This document shows positions 1-64,000 of a stretch of 64,000 bases of DNA, in pieces; the first letter of the stretch is position 1, and every line of letters begins with the position of its first letter. A program made the position numbers and the translations under genes. The notes under the pieces were generated by a model, which saw only the letters and a program-made list of their open reading frames with translations, made no database searches and was not told the origin of the DNA. The stretch lies in NCBI RefSeq assembly GCF_013385985.1, contig NZ_JACAOY010000002.1, positions 186,001 to 250,000 on the forward strand, given 5' to 3'. The stretch comes from Pseudomonas sp. B6002 (GTDB lineage: Bacteria > Pseudomonadota > Gammaproteobacteria > Pseudomonadales > Pseudomonadaceae).

Positions 1-288
1 CAGCTGGATGAAACCCAGCCAGGTTTTCCCCTGACTGACCTGATCAACAACGTCGAGGCCGCTCTCGGCACCGCTGTGCAAACCGCAGTAAAACGTGCGG
101 ACGAACAAGCCTTCGCGCTGGCCAACGGGCAGAACCTGATGTTCTGCGAAGACGCCGCCCGCCGCCTGAACCTCGCCTTGAAACGCTCGGATGCCGTCAA
201 AGCCTTCCACCTGAAAGTGATCCACGCCGAAAGCCTGCACGCGCACGATGCCGTGGCTGAAAGCCGCTGGACGAGACACTCTGCATGA
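1..288 (+). CDS. 3' end of a small protein upstream of the metal ABC transporter (DUF6162-like)
   Basis: The frame is open from the first base and ends in TGA at 286-288, so only the last 95 residues are present and the start lies outside the window. The visible part is helical-looking, rich in Ala and Asn, with a few His ([15 protein letters not shown]) near the C-terminus that could touch metal. It has no Cys pairs, so it does not look like Zur. It overlaps the next gene by 4 bases (ATGA), which ties it to the znu-like operon. From memory, Pseudomonas operons of this kind carry a DUF6162 protein at this place; that assignment is a tentative recollection. The function is unknown. Confidence 0.6.
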
Positions 289-953
289 TCACCTGCACCG
301 CTTTGCGCTGGGGCGCTCCTGGCCAACCGCTGACGCCCGCCATTGATCTCACCTTGGAGAAAGGCAGCCTCACCGGCGTGATCGGCGCCAACGGCACCGG
401 CAAAAGCAGCCTGCTCAAAGTCATCGCCGGCCTGCAAAAGCCACTGGCAGGGAAAGTCACCGTGGATGTTCCACGCCGTGGTGGCTTGTCGTTCCTGCCC
501 CAGCAACAACACCTCGACCGCCAGTTCCCTATCAGCCTGCAAGAGCTGGTGGCCGCTGGCTTCTGGGGCACCAAGCTGACCCCGGAGCAGCGCAACCAGC
601 GCCTACAAGCGGTGCTGGAAGACTGGTGCCTCAGCGGCCTCGAACATCGCCCATTAATGGCGTTATCGGGTGGCGAACTGCAACGCGCCCTGCTCGCCCG
701 CATGAGCCTGGCCGAAGCGCCGGTATTGCTGCTGGATGAGCCCCACGCCGCCCTCGATGAAGAAGGCCAGGCCCTGTGCTGGAAACACGTACACGCCTGG
801 CACGATCAAGGCCGCACCGTGGTGATCGTGTGCCATGACCTCGCCTCCGTGCGCCATCACACCCAGCAAGTGGTTCAAATCAAAAGCACCGGCTGCGTGT
901 TCGGCCCAAGCAAAGAACTGATTCGCCCGCAACCGCACATGCAGGTGGCCTGA
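285..953 (+). CDS. Metal (zinc/manganese-type) ABC transporter ATP-binding protein, ZnuC-like
   Basis: This 222-residue protein is the cytoplasmic ATPase of a cluster-9 metal importer. Visible motifs are Walker [10 protein letters not shown] (about residues 34-42), the ABC signature LSGGELQRA (about 126-134) and Walker B VLLLDEP (about 146-152), followed by a switch histidine in VIVCHD. Its start overlaps the preceding stop (ATGA) and its stop overlaps the permease start by one base. It should power uptake with the permease and binding protein that follow. It is a ZnuC paralogue in an operon of zinc-sparing enzymes; the main znuABC-zur locus is not in this window. Zur control is inferred from gene content because the promoter lies outside the window. 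Confidence 0.93.
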
Positions 954-1819
954 TGCACTTCGCCGCCCACCTGTGGATGCCGTTCTTCGATTTCGTCTTT
1001 ATGCGCCGCGCCCTGATCGGCGGCCTGGTGCTCGCCTGCAGCACCGCGCCACTCGGCGTGTTCCTGATCCTGCGCCGCATGAGCCTGATCGGCGACGCCG
1101 TGGCCCACGGCATCCTGCCCGGTGCCGCACTGGGCTTCTGGTTCGCCGGGCTCAGTCTGCCCGCCCTGACCATCGGCGGCCTCGGTGCCGGCCTGGGCAT
1201 GGCCGGGCTCTCGGCATGGATCACCCGCCGCACCGGGCTGCGTGAAGACGCCAGCCTCGCCGCCATCTACCCCATTTCCCTCGCGGCCGGCGTGCTCATC
1301 CTTGGCATCGCCGGCAAGCGCCTGGACCTGCTTCACCTGCTGTTCGGCTCTGCCCTGGCCGTGGACGAAACCACCCTCACCGGCATGTTGTGGGTCTCCG
1401 GGTTCAGCCTGATCGCCATGGCGGTGATCTACAAACCGCTGCTGCTGGACACCCTCGACCCGCTGTTCCTGCAAACCGTCAGCCGCCTGGGCCCGCTGGC
1501 TCATGGGTTGTTCCTGACCCTGGTGGTGCTGAACCTGGTGATCGGCTTCCAGGCCATCGGCGCCTTGATGGTCGTGGGTTTGATGATGTTGCCGGCCATT
1601 GCTTCACGCTTCTGGAGCCGGCGCCTGCCGGTGTTGATCGCGGTATCGGCGGTGCTGGGATGCCTGTCGGTGTGGTTCGGTTTGTTGCTGTCGTTCTACT
1701 ACTCACTGCCCAGCGGCCCGGCCATCGTGCTGGTGGCTGGCATTGGGTACCTGCTGTCTGTGGTTTTCGGTCCGGTGCACGGCTTGCTGCGCCGTCCGCC
1801 CTCTCTTACATCCCAATGA
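953..1819 (+). CDS. Metal ABC transporter permease, ZnuB-like
   Basis: This is a 288-residue inner-membrane permease of the ABC-3 family, with eight or so hydrophobic segments and the typical sequence SLIGDAVAHGILPGAALGF near residue 45. It forms the membrane channel for the ATPase at 285-953 and the binding protein at 1831-2709. The ATG at 953-955 shares a base with the upstream TGA, which indicates translational coupling. Length and topology fit ZnuB/MntB proteins. The metal cannot be read from the permease alone; zinc is inferred from the neighbouring zinc-dependent enzymes. Confidence 0.92.
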   Translation: MHFAAHLWMPFFDFVFMRRALIGGLVLACSTAPLGVFLILRRMSLIGDAVAHGILPGAALGFWFAGLSLPALTIGGLGAGLGMAGLSAWITRRTGLREDASLAAIYPISLAAGVLILGIAGKRLDLLHLLFGSALAVDETTLTGMLWVSGFSLIAMAVIYKPLLLDTLDPLFLQTVSRLGPLAHGLFLTLVVLNLVIGFQAIGALMVVGLMMLPAIASRFWSRRLPVLIAVSAVLGCLSVWFGLLLSFYYSLPSGPAIVLVAGIGYLLSVVFGPVHGLLRRPPSLTSQ

Positions 1820-1830
1820 GGTGTTTCCCG

Positions 1831-2709
1831 ATGCGCGCTTTACTCGTGCTGTTCAGTCTGCTGCTGCCGTTGTCGATGGCCCAGGCCGCCGACAAACTCC
1901 AGGTGGTTACCAGCTTCAGTATTCTCGATGACATCACCCACCAGATCGGTGGCGATCACATCCAGATCAGCAACATGGTCGGCCCCGATTCCGACGCCCA
2001 CACCTATGAACCCACCCCGGACGACGCCAAGGCGTTGCTCAAGGCCAAAGTCATCATCAAGAATGGCCTGGGCTTCGAGCCCTGGCTGGACCGCCTGGTG
2101 ACCAGCACCGAAACCAAGGCCACCGTGGTCACTGCCAGCAAAGGCGTGATCTCCCACACCATGGAAGAAGACGGCGAAACCATCCCCGACCCGCACGCCT
2201 GGCACAACCTGGCCAACGCCGAAATCTACGTGAACAACATCACCAAAGCGCTGGTGGCTGCCGACCCGGCCAACAAGACGGACTACCTGCGCAACAGCCA
2301 GGCCTACCTGAAGGAAATCTACCGCCTGCTCGCCGAAGCCAAGACCAAGTTCGGCGCGCTGCCACCGGGCAACCGCCGCATCGTGACCTCCCATGACGCC
2401 TTCGGTTACCTGGGCCAGGCCTATGGCATTGAGTTCCTCGCGCCACAAGGCCTGTCCACCGAGCGTGAACCGTCGGCTGCCGAAGTCGCCGCACTGATCA
2501 CTCAGATCCGCAAGGACAAGGTCAAAGCCGTGTTCATGGAAAACATCAAGGACTCGCGCCTGCTCAAGCAGATCGCTGACGAAAGCGGCGCGCAGATCGG
2601 CGGCACGCTGTACTCCGACGCTCTCGCCGCCGAAGGCCCGGCCAGCACCTTCACCGGGCTGTTCGAATACAACCTCAACACCCTGTGCGCAGCCCTGAGC
2701 AAGCCATGA
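1831..2709 (+). CDS. Periplasmic metal-binding protein of the ABC transporter (ZnuA/MntA-type)
   Basis: This 292-residue precursor has a clear signal peptide (about residues 1-20, ending AQAA). It is a cluster-9 solute-binding protein. Probable metal ligands are His near 57 (DAHTYEP), His near 122 (DPHAWHN), Glu near 211 (STEREPSA) and Asp near 263 (YSDAL). The long His-rich loop of classical ZnuA is absent. A His-His-Glu-Asp set is also known from Mn/Fe binders and AztC-like zinc binders, so the metal is uncertain. I chose ATG 1831 rather than in-frame ATG 1816 because GAGGTG lies seven bases upstream and the signal peptide begins there. It overlaps hisI by four bases. Confidence 0.9.
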   Translation: MRALLVLFSLLLPLSMAQAADKLQVVTSFSILDDITHQIGGDHIQISNMVGPDSDAHTYEPTPDDAKALLKAKVIIKNGLGFEPWLDRLVTSTETKATVVTASKGVISHTMEEDGETIPDPHAWHNLANAEIYVNNITKALVAADPANKTDYLRNSQAYLKEIYRLLAEAKTKFGALPPGNRRIVTSHDAFGYLGQAYGIEFLAPQGLSTEREPSAAEVAALITQIRKDKVKAVFMENIKDSRLLKQIADESGAQIGGTLYSDALAAEGPASTFTGLFEYNLNTLCAALSKP

Positions 2710-3119
2710 CCTTGAGCATGCTCGATCTGGAAGAGGCTGCCCTGGGCAGCCGCTTTCCACTCGAACCGGTGCTCGACGCCCTGCCGTGGAACAGCGATGG
2801 CCTGATTGCCGCCATTGCCCAGCAACACGGCAGCGGCGAGGTGTTGATGCTGGCTTGGATGAACCGCCAGGCCCTCACAGAAACCCTGGCTACCGGGCAA
2901 GTCTGCTACTGGTCCCGCTCGCGCCAGCACTTGTGGCGCAAGGGCGAAAGCTCGGGCCACTGGCAGCAACTGGTGGAGGCACGCCTGGATTGCGACGGCG
3001 ACGCCGTGCTGCTAATCGTCGACCAGCAAGGCCCGGCGTGCCATACCGGCCGCCCCACCTGTTTCTACAACGCCATTGACGGCGACCACGTCCACATCAT
3101 TACGGAGCCCGTTGCATGA
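2706..3119 (+). CDS. hisI: Phosphoribosyl-AMP cyclohydrolase paralogue (HisI type)
   Basis: This 137-residue enzyme opens the adenine ring of phosphoribosyl-AMP in histidine synthesis. The metal sites are intact: Asp95, Asp97 and Asp99 for magnesium, and Cys96, Cys112 and Cys119 for zinc (CHTGRPTC). The core sequence SRSRQHLWRKGESSG is conserved. ATG 2706 overlaps the znuA-like stop (ATGA) and is preferred over an upstream in-frame GTG at 2685. A HisI in a zinc-uptake operon, away from other his genes, fits the known pattern of duplicate enzymes kept in Zur regulons. The extra copy may keep the pathway running when zinc is scarce; that role is inferred. Confidence 0.93.
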   Translation: MTLSMLDLEEAALGSRFPLEPVLDALPWNSDGLIAAIAQQHGSGEVLMLAWMNRQALTETLATGQVCYWSRSRQHLWRKGESSGHWQQLVEARLDCDGDAVLLIVDQQGPACHTGRPTCFYNAIDGDHVHIITEPVA

Positions 3120-3676
3120 TCCGCAAGAACCCCTCCGGCGACCTGCCGGTCATTGCCGAATCGGCCTACGTCGACAAGACCGCAATCATCTGCGGCAAGG
3201 TCATCATCGGCGAGAACGTCTTCGTCGGCCCCTACGCCGTGATTCGCGCCGACGAAGTCGACGCCTCCGGTGCGATGGACCCCATCACCATCGGCGCCAA
3301 CTCCAACATCCAGGACGGCGTGGTCATCCACTCCAAATCCGGCGCGGCGGTGACCATTGGCGAATTCACCTCCATCGCGCACCGCTCCATCGTCCATGGC
3401 CCCTGCACGGTCGGCGATCGCGTCTTCATCGGCTTCAACAGTGTGCTGTTCAACTGCGCCGTCGGCGATGGTTGCGTGGTGCGCCACAACTCGGTGGTCG
3501 ACGGCCGCGACTTGCCTGCCGCCTTCTACGTACCGTCCACCACACGCATTGGGCCCAATACGGACCTGTCGCAATTCCCGCCGGTGAGTGTCAGCGCCTC
3601 GGAGTTTTCCGAAGACGTGGCACGCACCAACGTCGATTTGGTACGCGGCTACAAAGCCCTGCAAAACGAGTTCTGA
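3116..3676 (+). CDS. Gamma-class carbonic anhydrase family protein
   Basis: This 186-residue protein is built of left-handed beta-helix hexapeptide repeats (for example VIIGENVFVG and VTIGEFTSIAH). Three metal-ligand histidines are seen at 72 (VIHSK), 89 (IAHRS) and 94 (IVHGP); the five-residue spacing of the last two matches Cam-type gamma-carbonic anhydrases. It probably interconverts CO2 and bicarbonate. Gamma enzymes can use iron or cobalt, so in this zinc-economy operon it could replace a zinc beta-type enzyme; that is inference. The ATG overlaps the hisI stop (ATGA). It resembles the gene next to pyrC2/pyrQ in other pseudomonads. Confidence 0.88.
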   Translation: MIRKNPSGDLPVIAESAYVDKTAIICGKVIIGENVFVGPYAVIRADEVDASGAMDPITIGANSNIQDGVVIHSKSGAAVTIGEFTSIAHRSIVHGPCTVGDRVFIGFNSVLFNCAVGDGCVVRHNSVVDGRDLPAAFYVPSTTRIGPNTDLSQFPPVSVSASEFSEDVARTNVDLVRGYKALQNEF

Positions 3677-3678
3677 CC

Positions 3679-5016
3679 ATGAGCCGCCTGCTAATCCGCA
3701 ACGCCCGCCTGGTAAACGAAGGCCTGGAATTCGACGCCGATGTGCTGGTTGCCAATGGCCGAATCGAGAAGATTGCCAGCAGCCTCGAAGGCTACAACGA
3801 ACCGGTGGAAATCGACGCCCAAGGCCAGTGGCTGCTGCCGGGCATGATCGATGACCAAGTGCACTTTCGTGAGCCTGGCGCGCCGGACAAAGGCAGTTTT
3901 TATAGCGAATCGCGCGCGGCCGTGGCCGGTGGCATCACCAGCTTCATGGACATGCCCAACACCCACCCGGCCACCCTGAACCTGGAAGCGCTGGCCGACA
4001 AGAAGCGTCGCGCCGCCCTGCATTCGGTGGCCAACTACGGCTTCCACTTCGGGGTGAGCAACGACAACCTGGACACCGTCGCCGCCCTCGACCCACGGGA
4101 AGTGGCCGGCGTCAAAGTGTTCATGGGCGCGTCCACCGGCAACATGCTGGTGGACGACCCGCGAATACTGGAGCGCCTGTTTGCCGAAGTGCCGACCATC
4201 TTGCTGGCCCACTGCGAGCACACGCCGAGCATCCTGGCCAACGAGCAACGCCTGCGCGAACGCTTTGGCGATCACATCCCCGCCGTCGCCCACCCGCTGA
4301 TCCGCGATGCCCAAGCCTGTTATCGCTCGTCATCCTTTGCGGTGGAATTGGCCCAGCGCCACGGCACGCGCCTGCACGTGTTGCACCTGACCACCGCCCG
4401 TGAGCTGGAACTGTTCGAAGACAAACCGCTGGCCGAGAAACGCATCACCGCCGAGGTGTGCCTGCACCACTTGTTGTTCGATGACCGCGACTATCACCGC
4501 CTCGGCCATCAGATCAAATGCAACCCGGCGATCAAGACCCGCGCCGACCGCGACGCCCTGCGCCTGGCCTTGTTGAGTGATCGTCTGGACGTGATCGGCA
4601 GTGACCATGCACCGCACACCTGGGCGCAGAAACAGTTGGGTTATCGCGAAGCGCCGTCCGGGCTGCCACTGGTGCAACACGCATTGCCGGCGTTGTTGGA
4701 ACTGGTGGCTGACGGGCATCTGCCACTGACCACGCTGGTGGCGAAGACCAGCCATCGCGTGGCCGATCTGTTCGCCATTCCTGATCGGGGCTATTTGCGT
4801 GAAGGCTATTGGGCCGACCTGGTGCTGATCCAGCCCGAGCCCCAAGGCAAGCCCGTCAGCAGCCAGCCGATCCTGGCGCGCTGCGGCTGGACGCCTTTTG
4901 CCGAGCGCAGCTTCCGGCACAGCGTCAGCACCACGCTGGTGTCAGGCCACCTGGCGTGGCACAACGGCCAGGTGGTCGACAGTTGCCAGGGCTTGCCCCT
5001 GCATTTTCTGCGTTAA
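3679..5016 (+). CDS. Dihydroorotase paralogue (PyrC2/PyrQ-like)
   Basis: This 445-residue cytoplasmic amidohydrolase should close carbamoyl-aspartate to dihydroorotate in pyrimidine synthesis. Metal-site residues are His62, Lys146 (the carbamylated lysine), His178, His236 and Asp309 (GSDHAPHTW). The first His of the usual HxH pair is Gln60 (DDQVHFREPG). I recall this QVH form from a subfamily of bacterial dihydroorotases, so it is probably not a defect. ATG 3679 follows the previous stop by two bases; the frame is open further upstream but only as read-through of neighbours. As the last gene of the operon, it fits a zinc-sparing backup enzyme. Its stop overlaps the convergent gene. Confidence 0.9.
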   Translation: MSRLLIRNARLVNEGLEFDADVLVANGRIEKIASSLEGYNEPVEIDAQGQWLLPGMIDDQVHFREPGAPDKGSFYSESRAAVAGGITSFMDMPNTHPATLNLEALADKKRRAALHSVANYGFHFGVSNDNLDTVAALDPREVAGVKVFMGASTGNMLVDDPRILERLFAEVPTILLAHCEHTPSILANEQRLRERFGDHIPAVAHPLIRDAQACYRSSSFAVELAQRHGTRLHVLHLTTARELELFEDKPLAEKRITAEVCLHHLLFDDRDYHRLGHQIKCNPAIKTRADRDALRLALLSDRLDVIGSDHAPHTWAQKQLGYREAPSGLPLVQHALPALLELVADGHLPLTTLVAKTSHRVADLFAIPDRGYLREGYWADLVLIQPEPQGKPVSSQPILARCGWTPFAERSFRHSVSTTLVSGHLAWHNGQVVDSCQGLPLHFLR

Positions 5017-5534
5017 GCGCGGGGCTTGACCGTACCGCAATCGTTGCCCAGCCATTGGGCATGGCTGTCGAGGCTGCCCTTCTGCTGGATGCCGGTGGCA
5101 TTGAAGGTACCGTTGACGGTGGTGGTGAATTCTTTCTGGCTCTGGAAGGTCGCGACGCCAGTGCCTTGGGCTTTCGGGCAACTGAAACGGAATTTCCACT
5201 GGTTGCCGGTCTTGTCGGTCACTTCCTGTTTGCAGCCCGATTGCGGGTCGGTCAGGGGGATCGAGTCCGAGGCGACCTGAGCCGGTGTAAGGCACACCTG
5301 CACGCCTTTACCGGCCATAGTGATGCCCTGCTTTTCCAGCATGGCGCGCTGTTCAGGGGTCATCTGTTGCTTGAGCTGGCCGAGGATCAGAGAAAGATCC
5401 GGCAGGTCCTGGTTGTCCACTTTCATGTTGCTGGTGGTCAATTCCCACAAGCCCGGCGCCAGCATCTGCGCCTGCGCCGCCACAGGCAGCGACAAACCAG
5501 TAACCATGGCTAAACAGAGCAAACGAGCATTCAT
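5013..5534 (-). CDS. Exported DUF3617 family protein
   Basis: This 173-residue protein has a cleavable signal peptide (about residues 1-22, AAQAQM), so it is probably periplasmic. The mature part has the DUF3617 pattern: LAPGLWELTTS at the start, a Met/Gln-rich helix (LKQQMTPEQRAMLEKQG), VQVCLTPAQ, a CKQEVTDK stretch and a C-terminal DC. Four Cys could form two disulfides. It converges on the dihydroorotase gene with a four-base overlap of stop codons and is divergent from cls. The molecular function of DUF3617 proteins is not known to me. Confidence 0.85.
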   Translation of the reverse strand: MNARLLCLAMVTGLSLPVAAQAQMLAPGLWELTTSNMKVDNQDLPDLSLILGQLKQQMTPEQRAMLEKQGITMAGKGVQVCLTPAQVASDSIPLTDPQSGCKQEVTDKTGNQWKFRFSCPKAQGTGVATFQSQKEFTTTVNGTFNATGIQQKGSLDSHAQWLGNDCGTVKPRA

Positions 5535-5655
5535 CGGGTAACTCCTGGGTAATGTTGGGCGTTAGACGCCGCAAAGCCGCCAGTGTTGCACGGCAAATAA
5601 AATAGCGACATTCACAGCCGTTCATGGTCTGTTAGGCACTGGACTGTCAGGAGTC

Positions 5656-7104
5656 ATGTCGTTCATGGATTTTTTTGGCCCGCACCTGCTCGCCTACTTC
5701 ATCGCCACGCTGCACTTTCTCGGGACACTCGCCGCGATCCACGCGGTGCTGACCGTCAGGACCGCCCAAGGCTCGATCGCCTGGGCCTTGTCGTTGATGT
5801 TCATGCCCTACCTGACGCTGATCCCCTACCTGATCTTCGGCCGCAGCACCTTCGACGCCTACATCCAGGCCCGTCGCCAGGCCAACCAGGAAATGCACAC
5901 CGCCATCACCGAATTGAACTGGCGCCCCTGGGTCGAGGAAGCCCTCGCTGCGCGCAATTCCAGCGCCTACGCGTCCCTGCGCGCCATGCCCAAGCTGGGG
6001 CGCATGCCGCGCCTGGCCAACAATGAAGTGCGCTTGCTGATCAATGGCGATGCCACGTTCAGCGCGATCTTCGAAGCCATTGGCAACGCCAAAACCGCTG
6101 TGCTGTTCCAGTTTTTCATCATTCACGACGATGAGCTCGGCCGCCAACTCCACGCCCTGCTCAAGAAAAAGGCGGCCGAAGGCGTGGCCATTTATGTGCT
6201 CTACGACCGCATCGGCAGCCATGCCCTGCCCCATCGTTACGTGCAGTCACTGCGTGATGCCGGCGTACAGGTCAAGGCGTTCGCTACCCGCAGCGGCTGG
6301 CTCAATCGGTTCCAGGTCAATTTCCGTAACCACCGCAAAATCGTGGTGGTGGACGGTATAACCGGGTTCGTCGGCGGGCATAACGTGGGCGATGAATACC
6401 TGGGCAAAAAACCGCCACTAGCGCCCTGGCGCGATACCCATGTGCAGGTGACCGGTCCGGTGGTCGCATGCTTGCAGGAGTCGTTTGCCGAAGACTGGTT
6501 CTGGGCCGCGCGGGAGCTGCCGCCGCTGATCCTGCCGGACGCCTACCCCGAAGACGGCGTGCTCTGCCAACTGCTCGCCAGCGGCCCGGCCGATCCGTAT
6601 GAAACCTGCTCGCTGTTTTTTGTCGAAGCCATTCATGCGGCAACTGAACGGGTGTGGATCACCAGTCCGTATTTCATTCCCGATGAAGCGGTCTTCTCCG
6701 CCCTGCGCCTGGCGGTCTTGCGCGGCGTCGATGTGCGCCTGTTGCTGCCCTCGCGCCCCGACCACCGCATCGTCTACGCAGCTTCCAGCCTCTACGCGAT
6801 CGAAGCCGTGCGCGCTGGGGTGCGGGTGTTCCGCTACACGCCAGGGTTTCTGCATCAGAAAGTGGTACTGGTCGACAGCGAAATCAGCGCCATCGGCAGT
6901 GCGAACATGGACAACCGTTCATTCCGGTTGAATTTCGAAGTGATGTTGCTGACCGTGGACCAAGCCTTCGCCAGCCAGGTGGAACAGATGCTGCTGGATG
7001 ACTTCGCCCTGGCCCATGAAGTCAGCCAGGAAGAAAGCCGCGAGACCCGCCGCCTGCAACAGCTCGGCATGCGGGTGGCCCGCTTGATCTCACCGATCCT
7101 CTAA
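5656..7104 (+). CDS. cls: Cardiolipin synthase (ClsA type)
   Basis: This 482-residue inner-membrane enzyme joins two phosphatidylglycerols into cardiolipin and glycerol. Two N-terminal transmembrane helices (about residues 8-32 and 40-60) precede two phospholipase-D domains. The catalytic HKD motifs are NHRKIVVVD (about residue 220) and LHQKVVLVD (about 398), each followed by the usual G-(G/S)-x-N. Start ATG 5656 has AGGAG just upstream. The gene stands alone, divergent from the DUF3617 gene and followed by a REPIN. The N-terminal helices fit ClsA rather than ClsB. Confidence 0.95.
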
Positions 7105-7122
7105 TAGCCCACATGGAACAAA

Positions 7123-7210
7123 TGTGGGAGCTGGCTTGCCTGCGATAGCGGTGTGTCAGTCACCTATCTGGTTCTGGTACACCGCTATCGCAGGCAAGCC
7201 AGCTCCCACA
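7123..7210. repeat. REPIN (inverted pair of REP palindromes)
   Basis: TGTGGGAGCTGGCTTGCCTG at the left end is mirrored by an exact inverted copy ending CTCCCACA, and CGATAGCGGTGT pairs with ACACCGCTATCG, around a short central spacer. This is the REP-doublet arrangement of the P. fluorescens group. It sits between the convergent ends of cls and the cfa-like gene. No RAYT transposase is in the window. Confidence 0.93.
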
Positions 7211-7238
7211 GTTTTTGGATCTACGGTGTTGCAGTCAA

Positions 7239-8423
7239 TCAGCGGTAGATATCTTCCCGCGTCCACGGCAATTCATGGCTGCCATCGGCGTGAGGCTTCA
7301 CCGCCAATATCTGGTGCAGGTTGATCCAGCCCCGGGCAAACGCATAGGCGCAACCGGCCAGGTACAGCCGCCAGATTCGCAGCGCCTGCTCCGGCACCAT
7401 CCTGGCTGCCGCTTCCAGATTGTCTTCCAAACGCTCACTCCAATGGTCCAGCGTGCGCGCGTAGTGCAGGCGCAGGCTTTCAACGTCCACCACTTCCAGC
7501 CCGACTTCACTGATTTCAGCGGTCATCATCGCCAGGTGCGGCAGCTCGCCATTGGGGAACACATAACGCTCAATAAACTCGCCAGCGCCACGCCCCACCG
7601 GGCGGCCATCGGTGTGCTTGGCGGTAATCCCATGGTTCATCACCAGGCCACCTTCACGCACCGCGCCGAACAGTGTCTTGCAGTACTCCGCCAGGTTGGC
7701 GTGGCCCACGTGTTCGAACATGCCCACGCTGACCACTTTGTCGAAACGTCCGTCTTGCGGCAGGTCGCGATAGTCGAGCAGTTGCAGGTCGACCTGGTCT
7801 TCCAGGCCTTCGTCTTTCACCCGCTCACGGGCTAACGCCAACTGCTCTTTGCTCAAGGTGATACCAAACACCTTGACCCCGAACTCCCGCGCCGCAAACC
7901 GCGCCAGCCCACCCCAACCACAGCCGACGTCGAGCAGATACTCGCCCGGCTGCAAGCGCAACTTGCGGCACAGGTGGCGAAATTTGTCTTGTTGGGCCTG
8001 GTCGATGGATTCGCTGCCGGTTTCAAAGTAACCGCAGGAGTACGCCATGTCCTGATCCAGCCACAGCTGGTAGAACTCGTTGGACAGGTCGTAATGGTAG
8101 GAAATAGCCGCTGCGTCAGTGGCTTTGTCGTGGATCGAGCGCACCGGACGACTCCCCTCGTCGTCTTCGATCAGGGCGTGACTCAGTTCGTCACATACCC
8201 GGATGACCTCGGCGATGGAGCCTTCCAGCTCCAGTTTGCCCTCGACGAAGGCTTCGCCCAATGAATCGAGCGTGGGATGGGTCAGCTTGGTCACGACCGT
8301 GGGGTCCTTCACCACGATGGTCACACTGGGCTCGGGGCCCAAGTTGAATTCATGGCCGTCCCAGAGTCGAAGACGCAGCGGTAGCTGAAGATTCTGTAAG
8401 GCCGGTGGAAGTTGCGCGAGCAT
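7239..8423 (-). CDS. Cyclopropane-fatty-acyl-phospholipid synthase family methyltransferase
   Basis: This 394-residue cytoplasmic, membrane-associated enzyme probably adds a methylene from S-adenosylmethionine to unsaturated acyl chains. The N-terminal lipid-binding part (about 1-115) precedes the Rossmann domain with YDLSNEFYQLWLD, SAM motif LLDVGCGWGG (about residue 170) and SVGMFEHVG (about 250). The C-terminal HYARTLDHW and RIWRLYLAGCAYAF fit Cfa-like proteins, including the bicarbonate-site region. It is the last gene of a minus-strand run from 16.4 kb. Pseudomonads often carry two or more paralogues, so I give no symbol. Its neighbour cls also remodels membrane phospholipid. Confidence 0.9.
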   Translation of the reverse strand: MLAQLPPALQNLQLPLRLRLWDGHEFNLGPEPSVTIVVKDPTVVTKLTHPTLDSLGEAFVEGKLELEGSIAEVIRVCDELSHALIEDDEGSRPVRSIHDKATDAAAISYHYDLSNEFYQLWLDQDMAYSCGYFETGSESIDQAQQDKFRHLCRKLRLQPGEYLLDVGCGWGGLARFAAREFGVKVFGITLSKEQLALARERVKDEGLEDQVDLQLLDYRDLPQDGRFDKVVSVGMFEHVGHANLAEYCKTLFGAVREGGLVMNHGITAKHTDGRPVGRGAGEFIERYVFPNGELPHLAMMTAEISEVGLEVVDVESLRLHYARTLDHWSERLEDNLEAAARMVPEQALRIWRLYLAGCAYAFARGWINLHQILAVKPHADGSHELPWTREDIYR

Positions 8424-8510
8424 GAGTAGTCCCCCCTTGTTTCAGACGTCTGGAGTGAGGGTAGACCATCCGAAGACAAAGTAGGAGGCTATCGATTTGA
8501 TAGCGTTCCT

Positions 8511-9299
8511 CTATGGGGCTCGGCGCTCGAGCAAACCGTCCTGGATCCACTGTTTCAGCCACGTCACCGCTTGCAGTGGCGCACCCTCTGCATAAGTGAC
8601 TAGCAACTGCTCGCACAGTTCTGAAAAATTCCAGCCAGTGGTCACCATCCCGGCTAGCGCACACGCCTCGGCGGGTTCCAGGCTGCGGTAATGGCACACA
8701 TTCTGGTGACGCCACACCAGGCAAACCTGCGGCAGTGCCAGGGCCTGGCTGTCGGGGAAGTCCGACTCATCCTTGCTGGCACGCCAGATCGCCACACTGT
8801 TGAAGTGGCACAGCCTCTGCTGCACCGACGGCGCCAAACTCACCTGCAGGCCTGGCCACTCTTCAGGCGCCAGTTGCGCCATGTCATTGAGGGTCAGAGG
8901 CTCGCCCTGCGGCGCATCGAACGCCAGGGTGAATGCCCATTCCAATCGCGCCAGCTCGGCCAGCGGTGCGCTCTGTTCAGCCACCAGGTGCTCCATGATA
9001 AACGCCGGAAAACGCTCACCCAACCAGCGCAGACTGTAATGGGCAGACGGGTAGCGGCGTACGTAGGCACGGGTCAGCACCTCAAATTCGTCATCCCCCA
9101 GCCAATACCAGATGGCGCCGAAGTCATGTCGCAACACCTCCTGCAACCGCGACACGTAGGCGTTGTGATAAATCGCCAGGCCCGTGTCCACATCCAGCGT
9201 CGGCCCGCCCAACAACGTGGCGGCGAACCCACTATTGGCGACGGAATTCTCGGATAACAGGTGCTGTTCGAACGCCAGCTGCCAATCGGTCAGGCGCAT
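8511..9299 (-). CDS. bufC: BufC/HvfC-like DUF2063 protein, partner of the MNIO maturase
   Basis: This 262-residue protein begins with the DUF2063 domain (LTDWQLAFEQHLL; then IYHNAYVSRLQEVLRHDF, about residues 64-81). The family acts as a RiPP-recognition partner that presents the precursor peptide to the DUF692 enzyme; older annotations call it a DNA-binding domain. It overlaps bufB by ten bases, so the two are translationally coupled, consistent with a heterodimer. The C-terminal half is variable, as in other members. The symbol follows bufferin nomenclature and rests on context. Confidence 0.85.
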   Translation of the reverse strand: MRLTDWQLAFEQHLLSENSVANSGFAATLLGGPTLDVDTGLAIYHNAYVSRLQEVLRHDFGAIWYWLGDDEFEVLTRAYVRRYPSAHYSLRWLGERFPAFIMEHLVAEQSAPLAELARLEWAFTLAFDAPQGEPLTLNDMAQLAPEEWPGLQVSLAPSVQQRLCHFNSVAIWRASKDESDFPDSQALALPQVCLVWRHQNVCHYRSLEPAEACALAGMVTTGWNFSELCEQLLVTYAEGAPLQAVTWLKQWIQDGLLERRAP

Positions 9300-10138
9300 A
9301 ACGACCTCCTGGCCAATGCCGAAGCCCCCAGTTCACGGGCCTTGCCCAGCTCGGTGAGCAGCTCTTCGAACGGCGGAAAATGGTCGTCGCGCTCCAACAA
9401 GGTCGACACCGGTCCCAGGTGCTCCAACGTCTGCTGGTACAACGCCCACACCGGATCGCACACCGGGTGGTCATGGGTATCGACCACATAGTCGCCGTAG
9501 TCCATATGCCCGGCCAGGTGCAGTTGGCGGATGCTGTCAGGCGGCAAGTTGCGGATGAACGTCCAGGCATCGAACCCATGGTTGCGCGAGCTGACGTACA
9601 CATTGTTGACGTCCAGCAACAACTGGCAGCCCGTCAGGTGAGCCAGCGCGTTGAGAAATTCCCACTCGGTGAATTCATCGGCCTTGGAGCGCACGTAACT
9701 GGAGACATTTTCCAGCACCAACGGGCGCTGCAACACGTCTTGCACTTGGCGTACACGGCCGGCCACGTGGTACAGGCTTTCTTCGGTGTAAGGCAGGGGC
9801 AGCAGGTCGTGCAATTGATGGGCGCTGCCGCGGCTCCAGCACAGGTGATCGGACACCCACGCCGGTTGGATGCGCTGGGCGAGTTGTTTGAGCTGTTTCA
9901 GGTAATCGGTATCGAGGGCATGGGGTCCGCCGATAGACAGGGACACGCCATGCATCACCAGGGGATAGCGCTCGGCTATCGCGTCCAGGTAGTACAAGGC
10001 TTTGCCGCCCTGCACCAGATAATTCTCGGAGATCACTTCGAACCAATCCACGGCCGGCGACTGTTCAAGGATCTGCTGGTAGTACTCACTGCGTAGACCC
10101 AGGCCATAACCCAGGCTCGGAAGAGAAGCGGACATCAT
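9290..10138 (-). CDS. bufB: MNIO (DUF692) peptide-modifying oxidase of a bufferin operon
   Basis: This 282-residue TIM-barrel enzyme is a multinuclear non-heme iron oxidase. Family metal-ligand segments are visible: MHGVSLSIGG, VSDHLCW, LENVSSY, LLDVNNVYVS, HLAGH, DTHDHPV and LLERDDHF. Such enzymes modify cysteines of a precursor peptide, to thiooxazole-type heterocycles in bufferins. The gene follows bufA after a 64-base gap holding a hairpin, and overlaps bufC. Two adjacent ATGs (10138 and 10135) are possible; AGGAG three or six bases upstream slightly favours the second. The likely substrate is the Cys-rich peptide at 10203-10457. Confidence 0.92.
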   Translation of the reverse strand: MMSASLPSLGYGLGLRSEYYQQILEQSPAVDWFEVISENYLVQGGKALYYLDAIAERYPLVMHGVSLSIGGPHALDTDYLKQLKQLAQRIQPAWVSDHLCWSRGSAHQLHDLLPLPYTEESLYHVAGRVRQVQDVLQRPLVLENVSSYVRSKADEFTEWEFLNALAHLTGCQLLLDVNNVYVSSRNHGFDAWTFIRNLPPDSIRQLHLAGHMDYGDYVVDTHDHPVCDPVWALYQQTLEHLGPVSTLLERDDHFPPFEELLTELGKARELGASALARRSLCA

Positions 10139-10157
10139 TCACTCCTGGGCAAAGTGT

Positions 10158-10185
10158 CCGCAGCGGTGGGGGGCATCCGCTGCGG
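10158..10185 (-). terminator. Intercistronic hairpin between bufA and bufB
   Basis: CCGCAGCGG and its perfect complement CCGCTGCGG enclose a ten-base loop. No T-tract follows, so it looks like an attenuator or mRNA 3'-end stabiliser rather than a full terminator. It would let the precursor be made in excess over the maturation enzymes. Confidence 0.7.
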
Positions 10186-10202
10186 GAGCACTCGGTTGCC
10201 GG

Positions 10203-10457
10203 TTATTCGCCGACGGTACCGCCAGCCTTGGTGCAAGCATCAGCGCTGGCTTGTACTTTGAAGCCCTGGCCTTTGCAAGAACCCTGGCCTTTGCAAGCGT
10301 GGTCCTTGGTTTTGCAATCGTTCTGGCCTTTGCAGGCGTTGATGCCGTAGCAGTGCACAGACATGTCAGCGGCTTGAGCCTGAGTGACAACACCAGCAAA
10401 CATGGTAGCGGCGGCCATTGCGAGGGCGGCACCAGCAGCAGCGGATTTGAAGTTCAT
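10203..10457 (-). CDS. bufA: Bufferin-type Cys-rich metallophore precursor peptide (BufA2-like)
   Basis: This 84-residue precursor has an Ala-rich signal peptide (about 1-30, TQAQAA/D), so the product acts in the periplasm. The core carries six cysteines (36, 42, 48, 55, 61, 75) in repeats of the form (N/G)(A/S)CKGQ, with ACKGQG and SCKGQG back to back at 54-65. Bufferins are RiPPs whose cysteines are oxidised by an MNIO enzyme and which then bind copper in the periplasm. The CKGQ-CKGQGF pattern is how I remember the BufA2 subfamily. It is followed by bufB and bufC on the same strand. No ECF-sigma/anti-sigma pair is nearby. Confidence 0.9.
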   Translation of the reverse strand: MNFKSAAAGAALAMAAATMFAGVVTQAQAADMSVHCYGINACKGQNDCKTKDHACKGQGSCKGQGFKVQASADACTKAGGTVGE

Positions 10458-10573
10458 TTTTGTATCCTCATGATCGGTAGGGGTGTCGGTCCAAACGGAT
10501 TGTTCAGTCTCGACATACCACTAGAGTGAGGTCCCTCATCGGCGTTACAGCCGTGTGCAAATATTTCTGAAAA

Positions 10574-12460
10574 TTATTCGTCGAGCTTCAAAAGCGGCTC
10601 CTGAAAGCGTAGCAAACGCCCGGCGTTACCCAGCACCAGCAACGTGCTGAGGTTATGCAACACCGCTGCGATCATGGCGCCCGCCGCGCCCAACCAGCCA
10701 AATGCCGCAAATACCACGATGGCCAGCGTCCAGCCCAGGCCGATGATCACGTTGACCTGCAGCGTCTGCCGGCACTGGCGGCTCAAGCGCACGCAAGTGC
10801 CCAGGCGACGCAAGTCACTGCCAATCAGCACCACGTCTGCCGACGCCAGGGCGATATCCGCCCCGCCCGCCCCCATCGCCACGCCCACCACCCCGGCCTT
10901 GAGCGCCAGGGAATCGTTGATCCCATCGCCCACCACCATCGGGCGGAAGCCGTTGCCGATTTCACCCAGCACCCGGTTGAGCTTGTCTTCCGGCAACGCC
11001 TGGGCCTCGACATCACTGATGCCCACGTCCAGCGCCAAGTTGTCGGCCACGCTCTGGCGGTCGCCCGTCAGCAGCAATTGCCGGCCCAGGCCCAACTCCC
11101 GCAACTCTTGCAGGGCTTGGCGGGCTTCCGGCTTGACGCTGTCGGCCAGCAGCAACCAGGCGAGGAACTGCCCGTCCAGCGCCAGCCCGGCAATCGGGCC
11201 ATCGTGATTCGGCACCGCAGTGGTGACGATGCCCAACTGCTCGAACAACTCCGGGCGCCCCAACGCCGCTTCGCCCTGCTCGGTCTGCGCCACCACACCA
11301 AGGCCCTGGCGTTCGCGAATATCCGTGAGCACCAGCAGCTGTTCCTGGGTCGCCAGCCCTGCCAACGCCCGGCTGACCGGGTGACTGCTGGCCGACCCCA
11401 GGCTGGCCGCTAGATTCAGCAGCACCTGGCGATCCGGTGCGCGCGTCTCGATCGATTGCAGGCGCAGGGTGCCGTAAGTCAGGGTGCCGGTCTTGTCGAC
11501 CACCAGGGAGGTCAGGTCGGCCAGCTCTTCGAGGAACGCCGAGCTGCGAATCAAAATCCCATGGCGCGCCGCTACCGCAATCCCGGCAATTGCCGTGGCC
11601 GGCGCCGACAGCACCAACGCGCACGGGCACGCAGCGACCAACACCGCCAGCATTGCCTGCGCGTCGTTGGTCACAAACCAGGTCACCGCCGCCAGCAACA
11701 ACACCAGCACCATATAGCTGCCGGCATAACGCTCCAGCAGCCGCGTGATCGGCGGCTTGGAACGCTCGGCGTTCTGCATCAGTGCGATGACTTTGCCCAG
11801 GGTCGACTCATTGCCGGTGCGGGTCACCTGCAGGCGCAGCAGGCCATCCAGGTTGATCGCCCCGCCAAACACCTGCACGCCAACGCTGGCCTCCAGCGGC
11901 ACCGACTCGCCGGTAATCGGCGCCGTGTCCAGGCTCGCCTGGCCGGACAGCACCACACCGTCGGCGGGCACGCGGTCGCCGGCACGCACTTCGACGATAT
12001 CGCCGGTGTTCAGCGTGCCGTTATCCACTTCAACAATGCTGCTGTCGGCCTGCACCAACCGCGCATGGCTGCGGGTCAGCTTGCCCAACGCGTGGATCGC
12101 TTCCTGGGAACCGATCACGCTGCGCTCTTCCAGCACATGGCCGAAGATCATGATGATCGGCAGCAACGCAGCAGTCAGCAGATCACCCGTGGCCCACGCG
12201 CCCATCATCGCCAGGGCAATCAACTGGTCGGTGATGCCATGCAGGCTCGGGTAACGCAGGCTGTACCAGGCCGAACGCATCACCGGCACGGCCACCAGCA
12301 ACGAGGCCACGCCCAGCAACAGTTGGCTGACGCCAGTCTGGTCCGGTGCCAGCCAGCGCCACACCAGCCCCAGCACCAGCAAACCCAGGGCCAGCATGGC
12401 CAGGGTCAATTGCCGGGCAGCACTGCGCTGCTCGGCGGAAGTCAGCATGGGTGCGCTCAT
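10574..12460 (-). CDS. Heavy-metal P1B-type ATPase without N-terminal metal-binding domain
   Basis: This 628-residue cation pump shows the actuator motif TGES (183-186), the membrane CPC triad (278-280), the phosphorylated DKTGT (322-326) and a C-terminal GDGINDS loop. It lacks CxxC heavy-metal domains at the N-terminus. The last transmembrane region has HNLSTLLVLGN, where Zn pumps have Asp-Thr-Gly and Cu pumps have Met/Ser residues, so the ion is not obvious. It overlaps the upstream SPFH gene (ATGA) and is the last gene of that four-gene unit. The bufferin precursor follows 116 bases downstream on the same strand. Metal efflux linked to the SPFH proteins is inferred. Confidence 0.9.
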   Translation of the reverse strand: MSAPMLTSAEQRSAARQLTLAMLALGLLVLGLVWRWLAPDQTGVSQLLLGVASLLVAVPVMRSAWYSLRYPSLHGITDQLIALAMMGAWATGDLLTAALLPIIMIFGHVLEERSVIGSQEAIHALGKLTRSHARLVQADSSIVEVDNGTLNTGDIVEVRAGDRVPADGVVLSGQASLDTAPITGESVPLEASVGVQVFGGAINLDGLLRLQVTRTGNESTLGKVIALMQNAERSKPPITRLLERYAGSYMVLVLLLAAVTWFVTNDAQAMLAVLVAACPCALVLSAPATAIAGIAVAARHGILIRSSAFLEELADLTSLVVDKTGTLTYGTLRLQSIETRAPDRQVLLNLAASLGSASSHPVSRALAGLATQEQLLVLTDIRERQGLGVVAQTEQGEAALGRPELFEQLGIVTTAVPNHDGPIAGLALDGQFLAWLLLADSVKPEARQALQELRELGLGRQLLLTGDRQSVADNLALDVGISDVEAQALPEDKLNRVLGEIGNGFRPMVVGDGINDSLALKAGVVGVAMGAGGADIALASADVVLIGSDLRRLGTCVRLSRQCRQTLQVNVIIGLGWTLAIVVFAAFGWLGAAGAMIAAVLHNLSTLLVLGNAGRLLRFQEPLLKLDE

Positions 12461-13491
12461 TGTTCGGCTCCCTGAATGATCAAGCGGGAGTCGTCTTTAG
12501 GATCGACCGTGGTCACCGAGCCGGCCTGGCCGAGAATCTTCGGCAAGCGCTCGCGGTACAGGCGCAACAGCAAGCCTGGGTCTTTGACCTGGGCGAGGCT
12601 GGCGACCGTGGCAGTTTGCGCCTGAGCATTGGCCAGGCGCTCGCTGGCCTGGGCATGGGCCACCTGCACCAGACGGTCGGCTTGCTGGTTGGCGGTCTGG
12701 GTGAGTTTTTCGGCGTCGGTGCGCGCATTGGCCACGGCTTTGTCGGCCTGCTGGCTGGCGGTCAGCACCGCGTTGAAGGCATTCACCGCCGGGCCCGGCA
12801 GGCTCGATTGCACGTCGACGCGGGTCACCTCGATGCCGAGTCCAAGGCCCGTCGAGGCCAATTCAGCCAAGCGCTGATTGATGCCTTGTACCAAGTCACC
12901 GCGCAGCCGCTCACGGCGCTCGGCGGCGCCATTGTCGGTGCCGATCAGCTCGGGACGCGCCACCAGAATAGTGTCCAGGTCACGGGCCGCCGTCAGGGCC
13001 ACGGCGCTGCGTGTCACCAGGCGATCCAGCGCTGGCAACACATGCTCGCCCTGCAGCACAAACGCGTAGGGCTCGGTGACTTTGTAGAACACCCGCACAT
13101 CCAGCTGCACCACGCCGGCGTCACCGGTCAGCAGGTAACCGGAGCCGGCCAAGGCGTCGCTCAACGGCGTGGCAAAACTGGCAACCCGGTCGGCCTGGAT
13201 CGCAGTGTCGGAACGCAGCAGGTTTTCTACCCGGCGCTCGATCACACGGTCGGCGGCCGGCAGCAACACAACCTGTTCGAACGGTTGCGGCCAGGCCAGT
13301 AACAGGCCGGCATTCTGAATCCGGTCCAGGGCGCCGAAGTGCAGCACCACGGCGCGGTTCTGCGGGTCGATCTGGCGCACATTGGAAAATGCCCAGGCCA
13401 ACGCCGCCAGCACGGTCACCGCGTACAGCGCCAGGAAGGTCAGGCGCCCGGCCTGGATCCAAGGGCTGTCCGGGCTGTCACGCTCGGTCAT
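12457..13491 (-). CDS. SPFH membrane protein, HflK/HflC-like (third of three)
   Basis: This 344-residue protein has one N-terminal transmembrane helix (about 16-36), then an SPFH/band-7 domain (VLHFGALDRIQNAGLLLAWP onward). A long Ala/Gln-rich coiled coil (about 235-300, VANARTDAEKLTQTANQQAD) follows. True HflK/HflC enclose FtsH from the periplasmic side; this gene is far from hfq-hflX and is instead coupled by four-base overlaps to another SPFH gene and to the P-type ATPase. It may build a cage or membrane microdomain around the pump. That role is inference; no FtsH gene is present here. Confidence 0.85.
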   Translation of the reverse strand: MTERDSPDSPWIQAGRLTFLALYAVTVLAALAWAFSNVRQIDPQNRAVVLHFGALDRIQNAGLLLAWPQPFEQVVLLPAADRVIERRVENLLRSDTAIQADRVASFATPLSDALAGSGYLLTGDAGVVQLDVRVFYKVTEPYAFVLQGEHVLPALDRLVTRSAVALTAARDLDTILVARPELIGTDNGAAERRERLRGDLVQGINQRLAELASTGLGLGIEVTRVDVQSSLPGPAVNAFNAVLTASQQADKAVANARTDAEKLTQTANQQADRLVQVAHAQASERLANAQAQTATVASLAQVKDPGLLLRLYRERLPKILGQAGSVTTVDPKDDSRLIIQGAEQ

Positions 13492-14480
13492 GGCTGGACG
13501 TCCTTCGGCCCGTCCACCAAGGCACGGAACGGCGCAGCATCGGTACGCAGGATGATCTTGGTGCCCGGCGTCACCACCGTGCCCAACGTATCCAGGGAGC
13601 GCAGCAGGTTATACAGCTGCGGGTTCCCGGCGTAGGCACGCCCATAAATCTGCGCCGCCTCGACCCGCGATTGCGCCTCGATATCGGCGGCTTTCACCGT
13701 GGCATCGGCTTGCACAATGCGCGCATCACGCTCGGCAGCCGAACGGATCTGCGCCGCTTCACGCTTGCCCACGGCAGTACGCTCGGTGGCGATGGTTTCA
13801 CGCTCGGCGCGCATGCGGTCGACGGTGGCGGTGAGCGTCACCGACGGCAAGGTCAGGCGCTCGATGCCCACTTGCGCCACACGCACGCCATAGGTGGTGA
13901 GCAATTGTTGATCAATCTGCTGACGCAATTGCGCTTCGAAATCAGCGATGCGCACTTGGCTGGCGTCGGTGTTGATCAGGCTGGACAGGTCAAAGCTGGC
14001 GGCGGTGGTTTCCAGCGCCGAGCCGACGAAAGTGCGAATCTGCCGCGCCGCTTCATCCGGCTGGTTCTGCACCGCGCGCATAAAGCGCTGCACATTGTCG
14101 GCGTCGCCCTGCACCTGCCACGCCACGTAAGCCTGCACGATGATGCGCAGGCCATCGCGGGTGCCCACGTCCTGCAAACCGCTGGAGGTGGTGCGCAGGC
14201 GCAGGTCCACCGGAATCGCCGCCTCGAACGGCGCCGGCCAACGCCAACCCAGGCCCGGTTCCAACAACACACGGGACGGGTTGCCGAAGCGGGTAATCAC
14301 CGTGGCCTCGCCGGAACGCACTTGCACCAGGCTGGCGGCCGCTACGGCAAACAGCACCAACAGCACGGCCCACGCCATGCGTCGCCAAGGGAACGGGCCG
14401 GCTGCCTGTTCATCCCCGTGATGATGGTGGTGATGGCCATGATGGTGATGATGACCGTGATCGTGAGAATGAGCGCTCAA
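13488..14480 (-). CDS. SPFH membrane protein with a 14-histidine N-terminus (HflC/HflK-like, second of three)
   Basis: The start is TTG at 14480 with AGGAG eight bases upstream. The 330-residue product begins with a stretch holding 14 His in the first 21 residues (runs at 10-14 and 16-21), then a transmembrane helix (about 33-51), an SPFH domain (GEATVITRFGNPSRVLLEPGL) and a coiled coil (about 215-285). By HflK/HflC topology the His tail would face the cytoplasm, where it could bind Zn, Ni, Co or Cu. The SPFH body resembles HflK. Overlap with the next SPFH gene is four bases. The His tail next to a metal pump is the most telling clue to function. Confidence 0.88.
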   Translation of the reverse strand: MSAHSHDHGHHHHHGHHHHHHGDEQAAGPFPWRRMAWAVLLVLFAVAAASLVQVRSGEATVITRFGNPSRVLLEPGLGWRWPAPFEAAIPVDLRLRTTSSGLQDVGTRDGLRIIVQAYVAWQVQGDADNVQRFMRAVQNQPDEAARQIRTFVGSALETTAASFDLSSLINTDASQVRIADFEAQLRQQIDQQLLTTYGVRVAQVGIERLTLPSVTLTATVDRMRAERETIATERTAVGKREAAQIRSAAERDARIVQADATVKAADIEAQSRVEAAQIYGRAYAGNPQLYNLLRSLDTLGTVVTPGTKIILRTDAAPFRALVDGPKDVQP

Positions 14481-14492
14481 CAGACAGACTCC

Positions 14493-16418
14493 TTATTGAA
14501 CGGCTTTACGCGGCACCGAAGGGTCGGCCGGCAAAGTAAAAGAACGTAGATCGATCGTCGGCGCGCCGTCGGCACCCAGGCGATGATCCAGAATAAGCAG
14601 CTTGGCGTGGGCCAGGCCTTGGCTGAGCTGGCCGAGATATTGCTCCAGCACGAACGCCTGGCCGGCGGTGGCGTAGGCCTTTTGTTCGGCGGCAAAGCGC
14701 AGGTCCGCCGCTTGGGCGCCAGCGTTCACTTCACGCGCCGTGGCCTGGGCCTCATCGCGTACGGTGCTGGCCTGCAGCAGGGCCTGGTTGGTCTGCTCGC
14801 TGGCCGCGCCACGTTCACGGGAAATCAGCGCCTGGGCGCCGATCTGCGCCGCTTGCACCCCGTGATAGGCGTTGGCGGCACCCGCCGGTGGGTGAATCGC
14901 TTCCACCACCGTGGCGAGAATTTCGACACCACTGTCGAGCTTTTGCAGGTCGGCCTGCACGGCGCGGCCGATTTCATCAGCTAGGCGTGTGCGTTGTTCA
15001 CCGAGCAATTCGTCGAGGGTGCGCGAGGCAAAGTCGTGGACGAGGATGCGGCTGGCGGTGCTGCGGATCAGGGTCGGCACATCCGCGCTGTTGTAGGTGG
15101 CGGCGAGTGCAGCACGGTCAGTCAGGCCGATGCGGTAGACGAACCGCACGTCCATGTTGACGATCTGGAAGCCCTGCTTGTCGCCGCTGCTGCTGGCGAT
15201 GACCTGGGATTTGTCATTCACATGGCTGGCGTCCCACAACCGGTTGGCGATCAGCGGGGCCGGGCCTTCGGCGGGTGCCAACTCAGGGGTGGAGGCTTCG
15301 CTGACGCTGGTCGCCAACTCATGCACCACGCCGTTTTCCACCTTCAGCACCCGGCCCAGCGGCCACGGCAACCCGGCGTGCAGACCGGGGCCGAACACTT
15401 CCACGGGTTTGCCAAAGCGCTCATAAATCCCACGGCCTTGCAGGGGCACTTCATGCACGCCGGTCAAAGACCAGCCCACCGCCAGCACGACCAGCAGCAC
15501 CGGCAGAAACGCCCGGCGCATGTAGGTAAATGCCCAGATCTGGCGCAGATCGATACCGAAGCGGTTGTGCAGTTCGTGCTGCAAGGCCAGCAGGGGTTGC
15601 GGCGGCCAGCGCAGCAGCCCGGCGATAAAACTCTGCGCCATCAGGCGCGGTTCGAGGCGTGGCTGGCGTGGGCTGAACAGCGACAGCACGGCCCGCAGCA
15701 AAAACTCCACGGCCACCAGCCCCGGCAGCAGGCCGACCAGCACGGCCAGGCGCAGCTGCCACACAGACTCCGCACCGGCAAACAGCAAACAAAGCGCACT
15801 GACCACCAGGCAGGTAATCGCCACCCGGCTCAATTGCGCCAGTGGCGAAGCTTCCGGCCATTGGGCAACGGATTCCTGGGCCAGGCGGCGCTCAAACACC
15901 AGCAAGCCGAATGCCAAGGCCAACGCCAGCGCGGCACCGATGCTTGCCGATTGGCCGACGGGCGCAGCGGGCAAGGCCAGGTTCCAGAACTCAATAAGGC
16001 TGACCAGCGCCAGCAACGACCAACCCGCCAGCCACAGCACTGGCGCGCCAATCTGGGCCAGCAGGCCACTGCGCAAACGCCCGACAAGGCGCGAGTACCC
16101 GCCAACCTCATCGGCGGGCGGCTCGATCAGTGGCTCGGCAGGTTCTTCCAGCACCTGGGCACGCCAATCAGCCACCCACCACGCCGATTGCAAGCCGGCC
16201 ACCAGCACCAGCAGCGCCGACGAACACGTGATCAACACCACCGGCCAGATCGACAGCGGGGCAAACAGGGCAACAAACAGCGCCAGTATCCAACCGGCCA
16301 CGGCCAGGGTTGTCAGGCTGATGCCGGCTTGGCGCAATCGACGGGCGTGAAACACCCCCTGTTGAAAACGCGGAAGGCCTTCCACCGAAGCGCCGTCAGC
16401 TTCCAGATCCACTTGCAT
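14493..16418 (-). CDS. Long SPFH protein with a polytopic N-terminal half (HflK-like, first of three)
   Basis: This is about 641 residues. The first half (to about residue 320) has several hydrophobic segments in pairs. The second half is an SPFH domain (HEVPLQGRGIYERFGKPVEVFGPGLHAGLPWP) followed by a coiled coil rich in Ala and Gln. Normal HflK proteins are about 400 residues with one helix, so the polytopic N-terminus is an unusual addition. I prefer ATG 16418; a GTG at 16439 would add seven residues. It is the first gene of the unit, twelve bases before the His-rich SPFH gene. I do not recognise the N-terminal part. Confidence 0.8.
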   Translation of the reverse strand: MQVDLEADGASVEGLPRFQQGVFHARRLRQAGISLTTLAVAGWILALFVALFAPLSIWPVVLITCSSALLVLVAGLQSAWWVADWRAQVLEEPAEPLIEPPADEVGGYSRLVGRLRSGLLAQIGAPVLWLAGWSLLALVSLIEFWNLALPAAPVGQSASIGAALALALAFGLLVFERRLAQESVAQWPEASPLAQLSRVAITCLVVSALCLLFAGAESVWQLRLAVLVGLLPGLVAVEFLLRAVLSLFSPRQPRLEPRLMAQSFIAGLLRWPPQPLLALQHELHNRFGIDLRQIWAFTYMRRAFLPVLLVVLAVGWSLTGVHEVPLQGRGIYERFGKPVEVFGPGLHAGLPWPLGRVLKVENGVVHELATSVSEASTPELAPAEGPAPLIANRLWDASHVNDKSQVIASSSGDKQGFQIVNMDVRFVYRIGLTDRAALAATYNSADVPTLIRSTASRILVHDFASRTLDELLGEQRTRLADEIGRAVQADLQKLDSGVEILATVVEAIHPPAGAANAYHGVQAAQIGAQALISRERGAASEQTNQALLQASTVRDEAQATAREVNAGAQAADLRFAAEQKAYATAGQAFVLEQYLGQLSQGLAHAKLLILDHRLGADGAPTIDLRSFTLPADPSVPRKAVQ

Positions 16419-16439
16419 CCACTCAACGCCCGTTAACAC

Positions 16440-16754
16440 ACAATTAGTTACGATATAACACGGAGCGTGAAATTTTTGTCCGAATACAACGTAAATCCCC
16501 TGTGGGATCAGGCTTTTGTGGGAGCTGGCTTGTCGGATCGCCGCACCGCTGCGATGGCATCGACTCGGTGCAGCTGATAAACCGAGGTGCCTGCATCGCT
16601 GCGGTGCGGCGATCCGACAAGCCAGCTCCTACATAGCGCTATCACTGTGACTAAACCCCCATAAACACGAGCCATCACTGGTGCAGGCCGTGATTAATCG
16701 GCACACTCCGAAACAGTTTTTCGCGGGTCCACGGACAAGGAAGCGTCACCCCCC
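16440..16754. other. Intergenic region between divergent SPFH and lipid operons
   Basis: The 315-base gap holds the REPIN at 16517-16633. On either side are about 77 and 120 bases that must contain the promoters of the two divergent operons. I see no convincing sigma-70 boxes or operator palindrome there. Confidence 0.6.
16517..16633. repeat. REPIN (inverted REP pair)
   Basis: TGTGGGAGCTGGCTTGTCGG on the left is matched by CCGACAAGCCAGCTCCTACA on the right, with GATCGCCGCACCGC/GCGGTGCGGCGATC as further complementary arms. The core differs from the 7123 element (TTGTCGGATCGCC rather than TTGCCTGCGATAG), so it belongs to another REP subgroup. Confidence 0.92.
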
Positions 16755-17375
16755 ATGATTTCGATCTATCAACTCAAACCGCGTTTTCAAAACCTGCTGC
16801 GCCCGCTTGTGCAGCGTCTCTACGACAATGGCACCACGGCCAACCAGATCACCGTGCTGGCCGGCGTCGTATCCTTGCTGGTCGGCGCACTGATCGCTGC
16901 ATTTGCCCAACATCTCTGGCTGTTCGCGCTGATCCCGCTGTGGATGATCCTGCGCATGGCCCTCAATGCCATCGACGGCATGCTCGCCCGGGAATTCGGC
17001 CAGCAGTCGCGACTGGGCGCCTACCTCAATGAATTGTGCGACGTGATCGCCGACAGCGCGTTGATCCTGCCGTTTGCGCTGATCCCCGGTGTCAGCCTCA
17101 TTCCCGTGCTGCTGGTGGCGCTGCTGGCGGTTTTCAGCGAATACGCCGGCGTGCTCGGGCCGATGGTCGGTGCGTCACGCCGTTACGACGGGCCCATGGG
17201 CAAGAGCGACCGGGCGTTCGTACTCGGCGTGCTGGCCACCGGCGTCGCCCTGGGCTGGCTGGGTGCCGGCTGGGTCAACACGGTGATGTGGCTGGTCGCC
17301 GCCCTGCTCGCCTACACCTTGGTCAACCGTGTGCGCCAAGGCCTCAAAGAAGAACACCCCTCTCCGATTGCATAA
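16755..17375 (+). CDS. CDP-alcohol phosphatidyltransferase family protein, YnbA-like
   Basis: This 206-residue polytopic membrane protein should transfer a phosphatidyl-type group from a CDP-linked lipid to an alcohol. The family motif is present but altered: Asn71, Asp74-Gly75, Ala78-Arg79, Gly88, Asn92, Asp96. Two of the four canonical Asp are thus Asn, with an extra Asp at 100. I recall the same Asn pattern in E. coli YnbA, so it may define a subfamily with a different acceptor. It is the first gene of a six-gene operon that also supplies a CDP-lipid synthase, an acyltransferase and a phosphatase. The substrate is unknown. Confidence 0.88.
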   Translation: MISIYQLKPRFQNLLRPLVQRLYDNGTTANQITVLAGVVSLLVGALIAAFAQHLWLFALIPLWMILRMALNAIDGMLAREFGQQSRLGAYLNELCDVIADSALILPFALIPGVSLIPVLLVALLAVFSEYAGVLGPMVGASRRYDGPMGKSDRAFVLGVLATGVALGWLGAGWVNTVMWLVAALLAYTLVNRVRQGLKEEHPSPIA

Positions 17376-17386
17376 GGATTTTTGCG

Positions 17387-19135
17387 ATGCGCGAACAGCA
17401 AGAGCACACCTTCAGTACCCATGATGGCGTCGAGGTTTTCTACCGCCACTGGCCGGCCACGGACACCACCGGGCCGCGCCAGGCGATCCTGCTGTTCCAT
17501 CGCGGCCACGAGCATTCGGGACGCATTGCGCACCTGGTGGATGAACTGAACCTGCCGCAATTCGACTTCTTTGCCTGGGACGCCCGTGGTCACGGCCAGT
17601 CGCCCGGGGAGCGCGGCGACAGCCCAAGCTTCGCCACCAGCGCCCGCGACGTGCAGACCTTCTGCGACCACATCGGCGCCACCTACGGCATTGAGGCAGA
17701 AAACCTCGCGGTCATCGCCCAAAGCGTCGGCGCCGTGATCGCCGCCACCTGGGTGCACGATTACGCGCCGAAGATCCGCGCGCTGGTGCTCGCCTCCCCG
17801 GCCTTCAAGGTCAAGCTGTACGTGCCCTTCGCCCGCCCGGGCCTGGCGCTGATGCGCAAGTTTCGCGGCAATTTTTTCGTCAACAGCTACGTCAAGGCCA
17901 AGTTCCTCAGCCATGACCCGGAGCGTGTAGCCTCCTACGACAGCGACCCGCTGATCACCAAGGCCATCTCGGTGAACGTGCTGCTGGGCCTGTACGAAGC
18001 GGCCGACCGTGTTGTCGCCGATGCCCAGGCGATCCAGGTGCCGACCCAAGTGCTGGTGTCTGGCGCCGACTTCGTGGTGCACCGCAAACCCCAGCAGCAG
18101 TTTTTCGACCGCCTCGGCAGCCTGAAAAAAGAGCTGCACATTCTCCCGGGTTTCTTCCACGACACCCTCGGCGAACGCGACCGGGCCACCGCCGTGAGCA
18201 GCGCCAGGCGCTTTATCCTGCAGAACTTCAGCTACCCGCTGGACCGCGCGTCCTTGCTGGATGCCGACAAGCTGGGCGCCACCTGCGCCGAATCCGAAGC
18301 CCTCGCCGCACCGCTGCCGCGCAATTCCCTGCGCGACCTGTACTGGCGCCTCACCCGCGCCAGCATGGGCCTGGGCAAAAGCCTGTCGGACGGCGTGAAG
18401 CTGGGCTTCGACACCGGCTTCGACTCTGGCAGCACCCTGGACTACGTGTACCGCAACACCCCCACCGGCAAGGGCGGGCTGGGGCGGATGATCGACACCA
18501 ACTACCTCAACTCCATCGGCTGGCGTGGCATTCGTCAGCGCAAGTTGAACGTCGAGGAGCTGCTGCGCCTGGCCATGGCCAAGTTGCGTGATGAACGCCG
18601 TGAAGTGCGCATCGTCGATATCGCTGCCGGCCATGGGCGTTACATCCTCGAAGCCTTGCAGGGCGTTTCGCCGCTGCCGGAATCGATCCTGCTGCGCGAC
18701 TACAGCGACATCAACGTGCGTGACGGTGGCGCGCTGATCCGCGAAAAAGGCCTGGGCGATATCGCGCAATTCGTCAAAGGTGACGCCTTTGATCGCGCCG
18801 ACCTCGCGGCGCTGGACCCCAAGCCGACGCTGGCGGTGGTCTCCGGGCTGTATGAATTGTTCGCCGATAACGGCATGGTCGGCGGCTCCCTGGCTGGCCT
18901 GGCTGAGGCCGTAGAAGCGGGTGGCTATCTGGTCTACACCGGCCAGCCCTGGCACCCGCAACTGGAACTGATCGCTCGCGCCTTGACCAGCCACCGCCAG
19001 GGCCAGGCCTGGGTGATGCGCCGTCGCAGCCAGTCGGAAATGGACCAACTGGTAGAAGCTGCCGGCTTCCGCAAGATCACCCAACGCGTGGATGAGTGGG
19101 GCATTTTCACCGTGTCCCTGGCGCAGAAGATCTAA
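17387..19135 (+). CDS. Fused alpha/beta hydrolase and SAM-dependent methyltransferase, YnbC-like
   Basis: This 582-residue fusion has an N-terminal alpha/beta hydrolase (about 1-275) with probable triad Ser113, Asp228 and His258; the nucleophile elbow is AQSVG instead of GxSxG. A linker and a C-terminal class-I methyltransferase (about 390-580) follow, with motif I VDIAAGHGRY. ATG 17387 is eleven bases after the upstream stop with AGGA before it; the longer open frame upstream is only overlap with the first gene. The hydrolase resembles monoglyceride lipases, so a lipid ester or head group is a plausible substrate. The methyl acceptor is not known. Confidence 0.9.
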   Translation: MREQQEHTFSTHDGVEVFYRHWPATDTTGPRQAILLFHRGHEHSGRIAHLVDELNLPQFDFFAWDARGHGQSPGERGDSPSFATSARDVQTFCDHIGATYGIEAENLAVIAQSVGAVIAATWVHDYAPKIRALVLASPAFKVKLYVPFARPGLALMRKFRGNFFVNSYVKAKFLSHDPERVASYDSDPLITKAISVNVLLGLYEAADRVVADAQAIQVPTQVLVSGADFVVHRKPQQQFFDRLGSLKKELHILPGFFHDTLGERDRATAVSSARRFILQNFSYPLDRASLLDADKLGATCAESEALAAPLPRNSLRDLYWRLTRASMGLGKSLSDGVKLGFDTGFDSGSTLDYVYRNTPTGKGGLGRMIDTNYLNSIGWRGIRQRKLNVEELLRLAMAKLRDERREVRIVDIAAGHGRYILEALQGVSPLPESILLRDYSDINVRDGGALIREKGLGDIAQFVKGDAFDRADLAALDPKPTLAVVSGLYELFADNGMVGGSLAGLAEAVEAGGYLVYTGQPWHPQLELIARALTSHRQGQAWVMRRRSQSEMDQLVEAAGFRKITQRVDEWGIFTVSLAQKI

Positions 19136-19137
19136 GC

Positions 19138-20436
19138 ATGCGCGAACCCGGCCTGTTGAAGCCCGCCGTCCTGTGGCTGCTGGTGTTGGCACCGCTGTTT
19201 TTCAGCACCTACGGCTTTGCCACGTGGGTCACCAGCCAGCGCAGCGACGTCGGCACCCTGGTGTTCGACTGGGAAACCCACATGCCCTTCTGGGCATGGA
19301 CCATCGTGCCCTACTGGTCCATCGACCTGCTCTACGGCTTTTCCCTGCTGCTGCCCAATACCCGCCATGAACTCAAGCAGCACGCACTGCGCTTGCTGAG
19401 TGCACAGGTGATCGCGGTGAGCTGCTTCCTGATCTGGCCGCTGCGTTTCACCTTCGAGCGGCCCGAGCTGGACGGTGTGTTCGGCTGGTTGTTTGCAGTA
19501 CTGGCAGGGTTCGATAAGCCGTTCAACCAGGCGCCGTCGCTGCATATCGCGCTGCTGGTGATCCTGTGGGTGATGTACCAGCGCCATGCCCAAGGGCTCT
19601 GGCGTTGGTTAGTGCATGGCTGGTTCGCCTTAATCGGGATTTCGGTACTGACCACTTATCAACATCACTTTATCGACTTACCCACAGGCGCCCTCGCCGG
19701 CTGGCTGTGCGTGTGGTTATGGCCGGTGGAGCATCGCAGCCCATTGTTGAATGTTCAGCTGACGCGGGACGTACAACGCTGGAAAATCGGCGTGCGCTAC
19801 GGCCTGGGGGCGGTGCTCCTGGTGATTCTGGCCTGGGTGCTGCGCGGCGCCTGGCTGTGGATACTGTGGCCGGTGGTTTCCCTGGCGTTGATCAAGGCCA
19901 ATTACTTCGTGCTCGGTGCTTCAGGCTTCCAGAAGCGCGCCGATGGCCGACTCACGCCCGCCGCGCGTTGGTTGTACGCACCGTACTTGGCGGCCGCGTG
20001 GATCAATTCACGCCTGTGGACACGCAAGCATCCACAGCCGGACCTGATTGTGGATAACGTTTGGCTCGGGCGCATTCCTACAACGAACGAGCAGGCGCCC
20101 TTCAAGGCAATCGTCGATCTGTGCGCCGAATTACCGATTAATCCACAGGGCCGCGCCTATCAATCCATTCCTGTGCTGGACCTGATCGCGCCCACGCCCG
20201 CCGAATGCCTGCAGGCTGCGCAAGCCATCGAACGCCTGCGCTCACACGGCCCGCTGCTGGTGTGCTGTGCCCTCGGCTATTCGCGCAGCGCCACTGCCGT
20301 GGCCGCCTGGCTGATGCACACAGGTCGCGCCAGCACGGTGGACGAGGCACTGGCTATTATTCGTACAGCGCGGACCCAGGTGGTCCTGCACCCCGCTCAC
20401 CGCGAAGCTTTGGAGGGTTTGCCCCATGCCCGCTGA
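19138..20436 (+). CDS. Membrane PAP2 phosphatase fused to a dual-specificity phosphatase, YnbD-like
   Basis: This 432-residue protein joins two phosphatases. The N-terminal polytopic PAP2 domain shows PSLH (133-136) and the STTxxQHHFxD-type motif ending at Asp180. The C-terminal cytoplasmic domain has a Cys-X5-Arg loop at Cys377-Arg383 (CALGYSR), as in dual-specificity or phosphoinositide-type phosphatases. ATG 19138 starts two bases after the upstream stop. In a pathway with a CDP-alcohol transferase it could dephosphorylate a phospholipid phosphate, as PgpA or PTPMT1 do for PGP. That is inference. It overlaps the next gene by eleven bases. Confidence 0.88.
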   Translation: MREPGLLKPAVLWLLVLAPLFFSTYGFATWVTSQRSDVGTLVFDWETHMPFWAWTIVPYWSIDLLYGFSLLLPNTRHELKQHALRLLSAQVIAVSCFLIWPLRFTFERPELDGVFGWLFAVLAGFDKPFNQAPSLHIALLVILWVMYQRHAQGLWRWLVHGWFALIGISVLTTYQHHFIDLPTGALAGWLCVWLWPVEHRSPLLNVQLTRDVQRWKIGVRYGLGAVLLVILAWVLRGAWLWILWPVVSLALIKANYFVLGASGFQKRADGRLTPAARWLYAPYLAAAWINSRLWTRKHPQPDLIVDNVWLGRIPTTNEQAPFKAIVDLCAELPINPQGRAYQSIPVLDLIAPTPAECLQAAQAIERLRSHGPLLVCCALGYSRSATAVAAWLMHTGRASTVDEALAIIRTARTQVVLHPAHREALEGLPHAR

Positions 20437-20869
20437 TATGGAACTCCAGGTGGTCGCCAGCCTGTTGCGCCGTGGCCGTTCCCTGGATCAGTTATCCACA
20501 GGCCTGACACTGCTCGGCTTTCTGTTTGGTCTTGCTCAACTGTTACTGGCAAGTATCTCGACCCTCTGCCTGCTGCTCGCCCTGTGGATGATCATCCTGG
20601 GGCTGCTGCAAAAGTACTGGGCGCTGCGCGTGGCGTTCGACGCCGACCTGTTCGCCCTGCTGGCCCGCGACACCGCACGCACCCCGGACCTCGACCAGGC
20701 GCTGGTGGACCTAGGCCTGCAATCGGCCAAGCGCGTTGGCCGGCCCTGGAGCGAACGCCGTCGCGGCGCCCTCAAACTGTTGCGCAAACAAGCCTGGTTG
20801 CTCGGTGCACAAGCGCTGCTGACCCTGGGCGTGGTTCTCGCCAGCCCTTGGCTGCCTTTCGCCGGATAA
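20426..20869 (+). CDS. Small membrane protein of unknown function in the lipid operon
   Basis: This 147-residue protein has hydrophobic stretches at about 24-63 (probably two helices) and near the C-terminus (about 122-143), with a basic central part (SAKRVGRPWSERRRGALKLLRKQ). I do not recognise a family. ATG 20426 has GGAGGG upstream and lies inside the end of the phosphatase gene. It is nine bases from the acyltransferase. Its position between two lipid enzymes suggests a subunit or scaffold, with no direct evidence. Confidence 0.7.
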   Translation: MPADMELQVVASLLRRGRSLDQLSTGLTLLGFLFGLAQLLLASISTLCLLLALWMIILGLLQKYWALRVAFDADLFALLARDTARTPDLDQALVDLGLQSAKRVGRPWSERRRGALKLLRKQAWLLGAQALLTLGVVLASPWLPFAG

Positions 20870-20878
20870 GGAATCCCC

Positions 20879-21499
20879 ATGTTCGAACCCGTGGTTGCCA
20901 CGCTGATTACTTCCATGGCCCGCACTGTCACGGGCGCCCGCAGCCTGTGGCTTGGTTGCGCGCCGGTGCCGGTGCAACGCATCTACTTCGCCAACCACAG
21001 CAGCCATGGCGACTTTGTGCTGTTGTGGGCCTCGCTGCCGCAGAACCTGCGCAAATTCACGCGCCCGGTGGCCGGCAGCGATTACTGGAACAAAAGCGCC
21101 CTGCGCCGCTACATCATCAACCGCGTGTTCAACGGCGTGCTGATCGATCGTGAACGCAAGGACCCTGTGGATAACCCGCTGCAGCCCATGCTCAGCGCCC
21201 TGGAGGCTGGCGATTCGCTGATCATCTTTCCCGAGGGCACACGCAACCTGGAAGACGGTTTGCTGCCGTTCAAGAGCGGGCTTTATCACCTGGCAAAAAG
21301 TTACCCACAGGCCGAATTGATCCCGGTGTGGATTGCCAACCTCAACCGCGTCATGCCCAAGGGCCGCGTGTTGCCGCTGCCCCTGCTGTGCACCACCAGC
21401 TTCGGCAAGCCGCTGCAATTGGAAGAGGGCGAAGACAAAGCCGCGTTTCTCACCCGCACCCGCGACGCGCTGCTCGCCCTTGCCCCGGAGCACGTCTGA
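20879..21499 (+). CDS. 1-acylglycerol-3-phosphate O-acyltransferase-like protein (PlsC family)
   Basis: This 206-residue acyltransferase has the catalytic H-X4-D motif at His40-Asp45 (NHSSHGD) and the substrate motif FPEGTR at 117-122. It is short and has only a weak N-terminal membrane segment, so it is probably peripheral on the inner membrane. It would acylate a glycerol-phosphate-type or lyso-lipid acceptor. The main PlsC is not in this window. It lies between the small membrane protein and the CdsA-like gene, so it could make the phosphatidic-acid-like substrate for the latter. Confidence 0.9.
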   Translation: MFEPVVATLITSMARTVTGARSLWLGCAPVPVQRIYFANHSSHGDFVLLWASLPQNLRKFTRPVAGSDYWNKSALRRYIINRVFNGVLIDRERKDPVDNPLQPMLSALEAGDSLIIFPEGTRNLEDGLLPFKSGLYHLAKSYPQAELIPVWIANLNRVMPKGRVLPLPLLCTTSFGKPLQLEEGEDKAAFLTRTRDALLALAPEHV

Positions 21500-21500
21500 C

Positions 21501-22433
21501 ATGCCCAGCCAAACCCTGATGTTGTTCGGCGGTATCGGCGCGATCCTGGTGCTCGCCTCGCTGATCGGCCTGATCCTCAAGCTGCGTACCCGTGGTTCAC
21601 CCAACGCGGTGATCGACAACCTCAACGCCCGCATCAATGCCTGGTGGGTGATGGTGGTGGTGATCGGCATCGCCTTCTGGCTCGGCACCGGCGCGGTGAT
21701 CCTGCTGTTCTACGCCGTGTCGTTCTATGCCCTGCGTGAGTTTCTCACCCTCACCCCCACCCGCCGCAGCGACTACCCGGCGCTGGTGGCGGCGTTCTAC
21801 CTGGCCCTGCCGCTGCAATACTTGCTGATCTATTCGGATTGGTACGGGCTGTTCTCGATCTTCATCCCGGTGTACGTATTCCTGCTGCTGCCGATCCTCG
21901 CGTCGCTGGGCGGCGACAGCACGCACTTTCTGGAGCGCGCCTCGAAAGTGCAGTGGGGCCTGATGATCGCGGTGTTCTGCGTGTCGTTCGTGCCCGCCCT
22001 GCTGACCCTCGACATCCCGGGCTACGAAGGCCGCAACCTGTTGCTGATCGCTTACCTGGTGATCGTGGTACAGCTCTCGGACGTGCTGCAGTACGTGTGC
22101 GGCAAGCTGTTCGGCAAGCACAAGATCGCGCCCAACCTGTCGCCGTCCAAGACAGTGGAAGGTTTTGTCGGCGGCATCCTGCTCTCCTCGCTGATTGGTG
22201 CGGCGCTGTGGTGGACCACACCATTCAACCCGTGGCAGTCGTTTTTGATTGCGCTGTTGATCAACCTGCTGGGCTTTGCTGGCGGCATCGTCATGTCGGC
22301 AATCAAGCGCGACCGTGGCGTTAAGGACTGGGGGCATATGATCGAAGGGCACGGCGGCATGCTGGATCGGTTGGACTCCGTGTGCTTTGCGGCGCCGATT
22401 TTCTTCCACCTCGTGCGTTACTGGTGGACCTGA
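21501..22433 (+). CDS. CdsA-like phosphatidate cytidylyltransferase, YnbB-like
   Basis: This 310-residue polytopic protein has the complete CdsA signature near the C-terminus (SAIKRDRGVKDWG, then GHGGMLDRLD, about residues 267-293). It should activate a phosphatidate-like lipid with CTP. ATG 21501 is one base after the acyltransferase stop. It is a paralogue: the essential cdsA of pseudomonads lies with the frr-dxr-bamA genes elsewhere. Together with the YnbA-like transferase it gives the operon its own CDP-lipid supply and use, which argues for a dedicated product. A REPIN follows 33 bases after the stop. Confidence 0.92.
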   Translation: MPSQTLMLFGGIGAILVLASLIGLILKLRTRGSPNAVIDNLNARINAWWVMVVVIGIAFWLGTGAVILLFYAVSFYALREFLTLTPTRRSDYPALVAAFYLALPLQYLLIYSDWYGLFSIFIPVYVFLLLPILASLGGDSTHFLERASKVQWGLMIAVFCVSFVPALLTLDIPGYEGRNLLLIAYLVIVVQLSDVLQYVCGKLFGKHKIAPNLSPSKTVEGFVGGILLSSLIGAALWWTTPFNPWQSFLIALLINLLGFAGGIVMSAIKRDRGVKDWGHMIEGHGGMLDRLDSVCFAAPIFFHLVRYWWT

Positions 22434-22466
22434 CAATCACAGCCCTCAAACCCAACGAAAATCCCC

Positions 22467-22532
22467 TGTGGGAGCCGGCTTGCCGGCGATGAGGCCCTTA
22501 AGGACGCCATCGCCGGCAAGCCGGCTCCTACA
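22467..22532. repeat. Compact REPIN / REP hairpin
   Basis: TGTGGGAGCCGGCTTGCCGG is mirrored by CCGGCAAGCCGGCTCCTACA, with CGATG/CATCG continuing the arms, giving a 66-base imperfect palindrome. It sits between the convergent ends of the lipid operon and the Lrp gene and may also act as a bidirectional transcript end. Confidence 0.9.
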
Positions 22533-22550
22533 AGGTGTTGTGGTGGGCCG

Positions 22551-23033
22551 TTAGGTTGGTAGGTGGCCCAACGGCAACGCTCCCGGAGTCTTTACGGTCT
22601 GGATCGCGAAGTTGCTGCGGATATCCCTCACCCCCGGCAGCTTCAACAGGCTGCCGGTGACAAACCGCTCATACCCACGCAAATCCGGCACCACCACCTG
22701 CAACAGAAAGTCCGACTCCCCCGACACCAGGAACGCCGAGATCACCTCGGGCAGTGCCGTCACCGCCTCACGAAAGGCATTGGCCTCGGTGTCGTTATGC
22801 CGCTCTACCTTCACGCCCACAAACACCATCATGCCCAGGCCCACTTCATCGCGATCCAGTGTGGCCTGGTAGCCCCGAATGACCCCGGCTTCTTCGAGCA
22901 GACGCACGCGGCGCAGGCAAGGTGAAGCAGACAGGCCAATCTCGTCGGCCAGTTGCACGTTGCTCAGGCGACCATCCCGTTGCAGGGCTTCTAGAATCTT
23001 GCGGTCAAAAGCATCGAGTTTCAGATTTGGCAT
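22551..23033 (-). CDS. Lrp/AsnC family transcriptional regulator
   Basis: This 160-residue regulator has an N-terminal winged helix-turn-helix (LDAFDRKILEALQRDGR, LADEIGLSASPCLRRVRLLE; residues 6-55) and a C-terminal RAM ligand-binding domain. ATG 23033 is chosen because the Lrp domain begins there; the longer upstream frame is spurious. It is divergent from the LysE-type exporter gene with a 127-base shared promoter region, the usual layout for an amino-acid-responsive regulator controlling its exporter. The ligand is unknown. Confidence 0.92.
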   Translation of the reverse strand: MPNLKLDAFDRKILEALQRDGRLSNVQLADEIGLSASPCLRRVRLLEEAGVIRGYQATLDRDEVGLGMMVFVGVKVERHNDTEANAFREAVTALPEVISAFLVSGESDFLLQVVVPDLRGYERFVTGSLLKLPGVRDIRSNFAIQTVKTPGALPLGHLPT

Positions 23034-23160
23034 AAGTGAATGGTCTTTGTAGTTGTTAGTGGTAGATAGTGCCAAGACTAGCCGATTTATCAGCTGACTA
23101 CGCAACCACCTGCCCCGCCTTTGCACCCTAGAATTTGCCAACCATTCAAGGGGGTGAAAC

Positions 23161-23790
23161 ATGGCGGAGCTCTGGTTGTTTTTGGTGGCCCTTTCGGTGG
23201 CGTATCTGCTGCCGGGGCCGGACATGATCCTGCTGCTGCAAACCGGCGCCCGCCAGGGCAAGGCCCTGGCGCTGACCACGGCGATTGGCCTGGGGGTTGC
23301 CCGGGTGTGCCACGTGGCGTTGGCCGGCATGGGCTTGGCGACCCTGTTCAAGGTGGCGCCGTGGACCTTTGACGTGGTGCGCCTGGGCGGCGCGGCCTAC
23401 CTGTTGTGGTTGGGTGTGCAATGCCTGCGCGCGAACCTGTTGCCCAACCTCGACCCGACACACGCCATCACACAGGCCCACGCCTGGCGCGAAGCCTTCC
23501 AGCGTGGCCTGTTGACCAACCTGCTCAACCCCAAGGCGCTGCTGTTCTGTTCGGTGCTGCTGCCGCAGTTCATCAACCCGCAGGCCGGCCCGGTGGCGGC
23601 GCAGTTTGCCTTGCTGGGTGTGATCCTGGTGGCGGTCGGTTTTGCCTTCGACTGCTGCTACGCCCTGGCCGGTGCGCGCATCGGCCGATGGCTGGCGCAC
23701 AATCGTTCGGCGCAGCGGGTGCAGCAATGGTTGTTCGGCAGTCTTTTGATCGGTTTTGCGGTACGCCTCACCTTTGTGCAACACGCCTGA
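23161..23790 (+). CDS. LysE/RhtB family amino-acid exporter
   Basis: This 209-residue inner-membrane protein has five or six transmembrane segments and the family start (FLVALSVAYLLPGPDMILLLQTGARQG). It has the conserved NLLNPKALLF stretch in the middle. It should export an amino acid or homoserine-lactone-like compound using the proton gradient. ATG 23161 follows GGGGTGAAAC. The divergent Lrp gene is the probable regulator. The substrate cannot be read from sequence. Confidence 0.9.
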   Translation: MAELWLFLVALSVAYLLPGPDMILLLQTGARQGKALALTTAIGLGVARVCHVALAGMGLATLFKVAPWTFDVVRLGGAAYLLWLGVQCLRANLLPNLDPTHAITQAHAWREAFQRGLLTNLLNPKALLFCSVLLPQFINPQAGPVAAQFALLGVILVAVGFAFDCCYALAGARIGRWLAHNRSAQRVQQWLFGSLLIGFAVRLTFVQHA

Positions 23791-23868
23791 GCGGTCCGGC
23801 GTATCCACGTCATCTTTTGTATCAAAGACGCGTGTAAGATACGCCGCACTTAGCCAGGGATGCTCACC

Positions 23869-26800
23869 ATGTTCGATTCGTTGAAAGCGATCAGCCGCCG
23901 TATAACCAGTGCGTTACTGACTGTGGTGGGGGCCGTCTTTGGCGAATGGCATCCGCCGTTCTGGCTGCGCGCTATCGGCCGTGGCCTGGCGAACCTGGGC
24001 CACAAGGCCCGCGCCTATCCACGCCAAGCCGGTGCTGGTGTGCTGGGCCTGGCGTTATTGGCCGGCGCCGGTTTCTATGGCTGGCAGTGGTATTCCCACC
24101 TGCCGCAGCCCCACACCGTGGGCTACTCGCTGCACAAGCCGAACCTGACCGACTACACCCAGCAGCCACCGGTTGTGGATAACTTGCAGGTGCGCTTTGC
24201 CGAATCCGTGGCCCCGCTGGCCGCCATTGGCAAGCCGGTCACAGAAGGCATCACCCTCAAACCACCCGTGGCGGGCGCCTGGCGCTGGACCGATGACCGC
24301 ACCCTGCAGTTCGTGCCGGAAAAAGACTGGCCGGTAGACGCCCATTACACCCTGGACCTGGCCAAGAAAAAGCTGCTGGCCGACGGTGTGTTGCTCAGCC
24401 AGTACAGCAGCCAGTTTTCCACCCAACCGTTCCGCGCCACCCTGGCGCAAAACGAGCTGTACCAGGACCCGTCCAACCCGACGCTGAAACAACTGGTGGC
24501 GACCTTCCATTTTTCCCACCCGGTGGATGAAGACAACCTGCGGAAACGCGTGTCGGTGACCCTCGGCAAAGGCCTGGCCTACCGCGACGCCCAGTTGCCC
24601 AACCGCCCGGAAGTCACCTTCGACGACACCAAGCTCAACGCCTACGTCCGCTCCGCCGCCCTGGCGACGCCGCTGGAAAGCACGCCGGTCAGCGCCAAGC
24701 TCGATGAAGGCATCAAGGCCCGTGACGGCGGCAACGCCAGCACCGCGCCGCTGGTCTCGGAAGTCACCGTGCCCGGCCGCTATCGCCTGACCTTCACCGG
24801 CGCCGAAGTGAGTTTTGTCGACAACCAGCGCGGTGAGCCAGAGCCGGTGCTGATGTTCAGCAGCTCCAGCGCCGTCGCCGACGAGACCATCGCCGGTAAG
24901 GTCCAGGCCTGGCTGCTGCCGGAAAAAGCCCAGGACGATACGCGCCCCTATAACAGCAACGACATCGACGACGCCCTGCTCGCCCGCAGCACCAAGGTCA
25001 CCCTGACCCACGTGCCCAGCGTCGAACCGCTGAACACCCTGCACGCTTTCAAGTTCAAGGCCCCGGCCGGTCGCGCCATTTACGTGCGCGTGCCTGCCAA
25101 CCTGGAAGCCATTGGCGGCTACCTGGCGAAAAACCCTACGGCCTCGCTGATCAGCATGCCGGCGTACCCGCGCACCCTGCAGTTCCTGTCTGACGGCGCG
25201 TTGCTCAGCCTCAACGGCGAAAAACGGCTGGGCTTCATGGCCCGTGGCGTGCCCGGCGCCCACGTGGAAATCGCCCGCCTGCTGCCTAACCAGTTGCAAC
25301 ACCTGGTGGACCAGAGCAGCGGCAGCTTTGCCCGACCGAACTTTGGCAACGAATACTTCGACCGCATGGTTGAGCGTCAGTCGCTGGACATTCCCCTGTC
25401 GTCCAACGACCCGGCAAAAACCGTCTACGACAATGTGGACCTCAGCCACTACCTCACCGCCAACGGCGGGCGGCGCGGCATTTTCGTGCTCAAGCTCAGC
25501 CCGCAGGATGACCCGGCCACCCGCACCTTCGAGTACGACCGCAGCAGCACCAGCGACCTGCGCTTCATCGTGGTGACGGACCTCGGCATCATCGCCAAGC
25601 GCTCCAGTGACGGCAGCCATGATGTATATGTGCAATCCATCGGCAACGGTTCGCCGGTGTCTGACGCCCAAGTCGACATCATCGGCCGCAACGGCTTGCC
25701 GGTGAGCAGCGGCCGCACGGACGCCGAAGGCCACGCGCATTTCGCCAAGCTGGATGAACTGCGCCGTGAGAAAACGCCCCTGATGTATGTGGTCACACGT
25801 GGCAATGACCAGTCGTTCCTGCCGATTGCCCGCCAGTCCCAGCAGTTGGATTTGTCGCGCTTCGACGTAGGCGGTCTGGAAGAGGACGGTGCGATTGATC
25901 GCCTCAGCGCCTACCTGTTCACCGACCGTGGCCTGTACCGGCCGGGCGAGACCGCGCACCTGGGCATGATCGTGCGCAGCGGCAACTGGAAAGGCGCCCT
26001 GCAGGGCTTGCCCGTCGAGCTGCAAATCACCGACCCACGGGGCCTGGAAGTGATTCGCCAACCCCTGAAACTGTCGGCCAGCGGCTTTGAAACCTTTGAT
26101 TTCCCCAGCAGCGAAGTCGCCCCCGCCGGTGAGTACACCGCGACCTTGCAGTTGATTGGCGAGAAGCAGACCCGCACCGACCTGGGCAGTGTCAGCTTTA
26201 AGGTGCGGGATTTCGAGCCGGACCGCATGAAGGTCAGCCTGAGCCTGCACGACACGCCGGTGCTGGGTTGGATTCCACCGGACCAGGTGGTGGCCAAGGT
26301 CACGGCCATGCACCTGTTCGGCGCCCCGGCGTCCGGCCGCCGCGTCACCGCGAAAATGTCCCTGAGCCCAACGCTCGCGGCGTTCGACCGCTACCCGGAT
26401 TACCGTTTCCGCCTGAACAACGCCCTGGAAGACGCCAGCACCGAAGACCTGGCCGAAACCACCGTGGATGACAACGGCCAGGCCACGCTCGACCTCAACC
26501 TGCAACGCTTCGCCAACAGCACCTATCGCCTGCAGGTGATGACCCAGGTGTTCGAAGCCGAGGGCGGTCGTAACGTGGCGGCGCAAAACGCCTTGCTGGT
26601 GTCGTCCGCGCCTTACCTGGTCGGTGTGAAAAGCCAGGATTCGCTGTCGTACGTCGCCAAGGATGCGCCGCGCCAGGTGCAATGGCTGGCCGTCGCGCCA
26701 GACCTTACGCCGCTCGCGATAGACGGCCTGACCACTGAAGTGGTGGAACACCGTTACGTGTCGGTGCTGGTGAAGCAGTCCAACGGCACCTACAAATACG

Positions 26801-29679
26801 AGTCGCGCATCAAGAACATCAGCCAACCGGCTTCACCGCTGGTGATGACCAAAGACGGCGCCAAGCAGGCCCTGAACACCGGTACGCCGGGGGATTTCAC
26901 CCTGCAACTCAAGGATGCCAACGGCAACCTGCTTAACCAGATCGACTACAGCGTGGCCGGGCGCGGCAACACTTCGCGCTCCCTGGAGCGCAACGCCGAA
27001 CTGCAACTGCGCCTGGATAAACGCAGCTATGCCACCGGTGATGAGATCGCCATCAGCATCCGCGCGCCGTACACCGGCGCGGGCTTGATTACCATCGAGC
27101 GCGACAAGGTCTACACCCAGCAGTGGTTCAAGGCCGACAGCACCAACAGCGTGCAGCACATCCGTGTGCCAGCGGGGCTTGAGGGCAATGCCTACGTCAA
27201 CGTGCAGTTTGTGCGGGACATGGGTTCGGCCGAGGTATACATGAGCCCGCTGTCCTATGGCGTGGTGCCGTTCAGCATCAACCTGGATGCGCGGCGCATG
27301 GCGCTGAAGGTCGAAGGCCCGGCGAAGATCGAGCCGGGGCAGACCCTGGACATCAAGGTCACCGCCGACCGCCCGGGCCGTGCCGTGGTTTACGCGGTGG
27401 ACGAAGGCATCCTGCAAGTGGCGCGCTACCAGACGCCGGACCCGCTGGGCTTCTTCTTCCAGAAACGTGCGTTGGAGGTCGGCACCAGTCAGATCCTTGA
27501 CCTGATCCTGCCGGAATTCAGCCGCCTGCTCAGTGGGGCAGCGCCTGGTGGTGACACCGAAGGCACCTTGGCCAACCACCTCAACCCGTTCAAGCGTAAA
27601 CACCAGCCGCCTGTGGCGTGGTGGTCCGGCTTGGTGGACCTGCCGGCCGGTGAAACCGTGCTGCACTATCAGGTGCCGGACAGCTTCAACGGCAAGCTGC
27701 ACCTGTTTGCAGTGGCGGTGGATAACGACAGCGTCGGCGTCAGCGACGCCAACACGGAAGTGCGCGGGCCGATCGTGATCACGCCAAACGTCCCCGCTTT
27801 TGTAGCGCCGGGCGATGTGTTCAACGTGAGCGCCGGGGTGTTCAGCAACCTCGACGCCGCGGCGGATGTGAAGTTTGAACTGCAGACCAGCGACGGCTTG
27901 AACGTTCAGGGCGACAAGGGCAGCACGCTGTCGCTGCAACCGCGCAAGGAAGGCACGGCCGAGTTCAAGATCAAGGTCGGCGAAACCCTGGGTTCGGCGG
28001 ACCTGCGCTTTGTCGCCGTGCTGCCGGATGGCAAGCGAGTCCAGGTGGCGGAAACCACCTCGGTCCGCCCATTGAGCGAGCACCGCGTGGCCTTGAGCCT
28101 GGGCCGTTTCGACGGCGCCAACAAAGAACTCAAGCCCACCCGCGAACTGTTCAGCCAACTGCGCGATGTGCAAGTGGGCGTGGCTGCGTCGCCGCTGGTA
28201 TGGGCCAATGGCCTCAAGCATTACCTGGACGACTACGGCTATGCCTGCACCGAGCAATTGGTGTCCAAGGCCATGCCGGCGCTGATCTGGGGCGGCAACG
28301 CGCCGGAAGCCGAACAGGCGTTCACAGGCGCGGTGCGCATGTTGCGCCAGCGTCAGAACGGGGCCGGTGGTTTTGGTCTGTGGGCGGCCAACCCGGATGT
28401 AGCGCCTTACGCCAGCCTGTACGCCACTGACTTCCTGATCGAAGCCAAGGAACGTGGGCTGCCAGTGCCGGAGGACCTGCTGGTGCGGTCCAATGCGTAC
28501 CTGACCGACCTGGCCAACGGCCCGAGCGAAGGCTTGTCGGAATTGCGCAACCGCGCCTACGCCAGTTACCTGCTGAGCCGTCAGGGGATTCTGGTGAGCG
28601 GTGCGTTGAGTGATATCCGCGAGCGTTACGAGAGCTACTTCAAGGACACCTGGCAGAACGACCTGGGCGCTGCGTACCTGGCCGCCAGCTACAAGCTGCT
28701 CAAGCAGGATCGCCAGGCCGACACGCTGTTCCGCAAAATCCCGTGGCGTTCCCTTGTGGATAAGTGGGACAGCGACGGCCTGTACTACGACCCGCTGGTG
28801 CACGACGCAGAACACCTGCACCTGCTGGCACGGCACTTCCCGGAGATGATCGACGACGTGCCGACGGCGCTGCTGGATAAACTCGGCAAACGTCTCAACG
28901 AACAGCGTTACAACTCGCTGTCGGCCGCGCTGTTGCTGCGTGCCCTGGATAACTACGGCCAACGTGCGCAAAGCGACATGACCCTCAAGGCCACCGCGTG
29001 GCTGAGTGACAAACAACAGCAATTGCTGGAAATGGCTGGCCAGCCACCCCGCGCGGCCGTGCCGAGCGCCACGCAGAAACTGGTAATGGAAAAAACCGAC
29101 GGCCCGGCCGCGTTCTACATGCTCAGCGAAGCCGGCTTCGACAAGGGTGCCAAGCTCAAGTCGATCACCAACGGCCTGGAAATCATCCACGAATACCTCG
29201 ACCTCAAGGGCGACCCGGTGAGCAAAGTCGCCGTCGGCGATGAGTTCCTGGTGCGCCTGCGCCTGCGGGCTACCGACCGCGATCAAGTGCAACAGGTGGC
29301 CGTGGTCGACCTGCTGCCGGGCGGGGTCGAGCCTGTGTATAACCTGCCGCCGGAGCCGGAAGCCGCGAGCACCGAGGAAAGTGAAGGCGACGATGCCGAG
29401 TACGTGGAAACCAGCGAAGACAACCAAGAGGCCGATGCCTGGCAAGCACCGATCGGTGAAACCGAGCTGAGCAACTGGCAGCCGGACTACGTCGACGTGC
29501 GTGATGACCGAGTGGTGTTGTACGGCACCGCGCTGCGCGATGTAGGCACTTTCGTGTACCGCGTACGCGCCACCAACGCCGGGACCTTCAATACGCCACC
29601 GGCTTATGCCGAAGGCATGTACGAAACCACCCTGCAAGGGCGCGGCAAAGTAGGCCAGCTTGAAATTACCAAGCCTTAA
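23869..29679 (+). CDS. Bacterial alpha-2-macroglobulin (YfhM-like, thioester type)
   Basis: This 1936-residue envelope protein is thought to trap proteases. An N-terminal hydrophobic segment (about 62-80, GVLGLALLAGAGFYGW) anchors it; no lipobox Cys is seen, unlike E. coli YfhM. MG domains follow, including an MG2-type part with YLFTDRGLYRPGE (about 685). The thioester CTEQ is at residues 1460-1463 in the alpha-helical domain, with a receptor-like end. I chose ATG 23869 over 23860 because AGGGA is eight bases upstream. It overlaps pbpC by 20 bases; the pairing with PBP1C is conserved and suggests defence at sites of cell-wall repair. Confidence 0.93.
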   Translation: MFDSLKAISRRITSALLTVVGAVFGEWHPPFWLRAIGRGLANLGHKARAYPRQAGAGVLGLALLAGAGFYGWQWYSHLPQPHTVGYSLHKPNLTDYTQQPPVVDNLQVRFAESVAPLAAIGKPVTEGITLKPPVAGAWRWTDDRTLQFVPEKDWPVDAHYTLDLAKKKLLADGVLLSQYSSQFSTQPFRATLAQNELYQDPSNPTLKQLVATFHFSHPVDEDNLRKRVSVTLGKGLAYRDAQLPNRPEVTFDDTKLNAYVRSAALATPLESTPVSAKLDEGIKARDGGNASTAPLVSEVTVPGRYRLTFTGAEVSFVDNQRGEPEPVLMFSSSSAVADETIAGKVQAWLLPEKAQDDTRPYNSNDIDDALLARSTKVTLTHVPSVEPLNTLHAFKFKAPAGRAIYVRVPANLEAIGGYLAKNPTASLISMPAYPRTLQFLSDGALLSLNGEKRLGFMARGVPGAHVEIARLLPNQLQHLVDQSSGSFARPNFGNEYFDRMVERQSLDIPLSSNDPAKTVYDNVDLSHYLTANGGRRGIFVLKLSPQDDPATRTFEYDRSSTSDLRFIVVTDLGIIAKRSSDGSHDVYVQSIGNGSPVSDAQVDIIGRNGLPVSSGRTDAEGHAHFAKLDELRREKTPLMYVVTRGNDQSFLPIARQSQQLDLSRFDVGGLEEDGAIDRLSAYLFTDRGLYRPGETAHLGMIVRSGNWKGALQGLPVELQITDPRGLEVIRQPLKLSASGFETFDFPSSEVAPAGEYTATLQLIGEKQTRTDLGSVSFKVRDFEPDRMKVSLSLHDTPVLGWIPPDQVVAKVTAMHLFGAPASGRRVTAKMSLSPTLAAFDRYPDYRFRLNNALEDASTEDLAETTVDDNGQATLDLNLQRFANSTYRLQVMTQVFEAEGGRNVAAQNALLVSSAPYLVGVKSQDSLSYVAKDAPRQVQWLAVAPDLTPLAIDGLTTEVVEHRYVSVLVKQSNGTYKYESRIKNISQPASPLVMTKDGAKQALNTGTPGDFTLQLKDANGNLLNQIDYSVAGRGNTSRSLERNAELQLRLDKRSYATGDEIAISIRAPYTGAGLITIERDKVYTQQWFKADSTNSVQHIRVPAGLEGNAYVNVQFVRDMGSAEVYMSPLSYGVVPFSINLDARRMALKVEGPAKIEPGQTLDIKVTADRPGRAVVYAVDEGILQVARYQTPDPLGFFFQKRALEVGTSQILDLILPEFSRLLSGAAPGGDTEGTLANHLNPFKRKHQPPVAWWSGLVDLPAGETVLHYQVPDSFNGKLHLFAVAVDNDSVGVSDANTEVRGPIVITPNVPAFVAPGDVFNVSAGVFSNLDAAADVKFELQTSDGLNVQGDKGSTLSLQPRKEGTAEFKIKVGETLGSADLRFVAVLPDGKRVQVAETTSVRPLSEHRVALSLGRFDGANKELKPTRELFSQLRDVQVGVAASPLVWANGLKHYLDDYGYACTEQLVSKAMPALIWGGNAPEAEQAFTGAVRMLRQRQNGAGGFGLWAANPDVAPYASLYATDFLIEAKERGLPVPEDLLVRSNAYLTDLANGPSEGLSELRNRAYASYLLSRQGILVSGALSDIRERYESYFKDTWQNDLGAAYLAASYKLLKQDRQADTLFRKIPWRSLVDKWDSDGLYYDPLVHDAEHLHLLARHFPEMIDDVPTALLDKLGKRLNEQRYNSLSAALLLRALDNYGQRAQSDMTLKATAWLSDKQQQLLEMAGQPPRAAVPSATQKLVMEKTDGPAAFYMLSEAGFDKGAKLKSITNGLEIIHEYLDLKGDPVSKVAVGDEFLVRLRLRATDRDQVQQVAVVDLLPGGVEPVYNLPPEPEAASTEESEGDDAEYVETSEDNQEADAWQAPIGETELSNWQPDYVDVRDDRVVLYGTALRDVGTFVYRVRATNAGTFNTPPAYAEGMYETTLQGRGKVGQLEITKP

Positions 29680-31957
29680 ACGCCTGGCGCCGCTGTTTGT
29701 AGCGGCGGTGGTGCTGGCGGGGTTGCGGCTTTGGCCGCACGCCCCGCTGGAACAGGCCGTGACCTCATCACGGGTGGTGCTGGCCGACGACGGCTCACTG
29801 CTGCGCATGACACTGGCAGACGACGGGCAATACCGCTTGTGGCTCCCCCTGGAGCGGATGTCGCCTTCATTGGTCGAAGCCTTGTTGCTCAAGGAGGACC
29901 GTAATTTCTACTGGCACCCGGGGGTCAATCCTCCGGCATTGCTGCGGGCGGCCATGGCCACCTACAGCGGTGGCCAGCGCCAGGGCGGCTCGACCTTGAG
30001 CATGCAATTGGCACGACGCCTGTGGGACCTGAACACCCGCCAGGTACCGGGCAAGGTGCAGCAGATGGCCCTGGCGCTGTGGCTGGAGGCGCGCTACAGC
30101 AAGCACGACATCCTTGAGGCCTACCTGAACCTGGCGCCCATGGGCGGCAATATCGAAGGCGCCGAGGCGGCCAGCCGGATCTATTTTGGCAAGTCGGCGG
30201 CGCAGCTTTCGTTGTCTGAAGCGCTGGCGCTGGCGGTGATCCCCCAACAACCCGGGCGGCGTGCGCGCTTCGGGCCATCGCTGCAAAACGCCAGGCTGCG
30301 CTTGATGGCCGACTGGCGCGCCACTTATCCACAGGACCCACGCAACGACAGCTTGCTGGACTTGCCCCTGGAAGCGCGCAACCGCCAGCAGATCCCGTTC
30401 CTGGCGCCGCACCTGAGTGAACAGCTGCTGGCGTCCCAGCCGGGCAACGAGCTGAACAGCACGCTCAACTTGCCACTGCAGCAATTGCTGGAACGCCTGA
30501 TTACCGGCTTTATCGCCGAGCGGCGCAGCACCGGTGTAGAAAACGCCACGGCCATTCTCATCGACAGCCGCGACCAGAGCGTAAAGGCGCTGGTGGGCTC
30601 GGCGGATTACTTATCCACAGGCATTCACGGCCAGGTCAACGGTGTGCTGTCACGGCGCTCGCCCGGGTCGACGCTCAAACCGTTCCTGTACGGGCTGGCG
30701 CTGGATCAGGGGGTGATTCACCCCATGAGCATCCTCAAGGACCTGCCGAGTAACTTCGGCTACTTCCAGCCGGAAAATTTCGACGGCAGTTTTGTCGGGC
30801 CACTGACGGCGCGGGATGCGTTGATTCGTAGCCGCAATATCCCGGCCGTGTGGCTGGCCAGCCAGGTGAAGTCGCCGTCGCTGTACGGGTTGCTGCAACG
30901 CACCGGCATCAAGGGCCTGCGCGACGAAAGCCATTACGGCCTGGCCCTGGCGCTCGGCGGTGGCGAGATGACCCCGGAAGAGCTGGCCCGGCTGTACGTG
31001 ATGCTGGCCGGCGACGGGCATTTGCGGCCGTTGCGCTATCTGCAGGAACAGCCTCAATCCACCGGCCCGCAACTGCTCACGCCCCAAGCAGCATTCATGG
31101 TGCGCGACATGTTGCGCCGCAACCCACGCCCCGACGGGTTGCCGAGCCGTCATTGGCGCACCGCCTGGAAAACAGGCACCTCCTGGGGGTTTCACGATGC
31201 GTGGAGTGCCGGCCTGGTGGGCCCCTACGTGCTGGTGGTGTGGGTGGGCAACTTCGATGGCCGGCCGAACCCGGCGTTTATCGGGGCCAAGACCGCCGCG
31301 CCGTTGTTCTTCCGCATCGCCGACGCGTTGCCCCTGGCCTTGCCCAACGTGGTGATCAAACCCGACAAGCCGCCCGTGGGGCTGGTGCGCATCGACGTCT
31401 GCGCCGCGTCCGGCGAGCTGCCCAACCGCTGGTGCCCGCAAACCCGCAAGACCTGGTACATCCCCGGCGTGTCGCCGATTCGTGTGTCCAACCTGCATCG
31501 CCCGGTGCTGATCGACACCCGCACCGGCAAGGCCGCGTGCCCGCCCTTCGATGCCCAATACACCCGTGAAGAAGTATTCGAATTCTGGCCCAGCGACGTG
31601 CAACGCCTGTACCGCGCGGCCGGCCTGCCTCGGCGCACGCCACCCAACGTGATGAAAAACTGCCAGCCCACTCGCATCAGTGACACGAGCGAAGCACCGC
31701 AGATCCGCTCGCCACTGACCCAGGTGAGCTATCAGTTGCGCCTGTCTCAACCCCAGGAAAGCATCCCGCTGAACGCCAACGCCGCCAGCGATGCCGTGAC
31801 GCTGTACTGGTTCGCCGACCAGACCCTGATCGCCCAGGGCCCGCCGCAAGCCCTGTTGAACTGGCGGCCGGGCAAGTCGGGGGAGTATCGGTTGCGGGTC
31901 ACCGATGATCAGGGGCGCAGCACCAGCCGGGGGCTGAAAGTGGAGTTTGTGCCCTGA
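29660..31957 (+). CDS. pbpC: Penicillin-binding protein 1C
   Basis: This 765-residue bifunctional-type peptidoglycan synthase has a short N-terminal transmembrane helix. It has a glycosyltransferase-51 domain (KEDRNFYWHPGV, GGSTLSMQLAR) and a transpeptidase domain with SxxK at Ser337 (STLK), SRN near 391 and KTG near 504. A C-terminal PBP1C extension follows. The start appears to be TTG 29660 inside the macroglobulin gene, needed to keep the membrane anchor. PBP1C is usually dispensable and partners the macroglobulin. The stop abuts the convergent gene at 31958. Confidence 0.92.
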   Translation: MKLPSLKRLAPLFVAAVVLAGLRLWPHAPLEQAVTSSRVVLADDGSLLRMTLADDGQYRLWLPLERMSPSLVEALLLKEDRNFYWHPGVNPPALLRAAMATYSGGQRQGGSTLSMQLARRLWDLNTRQVPGKVQQMALALWLEARYSKHDILEAYLNLAPMGGNIEGAEAASRIYFGKSAAQLSLSEALALAVIPQQPGRRARFGPSLQNARLRLMADWRATYPQDPRNDSLLDLPLEARNRQQIPFLAPHLSEQLLASQPGNELNSTLNLPLQQLLERLITGFIAERRSTGVENATAILIDSRDQSVKALVGSADYLSTGIHGQVNGVLSRRSPGSTLKPFLYGLALDQGVIHPMSILKDLPSNFGYFQPENFDGSFVGPLTARDALIRSRNIPAVWLASQVKSPSLYGLLQRTGIKGLRDESHYGLALALGGGEMTPEELARLYVMLAGDGHLRPLRYLQEQPQSTGPQLLTPQAAFMVRDMLRRNPRPDGLPSRHWRTAWKTGTSWGFHDAWSAGLVGPYVLVVWVGNFDGRPNPAFIGAKTAAPLFFRIADALPLALPNVVIKPDKPPVGLVRIDVCAASGELPNRWCPQTRKTWYIPGVSPIRVSNLHRPVLIDTRTGKAACPPFDAQYTREEVFEFWPSDVQRLYRAAGLPRRTPPNVMKNCQPTRISDTSEAPQIRSPLTQVSYQLRLSQPQESIPLNANAASDAVTLYWFADQTLIAQGPPQALLNWRPGKSGEYRLRVTDDQGRSTSRGLKVEFVP

Positions 31958-33124
31958 TCAGGCGTCTTCGTCACTGAAACTGCCTTTGCTCACGCGTTTG
32001 GCAAAATGTTGATACGCCACGCCCATCTTGCGTTGCTCAAACAGCGAGAACGCCAGGGTGCCGAGCAAGATCAGCATCCAGATCAAAAATTGCTTCAATG
32101 CATCCACATGGGCGACAAACAACAGCAAGGCCACCACCCCGCCGATGACTGCTCCCAACCCTGCCCACGCGCCGAGTACACGTCCCACGGCCAGGCGTAT
32201 CCCTTTGGGCAGCAACAACCGGGTCCAGATCAGCACCATGAAAATCGTCAGCATGAAGCCGAACGCCGCCATGAACGGAATCGGAAAACCACCTTCGCGG
32301 TATAGCCAGGCGAGCAACTGATACACCGGACCCTGTCCGGCCATCTGTGGATAAGTGTCGGGCCCCGGTAAATGCAGTTGCGCAAAATGGGCCGGGGTCA
32401 TGGCCATCACGCCGACGCCGAGCAGCCCGACTATCGCGCCATAGAAGCCACCGGCACGCCATAACGGCGCCAGCACACGACGGTTTTCCACATCAGCGGT
32501 CAGCGCCACGCCAAACACGGCTTTCGGGTCCTTGCCCTGTGCGATTACCGTATGGCCATCGCGCTCACAGGCGTCGCCGATCAGCATCACGTCCAGGTCC
32601 TGTACCAGCAGAATTTCGCCCTGGCGTCGGGAACTGCCCAGCAACGCGTATTCGTCAGGCGATTTATTGCCAAACAGGTCAATGCCCTCGGCAATCACCG
32701 CCATCTCACCGCTGGCGTCCTTCAGGCGAAAGTCATTGCAGCGCGCCTCGCCAGACACTCGGCTCCAGCTCCAATCGCCATCTTTGTCTTGGGTGCCCTC
32801 TTCGACAATCCACACATAACCCACGCACGGCTTGCCATTGACCGGCGACAGCATCGTCTTGTCCGCAATGACCTTGCCGCGCACCTCCACCAGGCCCATG
32901 GCCAACGAGCGTATCTGGCTGGTGGCCAGGCGCTGTTCGGTTTTGTAGAAGTTTGGGCCAAAGCTGACCAGCAGGCCGATCAGGATGAGCATCGGGAAAA
33001 ACAGCGCGATCAGGATGTTCGGCGCGTACACCATCAAGGCGATAAAACCGGCGAGGAACATCAGGCCCAGCGCCGTTTTCCACTTCGGCTTTTTCACCAC
33101 AACGCCCGCCTGAGTGGTTTTCAT
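31958..33124 (-). CDS. Membrane protein with GIDE/MULAN-like domain, LemA partner
   Basis: This 388-residue protein has N-terminal hydrophobic segments (about 16-55) and several C-terminal ones (about 220-240, 270-300, 310-360). They flank a soluble domain with LSPVNGKPCVGYVWIVEE, CNDFRLKDASGE and DVMLIGDACERDG. This resembles the GIDE/MULAN intermembrane domain named E3 ubiquitin ligase in databases; the bacterial form has no RING finger, so no ligase activity should be assumed. It overlaps the LemA gene by four bases, a pairing I recall from other bacteria. The function is unknown. Confidence 0.78.
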   Translation of the reverse strand: MKTTQAGVVVKKPKWKTALGLMFLAGFIALMVYAPNILIALFFPMLILIGLLVSFGPNFYKTEQRLATSQIRSLAMGLVEVRGKVIADKTMLSPVNGKPCVGYVWIVEEGTQDKDGDWSWSRVSGEARCNDFRLKDASGEMAVIAEGIDLFGNKSPDEYALLGSSRRQGEILLVQDLDVMLIGDACERDGHTVIAQGKDPKAVFGVALTADVENRRVLAPLWRAGGFYGAIVGLLGVGVMAMTPAHFAQLHLPGPDTYPQMAGQGPVYQLLAWLYREGGFPIPFMAAFGFMLTIFMVLIWTRLLLPKGIRLAVGRVLGAWAGLGAVIGGVVALLLFVAHVDALKQFLIWMLILLGTLAFSLFEQRKMGVAYQHFAKRVSKGSFSDEDA

Positions 33125-33702
33125 ACCCCCGGCACCTCAAGCTTCACGCCTTCGTAACGGGTTTCTTCGGCACTGATGGCCAGCAGCGGGATGCGCTGAT
33201 AGCTGAGCATCCGCGCAAAGAACAGGTCGGGGAACACCGCAATGGCGATGTTGTAGAGGTTGACCGACTCATTGAAGAACTCGCGGCGGTCGGCAATGCG
33301 CTCCTCCACGGCCGAGATGGCTTGCTGCAACTCGACCATGTTGGGGCCGGAGATCAATGTCGGGTAACCCTCCGCCACCGCAATCACCGACTTGAGCGCC
33401 GCGTTCAACTGGTTGGACGCATCGACCTTGTCGTTGAGGCTGCTGGCATTCAGGTACTGCTGGCGCGCATCGCTGAGCCGGGTGAACAGCGCGTGCTCAT
33501 GATTCATGGCGGTCTGCACCACACGCATCAAGTCCGGGATCTGATCAGCCCGCTGCTTGAGCAGCACGTCGATGTTGGCAAACGCTTTATCCACATCGTT
33601 ACGCCGCATCACCAGGCCGTTGTAGACCCCCACCATCCAGCCCACCAGGCCGACGACAATGATCAGCACAACGATGCCGGCGATTAGCAGTTCGATATTC
33701 AT
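33121..33702 (-). CDS. lemA: LemA family membrane protein
   Basis: This 193-residue protein has one N-terminal transmembrane helix (about 2-27) and then the LemA helical domain (YNGLVMRRNDVDKAFANIDVLLKQRADQIPDL, NAALKSV, NESVNLYNIAIAVFPDLFFA). ATG 33702 is taken because the helix begins there and AGGGA lies upstream; the reading frame extends further but without family match. The name refers to the Listeria LemA antigen family and not to the GacS kinase once called LemA in Pseudomonas. It is coupled to the GIDE-like gene. A DnaA-box sequence lies just upstream at 33725-33733. Confidence 0.88.
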   Translation of the reverse strand: MNIELLIAGIVVLIIVVGLVGWMVGVYNGLVMRRNDVDKAFANIDVLLKQRADQIPDLMRVVQTAMNHEHALFTRLSDARQQYLNASSLNDKVDASNQLNAALKSVIAVAEGYPTLISGPNMVELQQAISAVEERIADRREFFNESVNLYNIAIAVFPDLFFARMLSYQRIPLLAISAEETRYEGVKLEVPGV

Positions 33703-33802
33703 GGTGAGCACGTCCCTGGGTGAGTTATCCACAGGGGGCATTCTAGGGTTAAAGCGGTGTAATACACTCGGACTTAGTGCACAGAAATGAGAAGAGCCGG
33801 GC

Positions 33803-35008
33803 TCAAGCCCAGAAACGTCGGTGTAAATCAGGAAATATCAGTTGCGCAAACCAGACAGGCAAACCTGGGAAGATTGACCGCGACTTTGTTGAAGGCGCCT
33901 CGACCACTCCCAGGTCAATGAGCTTTCTTAGCTGATCACTTGCGACCCGGTCATGAAGGCCTGAGAAAACTTTGAAGTCAGCGCGCAGAATTTCCCCTTG
34001 GGTCAGCAGGATATGGACGGCCTTGGCCATCTCCTGCTTCACACCAGCCTGTATAAATCGCGGTTCAAGCCCGATGACTCGTTCAAGTCGATGGCGCAGG
34101 CTAACGAGGCCCATGGATTGCTCAACGTAGTCCATTTGATCAATGCACACCTGCAACATGAACTCCACGAAGCCAATCAACCCGGCCTGGGTTAGTTGGC
34201 CACGGCCGTCGAGATCACCTCGACGAGGCTGATCTGCAGCCCGCAGTTGACCGTAGTATTCGTCCTGCTTGCGCGCCAGCCCCCTGGACAACGACCAAAG
34301 CGGCGAGGCAAGTCCAAGTCGCATGAGTTGCAGATGGGTCATCATGCGAACTACGCGGCCATTGCCATCTTCAAAGGGGTGCACAAATGCAAGGCGATGA
34401 TGATAGGCCAGCGAGCCGAGGATGCGTGGCGTCAGATCCGGCTGCCTGCCATACACGTGCTGAAGCCGAGTCAACATAGGGGCCACCGATTCCCATGCCG
34501 GTGCAGCGTGGTCGCCCACCAAGACGTTACGCTGAGAGGAACCACGCAGCTGGCCAGGCACCAGCAAGCGCCCATCACTCAAGCGTAAATCCTCATCGCT
34601 TGCCCCCGCGAACAGGCGACGATGAACCATGGACACCAGCTCTGGTACAAAGAACTCATCCCAGGGAGCATCAACGGATTTGGGGCGTCGCAATACCCTT
34701 TCCAGCAGCTGCTGGACGCCGATATGGCTTTCGGCCAATGCCCTGAGTTCTTTTGGGTCACGCCTTGGCACGCGGGCGGACAACGTCGCCGGCTCGGTGA
34801 ATTGACCTTCGATCAGGTTGCTGTAGTAGCTATTGGTAATCCGCATAAGGCCGCCGATGCGGCTGGCCGTCTCTTTGGGCAGCAAGCCTGTCAGCCTCCC
34901 TGCGCGAAACCCGAGCGTTTCGGCGGTGCGCACCACTGACGCAGGAAACCCCGGGGATGGCCAGACAGGTTCAAGCCAGTGGTTTCCCGAGATAAATTCA
35001 TGCGCCAT
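33803..35008 (-). CDS. Fic family protein (probable AMP-transferase) with inhibitory motif
   Basis: This 401-residue cytoplasmic protein has the full active Fic motif HPFEDGNGRVVR (His210-Arg221) and, N-terminal to it, the inhibitory motif SNLIEG (63-68, matching S/T-x3-E-G/N). It is thus an autoinhibited class-II-type Fic enzyme that probably adds AMP to a protein. A C-terminal winged-helix-like part (about 325-385) may bind DNA or a partner. ATG 35008 has AAGGTG seven bases upstream; the frame extends 25 codons further. No antitoxin gene is adjacent. It opens the accessory block downstream of glmS. Confidence 0.88.
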   Translation of the reverse strand: MAHEFISGNHWLEPVWPSPGFPASVVRTAETLGFRAGRLTGLLPKETASRIGGLMRITNSYYSNLIEGQFTEPATLSARVPRRDPKELRALAESHIGVQQLLERVLRRPKSVDAPWDEFFVPELVSMVHRRLFAGASDEDLRLSDGRLLVPGQLRGSSQRNVLVGDHAAPAWESVAPMLTRLQHVYGRQPDLTPRILGSLAYHHRLAFVHPFEDGNGRVVRMMTHLQLMRLGLASPLWSLSRGLARKQDEYYGQLRAADQPRRGDLDGRGQLTQAGLIGFVEFMLQVCIDQMDYVEQSMGLVSLRHRLERVIGLEPRFIQAGVKQEMAKAVHILLTQGEILRADFKVFSGLHDRVASDQLRKLIDLGVVEAPSTKSRSIFPGLPVWFAQLIFPDLHRRFWA

Positions 35009-35018
35009 TGGCTTCACC

Positions 35019-35129
35019 TTTTCCGATTTATTTTCTGATCTTTTTTTACCCTTCGACCAATAATAGCCTGGGTTAAAGCCCAATGTATGGAAACATTAAG
35101 CGACTAATTTTCCGATTTATTTTCTGATC
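35019..35129. repeat. Pair of 22-bp direct repeats upstream of the Fic gene
   Basis: Identical 22-base copies lie at 35019-35040 and 35108-35129 (core CCGATTTATTTTCTGATC), 67 bases apart. The first is only ten bases from the Fic start codon. They are AT-rich in a GC-rich genome. They could be a repeated operator bound by the Fic C-terminal domain or an unknown regulator, or a duplication scar. Confidence 0.8.
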
Positions 35130-35136
35130 CGTTTTC

Positions 35137-36669
35137 CTACGGTCTGGCGTAAGAAAACTCTTCGTGTAATGCCATTCGCACCACCTCATTTCGGTCCACC
35201 TTGCCCAGCGCATTACGCGGGATGGTCTGGCTCAACACGATGCGCTGGGGCAACTTGAACGGCGCCAGACGCGTGCGCAGCCAGGCGAGAAGTTCATCCG
35301 CCGTGGTGCCGGCAGCCTCCTGTTCCAGCTTGACCAGCACCACCACGCGTTGCCCGGCGTTGCAATCCGGCGCGCCGGCCACGGCAGCGTCGGCGATTGC
35401 CGGGTGCAGGATCAGTTGGTTTTCCACTTCCACCGGGGAGATCTTGTCGGTGAAGCAGACGATCTGGTCTTTGCAGCGCCCCACAAAACGAAACTCGCCG
35501 TTGGGTTCCTGCTGCATCAGGTCGCCGGATGAAAACCAGCCATCACGGCTGTGGCTGATGATGTCGCCGGGGCCGGTCCAGTAGCCAAGGCTCAGGTTGG
35601 GGCCGCACATCTGCAATTCGCCCACCTCGCCCGGGGCCACGGCCACGCCGTTGGCGTCCACCAGGCGCGCGCGCCCAGGCACGGCGGTGAGGGTGTCCCA
35701 GGCGGAGCCGAAGGCCATGCTGCCCAGGCATTCCGTCAGGCCGTAGGTGTTGTTCAGGCGCAGGTCAAAGGTGTCCTGAAAGGTCTCGGCCACCCTCGGC
35801 CGGCACGCGTCGCCGCCAATCCCGCAGACTTTCAACGAGCTGAGATCCCGTGGGCGCCTGCGCTGGGCGTCCACCAGCGGCGGGCAGATAAACGGCGCGA
35901 CAAACAGCATGGAGCCGCCCTCTTGCTCGATGGCGTCGAGCAGTTTGTCGGCATCGAAGCGGCTGAACATGACTTCCTGGCAGCCCTTGATGATTGTCGC
36001 CATCAACACGAACGAGCCAGACACATGGGCCACCGGCGTGCTGCCGAGGGTGCACGAATCCAGATCCAGCTGCCACGCGCCCAAGGCGCCGACCACGTGG
36101 GCAATCGCACGCTGGTTGTAGGCCACCAGCTTGGGCATGCCGGTGGTGCCAGAGGTTGCCAACAGCAAGCAGGTTGAGTCGATATCACCGGGCACTGCCG
36201 CCGTTTGCGGGCTGCCTTCGCCCAGCAGCGCATACCAGTTCGTGCTGCTGAAGGTGCGCGTGCGTTCGATAGCCGCGTCGTCTATCTGGGCGATGACGGG
36301 TTGCAAATCCGCTTCATGGATAAACAGCCGAGGCCGCAGCCAGCCCAGGAACTCCTCCAGCTCCCGCGCAGTGAATTCAGTCTTGAGCGGCACCATGATT
36401 GCGCCGCTCATCATCGCGGCAAACAGGAACACCGCATACAGCGGCGAGGTGCGCACCAGCATGACGATACGATCACCTGGCTCGACGCCCTCACGCTTGA
36501 ACCCATTGCTCAGGCGCACTACCTCACCGGCCAAGCGGTGATAGGACCACACGTCACCGTCGGCAATCAGGGCAATGGCGTTGGGCCGTTCGGCCGCGTG
36601 CTGGAACAGTGCCTGCAACGGGGCTTGCGAGGCGGACAGGGCTTCAAGGGGTTCGAAACAGGTCAGCAT
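35137..36669 (-). CDS. AMP-dependent acyl-CoA synthetase/ligase (ANL superfamily)
   Basis: This 510-residue enzyme activates a carboxylic acid as acyl-AMP and probably passes it to CoA. Visible motifs are the P-loop LLATSGTTGMPKLV (about 168-181), YGLTE (about 313), the SGDL hinge region and the C-terminal lysine in PRNALGKVDR (about 493). ATG 36669 has GGAAG upstream. The substrate (fatty, aromatic or other acid) cannot be deduced. It stands between Fic and a REP element and may be its own transcription unit. It could equally load a carrier protein, but no carrier gene is near. Confidence 0.88.
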   Translation of the reverse strand: MLTCFEPLEALSASQAPLQALFQHAAERPNAIALIADGDVWSYHRLAGEVVRLSNGFKREGVEPGDRIVMLVRTSPLYAVFLFAAMMSGAIMVPLKTEFTARELEEFLGWLRPRLFIHEADLQPVIAQIDDAAIERTRTFSSTNWYALLGEGSPQTAAVPGDIDSTCLLLATSGTTGMPKLVAYNQRAIAHVVGALGAWQLDLDSCTLGSTPVAHVSGSFVLMATIIKGCQEVMFSRFDADKLLDAIEQEGGSMLFVAPFICPPLVDAQRRRPRDLSSLKVCGIGGDACRPRVAETFQDTFDLRLNNTYGLTECLGSMAFGSAWDTLTAVPGRARLVDANGVAVAPGEVGELQMCGPNLSLGYWTGPGDIISHSRDGWFSSGDLMQQEPNGEFRFVGRCKDQIVCFTDKISPVEVENQLILHPAIADAAVAGAPDCNAGQRVVVLVKLEQEAAGTTADELLAWLRTRLAPFKLPQRIVLSQTIPRNALGKVDRNEVVRMALHEEFSYARP

Positions 36670-36776
36670 GATGGTCTTCCAGGGGTGGCTTGGCGCGTTC
36701 TCCCCAAGGGAACACCTGGAAGGGCCGGTTTATTTCGTGAAGGTTCGTTTACACACAAACGGCCGCTCACATCCGT

Positions 36777-36804
36777 GTGGCGAGGGCGCTTGTTCCCTCG
36801 CCAC
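36777..36804. repeat. Single REP-like hairpin
   Basis: GTGGCGAGGG and CCCTCGCCAC form a perfect ten-base stem with an eight-base loop (CGCTTGTT). The sequence resembles a second REP family of fluorescent pseudomonads. It lies just after the ene-reductase stop and may act as its transcript end. Confidence 0.85.
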
Positions 36805-36814
36805 AAAGACAGCG

Positions 36815-37924
36815 TCAGGCGACGACTTCGTCGAGGAAGCTGTAATCGATGTAACCCTCACCACGGCCGCCGTAGAAGGTGTTGCGGTCGTAATCATTGA
36901 GCGGCGCGCCGCTGCGCAGGCGCTCCGGCAGGTCGGGGTTGGAGATGAAGAGCCGACCGAACGCGACCAGGTCGGCATCGCCCGCTGCGATGATTTCCTC
37001 GGCGGTTTCCCGTGAGAATCCGCCGGCCGCCAGGATCGGTCCCTTGAAGATACCGCGCAGGCTTTTGGAGGCCACGGCGGGGACGTTCAGCTCGATGTCT
37101 TCGTAACCGCGAATGCGCGGCTCGATGACGTGCAGGTAGGCCAGGCCAAAGCGGTTGAGTGCCTCGGCCAGGTAACCGAAGGTCGCGGCCGGGTTGCTGT
37201 CGGACATGGTGCCGAACTGGCCGCTCGGTGAGATGCGCACGGCAACGCGATTGCCGCCCCACACCGAGACCAGTGCCTCGACGACATCGAGCATGAACCG
37301 CGCGCGGTTCTCGATCGGGCCGCCATAAGCGTCGTCGCGGTGGTTGGAGCCGTCCTGCAGGAACTGGTCCGGCAGGTAACCGTTGGCGCCATGCAGTTCT
37401 ACGCCGTCAAAGCCTGCGGCCTTGGCGCGTTCTGCCCCACGGCGGAATTCTTCGATGACGCCTGGAATCTCGTCGATCCTGAGTGCACGGGGCACCACCT
37501 GATCCACCTCGGCGATGCTGTCGCCGTCGCGGATCACCGATTTTTCTTCACCGCGAATCGCCGAAGGGGCGACGGGTTGCGCACCGTCCAGGTTGCCCGG
37601 GTGCGCCTGGCGGCCGCCGTGCCAGATTTGCAGGTAGATGCTGGCGCCCTTGGCGTGCACGGCGTCGGTCACACGCTTCCAGCCAGCCACTTGCGCATCG
37701 GTGTAGATGCCGGGCGCGAGCGCATAAGCGATACCCATGGGCGACACGCTGGTGGCTTCGGCGATCAGCAGCCCGCCTTTGGTGGCGCGCTGGGTGTAGT
37801 ACTCGACCATCAGGTCGCCGGGTACATCGCCGGTTTCGGTGCGCAGGCGGGTAAGCGGTGCAAGCACGACGCGGTGAGCCAGGTTGAGGGTGCCGACTTG
37901 GGTGGAGCTGAATAGCTTGGTCAT
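36815..37924 (-). CDS. Old yellow enzyme family ene-reductase (NemA-like)
   Basis: This 369-residue FMN TIM-barrel flavoprotein reduces activated C=C bonds, quinones or nitro-compounds with NAD(P)H. Characteristic sequences are VLAPLTRLRTETGDVP, IYLQIWHGGRQAHP, the substrate His pair region ELHGANGYLPDQFLQDGSN and DDAYGGPIENRARF. ATG 37924 has GGAAC upstream. It lies 33 bases after the SDR gene in the same direction, so the two oxidoreductases probably form an operon under the LysR gene upstream. Inducing compounds are likely electrophiles; that is inference. Confidence 0.92.
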   Translation of the reverse strand: MTKLFSSTQVGTLNLAHRVVLAPLTRLRTETGDVPGDLMVEYYTQRATKGGLLIAEATSVSPMGIAYALAPGIYTDAQVAGWKRVTDAVHAKGASIYLQIWHGGRQAHPGNLDGAQPVAPSAIRGEEKSVIRDGDSIAEVDQVVPRALRIDEIPGVIEEFRRGAERAKAAGFDGVELHGANGYLPDQFLQDGSNHRDDAYGGPIENRARFMLDVVEALVSVWGGNRVAVRISPSGQFGTMSDSNPAATFGYLAEALNRFGLAYLHVIEPRIRGYEDIELNVPAVASKSLRGIFKGPILAAGGFSRETAEEIIAAGDADLVAFGRLFISNPDLPERLRSGAPLNDYDRNTFYGGRGEGYIDYSFLDEVVA

Positions 37925-37957
37925 GATGAGTTCCGTGTTTTTGAGTGGATGCGGTGA

Positions 37958-38707
37958 CTAGACCTGGGCGATGCCGCCATCGACAAACAGGTCGATACCG
38001 GCCACGAAGCTGCTGTCTTCAGAGGCGAGAAAGAGGGCAACCGATGCCACCTCTTCAGGCCGGCCAAGGCGACCGAGGGGAGTGGCTTGTGCGAACTGAA
38101 CGCGCAGGGCGTCAGCCTCTTCGGGCGTGGATACCTGGCTGTCCATGATCGGCGTATCGATGGCGCCCGGGCTGATGGTGTTGACCCGGATGCCGCGGTC
38201 TTTCAGCTCCATCGTCCAGGTGCGAGCAAACGAGCGGACCGCTGCCTTGCTGGCGCTGTAGGTGCCGTAGGTGGGGTAGCCTTTGACTCCGGCAATCGAG
38301 CCGGTGAGGATGACGCTGGCGCCATCGCGCAGCAGCGGCAATGCCTTCTGCACGGTGAGCGCGAGGCCGCGCACGTTGACGTCGAAGGTCTTGTCGTAGT
38401 GTTCGGTGGAAAATGCTTCCAGGGGGCGAAGCTCCACCACACCTGCGTTGGCAAAGAGCACATCCAGCTTGCCCTTCGCCTGCTCGACCGTGGCGTAGAG
38501 CCGGTCGAGGTCGCGGGGCTCGGACGCGTCGCCCCGCACCGCCGTGATGTCGCCGCCAATCAGGCTGACGGCGTTGTCCAGTTCAGATTGGCGGCGGCCG
38601 AAGATGAAAACGCTGGCGCCTTCATCGACGAAACGCTTGGCTGTCGCCAGCCCGATACCGCTGTTGCCGCCTGTGATGACGGCGACCTTGCCTTGTAGCC
38701 TGGCCAT
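37958..38707 (-). CDS. Short-chain dehydrogenase/reductase
   Basis: This 249-residue classical SDR shows the cofactor motif TGGNSGIG (about 12-19), NAG (about 88), a catalytic Ser in TGSIAG, and YSASK (about 150). The tail has the family's FVDGGIAQV. ATG 38707 is preferred because GGAG lies seven bases before it; a GTG four codons upstream would overlap that ribosome site. It precedes the ene-reductase and probably shares its transcript. The substrate is unknown. Confidence 0.92.
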   Translation of the reverse strand: MARLQGKVAVITGGNSGIGLATAKRFVDEGASVFIFGRRQSELDNAVSLIGGDITAVRGDASEPRDLDRLYATVEQAKGKLDVLFANAGVVELRPLEAFSTEHYDKTFDVNVRGLALTVQKALPLLRDGASVILTGSIAGVKGYPTYGTYSASKAAVRSFARTWTMELKDRGIRVNTISPGAIDTPIMDSQVSTPEEADALRVQFAQATPLGRLGRPEEVASVALFLASEDSSFVAGIDLFVDGGIAQV

Positions 38708-38807
38708 GCAGTGCTCCACCTGATGAGTGCCCGTGGGTTACGGACCAAGGACTCAACGGTACTGAGGGAGGCACATGCCTTGTAGAGGGTGACCAAGCAT
38801 GAAGGTT

Positions 38808-38822
38808 ATTCCAGATCAGAAT
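38808..38822. promoter_or_regulatory. Candidate LysR-type box upstream of the SDR operon
   Basis: ATTC-N7-GAAT (ATTCCAGATCAGAAT) is a short palindrome that fits the T-N11-A pattern bound by LysR regulators. It lies 100 bases before the SDR start and directly after the LysR gene. A single short match, so low confidence. Confidence 0.35.
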
Positions 38823-38844
38823 AGCTTGGCCTTGAGCAAGAGGA

Positions 38845-39744
38845 TCAGGTCGGCGGGGATGCCGTTGCCATCCGCGATTCCACGAACGCAATAAAAGCCC
38901 GCGCCTTGGCGCTGGCCTGACGACCCGTGGGGAACACGGCCCACAGGTCGATAGAGGGCAGTGTCCAGTCTTGCAGCACGGGTTTCACGGTTCCGGCCTT
39001 TAGCTCGGGGGCGAACATCCATTCGGAGGAGATGGTGAGGCCCAGCCCGGCCAGCACCGCTTCACGAATACCTTCAGCCGCACTGATGCGCAGTCGCCCG
39101 CGAACGGTCACGGTGGTTTTTTCCGAACCTTGCTGGAACGCCCACACCGCGCCACCGCCCCGTTGGTCGTAGACGACGGCTTGATGGGACGCCACATCCG
39201 CAGGTACCTGCGGCTCGCCAGCGCTTTCGAAATAGGCCGGCGTGCCGAGCACCAGGCGGCGAGACTGGGCGATTTTCCTGGCGGTCAAACCGGAGTCGAC
39301 CAGGTCGCCCATCCTCAACGCCACGTCGATGCCGGCTTCGATGAGATCGACGTTGCGATCATCCAGCACCACCTCGACTTCCAGCGACGGGTGCTCCGCA
39401 AGGAACTGCCCCAGGTGCGGCACGATGTGCAGCCGTGCAAAGGTCACGGCGGCGCAAATCCGCAAACGGCCGGTCAGCGCCGTCGCGGCACCCCGCGCGG
39501 CCATGTCCGCCTCGTCGGCCTCTTCGATCGAACGTTTGGCGTGTTCGTAGAAGTTTTGTCCGGCTTCGGTGGGTGTCAGGCCGTGGGTCGAACGCAACAG
39601 CAGGCGCACACCCAGCCGCTCTTCGAGCTGGGCGATGGCTTTTGAAATCGCCGGCTGCCCCACATGAAGCTGGCGTGCCGCACCGGAAAACGAACCGGTT
39701 TCGATGACGCGTACCAGGGCTTCCATGGCAGCCAGTCGATTCAT
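38845..39744 (-). CDS. LysR family transcriptional regulator
   Basis: This 299-residue regulator has an N-terminal winged helix-turn-helix (AALVRVIETGSFSGAARQLHV-type, residues 5-60) and a LysR substrate-binding domain. Its ATG is only six bases after the glmS stop, and its probable ribosome site (GTGGAG) lies in the last codons of glmS, so it may be translated from the glmS message. It resembles regulators of SDR and ene-reductase genes (YhcS/DmlR group) and probably controls the two genes downstream. Tight coupling to glmS is unusual, because that position is normally the Tn7 target. Confidence 0.92.
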   Translation of the reverse strand: MNRLAAMEALVRVIETGSFSGAARQLHVGQPAISKAIAQLEERLGVRLLLRSTHGLTPTEAGQNFYEHAKRSIEEADEADMAARGAATALTGRLRICAAVTFARLHIVPHLGQFLAEHPSLEVEVVLDDRNVDLIEAGIDVALRMGDLVDSGLTARKIAQSRRLVLGTPAYFESAGEPQVPADVASHQAVVYDQRGGGAVWAFQQGSEKTTVTVRGRLRISAAEGIREAVLAGLGLTISSEWMFAPELKAGTVKPVLQDWTLPSIDLWAVFPTGRQASAKARAFIAFVESRMATASPPT

Positions 39745-39790
39745 GACGGGTTACTCCACGGTCACCGACTTCGCCAGGTTGCGCGGCTGG
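39726..39790 (-). other. attTn7: glmS 3' end with predicted Tn7 insertion point
   Basis: The last codons of glmS encode the conserved [15 protein letters not shown] tail recognised by TnsD. The insertion point is usually about 25 bases beyond the stop, here near 39726, which falls in about codon 6 of the LysR gene rather than in intergenic DNA. No Tn7 end sequence is seen. Confidence 0.55.
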
Positions 39791-41583
39791 TCGACGTCGG
39801 TGCCCTTGAGCACGGCGACGTAGTACGACAGCAACTGCAGCGGGATGGTGTAGAGGATCGGCGACAAGGTGTCGTGGATGTGCGGCATGTTGATGACGTG
39901 GGTGCCTTCACCGTTGGTCATGCCAGCTTTTTCGTCGGCGAACACGATCAATTGGCCGCCACGGGCGCGCACTTCCTGCAGGTTCGACTTGAGCTTCTCC
40001 AGCAGTTCGTTGTTAGGCGCAACGGTGACCACCGGCATGTCGTCATCCACCAGGGCCAGTGGGCCGTGTTTCAGCTCGCCGGCCGGGTAGGCTTCGGCGT
40101 GGATGTACGAAATTTCCTTGAGTTTGAGCGAACCTTCCATCGCCACCGGGTACTGCGCGCCACGGCCGAGGAACAGGGTGTGGTTCTTGTCGGCAAACAG
40201 CTCGGCGACTTTTTCCACGGTGCTGTCCATCGCCAGGGCTTCGCCCAGACGGGTCGGCAAACGACGCAGTTCTTCTACCAGCGTGGCTTCGACGCCCTCG
40301 GCGAGGGTGCCGCGCACTTGGCCCAGGGACAAGGTCAGCAGCAGCAGGCCGACCAACTGGGTGGTGAAGGCCTTGGTGGACGCTACGCCGATTTCGCGAC
40401 CGGCCTGGGTCAGCAGGGTCAGGTCGGATTCACGCACCAGGGAGCTGATGCTGACGTTGCAGATCGCCAGGCTGCCGAGGAAACCCAGCTCCTTGGCATT
40501 GCGCAGCGCGGCCAGGGTGTCGGCGGTTTCGCCGGACTGGGAGATGGTCACGAACAGGGTATCGGGCTGCACCACCACCTTGCGATAGCGGAACTCACTG
40601 GCGACTTCGACCTGGCACGGGATACCGGCCAGCTCTTCCAGCCAGTAACGCGCAACCATACCGGCGTGGTAGCTGGTGCCACAGGCAACGATCTGCACAT
40701 TGCGTACTTTGGCGAACAGCTCGGCGGCTTGCGGGCCGAAGGCATTGACCAGCACCTGGTTCTGGCTCAGGCGACCTTCAAGGGTGCGCTGCACCACGGA
40801 AGGCTGCTCGTGGATTTCCTTGAGCATGAAGTGGCGGAACTCGCCCTTGTCGGCAGCCTCGGCACCGTCACGGTATTGCACGGCTTCGCGCTCGACGGAA
40901 TTGCCGTTGACGTCCCAGATCTGCACGCTTTCACGGCGGATGTCGGCAATGTCGCCTTCTTCCAGGTACATGAAGCGGTCAGTGACCTGGCGCAGGGCCA
41001 GTTGGTCGGAGGCGAGGAAGTTTTCCCCCAGGCCCAGGCCGATCACCAGCGGGCTGCCACTGCGAGCGGCAACCACGCGGTCGGGTTGGCTGGCGGACAC
41101 GACGGCCAGGCCGTAGGCACCGTGCAGTTCCTTCACGGTGGCTTTCAGGGCCACGGTCAGGTCGCCCAGGGTCTTGAGCTTGTGGTTCAGCAGGTGCGCG
41201 ATGACTTCGGTGTCGGTGTCCGAGGTGAACACGTAGCCCAGGCCTTTAAGTTGTTCACGCAGTACTTCGTGGTTCTCGATGATGCCGTTGTGCACCACGG
41301 CCAGGTCGCCGGAGAAATGCGGGTGGGCGTTACGCTCACAAGGGGCACCGTGGGTGGCCCAACGGGTGTGGGCGATGCCCAAACGGCCAACCAGCGGCTC
41401 GCCGGCCAAGGCCTGTTCCAACTCGCTGACCTTGCCCGGGCGACGCATGCGCTCAAGCTTGCCGGCGTTGGTGAAGACCGCCACACCGGCGCTGTCGTAG
41501 CCGCGGTATTCGAGGCGCTTGAGGCCTTCGAGCAAGATGGCGGTAACGTTGCGTTCAGCGACTGCGCCTACAATTCCACACAT
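39751..41583 (-). CDS. glmS: Glutamine-fructose-6-phosphate aminotransferase (isomerising)
   Basis: This 610-residue cytoplasmic enzyme makes glucosamine-6-phosphate, the entry to peptidoglycan and LPS amino sugars. The N-terminal Cys2 (MCGIVGAVA) is the glutaminase nucleophile, and RGYDSAG is conserved. Two SIS sugar-isomerase domains follow ([21 protein letters not shown]) and the C-terminus ends in KSVTVE. It lies ten bases after a DeoR-type regulator gene, with glmU upstream, so the amino-sugar pathway is clustered. No glmS ribozyme is expected or seen. Confidence 0.98.
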
Positions 41584-41593
41584 GGTGTTTCTC

Positions 41594-42361
41594 CTAGATG
41601 ATTGCCGCGCATATCAGCGTAATGCCGCGGGCTTGGATCTGGTCGCGGGCCTCAAGCGGCAGGCGATCATCGGTAATAAGGGTATGGACGCTGCTCCAGG
41701 GCAGTTCCAGGTTGGGAATCTTGCGGCCGATCTTGTCGGATTCGACCATCACCACCACTTCACGGGCGACCTCGGCCATCACACGGCTCAGGCCCAACAG
41801 TTCGTTGAAGGTGGTGGTACCACGCTGCAGATCGATGCCGTCGGCGCCGATGAACAGTTGATCAAAGTCGTAGGAACGCAGCACCTGCTCGGCAACCTGG
41901 CCCTGGAACGAGTCCGAATGCGGGTCCCAGGTGCCGCCGGTCATCAACAGCACCGGTTCGTGTTCCAGCTCACTCAAGGCGCTGGCCACGTGCAGGGAGT
42001 TGGTCATCACCACCAGACCGGGCTGGTGGCCCAGCTCCGGGATCATGGCGGCGGTGGTACTGCCGCTGTCGATGATGATGCGGGCGTGCTCACGCAGGCG
42101 CATCACGGCGGCACGCGCGATGGCGCGCTTGTACACCGAGATGGGCTGGGCGGCGTCACCCACCAGTTCCTGGGGCATGGTGATTGCACCGCCGTAGCGG
42201 CGCAGCAACAGACCATTGCTTTCGAGGGCAGCCAAGTCCTTACGGATGGTGACTTCCGAGGTTTCGAAACGCTTGGCCAATTCGTCCACGCTGACTTCGC
42301 CCTGTTCATTGAGCAAAGTCAGAATGTTGTGGCGCCGTTGGGGTGTATTTCGTTTCGACAT
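41594..42361 (-). CDS. DeoR family transcriptional regulator upstream of glmS
   Basis: This 255-residue repressor-type protein has a DeoR helix-turn-helix ([35 protein letters not shown], about 9-43) and a sugar-phosphate sensor domain ([25 protein letters not shown]). ATG 42361 begins the DeoR domain; a longer frame to 42400 is unlikely. It ends ten bases before glmS, so it probably senses an amino-sugar phosphate and controls itself and glmS through the inverted repeat at 42375-42395. That link is inference from position. Confidence 0.9.
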
Positions 42362-42374
42362 GGTGATGATAAGT

Positions 42375-42395
42375 TTCGTTTCGAAAGATAACGAA
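42375..42395 (-). promoter_or_regulatory. Candidate DeoR-type operator
   Basis: TTCGTT and AACGAA form an inverted repeat with a nine-base centre that itself contains TTTCGAAA-like symmetry. TTCG/CGAA repeats are typical DeoR/GlpR sites. It ends fourteen bases before the regulator's start codon, fitting autoregulation. Confidence 0.5.
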
Positions 42396-42466
42396 GGCAA
42401 TAAAAACCTATTGGCGAAAGATCGTCAAGCAGGGCGAGCAAATTTTTTGGGTCATCACAAACCAAA

Positions 42467-42556
42467 TGTGGGAGCTGGCTTGCCTGCGATGGCGGAGTGT
42501 CAGGAGACACCCATCTTGGATGTCAGACCGCTATCGCAGGCAAGCCAGCTCCCACA
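42467..42556. repeat. REPIN (inverted REP pair)
   Basis: TGTGGGAGCTGGCTTGCCTG is mirrored by CAGGCAAGCCAGCTCCCACA, with GCGATGGCGG/CCGCTATCGC as near-complementary arms. It has the same core as the 7123 element. It lies between glmU and the DeoR gene, 34 bases after the glmU stop. Confidence 0.93.
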
Positions 42557-42590
42557 GGGAACCGCACTAGGCCATAGAGCTGTGGATAAC

Positions 42591-43958
42591 TCAGCTCTTT
42601 TTGATTTTGACCGGGCGTTTCCAGCCGTCGATGTTGCGCTGGCGGGCACGGGCCACGCCGAGCTGCAAGTTATCCACATCCACGTTGATGGTTGAACCGG
42701 CCGCTGTGGTGGCACCATCGCCGACTTTCACCGGAGCGACCAACGAGTTGTTGGAGCCGATGAACACGTCTTCGCCCAATACGGTCTGGTGCTTGTTGGC
42801 TCCATCGTAGTTGCAGGTGATGGTACCCGCGCCAATGTTGGTGCGCGCGCCAACCACAGCATCCCCCAGGTAGGTCAAATGACCGGCCTTGGCGCCCTCG
42901 CCCAGGTGGGCGTTTTTCAGTTCGACAAAGTTACCCACATGGGCCTTGGCCTCCAGCACGCTGCCAGGGCGCAGGCGTGCAAACGGGCCGGCATCGCTGC
43001 CCTCGCCCATCACGGCACCTTCCAAGTGGCTGTTGGCCTTGACCACCACGCCTTTGCGCAGGGTGCTGTCCTTGATCACGCAGTTAGGCCCGATCACCAC
43101 GTCGTCTTCGATGATCACGCGGCCTTCGAGGATCACGTTGATATCGATCAGCACGTCACGGCCGACGGTGACTTCGCCGCGTACATCAAAGCGAGCCGGG
43201 TCGCGCAGGGTTACGCCCTGGGCCATCAGGCGGCGGCCTTCACGCAGCTGGTAGTGACGCTCAAGCTCCGCAAGCTGCTTGCGGTCGTTGGCGCCCTGCA
43301 CTTCCATCGGGTCGTGGGGCTGTTCCGTGGCAACCAGCAGGCCATCGCTCACGGCCATCTCGATGACGTCAGTGAGGTAGTACTCGCCCTGGGCGTTGTT
43401 GTTGGACAGGCGGCTCATCCAGTCGGCGAGCTTGTTGCCAGGCACCGCCATAATGCCGGTGTTGCCTTCGGTGATGGCGCGCTGGGCTTCGCTGGCATCC
43501 TTGTGCTCGACGATGGCGGCAACCTTTCCGCTGGCGTCACGCACAATGCGACCGTAGCCGGTGGGGTCATCCAGCTCTACGGTGAGTAGGCCCATTTGGC
43601 CAGGCACCACGTGCTTGAGCAGGCGCTGCAGGGTTTCGACTTCGATCAGCGGCACGTCGCCGTAGAGGATCAGCACGGTGTCGGCGGTAATAAATGGCAC
43701 GGCTTGCGCAGTGGCGTGGCCGGTGCCGAGTTGTTTGTCTTGCAATACGAAATTCAGGTCGTCGGCCGCCAAGCGTTCACGCACCACATCGGCACCGTGG
43801 CCGATCACCACGTGGATGCGCTGTGGATCAAGTTGCCGGGCGCTGTGGATAACGTGGCCCAGCATGGAATTGCCGGCAACCGGGTGCAGCACCTTGGGCA
43901 GGGCTGAACGCATGCGGGTGCCCTGGCCTGCGGCGAGAATGACGATTTCAAGAGACAT
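42591..43958 (-). CDS. glmU: Bifunctional GlmU: glucosamine-1-P acetyltransferase / UDP-GlcNAc pyrophosphorylase
   Basis: This 455-residue enzyme makes UDP-N-acetylglucosamine. The N-terminal uridylyltransferase domain has [22 protein letters not shown] (7-28) and LYGDVPLI. The C-terminal left-handed beta-helix carries the acetyltransferase (VNFVEL-type [27 protein letters not shown]) and the [10 protein letters not shown] loop. It lies between the atp operon and the deoR-glmS pair. A REPIN separates it from the deoR gene, so it may be a separate transcript. Confidence 0.98.
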
Positions 43959-44019
43959 GAATGGCTACCAATCCTGGGCGGTCCGGCTTCAGACCAGAGA
44001 AGTGTTTTGCTGAAAAAGA

Positions 44020-44045
44020 AAAAGGGTAGCCGAGGCTACCCTTTT
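44020..44045. terminator. Rho-independent terminator after the atp operon
   Basis: AAAAGGGTAGC and GCTACCCTTTT form an eleven-base stem with a four-base loop. On the minus strand the stem is followed by a T-rich run (CTTTTT), about 36 bases after the atpC stop. The A-run on the other side would let it work in both directions. Confidence 0.9.
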
Positions 44046-44081
44046 TAATCAATCGCGCTTGAAGCATGACGGCGTGGCCGC

Positions 44082-44498
44082 TTACTTCTTGCGGATCTGC
44101 TGGAGCGTGCGCAGCTGGGCTGCAGCCTCGGCCAGACGTACAGCAGCAGCGCTGTAGTCGAAGTCCGCACCCTTTTCGTTCAGGGCCTTCTCGGCAGCCT
44201 TGACGGCTTCCTGAGCGGAGGCTTCATCCAGGTCGCCAGCACGTTGCACGGTGTCGGCAAGTACCTTGACCATGTTCGGCTGAACCTCGAGGAAACCACC
44301 AGAGATGTAAAACACCTCTTTTTCCCCGCCTTGCTTGGTCAGCGTGATAGGACCTGGCTTCAAGCTGGTGATCAACGGCGCGTGGCCCATGGCAATACCC
44401 AGGTCACCCAGGTCGCCGTGTGCAATCACCATTTCTACCAGACCGGAGAAGATTTCCCCTTCCGCGCTGACGATATCGCAATGGACTGTCATAGCCAT
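44082..44498 (-). CDS. atpC: F1Fo ATP synthase epsilon subunit
   Basis: This 138-residue subunit of the central stalk regulates F1. The N-terminal beta sandwich ([43 protein letters not shown]) and the C-terminal helices (about 88-138) are complete. It is the last gene of the atp operon, 44 bases after atpD with a hairpin between, and the terminator follows. Confidence 0.98.
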
Positions 44499-44518
44499 CT
44501 GATTGCCTCAACCTGATG

Positions 44519-44538
44519 AGCGCCCGTTGCCGGGCGCT
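44519..44538 (-). other. Intercistronic hairpin between atpD and atpC
   Basis: AGCGCCCG and CGGGCGCT pair perfectly around TTGC. Lying a few bases after the atpD stop without a T-tract, it probably stabilises or processes the message rather than ending it. Confidence 0.65.
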
Positions 44539-44542
44539 TGGA

Positions 44543-45946
<1,404 letters not shown>

Positions 45947-46807
45947 TTAAACCGCGGCAGCGCCGCCGACGATTTCCGAGATCTCTTGGGTGATCGCAGC
46001 CTGACGCGCCTTGTTGTAGATCAGCTGCAAATCGCTGATCAGATCACCGGCGTTATCGGTAGCGTTTTTCATCGCGATCATCCGCGCCGCTTGTTCAGCT
46101 GCGTTGTTCTCGACCACCGCCTGGTACACCTGCGACTCCACGTAGCGCACCATCAAGCCGTCAAGCAGCTCTTTGGCGTCTGGTTCGTAGAGGTAGTCCC
46201 AGTGGTGCTTGAGTTCCTGATCCGGAGTCGCCACCAGTGGAATCAATTGCTCCACGGTTGGCTGCTGGGTCATGGTGTTGATGAACTTGTTGGATACCAC
46301 GGACAGGCGGTCAATCCGGCCTTCCAGGTACGCATCCAGCATCACCTTCACACTGCCGATCAAATCATTGATCGACGGCTCTTCACCCAGGTGGCTGATA
46401 GCTGCAACGACGTTACCGCCGAAGTTGCGGAAAAAGGCCGCACCCTTGCTACCAACAACACACAGATCGATCTCGACGCCCTTTTCGCGGTTTACCGCCA
46501 TGTCCTTGACCAGGGCCTTGAACAGGTTGGTATTCAAACCACCGCACAAACCACGGTCACTGCTCACTACCACATAACCCACACGCTTAACTTCGCGGTC
46601 GATCATGAATGGGTGGCGGTATTCCGGGTTGGCGTTGGCCAAATGCCCAATTACCTGGCGGATACGCTCCGCATAAGGACGGCTAGCAGCCATGCGCATT
46701 TGTGCCTTGCGCATTTTGCTGACCGCCACTTTTTCCATGGCGCTGGTAATTTTTTGCGTGCTTTTGATGCTCGCAATCTTACTGCGAATCTCTTTTGCGC
46801 CTGCCAT
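45947..46807 (-). CDS. atpG: F1Fo ATP synthase gamma subunit
   Basis: This 286-residue rotor shaft has the conserved N-terminal helix ([35 protein letters not shown]), [11 protein letters not shown] in the middle and the C-terminal helix [30 protein letters not shown]. It turns inside the alpha3-beta3 ring. A hairpin lies between atpA and this gene. Confidence 0.99.
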
Positions 46808-46829
46808 GTAACACCTATCAGGTTAGCAA

Positions 46830-46851
46830 GCGGGAGCCTTGCGGCTCCCGC
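46830..46851 (-). other. Intercistronic hairpin between atpA and atpG
   Basis: GCGGGAGCC and GGCTCCCGC form a nine-base GC-rich stem with a four-base loop, seven bases after the atpA stop. No T-tract follows; a role in mRNA stability or ribosome spacing is likely. Confidence 0.65.
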
Positions 46852-46857
46852 TGCGGC

Positions 46858-48402
46858 TTACCAGGTTTGGGTGGCCTTGAACTTCTCGATACCGGCTTTC
46901 ATGCCAGCGTCGATTTCGTCATTGAAGTCACCCTTCACGTTGATCTTGGCCAACAAGTCGGCGTGATCGCGGTTGAAGTAAGCAATCAGCGCTTGTTCGA
47001 AGCTGCCGACCTTGGTGATTTCGACGTCAGTCAGGAACCCACGCTCAGCGGCATACAGCGACAACGCCATGTCAGCGATCGACATTGGGGCGTATTGCTT
47101 CTGCTTCATCAGCTCGGTAACGCGCTGACCATGCTCAAGTTGCTTACGGGTCGCTTCGTCCAGGTCAGAAGCGAACTGGGCGAATGCCGCCAGTTCACGG
47201 TACTGAGCCAGAGCGGTACGGATACCACCGGAGAGCTTCTTGATGATCTTGGTCTGAGCGGCACCACCCACACGGGATACCGAAACACCGGCGTTCACTG
47301 CAGGGCGGATGCCCGAGTTGAACATGGCCGATTCCAGGAAGATCTGACCGTCGGTGATGGAAATCACGTTGGTCGGAACGAACGCGGAAACGTCGCCAGC
47401 CTGGGTTTCGATGATCGGCAGTGCGGTCAGGGAACCGGTTTTGCCGGTCACTGCGCCGTTGGTGAACTTCTCTACATACTCTTCCGAAACGCGGGATGCG
47501 CGCTCCAGCAGACGGGAGTGGAGATAGAACACGTCGCCTGGGTAAGCTTCACGGCCTGGTGGACGGCGCAGCAGCAGGGAAATCTGGCGGTAAGCCACTG
47601 CTTGCTTGGACAGATCGTCATAAACGATCAGCGCGTCTTCACCGCGGTCGCGGAAGTATTCGCCCATGGTGCAACCGGAGTACGGTGCCAGGAATTGCAG
47701 CGCAGGAGATTCCGAAGCACTGGCAGCCACGATGATCGTGTTGGCCAGGGCGCCGTTTTCTTCCAGCTTGCGAACCACGTTGGCGATGGTCGATTGTTTC
47801 TGACCGATGGCTACGTAGACGCAGAAAATGCCGCTGTCTTTCTGGTTGATGATCGCGTCGATCGCCAGAGCGGTCTTACCGATCTGACGGTCACCGATGA
47901 TCAGCTCACGCTGGCCACGGCCGACTGGGATCATGGCATCGACAGCCTTGTAGCCAGTCTGTACAGGCTGGTCTACCGACTTACGCCAGATCACGCCTGG
48001 AGCAACTTTCTCGACCGCGTCGGTCTCGGTGTTGCCCAGTGGACCTTTACCGTCAACAGGGTTACCCAGTGCGTCGACTACGCGACCCAGCAGTTCCTTA
48101 CCTACCGGAACTTCCAGGATGCGGCCAGTGCACTTGGCGCTCATGCCTTCAGCCAGACTGGTGTACGCGCCCAATACAACGGCACCTACGGAGTCTTGCT
48201 CCAGGTTGAGGGCCATACCGTAGACGCCGCCCGGAAACTCGATCATCTCGCCGTACATGACGTCGGCCAGACCGTGAATCCGCACGATGCCGTCAGATAC
48301 GCTGACGACAGTGCCTTCGTTACGGGCTTGGGAGGTCACATCGAGCTTGTCGATGCGGCCCTTGATAATTTCACTTATTTCGGAAGGATTGAGTTGCTGC
48401 AT
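46858..48402 (-). CDS. atpA: F1Fo ATP synthase alpha subunit
   Basis: This 514-residue non-catalytic nucleotide-binding subunit has the P-loop GDRQIGKTA (about 169-177), [15 protein letters not shown] and the signature [14 protein letters not shown] (about 363-376). The N-terminal helix ([17 protein letters not shown]) binds the delta subunit. It lies 21 bases after atpH. Confidence 0.99.
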
Positions 48403-48423
48403 TGCTCTGCTGCCCCTTCAAAC

Positions 48424-48960
48424 TCAAGATTTCAATGCTTCGGCAAGTTTCGCGATTTTGCCGCGAATCGAGCCATCGATAACCAGGTCGCCGGCGCGAA
48501 TGACAACACCCCCGATCAGGGATGCATCCTCCGCAGCATGCAGGCGCACTTCCCGGTTGAGTCGTGCACTGAGAACCTTGGCGAGTTTGTCTTGCTGTTC
48601 TTGGTTCAATGCGAAAGCACTGGTCACTTCAACGTCTACCGACTTCTCTTGCTCGGCCTTGTACAGGTCGAACAGAGCGGCGATCTCCGGCAACAGCGGG
48701 AGACGGTCGTTTTCGGCAACGACATTGATGAAGTTCTGTGCCTTCACATCAAACTTGTCGCCGCACACTTCAATAAAAGTGGCGGCCTTGTCTGCGCTCG
48801 TCAGGCGCGGGGCCTTGAGCACGCGCTGCATGGTGTCGTCTTGCGACACCGCTGCTGCCAGGCCGAGCATGGCTGACCAAGAGGCCAGCTGCTGGTGGGC
48901 CTGGGCGTGCTCGAAGGCTGCCTTGGCGTAAGGTCGGGCCAACGTGGTCAGTTCTGCCAT
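48424..48960 (-). CDS. atpH: F1Fo ATP synthase delta subunit
   Basis: This 178-residue subunit links F1 to the peripheral stalk. The N-terminal helical domain begins [17 protein letters not shown], and the C-terminal part has the family motif [32 protein letters not shown]. It lies twelve bases after atpF. Confidence 0.98.
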
Positions 48961-48972
48961 GATCGCCCTCGC

Positions 48973-49443
48973 TTAAATTTCAGCAGCCAGTTTGTTAACC
49001 AGCTCCGCGTGCGCGTTTTGATCGATTGTGGCACCGAGGATCTTCTCAGCACCGCCGACCGCCAGAGCACCCAGTTGGGCACGCAGCGCGTCTTTGACGC
49101 CGTTCAGTTCCTGTTCGATCTCGGCATGAGCCGAAGCCTTCACACGGTCAGCTTCGACGCGGGCTTTTTCAACAGCCTCTTCGACGATCTGGTTACCGCG
49201 TTTCTTGGCTTGCTCAATGATTTCAGCTGCCTGTGCCTTAGCTTCGCGCAGTTGGTGACCCGCTTTCTCTTGGGCCAACTCCAGGTCGCGAGCTGCACGG
49301 GTGGCAGCGTCCAAACCGTCCGCGATCTTCTTCTGACGTTCGTGCAAAGCCGCGATGACCGGAGGCCACACGAACTTCATGCAAAACACTACAAAAATGA
49401 AGAACGCAACGGATTGGCCAATCAGGGTTGCATTAATGTTCAC
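48973..49443 (-). CDS. atpF: F1Fo ATP synthase b subunit
   Basis: This 156-residue peripheral-stalk subunit has an N-terminal membrane helix (about 5-25, [22 protein letters not shown]) and a long charged coiled coil (about 30-130) that dimerises. Length matches the E. coli protein. A hairpin overlapping the atpE stop lies just upstream. Confidence 0.98.
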
Positions 49444-49477
49444 GCCAACACCTCGCTCATTCGTTGTCCATCACCCC

Positions 49478-49499
49478 AATCACTCGAAAAGTCGAGTGA

Positions 49500-49501
<2 letters not shown>
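49478..49501 (-). other. Hairpin at the atpE stop codon
   Basis: AATCACTCG and CGAGTGATT form a perfect nine-base stem with a six-base loop, and the stem includes part of the atpE stop. Such a structure just after the c-subunit gene may protect its message and support the high c-subunit copy number. Confidence 0.7.
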
Positions 49502-49772
<271 letters not shown>

Positions 49773-49845
49773 TTACGTCGTATGGTTTAGGTTTTTTAGA
49801 TTTTAAAGCGGTAAAACAAATCGTTTCATAGCCCGGTAGGGCCTA

Positions 49846-49867
49846 CCTTCCCGTTTCACCGGGAAGG
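49846..49867 (-). other. Hairpin between atpB and atpE
   Basis: CCTTCCCG and CGGGAAGG form an eight-base stem with a six-base loop in the atpB-atpE gap, about 90 bases before the atpE start. Further T/A-rich sequence follows. It may separate decay of the atpB part from the rest of the message. Confidence 0.65.
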
Positions 49868-49891
49868 ACATCAGACTAGTCGAGACTGGTC

Positions 49892-51185
<1,294 letters not shown>

Positions 51186-51259
51186 CACTCTTGCTCCTCA
51201 ATGGTCGGCTGCCGGAAATCAATAACTTGGCATAATTTGTGCCGACAAAATGCGCGCAG

Positions 51260-51288
51260 AGTATAGGGGCGGTTCAGCCCCTATTCAA
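51260..51288 (-). promoter_or_regulatory. Sigma-70 promoter of the atp operon with palindromic spacer
   Basis: On the minus strand TTGAAT (51283-51288), a 17-base spacer and TATACT (51260-51265) make a good sigma-70 promoter about 75 bases before atpI. The spacer is almost wholly an inverted repeat, AGGGGC-TGAACC-GCCCCT, which could bind a regulator or form a cruciform or hairpin in read-through RNA from parB. Confidence 0.7.
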
Positions 51289-51333
51289 CTGTCGGGTAGT
51301 GTTTTCCGATCGCGCGCTACATAAGCAAATGTT

Positions 51334-52206
51334 TCAACGGATGTGGGCAAGGACGCCCTGAAGCTCATCGAGAGAGTTATATCCGATCACCAATTGCCCT
51401 TTGCCCTTCTTGCCGTGGCGAATTTGCACCGCAGAGCCTAGGCGCTCGGCCAGGCGCTGCTCGAGACGCGCGATATCCGGATCAGGTTTGGCCGTTTCGA
51501 CCGGTGCAGGTTTGCCGCTGAGCCACTGGCGAACCAGCGCTTCAGTCTGACGAACGGTGAGCCCCCGTGCGACAACGTGTCGCGCCCCTTCAACCTGTTG
51601 ATTTTCGGGCAAACCGAGCAAAGCACGGGCGTGACCCATTTCCAGGTCGCCGTGGGACAACATGGTCTTGATGACTTCCGGCAGCGCGATCAGACGCAGC
51701 AGGTTGGATACGGTCACGCGGGATTTACCCACCGCCTCGGCCACTTGTTGCTGGGTGAGCTGGAACTCTTGCTGCAGACGCTGCAACGCAATCGCTTCTT
51801 CGATCGGGTTGAGGTCTTCACGCTGGATGTTTTCGATCAACGCCATCGCGATGGCGGTTTCATCCGGCACGTCGCGCACCATGGCCGGAATGGTTTCCTT
51901 GCCGGCCTGCTGGCTTGCGCGCCAGCGGCGTTCACCGGCGATGATCTCGAAGCGCCCGCCACCGATCGGGCGAACCACGATCGGCTGCATCACGCCCTGA
52001 GCCTTGATCGAATTGGCCAGTTCTTCCAGCGCCTGGGGGTCCATGTCTCGGCGTGGCTGGTATTTGCCACGCTGGATCAGGTCCAGGGGCAGGTGCTGCA
52101 ACTCGCGCTCATCGGCCTGCACCGCTTGTTCTTCAAGCGATGTGACGGTCGGACCACTCAGCAGTGCATCCAGTCCACGTCCGAGACCTCGTTTCTTGAC
52201 GGCCAT
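51334..52206 (-). CDS. parB: Chromosome partitioning protein ParB
   Basis: This 290-residue protein loads on parS and spreads as a CTP-dependent clamp. The N-terminal GLGRGLDALLSG is the ParA-interacting tail, GERRWRA (about 95) belongs to the CTP-binding box, and a helix-turn-helix (QQQVAEAVGKSRVTVSNLLRL, about 153-173) reads parS. The C-terminal dimer domain is complete. It lies nine bases after parA. A matching parS is inside recF at 63733. Confidence 0.98.
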   Translation of the reverse strand: MAVKKRGLGRGLDALLSGPTVTSLEEQAVQADERELQHLPLDLIQRGKYQPRRDMDPQALEELANSIKAQGVMQPIVVRPIGGGRFEIIAGERRWRASQQAGKETIPAMVRDVPDETAIAMALIENIQREDLNPIEEAIALQRLQQEFQLTQQQVAEAVGKSRVTVSNLLRLIALPEVIKTMLSHGDLEMGHARALLGLPENQQVEGARHVVARGLTVRQTEALVRQWLSGKPAPVETAKPDPDIARLEQRLAERLGSAVQIRHGKKGKGQLVIGYNSLDELQGVLAHIR

Positions 52207-52215
52207 GGGGATTCC

Positions 52216-53013
52216 TTAAGTTGGCTGGGCAGCAGCGGTGCGTGAGTTGCGGCGTTGGCGACGAACCATCTCGCCGGCAAGGGCCAGGTAGGCCAGTGCG
52301 CCACGGGATTGTTTGTCATACGCCAGCGCCGGCATGCCGTAACTGGGCGCTTCGGCCAAACGGATGTTGCGTGGGATCACCGTGTCGTACAACTGGTCGC
52401 CAAAGTGTTCCTTGAGCTGCGCCGACACATCGTTCATCAGGCTCAGGCGCGGATCGAACATGGTGCGCAAAAGACCTTCGATCTGCAGGTTCGGGTTGAG
52501 CAACTCGGCGATACGCTTGATGTTATCCACAAGGTCGCTCAAACCTTCCAGTGCGTAGTACTCGCACTGCATGGGGATAATCACCCCATCGGCGGCCACC
52601 AGCGCATTGAGCGTGAGCATCGACAGCGACGGCGGGCAGTCGATCAAAATGTAATCGTAATTCTCGCGGATCGGCGCCAAAGCGCTGCGCAGACGGCTTT
52701 CTTTCATCTGCATTTCCAGCAGCACCACTTCCGCCGCGGTCAGGTCGCGGTTGGCCGGCAGCAGTTGATAACCACCGTGTTCGGAGAAGTGCATGGCCTG
52801 GGCCAGGTCGCACTCACCAATCAGCAGGTCGTATACCGAGTTTTCCAGGCCGTGTTTATCCACACCGCTACCCATGGTGGCGTTGCCCTGTGGATCAAGA
52901 TCGATCAACAGCACCCGGCGCTTGGTAGCGACCAGGGATGCTGCGAGGTTGATGCAGGTGGTGGTTTTACCCACGCCACCTTTCTGGTTCGCTATCGCGA
53001 ATACCTTAGCCAT
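52216..53013 (-). CDS. parA: Chromosome partitioning ATPase ParA (Soj)
   Basis: This 265-residue ATPase has the deviant Walker A KGGVGKTTT (about 10-18), LIDLDPQGN and the Walker B IDCPPSLSMLT (about 115). It forms the nucleoid gradient that moves ParB-parS. ATG 53013 gives the normal start MAKVFAIANQKGG; the frame extends six codons further without support. It has no N-terminal DNA-binding extension, as in the chromosomal class. Confidence 0.98.
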   Translation of the reverse strand: MAKVFAIANQKGGVGKTTTCINLAASLVATKRRVLLIDLDPQGNATMGSGVDKHGLENSVYDLLIGECDLAQAMHFSEHGGYQLLPANRDLTAAEVVLLEMQMKESRLRSALAPIRENYDYILIDCPPSLSMLTLNALVAADGVIIPMQCEYYALEGLSDLVDNIKRIAELLNPNLQIEGLLRTMFDPRLSLMNDVSAQLKEHFGDQLYDTVIPRNIRLAEAPSYGMPALAYDKQSRGALAYLALAGEMVRRQRRNSRTAAAQPT

Positions 53014-53031
53014 TCTTGCTTGTGTTCCCAA

Positions 53032-53676
53032 TCATGCCGTGCGGCGCAGTATCAGCAGATGGCGTTGGCCTTGGCAACCGGGTACGGCCAAGGCGTGTTC
53101 GCTATCGAGGTGGAAGTCTGCCGGCAATGCTAACAGCTCATCGCTTGGATGGACGCCCTTCATTGCCAGCCAGCGGGTGTCACGGTCGCCCAGGTGGCGA
53201 GTCCAGTTGCTGAAGTTCTCCATGCTGCTGAACGCCCGGGAAACAATTCCGTTAAAGGGCAATTCAGGCGTGAAGGCTTCGACGCGACTGTGGATAACTT
53301 GCAGGTTATCCAGCTTGAGTTCGAGTTTTACCTGGGTCAGGAAGCGGGTTTTCTTGCCGTTGCTGTCCAGGCAAGTCACTTGCGACTCCGGAAATAGGAT
53401 CGCCAGTGGAATACCCGGCATGCCGCCGCCACTGCCGACGTCGAGCCAGCGGCCGTTTTCGATAAATGGCATCACGCTCAAACTGTCGAGCAAGTGACGG
53501 GACACCATTTCGTCCGGATCACGCACGGCGGTCAGGTTGTAGGCCTTGTTCCACTTGATCAACAGAGCCAGGTAACCCAGCAGCAGTTCGTGCTGGGCTG
53601 CAGTCAGGTCAACGCCCAACTGGCGCGCGCCTGTGGATAACTCTTCGGCGTGTTGCGAGGTGACCAACGAACTCAA
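53032..53676 (-). CDS. rsmG: 16S rRNA (guanine527-N7)-methyltransferase
   Basis: This 214-residue enzyme methylates G527 of 16S rRNA using SAM. The SAM motif [17 protein letters not shown] (about 70-86) and the N-terminal [21 protein letters not shown] are typical. It overlaps mnmG by four bases (ATGA) and ends 18 bases before parA. Loss of this gene gives low-level streptomycin resistance in other bacteria. Confidence 0.97.
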
Positions 53677-55568
53677 GCGCTTTGCTCCAACTGACGGCCC
53701 GCGCCGCGTTTTTTCAAATGGATCATCAACAGCGAAATCGCTGCCGGAGTGACGCCGGGAATACGTGAAGCCTGGCCCAATGTCTCAGGGCGAGTTATCC
53801 CCAGCTTGCTTTGAATCTCTTTCGACAACCCGGAAATCCCGGTGTAGTCGATATCCGCAGGCAGCTTGGTGTCTTCACTGGCGCGCAGGCGAGCAATTTC
53901 ATCCTGTTGGCGATCAATGTAACCGGCGTATTTGGTCTTGATTTCGACCTGTTCCGCGACCTGTGGATCTTGCGCGCCATTACCTGTCACTTCGACCAGA
54001 CCAGCGTAGTCGATTTCCGGACGGGACAGCAGGTTCAGCAAGTTGTATTCGTGAGTCAGCGGCGTGCCGAATTTTTCGGCAATCGCATCGCCCTGCTCCG
54101 TACCGGGGCGAACCCAGGTGCTTTTCAAGCGTTGCTCTTCCAGCTCAATGCTTTCGCGCTTTTTGCAGAAGGCCGCCCAGCGCACGTCGTCAACCAAGCC
54201 CAACTCGCGGCCTTTCTCGGTCAAACGCAGGTCGGCGTTGTCTTCGCGCAGGATCAGACGGTATTCCGCCCGGGAAGTGAACATCCGGTACGGTTCCTGG
54301 GTACCCAGAGTAATCAGGTCGTCGACCAACACGCCGATGTACGCTTCATCGCGACGCGGACACCAGCTGTCTTTGCCCTGGGCGCGCAGTGCTGCGTTGG
54401 TCCCGGCCAGCAAACCTTGGGCGCCGGCTTCTTCGTAACCGGTGGTGCCGTTGATTTGCCCGGCAAAGAACAGGCCGCCGATCACTTTGGTTTCCAGGCT
54501 GTACTTCAGGTCACGCGGGTCGAAGTAGTCGTACTCGATGGCGTAGCCCGGGCGCACGATGTGCGTATTTTCCATGCCGCGAATCGACTGCACGATCTGG
54601 ATTTGCACGTCGAACGGCAGGGAAGTGGAAATCCCGTTCGGGTACAGCTCGTGGGTGGTCAAGCCTTCGGGCTCGATGAAGACCTGGTGGCTTTGCTTGT
54701 CGGCAAAGCGGTGGATCTTGTCTTCAATCGACGGGCAATAGCGTGGGCCAATACCTTCGATCACCCCGGAATACATCGGCGAACGGTCGAGGTTCGCAGC
54801 GATGATTTCGTGGGTGCGAGCGTTGGTGTGGGTAATCCAGCAACTGACCTGTTTCGGGTGTTGTTCTTTGGAGCCCATGAACGACATCACAGGGATAGGC
54901 GTATCACCGGCTTGCTCGGTCATTACCGAAAAGTCCACAGAACGCCCGTCGATACGCGGCGGGGTCCCGGTTTTCAGGCGGCCGACACGCAGCGGCAATT
55001 CACGCAGGCGTTTTGCCAGGGCGATCGACGGCGGATCACCGGCGCGACCGCCGGAATAGTTCTGCATGCCGATGTGGATAAGTCCGCCGAGGAACGTACC
55101 GGTGGTCAACACCACGGATTCTGCGAAGAACCGCAGGCCCATCTGGGTCACAACACCGCGTACCTGGTCTTGTTCAACGATCAGGTCATCCGCGGCCTGT
55201 TGAAATATCCACAGGTTCGGCTGGTTTTCCAGGGTTTCGCGTACCGCTGCCTTGTACAGGATACGGTCGGCTTGAGCCCGAGTCGCACGCACGGCCGGCC
55301 CTTTGCGGCTGTTTAGCACGCGAAATTGAATACCACCCTTGTCGGTAGCCATGGCCATCACGCCGCCGAGGGCGTCGATTTCTTTGACCAAGTGGCTTTT
55401 GCCGATCCCACCAATGGCGGGGTTGCAACTCATTGCACCGAGGGTTTCCACGTTATGCGTCAGCAACAGGGTTTTTACGCCCATGCGTGCTGACGCCAGT
55501 GCTGCCTCGGTACCGGCATGACCGCCGCCGATGACGATCACTTCAAAACGGGAAGGGAAATCCACCAC
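53673..55568 (-). CDS. mnmG: tRNA uridine-5-carboxymethylaminomethyl modification enzyme MnmG (GidA)
   Basis: This 631-residue FAD protein works with MnmE to place cmnm5 on wobble U34 of tRNAs. The dinucleotide motif [21 protein letters not shown] (about 10-30) and [24 protein letters not shown] are typical. The C-terminal helical domain for tRNA and MnmE binding is complete. The 548-base region upstream carries DnaA boxes, so transcription of this gene could influence that site. Confidence 0.98.
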
Positions 55569-56116
55569 GCACCTCGTGCCTGCTTATGTAGGTAATCAGG
55601 AATTGTTTGTTGAAAGGGTTTTAGAGCTTTGGCGGCAAGTATAGGGACTTAGCCCTTCCTAAAGAACCCTTTGCACAAAATTTAACCAGCTGTGGATGAA
55701 TCACAGACAATAGAAATTAAAAGAGAGAAATTTATTAAATCTTTGTTTTTATGTTTATTTCTACTGACCTATCTTTCTGTGGATAGATTTACACAAGCCT
55801 CGATTTACGTGATGTACAGCGATTCAAAAGTCTGTGGTCATGTGCCAATGAGGCCCTTGGATAAGTGCTTTAAGCCTGTGGATGAAAGAGGTGGTTATCC
55901 ACAGACGGGTTTTTACTCAGGTTTCAGGCCCTGTTATCAACTGGGCACAGAGGCGGTTATTCACAGGGCTTAATCCACAGAAATCCACTTCTCGGGGCAA
56001 ATTGCGTCCACGCCAATGCCTCCAAAGTCTTGGTGATAGAAGGAAAATTCGTGAGGTGTCAGGCGAAAGGGGGAGAACAGACAGGCACGAATGGCCTGTC
56101 TGTGGATAACGAAAGG
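55569..56116. other. Non-coding DnaA-box cluster between mnmG and mnmE (origin-like region)
   Basis: This 548-base gap holds perfect boxes TTATCCACA at 55895-55903 and TGTGGATAA at 56101-56109. TTATTCACA lies at 55957-55965, and looser copies are near 55691, 55780, 55876 and 55971. A strongly AT-rich stretch runs from about 55716 to 55770, like an unwinding element. No ORF of note lies inside. It must also contain the mnmG promoter. It resembles the region at 60046-60631 in composition, but whether it can fire as an origin or titrates DnaA is unknown. Confidence 0.7.
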
Positions 56117-57487
56117 TTATTTACCGATGCAAAAGCTGGAAAAGATTCGACCGAGCAGGTCATCAGAGCTGAATGCCCCGGTGATTTCCCCCAACAGCTG
56201 CTGTGCTTGACGCAGATCCTCGGCCAACAGCTCTCCAGCACCTGCCAGGGTCAGCTGCGCCCGGCCGTGCTCCAACGCCGCGCTGGCGTGTCGCAGGGCT
56301 TCCAGGTGCCTACGACGTGCACTGAAGCTGCTTTCCGAGGTCTGTTCGTATCCCATGCAGGCCTTGAGGTGCTCTCGCAACAGCTCGAGGCCATCGCCGG
56401 CCGCCTTGGCACTCAAGCTGATGGTGACATGCCCGTCCGCACTGGTTTCCATCGCGATCGCTTCACCAGTCAGGTCCGCCTTGTTGCGGATCAAGGTGAC
56501 TTTGGCCGGGTCCGGCCTTTGCTCAAGAAATTCCGGCCACAAGGCAAAGGGATCCACAGCCTCAGGCGCAGTGGCATCCACCACCAACAGCACGCGATCC
56601 GCTTCACCGATTGCCTTGAGTGCACGCTCTACACCAATCTTTTCCACCTGGTCATCGGTATCGCGCAAGCCGGCCGTGTCGACGACGTGCAGTGGCATGC
56701 CATCAATGTGGATATGTTCGCGCAGGATATCCCGTGTGGTGCCGGCAATCTCGGTAACGATCGCCGCTTCACGGCCCGCCAATGCATTCAGCAGGCTGGA
56801 TTTGCCCGCGTTCGGCCTGCCGGCAATCACTACCGTCATACCATCACGTAACAACGCGCCCTGGCCTGCCTCGCGCAGGACGGTGGATAACTCATCACGG
56901 ACCTTATCCAGCATCGCCAGGACGTGGCCATCGGCGAGAAAATCGATTTCTTCTTCCGGGAAATCGATCGCCGCCTCGACGTAGATACGCAGGCTGATCA
57001 GTTGTTCGGTCAAGTTATGCACACGCAGGGAGAACGCGCCCTGCAGTGAACGCAGTGCATTGCGCGCAGCCTGTGCGGAACTGGCTTCGATCAAGTCGGC
57101 AATCGCCTCAGCCTGGGCCAGGTCGAGCTTGTCATTCAGGAAAGCCCGCTCGCTGAATTCCCCAGGACGTGCCAGGCGGCAACCCAATTGCAGGCAGCGC
57201 TGCAGCAACATATCCAGCACCACCGGACCACCGTGGCCCTGCAGTTCCAGAACATCCTCACCCGTAAACGAGTTAGGTCCCGGGAAATAGAGGGCCAGGC
57301 CCTCGTCCAACACGCTTTCGTCGGCATCCAGAAACGGGCCGTAATGGGCATAACGTGGCTTCAGCTCGCGGCCACTGATGGCCATGGCTGCCACGCTCGC
57401 AAGCGGTCCGGAAATACGAACGATACCGACACCGCCGCGACCTTGAGCGGTAGCGACAGCAGCGATGGTTTCACGAGGAGCGCTCAT
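56117..57487 (-). CDS. mnmE: tRNA modification GTPase MnmE
   Basis: This 456-residue GTPase partners MnmG in U34 modification. The N-terminal tetrahydrofolate domain ([22 protein letters not shown]) precedes the G domain with G1 GRPNAGKSS (about 224), the G2/G3 region GTTRD and DTAGLRDT. The C-terminal CIGK holds the conserved Cys. ATG 57487 gives the usual length; the longer frame to 57505 is not needed. Its stop lies eight bases from a DnaA box in the origin-like region. Confidence 0.98.
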
Positions 57488-57522
57488 CAGCAGGTTCCAG
57501 AACAAAAGTGACGGAAAGCAAA

Positions 57523-57541
57523 ACGCCCCACTAGGGGGCGT
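57523..57541 (-). terminator. Terminator-like hairpin between yidC and mnmE
   Basis: ACGCCCC and GGGGCGT form a seven-base stem with a five-base loop, followed on the minus strand by TTTTGCTTT. It would end the rpmH-rnpA-yidD-yidC transcript. A perfect DnaA box (57551-57559) lies between it and the yidC stop. Confidence 0.75.
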
Positions 57542-57566
57542 CTTGAGTGGTTATCCACAGAGTAAA

Positions 57567-59249
57567 TTACGCCGCAGCTTTTTTGGTAGCCGCTTCGATT
57601 TTACGTGTGATGTACCACTGTTGAGAGATCGACAACACGTTGTTGACCACCCAGTACAGCACCAGACCAGCAGGGAACCACAGGAAGAAGAAGGTGAAGA
57701 TGATTGGCATCATTTTCATGACCTTGGCCTGCATCGGATCCGGCGGAGTCGGGTTCAGTCGCTGCTGGATGAACATGGTTGCGCCCATGATGATCGGCAG
57801 GATAAAGAACGGGTCTTTGATCGACAGGTCAGTTATCCACAGCATGAACGGAGCCTGGCGCATTTCCACGCTTTCCAGGAGTACCCAGTAAAGCGAGAGG
57901 AACACCGGCATCTGTACGAGAATCGGCAAGCAACCGCCCAACGGGTTGATCTTCTCTTTCTTGTACAGCTCCATCATGGCCTGCGACATTTTCTGCCGGT
58001 CATCACCATGTTGTTCTTTCAGAGCCGCCAGTTTCGGAGCCACGGCACGCATGCGCGCCATCGACTTGTAGCTGGCTGCCGACAGCGGGAAGAAGATCCC
58101 TTTGATCAGCATGGTCAGGAAGATGATCGAGAAGCCCCAGTTACCCACAATGCTGTGGATATGTTGCAGCAGCCAGAAGATCGGCTGGGCAATGAACCAC
58201 AGAATGCCGTAATCCACAGTCAGTTCCAGACCTGGGGACAACTCTTTCAGCACAGCCTGGCTTTTCGGGCCGGCGTACAGGGTAGCGCTGGTTTCAGCCT
58301 TGGCGCCTGGTGCCACGGTCAACGCCGGGCCAGTAAAACCAATGATGTAGTTGCCTTGGCTGTCTTTGCGGGTTTGAACCAGGTTGGCTTCACCCTTGTT
58401 CGGGATCCAGGCGGTCACGAAGTAGTGTTGCAACCAGGCAACCCAGCCACCTTGTACGGTTTCTTTCAGCGCGCCCTTGTCGATATCTTTCATCGACACT
58501 TTTTTGTACGGCTCGCTACTTGTCCACAGGGCGGCGCCCAGGTAAGTCGCGGTGCCGGTGGCGGTGCTGGAAGAAGGATCGGCGCTGTTGTCACGCTTCA
58601 GTTGGGCAAACAGGTTGCCGGTCCATGCCTTATCGCTTTCGTTGTCGATCAGATAAGTGACCTTCAAGTCGTACAAACCACGGGTGAAGCTGAAACGCTT
58701 GATGTAGTTGACGCCGTCGAGGCTGAATTTCAGGTCGACGTTCAACTGGTTCTGGCCATCAGCCAGTTGGTAAGTCTTCTGTTCGGTCGAATAAACCGGA
58801 CGACCGGTCGCACGTGCATCCGGACCGTTGGTGCCGGTCAGGCCACTTTGTGCCAGATAAATACGTTCGCCACCGTTATCGAACAGTTGGAACGGAACAT
58901 CCGGGTGATCCTGGCGACGTGGATACAGCGGCAGCTTCAGCTGGGCGATATCACCACCTTGTGGGTCGATTGCCAGATCGAGCACATCCGTTTTTACGTG
59001 GATGAGGTCTTTATTGGTGATAACCGGCGTTTCAACTGGGGTGCTGGTATCGGCATTCGCGCTGGGTACATCGGCACTGGCGGAAGCATTGTTACCCAAC
59101 GGGGTGTCCGGAATAGCCGGCGCAGCCTGATTGGTAGCAACATTCTGAGTCGGCAGGGCAGCCTGGCCATAGTCCTGGTTCCAGTTAAGAACCATGACGT
59201 AGGACACGATTGCCAGGGCGACGATCAGGATCGTGCGTTTAATATCCAT
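57567..59249 (-). CDS. yidC: Membrane protein insertase YidC
   Basis: This 560-residue insertase has a first transmembrane helix (about 6-22), a large periplasmic domain (about 25-340) and the conserved five-helix core (WLLQHIHSIVGNWGFSIIFLTML onward) with the hydrophilic-groove Arg in the LSAASYKSMARM region. It inserts membrane proteins alone or with SecYEG. A Pro/Ala/Ser-rich linker (about 33-75) follows the first helix. It is two bases after yidD. Confidence 0.98.
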   Translation of the reverse strand: MDIKRTILIVALAIVSYVMVLNWNQDYGQAALPTQNVATNQAAPAIPDTPLGNNASASADVPSANADTSTPVETPVITNKDLIHVKTDVLDLAIDPQGGDIAQLKLPLYPRRQDHPDVPFQLFDNGGERIYLAQSGLTGTNGPDARATGRPVYSTEQKTYQLADGQNQLNVDLKFSLDGVNYIKRFSFTRGLYDLKVTYLIDNESDKAWTGNLFAQLKRDNSADPSSSTATGTATYLGAALWTSSEPYKKVSMKDIDKGALKETVQGGWVAWLQHYFVTAWIPNKGEANLVQTRKDSQGNYIIGFTGPALTVAPGAKAETSATLYAGPKSQAVLKELSPGLELTVDYGILWFIAQPIFWLLQHIHSIVGNWGFSIIFLTMLIKGIFFPLSAASYKSMARMRAVAPKLAALKEQHGDDRQKMSQAMMELYKKEKINPLGGCLPILVQMPVFLSLYWVLLESVEMRQAPFMLWITDLSIKDPFFILPIIMGATMFIQQRLNPTPPDPMQAKVMKMMPIIFTFFFLWFPAGLVLYWVVNNVLSISQQWYITRKIEAATKKAAA

Positions 59250-59251
59250 GA

Positions 59252-59497
59252 TTACTCGGCCATCGAAGAAGAACGGGAGGTAGGGATAGGTGGAACCGGG
59301 TCATAACCACCGGGATTCCACGGATGACAGCGACCTAAACGACGAAAGGTCAGCCAGCCACCGCGCAGAAGACCATGATTTTCTATGGCCTCTAACGCGT
59401 AGCAAGAACAACTGGGGTAGAAACGACAGTGGCTGGCCATCAGAGGACTAATGGCGTAGCGATAAAACTGGATCGGAACGAGGGCCAGTTTACGCAT
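59252..59497 (-). CDS. yidD: Membrane protein insertion efficiency factor YidD
   Basis: This 81-residue protein has the family sequence FYRYAISPL, then [19 protein letters not shown] and [22 protein letters not shown], with an amphipathic start. ATG 59497 is chosen; the frame begins one codon earlier with TTG. It overlaps rnpA by eight bases, as is usual in this cluster. Confidence 0.96.
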
Positions 59498-59894
59498 CAA
59501 GGCTGTCTACCCCTACAGTTTCGGTGCTGACTGCTGGTGCTGGCTTGTGGGTACGCGCCAAACGTTTCCAGAGCTTGCCGAAATGCTGAATCAATTCGGG
59601 GTTTTCTACATCCCCCAAGCCTTTGCGCGCGACGATAACAATATCCCAACCAACCAGAGTGTCCTGGTGGAGGCGAAACGATTCGCGCATCAGACGCTTG
59701 AGGCGATTGCGCTCAACGGAGAGCTTTACGCTCTTCTTGCCAATCACCAACCCGAGACGGGGGTGATCAAGATCGTTGTTACGCGCAAGGAGCAGGAGAT
59801 TTTTCCCCGGAACCTTGCCGGTGGGGGAGTCAAAGACTGCCTTGAAGTGCCGGGGGGTTAGCAGACGCTTTTCCCGACTGAAGTCCTGACTCAC
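59490..59894 (-). CDS. rnpA: Ribonuclease P protein component
   Basis: This 134-residue basic protein assists the RNase P RNA in 5' tRNA maturation. The RNR motif is [14 protein letters not shown] (about 62-75). The proper start is GTG 59894 ([12 protein letters not shown]), 16 bases after the rpmH stop; the frame continues upstream through rpmH but that part is not coding in this frame. The C-terminal tail is longer than in E. coli, as usual in pseudomonads. Confidence 0.95.
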
Positions 59895-59910
59895 CACCAG
59901 TACCGGATTA

Positions 59911-60045
59911 TCAAACTGCCAGACGCGCACGACCTTTGGCGCGGCGACGCGACAGGACTGCACGGCCGTTCTTGGTAGCCATGCGAGCACGGAAACCGTG
60001 GGTACGGGCGCGTTTGATGGTGCTTGGTTGGAAAGTACGTTTCAT
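59911..60045 (-). CDS. rpmH: 50S ribosomal protein L34
   Basis: This 44-residue ribosomal protein reads [20 protein letters not shown] at its start and ends GRARLAV before TGA. It has the family's highly basic composition. It is the first gene of the rpmH-rnpA-yidD-yidC transcript leaving the origin leftwards. Confidence 0.98.
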
Positions 60046-60106
60046 GGCGTTGTTACCTGGTTCGTCCACAACGGGCCGGAATGGCCCCCGTTTTAAGAGA
60101 CCGGCG

Positions 60107-60135
60107 ATTCTAGAGAAAGCAAGCCTCTAGGTCAA
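60107..60135 (-). promoter_or_regulatory. Sigma-70 promoter of rpmH
   Basis: On the minus strand TTGACC (60130-60135), a 17-base spacer and TAGAAT (60107-60112) are near consensus and lie about 60 bases before the rpmH start. It drives the leftward ribosomal/RNase P/insertase transcript. Confidence 0.8.
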
Positions 60136-60558
60136 TTTCCAACCAGCTTTTCCTTTAATTAGATCTCTATAGGTCAGGAAGCCCTTTTCTGTGTGCCTGC
60201 CTTTCATGAGACTGGGCATAGATATAAAAATAAAGAAGGAAGTTATTTAAAGCTTTTCTGTAAAGCTTATAAAAGCTAGACAGCCGATCATCTGTGGATA
60301 ACTGTATTGAGGCCAGATTCTACGTGCTGTACAGAGAATGACAACTACGGGGGAAAACGGTGCTCTCCCTGTGCTGCGCTGTCGGATAAGCTGTGCGTGA
60401 AACAGGTTGTTATCCACAGGCCAGTTACCCACAGACTTTCGACCCCACTTGTACAACGAGCTCAGGTGCGCTTATCCACAGAGCTTATGCACAGACCATT
60501 GGTCGTATTTTTTGTGGTTAAGGCATTGATTTTGGGTGTGCTGTGAGCAACCTACATG

Positions 60559-60587
60559 TGGATAAGTGGGCGTCTCGCCGCTACAAT
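60559..60587 (+). promoter_or_regulatory. Probable dnaA promoter overlapped by a DnaA box
   Basis: TACAAT (60582-60587) is a good -10 element. The -35 position 17 bases upstream (TGGATA) coincides with the DnaA box at 60557-60565. Binding of DnaA there would block the promoter and give autorepression. Confidence 0.6.
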
Positions 60588-60631
60588 GGCGGCTGTTTTT
60601 GCCTCACCGGCTTTCAACTTAGGGGATATCC

Positions 60632-62149
60632 GTGTCAGTGGAACTTTGGCAGCAGTGCGTGGAGCTTTTGCGCGATGAGCTGCCTGCCCAGCAATTCAAC
60701 ACCTGGATCCGTCCGCTACAGGTCGAAGCCGAAGGCGACGAGTTGCGTGTCTACGCGCCGAATCGTTTTGTTCTCGACTGGGTCAACGAGAAGTACCTGA
60801 GCCGCGTTCTCGAATTGCTCGACGAACATGGCAACGGCCTCGCGCCTGCGCTTTCCTTATTAATAGGCAGCAAGCGCAGTTCCGCACCTCGCGCCGCACC
60901 CAATGCACCGCTGGCTGCTGCTGCGTCGCAAGCCCAGGTAGCGACCGCTCCGGTTGCTACGGCGCCTGCCCCAGCACCCACGGCGTCAAAATCGTCTGCG
61001 CAGAAGAGCGCACCAGAGCACGAAGAGCCGTCCCGCGACAGTTTCGACCCGATGGCCGGCGCCAGCTCACAACAGGCACCGGTGCGTGCCGAACAACGCA
61101 CGGTCCAGGTCGAAGGCGCGCTCAAGCACACCAGCTATCTGAATCGCACCTTCACCTTTGAGAACTTCGTCGAAGGTAAGTCCAACCAGCTGGCCCGCGC
61201 GGCTGCCTGGCAAGTCGCCGATAACCCCAAGCACGGTTACAACCCACTCTTCCTTTATGGCGGCGTAGGCTTGGGTAAGACGCACTTGATGCACGCTGTG
61301 GGTAACCACCTATTAAAGAAGAACCCGAATGCCAAGGTCGTGTACCTGCACTCGGAGCGCTTTGTGGCTGACATGGTCAAGGCCTTGCAGCTCAACGCCA
61401 TCAACGAGTTCAAGCGGTTCTATCGCTCCGTTGATGCCTTGCTGATCGATGACATTCAATTCTTCGCGCGCAAGGAACGTTCCCAGGAAGAGTTCTTCCA
61501 TACCTTCAACGCCCTGCTCGAAGGTGGCCAGCAGGTCATCTTGACCAGTGACCGTTACCCGAAGGAAATCGAAGGCCTGGAAGAACGTTTGAAATCCCGT
61601 TTCGGTTGGGGCCTGACCGTTGCGGTCGAGCCGCCAGAACTGGAGACCCGCGTTGCGATCCTGATGAAGAAGGCCGACCAGGCCAAAGTCGATCTGCCAC
61701 ACGATGCGGCATTCTTTATTGCTCAACGCATTCGCTCCAACGTGCGTGAACTGGAAGGTGCGCTCAAGCGCGTCATCGCTCACTCGCACTTCATGGGTCG
61801 CGACATCACCATCGAGCTGATTCGCGAATCCTTGAAAGACTTGTTGGCGCTGCAAGACAAGCTGGTGAGTGTGGATAACATCCAGCGCACCGTGGCCGAG
61901 TACTACAAGATCAAGATTTCCGACCTGCTGTCCAAGCGCCGTTCGCGCTCGGTCGCACGTCCTCGGCAGGTGGCCATGGCGCTCTCCAAAGAGTTGACCA
62001 ACCACAGCCTGCCGGAAATCGGTGATGTGTTTGGCGGTCGCGACCACACCACGGTCTTGCACGCGTGCCGCAAGATCAACGAACTTAAGGAATCCGACGC
62101 GGATATTCGCGAGGACTACAAGAACCTGCTGCGTACACTGACTACTTGA
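60632..62149 (+). CDS. dnaA: Replication initiator DnaA
   Basis: This 505-residue initiator has domain I ([27 protein letters not shown], about 2-28), a long Ala/Pro-rich domain II (about 85-165) and the AAA+ domain with Walker [10 protein letters not shown] (about 208-216). Walker [10 protein letters not shown] and the C-terminal box-binding signature ([14 protein letters not shown], about 467-480) follow. The start is GTG 60632 with AGGGG upstream. It opens the dnaA-dnaN-recF operon. Confidence 0.99.
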
Positions 62150-62187
62150 TGACACCAGCGCAGCTTATTAAGGCAAGGGACTAGACC

Positions 62188-63291
62188 ATGCATTTCACCA
62201 TTCAACGCGAAGCCCTGTTGAAACCCCTGCAACTGGTCGCAGGCGTCGTCGAGCGCCGACAGACCTTGCCGGTGCTCTCCAACGTATTGCTGGTGGTCGA
62301 AGGCCAGCAATTGTCCCTGACCGGTACCGACCTGGAAGTCGAATTGGTTGGTCGTGTGCAGCTGGAAGAACCCGCCGAACCTGGCGAGATCACCGTGCCG
62401 GCGCGCAAGCTGATGGACATCTGCAAGAGCTTGCCGAACGACGCGCTGATCGACATCAAGGTCGATGAAGCCAAATTGGTGGTCAAGGCCGGTCGCAGCC
62501 GCTTCACCTTGTCCACGCTGCCAGCCAATGACTTCCCAACCGTGGAAGAAGGCCCAGGCTCTCTGACCTGCAGCCTGGAGCAAAGCAAGCTGCGCCGTTT
62601 GATCGAGCGCACCAGCTTCGCCATGGCCCAGCAGGACGTACGCTACTACCTCAACGGCATGCTGCTGGAAGTGTCCGAAGGCATTATCCGCGCTGTGGCT
62701 ACAGACGGTCACCGCCTGGCGATGTGCTCGATGCGTGCTGATATTGGTCAGCCTGACCGCCACCAGGTCATCGTGCCGCGTAAAGGTATCCTGGAGCTGG
62801 CCCGCTTGCTCACTGAGCCGGAAGGCATTGTCAGCATCGTGTTGGGCCAGCATCACATCCGCGCAACCACTGGCGAGTTTACTTTCACTTCCAAGCTGGT
62901 CGACGGCAAGTTCCCGGATTACGAGCGCGTCTTGCCTAAAGGCGGCGACAAGTTGGTACTGGGCGATCGTCAGGCCCTGCGTGAAGCCTTCAGCCGCACG
63001 GCGATCCTGTCGAACGAAAAGTACCGCGGCATTCGCCTGCAACTGGCCAACGGTCAGCTGAAAATCCAGGCCAACAACCCGGAGCAGGAAGAAGCGGAAG
63101 AAGAAGTGGGCGTCGACTACAACGGCGGCTCGTTGGAAATCGGCTTCAACGTGAGCTACTTGCTCGACGTGCTGGGTGTGATGACCACCGAACAGGTTCG
63201 TCTGATTCTGTCCGATTCCAACAGCAGCGCCCTGGTGCAAGAATCTGATAACGACGACTCGGCTTACGTTGTCATGCCGATGCGCCTGTAA
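62188..63291 (+). CDS. dnaN: DNA polymerase III beta subunit (sliding clamp)
   Basis: This 367-residue clamp dimer subunit begins MHFTIQREALLKPLQLVAGV and ends in the typical YVVMPMRL that forms part of the partner-binding pocket. Three clamp domains of about 120 residues are present. It lies 38 bases after dnaA and 20 before recF. Confidence 0.99.
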   Translation: MHFTIQREALLKPLQLVAGVVERRQTLPVLSNVLLVVEGQQLSLTGTDLEVELVGRVQLEEPAEPGEITVPARKLMDICKSLPNDALIDIKVDEAKLVVKAGRSRFTLSTLPANDFPTVEEGPGSLTCSLEQSKLRRLIERTSFAMAQQDVRYYLNGMLLEVSEGIIRAVATDGHRLAMCSMRADIGQPDRHQVIVPRKGILELARLLTEPEGIVSIVLGQHHIRATTGEFTFTSKLVDGKFPDYERVLPKGGDKLVLGDRQALREAFSRTAILSNEKYRGIRLQLANGQLKIQANNPEQEEAEEEVGVDYNGGSLEIGFNVSYLLDVLGVMTTEQVRLILSDSNSSALVQESDNDDSAYVVMPMRL

Positions 63292-63311
63292 TCATGCTCA
63301 GCAGAAGCTAG

Positions 63312-64000
63312 ATGTCCCTCAGTCGCGTCTCGGTCACCGCGGTGCGCAATTTGCACCCGGTGACCTTCTCCCCCTCCCCCCGCATCAATATCCTCCACGG
63401 CGCCAACGGCAGTGGCAAAACCAGCGTGCTGGAAGCCATTCACCTGCTAGGCCTTGCCCGTTCGTTTCGCAGTGCACGCTTGTTGCCGGTGATTCAGTAC
63501 GAACAACTGGCGTGCACGGTATTCGGCCAGGTCGAATTGGCTGAAGGTGGGCACAGCGCCCTGGGGATATCCCGTGATCGTGGTGGGGAGTTTCAGATTC
63601 GTATCGATGGTCAAAACGCGCGTAGTGCGGCGCAGTTGGCAGAAATCCTGCCGCTGCAATTGATCAACCCTGACAGCTTCAGGCTGTTGGAAGGTGCGCC
63701 AAAAATCCGCAGGCAATTCCTCGATTGGGGAGTGTTCCACGTGGAACCGCGTTTCATGGCCACTTGGCAGCGCCTGCAGAAGGCCCTGCGGCAGCGGAAC
63801 TCATGGCTGCGGCATGGTACACTTGACGCCGCTTCACAAGCGGCCTGGGACCGGGAACTGTGCCTGGCCAGCGACGAAATAGATGAATACCGACGCGCCT
63901 ATATCAAAGCCTTGAAACCAGTCTTTGAGCAGACCTTGAGTGAGCTATTGGACCTCGAGGGGCTGACGCTGAGCTACTACCGTGGTTGGGACAAAGAGCG
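63312..64000 (+). CDS. recF: DNA replication and repair protein RecF (5' part)
   Basis: The first 229 residues are present and the gene runs off the window. The SMC-like ATPase has Walker [10 protein letters not shown] (about 35-43) and the family start [17 protein letters not shown]. It loads RecA at gaps with RecO and RecR. A parS site is embedded in the coding sequence at 63733-63748, where it encodes Val-Phe-His-Val-Glu. Confidence 0.97.
63733..63748. promoter_or_regulatory. parS: parS centromere-like ParB-binding site
   Basis: TGTTCCACGTGGAACC matches the Pseudomonas parS consensus, with the perfect palindrome GTTCCACGTGGAAC. It lies within recF, about 3 kb from oriC, and pairs with the ParA/ParB genes in this window. 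I saw no second copy. Confidence 0.93.

Follow-up and report, generated by a model that had tools for sequence, protein, structure and literature searches.

The hmtA cluster of Pseudomonas aeruginosa (PA2439-PA2434), which encodes HflK-family, HflC and HflC-family proteins together with a P-type ATPase, has been described as Zur-responsive. Zur EMSA on the PA2439 promoter gave binding (PMC8531726), RNA of PA2439, PA2438, PA2437, and PA2435 was up 9.0-, 10.6-, 14.4-, and 5.6-fold in a znuA mutant (PMC4542158), and proteins of the cluster were raised in zinc depletion (PMC11761036), with p-values in the part of that paper's proteomics table consulted here below 0.05 only for PA2438 (DDA) and 0.423 for PA2437. 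Ducret 2021 (PMC8531726) reported that hmtA mRNA is not repressed by zinc, and a 2022 review names hmtA as the exception among Zur-bound promoters. Overexpression of P. aeruginosa HmtA is reviewed as having raised cell zinc and copper (PMC10393844), and another review holds that PIB1-ATPases only export (Arguello 2013; PMC3817396), so inward transport is disputed.

The operon is split between two literatures. To the zinc papers considered here, hmtA is an odd importer, and the SPFH genes receive only a passing mention, their products being named FtsH modulators (PMC9431628) or linked to an interaction with HflB (PMC11761036). A 2026 SPFH paper (PMC13086221) deleted the trio in PA14 as PaFlo5-7 (PA14_33070, PA14_33080, and PA14_33110), giving it no zinc role and leaving the ATPase unnamed. 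In the openly licensed PMC literature we found no paper containing both “SPFH” and “HmtA” and no physical-interaction test of the SPFH trio with the ATPase.

Within the 64,000-nucleotide stretch of Pseudomonas sp. B6002 DNA analyzed here (the window), positions 10574-16418 hold four minus-strand genes (Table 1). Three encode SPFH proteins that resemble HflK/HflC and have diverged from one another, consecutive and distinct as the first-pass annotation had described them, and the fourth encodes a P1B ATPase of the CPC type. SPFH1 and SPFH2 are separated by 12 nt, and the remaining junctions are 4-nt overlaps, SPFH2/SPFH3 at 13488-13491 and, as had also been pointed out, the last SPFH gene with the ATPase at 12457-12460. 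A GTG 21 nt upstream is an alternative start for SPFH1 (648 aa), although the relatives compared align from the ATG of the 641-aa form. A structured RNA leader was set aside, there being zero Rfam matches at gathering score between 8000 and 19000, and a scan for sigma-70 promoters found 0 against 0.9 expected in shuffles.

Table 1. Genes and sequence features of the SPFH-ATPase operon, in window coordinates.
Feature	Position	Strand	Description
SPFH1	14493..16418	-	641 aa; 7-TM N-terminal region, then HflK-like SPFH/Band_7 region
SPFH2	13488..14480	-	330 aa; HflC-like; TTG start; single TM
SPFH3	12457..13491	-	344 aa; HflK-like; 4-nt overlap with SPFH2
P1B-type ATPase (HmtA-like)	10574..12460	-	628 aa; 4-nt overlap with SPFH3
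SPFH2 His-rich tail	14418..14480	-	21 residues, 14 of them His; would be cytosolic with the topology of HflC (by homology only)
ATPase CPC motif	11621..11629	-	Residues 278-280; invariant in 17/17 aligned
ATPase last-TM His-Asn pair	10652..10657	-	Residues 602-603; invariant in 17/17; His602 aligns with ZntA Asp714
Zur-box-like site TGTTATATCGTAACT	16446..16460	-	Core GTTATATCGTAAC at 16447-16459; 28 nt upstream of SPFH1 ATG

Based on gene order and zinc response, the operon matches the P. aeruginosa hmtA cluster (PA2439-PA2438-PA2437-[PA2436]-PA2435). Three SPFH genes followed by a P-type ATPase is also the PAO1 order in Table 2 of PMC4542158, and the first-pass view that no description of such a unit was known is not supported, the cluster having been published as Zur-controlled (PMC4542158, PMC8531726, PMC11761036). 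The window differs in having no PA2436-like gene. Relatives with a long gap between SPFH3 and the ATPase, which we take to be the aeruginosa group, have 660-695 nt at the place expected for PA2436, and in one of them (L082) the gap contains a 150-aa ORF. The operon itself was already known; what is new is the tightness of the unit.

Among the best candidates scored per genome (6 in genus searches, 3 in class and phylum searches), SPFH1 and the ATPase occurred in an identical set of 119 of 200 same-genus genomes, that of the window included, always on the same strand with a spacing of 2026-2226 nt, and the unit was absent from the other 81. At the phylum level both were found in the same 11 of 398 genomes, three of them from other families. 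At thresholds of our own choosing (1e-160 and 1e-110 for the ATPase; phylum searches used a profile at 1e-40 for SPFH1 and a single protein at 1e-110 for the ATPase), the ATPase clade never appeared without SPFH1 in either draw, the sets of 200 and 398 genomes having members in common. The weakest ATPase matches were 2.2e-241 in the genus set, a contig-end fragment, and 2.1e-261 in the phylum set. The four genes kept the same order in 40/40 fetched same-genus loci, in 79/80 named loci (the two sets overlap in part; the exception, L134, is a 3.3-kb contig ending just past SPFH1) and in 13/13 loci outside the Pseudomonadaceae, several near-identical, a recurrence that puts the arrangement beyond chance. 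All 10 matching plasmid records, from Rhizobium, Klebsiella, Paraburkholderia, and Burkholderia, carry the block; since these plasmids span alpha-, beta-, and gammaproteobacteria, the four genes behave as a module. Mere chromosomal synteny was set aside because the genes on either side change from one lineage to another and on plasmids. The gene distances of SPFH1 correlate with those of the ATPase (r 0.96 over 78 loci, a value not corrected for shared descent).

A lack of conserved linkage had been named beforehand in the first-pass annotation as an outcome that would refute its proposal, and linkage is clearly conserved across the genus, the phylum, and plasmids. The SPFH trio thus looks like a dedicated partner of the ATPase. 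It might instead be a general membrane-microdomain organizer that has only a promoter in common with the ATPase, in line with the general scaffold roles given to SPFH proteins in the abstract of PMC13086221 and with the growth of the PA14 paFlo5-7 deletion, which was no different in LB. The main text of that paper contains “zinc” once, in a sentence on FtsH, and “ATPase” zero times, which means that it describes no zinc test of the deletion. Simple hitch-hiking within an operon seems to us very improbable given exact co-occurrence and order over families and plasmids with different flanks.

A Zur-box-like site precedes the operon here (Table 1) and in most Pseudomonas loci. In a scan of the operon's own genome with the pattern TGTTATANNRTAACA, it matches with 1 mismatch. 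That genome has 9 sites with 0-1 mismatch, eight of which were examined: one is the operon's, three precede the DksA/ZigA operon, FolE2, and a ZnuD-like receptor, one lies before a siderophore-type TonB receptor, and three have no evident zinc gene. Cores scoring at least 10/12 were present in 95 of 124 upstream regions versus 19 of 2480 shuffles, and a Zur-box-like core also occurs at the two loci of the same class from other families (L208 and L209). Scores under 9/12 were confined to three of the 124 regions (L064, L120, and L148, the L064 region having been drawn from within a split gene), and L059, L082, L084, and L115 have 9-of-12 scores that are off register. The best upstream cores of the Rhizobium, Klebsiella, Paraburkholderia, and Burkholderia copies reach only 7-9/12. 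Zinc-uptake genes lie at the start of the window, zinc-island genes occur in the available flank of 49 of the 80 named loci, and a zinc ABC transporter cluster adjoins the operon on a Paraburkholderia plasmid. The operon appears to be switched on by zinc shortage in many Pseudomonas, and the Zur-box-like site together with the zinc-uptake genes in the window, both missed in the earlier annotation, make zinc the likely metal.

Each of the three SPFH proteins passes the Pfam cut-off for Band_7 (PF01145). The SPFH2 profile has HflC as its best match, those of SPFH1 and SPFH3 match HflK, and in each case the similarity extends into the C-terminal, chamber-forming part. Scores against the equivalog models TIGR01932/TIGR01933 are below cut-off throughout (SPFH2 94.6 vs 134.4; SPFH3 92.7 and SPFH1 59.8 vs 159.4). 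Local duplication of hflK/hflC was set aside because the trio members show only 20-30 percent identity in local matches among themselves and to the genome's own HflK-like protein. The polytopic N-terminal half earlier ascribed to one SPFH protein belongs to SPFH1, in which alignment-averaged hydropathy gives 7 TM-like segments over about residues 1-321, a region whose best Pfam match has E 2.5 and which belongs to no family there. Summed loop by loop, Lys/Arg come to 4.7, 5.7, 1.3, and 9.4 in one alternate set and 0.1, 0.7, and 0.4 in the other, pointing to an N-terminus inside and an SPFH region outside. The alignments used in this work (A2, A3, and A4) hold 20, 19, and 16 loci that we selected out of the 79 complete named loci, together with the window.

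FtsH is absent from the locus, as had been observed before, the sole PF01434 match of the genome being on another contig; two neighboring Band_7 genes, one HflK-like, are located elsewhere. It is possible that the trio are alternative FtsH modulators, which in zinc shortage would replace or compete with HflK/HflC on this zinc metalloprotease, the ATPase being merely co-regulated. The published naming (PMC9431628), the hint of HflB interaction (PMC11761036), the matches to HflK/HflC models, and the presence of one FtsH in the genome would all agree with such a role. We consider it unlikely, as the matches fall far below the equivalog cut-offs, the HflK-like gene with its Band_7 neighbor is retained, no FtsH is annotated in the five annotated plasmid regions, and co-regulation alone need not produce an ATPase clade that was not found without SPFH1 in either genome draw. 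Of the original suggestion that a cage or microdomain controls a metal pump, a dedicated partnership is supported by the conserved linkage; a putative cage-like role of the trio is favored because the HflK/HflC similarity of each protein reaches the chamber-forming part. Co-occurrence and zinc-linked regulation suggest that this scaffold would be a dedicated housing for the pump.

The His-rich N-terminus noticed at first in one SPFH protein is that of SPFH2, counted on the translation, and is kept in 119/119 Pseudomonas loci (6-20 His, median 15) and 12/13 loci outside the family, counts for which start codons were chosen by position and the two Pseudomonas sets overlap. The Klebsiella SPFH2 is without the tail (1 His in 40 residues). 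Lys/Arg counts near the TM (2.4 vs 3.2) are ambiguous as to the side of the tail, which would be cytosolic if SPFH2 shares the topology of HflC.

The ATPase passes TIGR01525 and TIGR01512, has no Pfam HMA-domain match, and is 81-82 percent identical in P. citronellolis, P. panipatensis, P. delhiensis, and Pseudomonas sp. 30_B, which belong to a set of 80 named loci that includes none from P. aeruginosa. All 17 aligned sequences have CPC in M6, Thr578 at the position of ZntA Lys693 (beside a 3-residue alignment gap), and His602 at that of Asp714. These replacements indicate that the ATPase is not a standard ZntA exporter. An exporter that in zinc shortage clears a rival metal, for instance copper, or feeds the periplasm, with His tails gathering cytosolic metal, would be in accord with the CPC motif, with the view that PIB1-ATPases export (PMC3817396), and with a tail that under HflC topology lies on the side where an exporter loads. 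We find this doubtful, since a Zur-type site and a place among uptake genes suit import better, HmtA overexpression increased cell zinc and copper (PMC10393844), and Thr578/His602 stand in for the ZntA residues.

On balance we lean towards a zinc-starvation (Zur-regulon) operon, akin to the P. aeruginosa hmtA cluster, in which a dedicated HflKC-like assembly houses an HmtA-type ATPase for zinc uptake. When zinc is scarce, Zur would leave the promoter and the four genes would be made together. HflC-like SPFH2 together with HflK-like SPFH1 and SPFH3 would then form, on the periplasmic side of the inner membrane, a ring- or dome-shaped structure that resembles HflK/HflC in its build and encloses or anchors the ATPase instead of FtsH. 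This assembly would offer the pump a stable place in the membrane and a pool of zinc confined in the periplasm. The His-rich tails of SPFH2, cytosolic in this model, would receive or buffer arriving zinc and so stand in for the HMA domain that the ATPase lacks, a role that His-rich tails of the ATPase may also take in some lineages. We infer the shape of the assembly, its contact with the ATPase, inward transport, and the side and role of the tails. More tentatively, the three-subunit assembly could be the obligate housing of one P-type ATPase, its periplasmic dome trapping scarce zinc over an inward pump and a cytosolic His brush below accepting it, with about 15 His per SPFH2 copy, a number that in a ring of HflK/HflC size would rise to far more than a hundred. 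If true, this would be a conserved case of an SPFH assembly devoted to a metal pump and not to a protease, and could explain import by a P1B ATPase. Joining the two literatures in this way would give a concrete function to three orphan SPFH proteins and a possible answer on the disputed direction of HmtA.

The passages describing the hmtA cluster do not mention the His tail, the 7-TM domain, or obligate pairing. Like HflK/HflC around FtsH (E. coli; PDB 7vhp, 7wi3, and 9cz1), the trio belongs to the SPFH family, combines one HflC-like with two HflK-like proteins, and has in SPFH1 an SPFH region predicted to be periplasmic. In contrast to HflK/HflC, it has three subunits, one polytopic and one His-tailed, scores below the equivalog cut-offs, and has its genes in one operon with an ATPase, the presumed partner in place of FtsH. 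With the ZntA and CoaT types, which we take to be P1B-2 and P1B-4 ATPases, respectively, the pump shares the P-type core, and with ZntA also CPC, but it departs from the P1B-2 exporter in its lack of an N-terminal HMA match and in the residues at the Lys693 and Asp714 positions. A His in the last TM is shared with the P1B-4 (CoaT) structure 7qbz, which has SPC in M6 and HEGST in that TM where the ATPase of this operon has CPC and HNLST.

The four genes of the operon encode three HflK/HflC-like SPFH proteins (SPFH1 to SPFH3, the trio), all exceeding the Pfam cut-off for Band_7, and a CPC-type P1B ATPase, and are joined by one 12-nt gap followed by two 4-nt overlaps. SPFH2 begins with a His tail, 14 His in 21 residues. 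The first-pass annotation had described such a trio with an ATPase, a gene overlap and a His tail, and this observation was borne out in the details checked. In Pseudomonas the four genes form a conserved block whose promoter bears a zinc-starvation signature.

Features of the operon and its surroundings in the window
Feature	Position	Strand	Length	Remark
Four-gene operon	16418 to 10574	minus		order SPFH1, SPFH2, SPFH3, ATPase
SPFH1		minus	641 aa	first gene of operon
SPFH2		minus	330 aa	TTG start
SPFH3		minus	344 aa	third gene of operon
P1B ATPase		minus	628 aa	last gene of operon
Zinc-starvation island	285-5016			continues upstream in locus L197
BufA2, BufB and HvfC-like genes	8511-10457	minus		directly downstream of ATPase
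Imperfect inverted repeat	16517-16633			53-nt arms (85 percent); between operon promoter and divergent gene
Divergent cluster	16755-20436			

The genes following the ATPase encode BufA2, a metallophore of the bufferin type, the BufA2 maturase BufB, and an HvfC-like protein scoring below its model cut-off; only some of the related loci have them. The inverted repeat has a REP-like look. Beyond it, a CDP-alcohol phosphatidyltransferase, an alpha/beta hydrolase fused to Methyltransf_20 and a third protein with a C-terminal dual-specificity phosphatase domain perhaps constitute an unusual phospholipid pathway.

Our main argument rests on linkage. In a draw of 200 same-genus genomes, among them that of the window, 119 carried SPFH1 (at E up to 1e-20) and 119 the ATPase (at E up to 1e-160). 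By script the two genome sets were identical, with both genes on one contig and one strand 2026-2226 nt apart (median 2129). Both genes also occurred in an identical 11 of 398 genomes of a phylum draw, including three outside the family, each with the full unit, one of them (L209) with a stop in SPFH2. A family draw yielded 9 of 99 genomes in 3 of 19 genera, a class draw none of 368 other genomes, and the genus of genome G589, presumably the aeruginosa group, 13 of 25. A relative is encoded by 443 stretches of named genomes. Of the 80 kept, each with Pseudomonas in its title, 79 have the four genes in order, the 80th being a short contig. The pairwise distances of SPFH1 correlate with those of the ATPase (r 0.96, 78 loci), a value that shared descent alone could yield.

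The unit is also carried by plasmids, with 10 matches at E up to 1e-30 among 72,556 records (Rhizobium 7, and one each in Klebsiella aerogenes, Paraburkholderia sprentiae and Burkholderia ubonensis). The four genes are ordered alike in all 10 by tblastn, and in five by annotation, several copies being near-identical, so that the number of independent events is below 10. The Klebsiella and Burkholderia copies have transposases nearby. Possibly broken copies, reflecting either decay or assembly error, comprise the single in-frame stop in SPFH2 of L209, SPFH1 in two frames in genome G034, a short SPFH3 frame in L157, and single stops listed in SPFH1 (G672, G663) and the ATPase (G088). Six loci (L082, L085, L087, L090, L091, L115) have a gap of 660-695 nt between SPFH3 and the ATPase, which in L082 holds a 150-aa ORF (7242-7694 of that locus) with no Pfam match.

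The window opens inside a zinc island encoding an AztA-like ATPase, an ABC-3 permease, a ZnuA-family protein, HisI and an amidohydrolase, PyrC-like by eye. A hexapeptide protein, gamma-carbonic-anhydrase-like by eye, belongs to it as well, and it adjoins FolE2, ZigA and a DksA gene. Of the 80 named loci, 49 have zinc-island genes in the flanking sequence covered, and a cluster for a zinc ABC transporter lies ahead of the operon on the Paraburkholderia plasmid. The operon's contig also carries a Fur-family gene next to one of the ZnuA family; the two are likely Zur and znuA.

In the 250 nt preceding SPFH1 we compared 12 positions of a 13-base core with a Zur consensus. At least 10/12 matched in 95 of 124 upstream regions against 19 of 2480 shuffles, and at least 9/12 in 121 of 124 against 162 of 2480, some 9/12 scores being off-register (L059, L082, L084, L115). 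The three below 9/12 were L120, L148 and L064, the G034 locus, whose region was taken inside the split gene. The core itself is kept while its distance to the ATG varies, from 26 to 111 nt in most loci. Two loci of the same class and other families, L208 and L209, have TGTTATATGGTAACA and TGTTATATGATAACA at the core position. A different palindrome, GATACGTAATAACGTATC, lies upstream of SPFH1 in five rhizobial loci (L207, L219, L224, L226, L228), three of which are near-identical, and was not seen in L220, L225 or L227; it resembles a rhizobial Zur box and may be a rhizobial Zur site. Other plasmid copies score just 7-9/12. In the window's own genome, the pattern TGTTATANNRTAACA at up to two mismatches (19 and 13 places) was no commoner than its reversed control (17 and 15), and weak matches therefore mean little. 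At zero or one mismatch it occurs at nine places, one being the operon; three others precede the DksA/ZigA operon, the FolE2 gene and a ZnuD-like receptor, and another a siderophore-type TonB receptor, while no zinc gene was evident at three of the eight places examined.

By its gene order the operon belongs to a cluster that is already published, if barely described: PA2439 to PA2435 (hmtA) of P. aeruginosa. In a znuA mutant, PA2439, PA2438, PA2437 and PA2435 rise 9.0-, 10.6-, 14.4- and 5.6-fold, and the predicted Zur site is weak (PMC4542158). Zur shifts the PA2439 promoter, but hmtA mRNA is unresponsive to added zinc (PMC8531726); a later review has Zur binding all uptake promoters, hmtA's excepted (PMC10393844). 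Zinc depletion raises the cluster's proteins; of the tabulated p-values, only that of PA2438, by DDA, is below 0.05 (PMC11761036). The SPFH genes PA2439, PA2438 and PA2437 are equated with PA14_33070, PA14_33080 and PA14_33110 (PMC9431628), also named PaFlo5-7, whose deletion made no growth difference in LB; in the main text of the article on that deletion the word ATPase is absent and zinc appears a single time, in connection with FtsH (PMC13086221). The same article finds the trio in 2 of 10 other Pseudomonas species, in contrast to our 119 of 200 same-genus genomes. In the openly licensed PMC papers searched we found none in which SPFH and HmtA both occur, and no description of an obligate trio-ATPase pairing across families and plasmids or of the conserved His tail.

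The ATPase passes TIGR01525 (525 bits, cut-off 346.25) and TIGR01512 (488 bits, cut-off 313.5), and a Pfam search found no HMA domain. CPC (278-280) and His602-Asn603 are unchanged in 17 of 17 aligned orthologues, and all 13 loci from outside the family have CPC and the LHN stretch as well. Lys693 and Asp714, important in ZntA (numbers counted on the 4umv alignment), are replaced by Thr578 and His602, and 7qbz has SPC and HEGST at places where the ATPase differs; because of these residues the enzyme matches neither the signature of ZntA nor that of CoaT. An N-terminal tail of its own with at least five His occurs in 10 of 116 Pseudomonas loci (start chosen; 119 examined, three without a recognisable core, and some loci being one genome twice), and also in L207, the seven Rhizobium copies and those of Klebsiella and Paraburkholderia; none was found in the Burkholderia copy, L208 or L209. 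The view of HmtA as an importer rests on work reported by Lewinson in 2009. According to one review, overexpressed HmtA raises cell zinc and copper, a result that the review wants confirmed (PMC10393844), and according to another PIB1-ATPases export (PMC3817396). Metal export is a live alternative to the reading that we prefer in view of Zur control, in which the ATPase would serve zinc acquisition.

Recent local duplication was ruled out as the trio's origin, its members matching one another and the genome's own HflK-like protein only locally at 20-30 percent identity, and their sequences point to three different lineages. Scores fall well under the equivalog cut-offs of HflK (SPFH1 59.8 and SPFH3 92.7 against 159.4) and HflC (SPFH2 94.6 against 134.4). 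Against solved structures, the SPFH2 profile matched HflC best (E 2.4e-20, HflC residues 193-323), and SPFH1 (7.8e-11) and SPFH3 (2.4e-10) matched HflK. Hydropathy averaged over 21 sequences gives SPFH1 seven TM-like segments, a region matched by no Pfam family, and Lys/Arg sums of 4.7, 5.7, 1.3 and 9.4 in alternate loops against 0.1, 0.7 and 0.4 would put its N-terminus inside and make its SPFH region periplasmic, though the third inside loop is weak. In SPFH2 this count, 2.4 against 3.2, does not decide the side of the tail. The topology of HflC places an HflC-like N-terminal tail in the cytosol, and solely by this likeness the SPFH2 tail would be cytosolic. Of 119 Pseudomonas loci, 107 start SPFH2 with TTG, 12 with GTG and none with ATG (start chosen), and the seven Rhizobium copies and L207 have ATG; the conserved weak start may set subunit ratios.

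By homology the trio would assemble like HflK/HflC, and SPFH2 tails, with ATPase tails where present, may form a cytosolic metal acceptor, given their His content and HflC-like topology. The weakest steps are trio-ATPase contact, transport direction and the side of the tail. In E. coli, a periplasmic chamber of 24 alternating HflK and HflC subunits surrounds FtsH hexamers (PMC12048511), and the trio's structure matches extend into the C-terminal part that caps this chamber. Modulation of FtsH by the trio is a live alternative; because the pairing is exclusive, we favor the ATPase, not FtsH, as the probable client. The operon would be a variation on a known theme, the SPFH assembly with a client.
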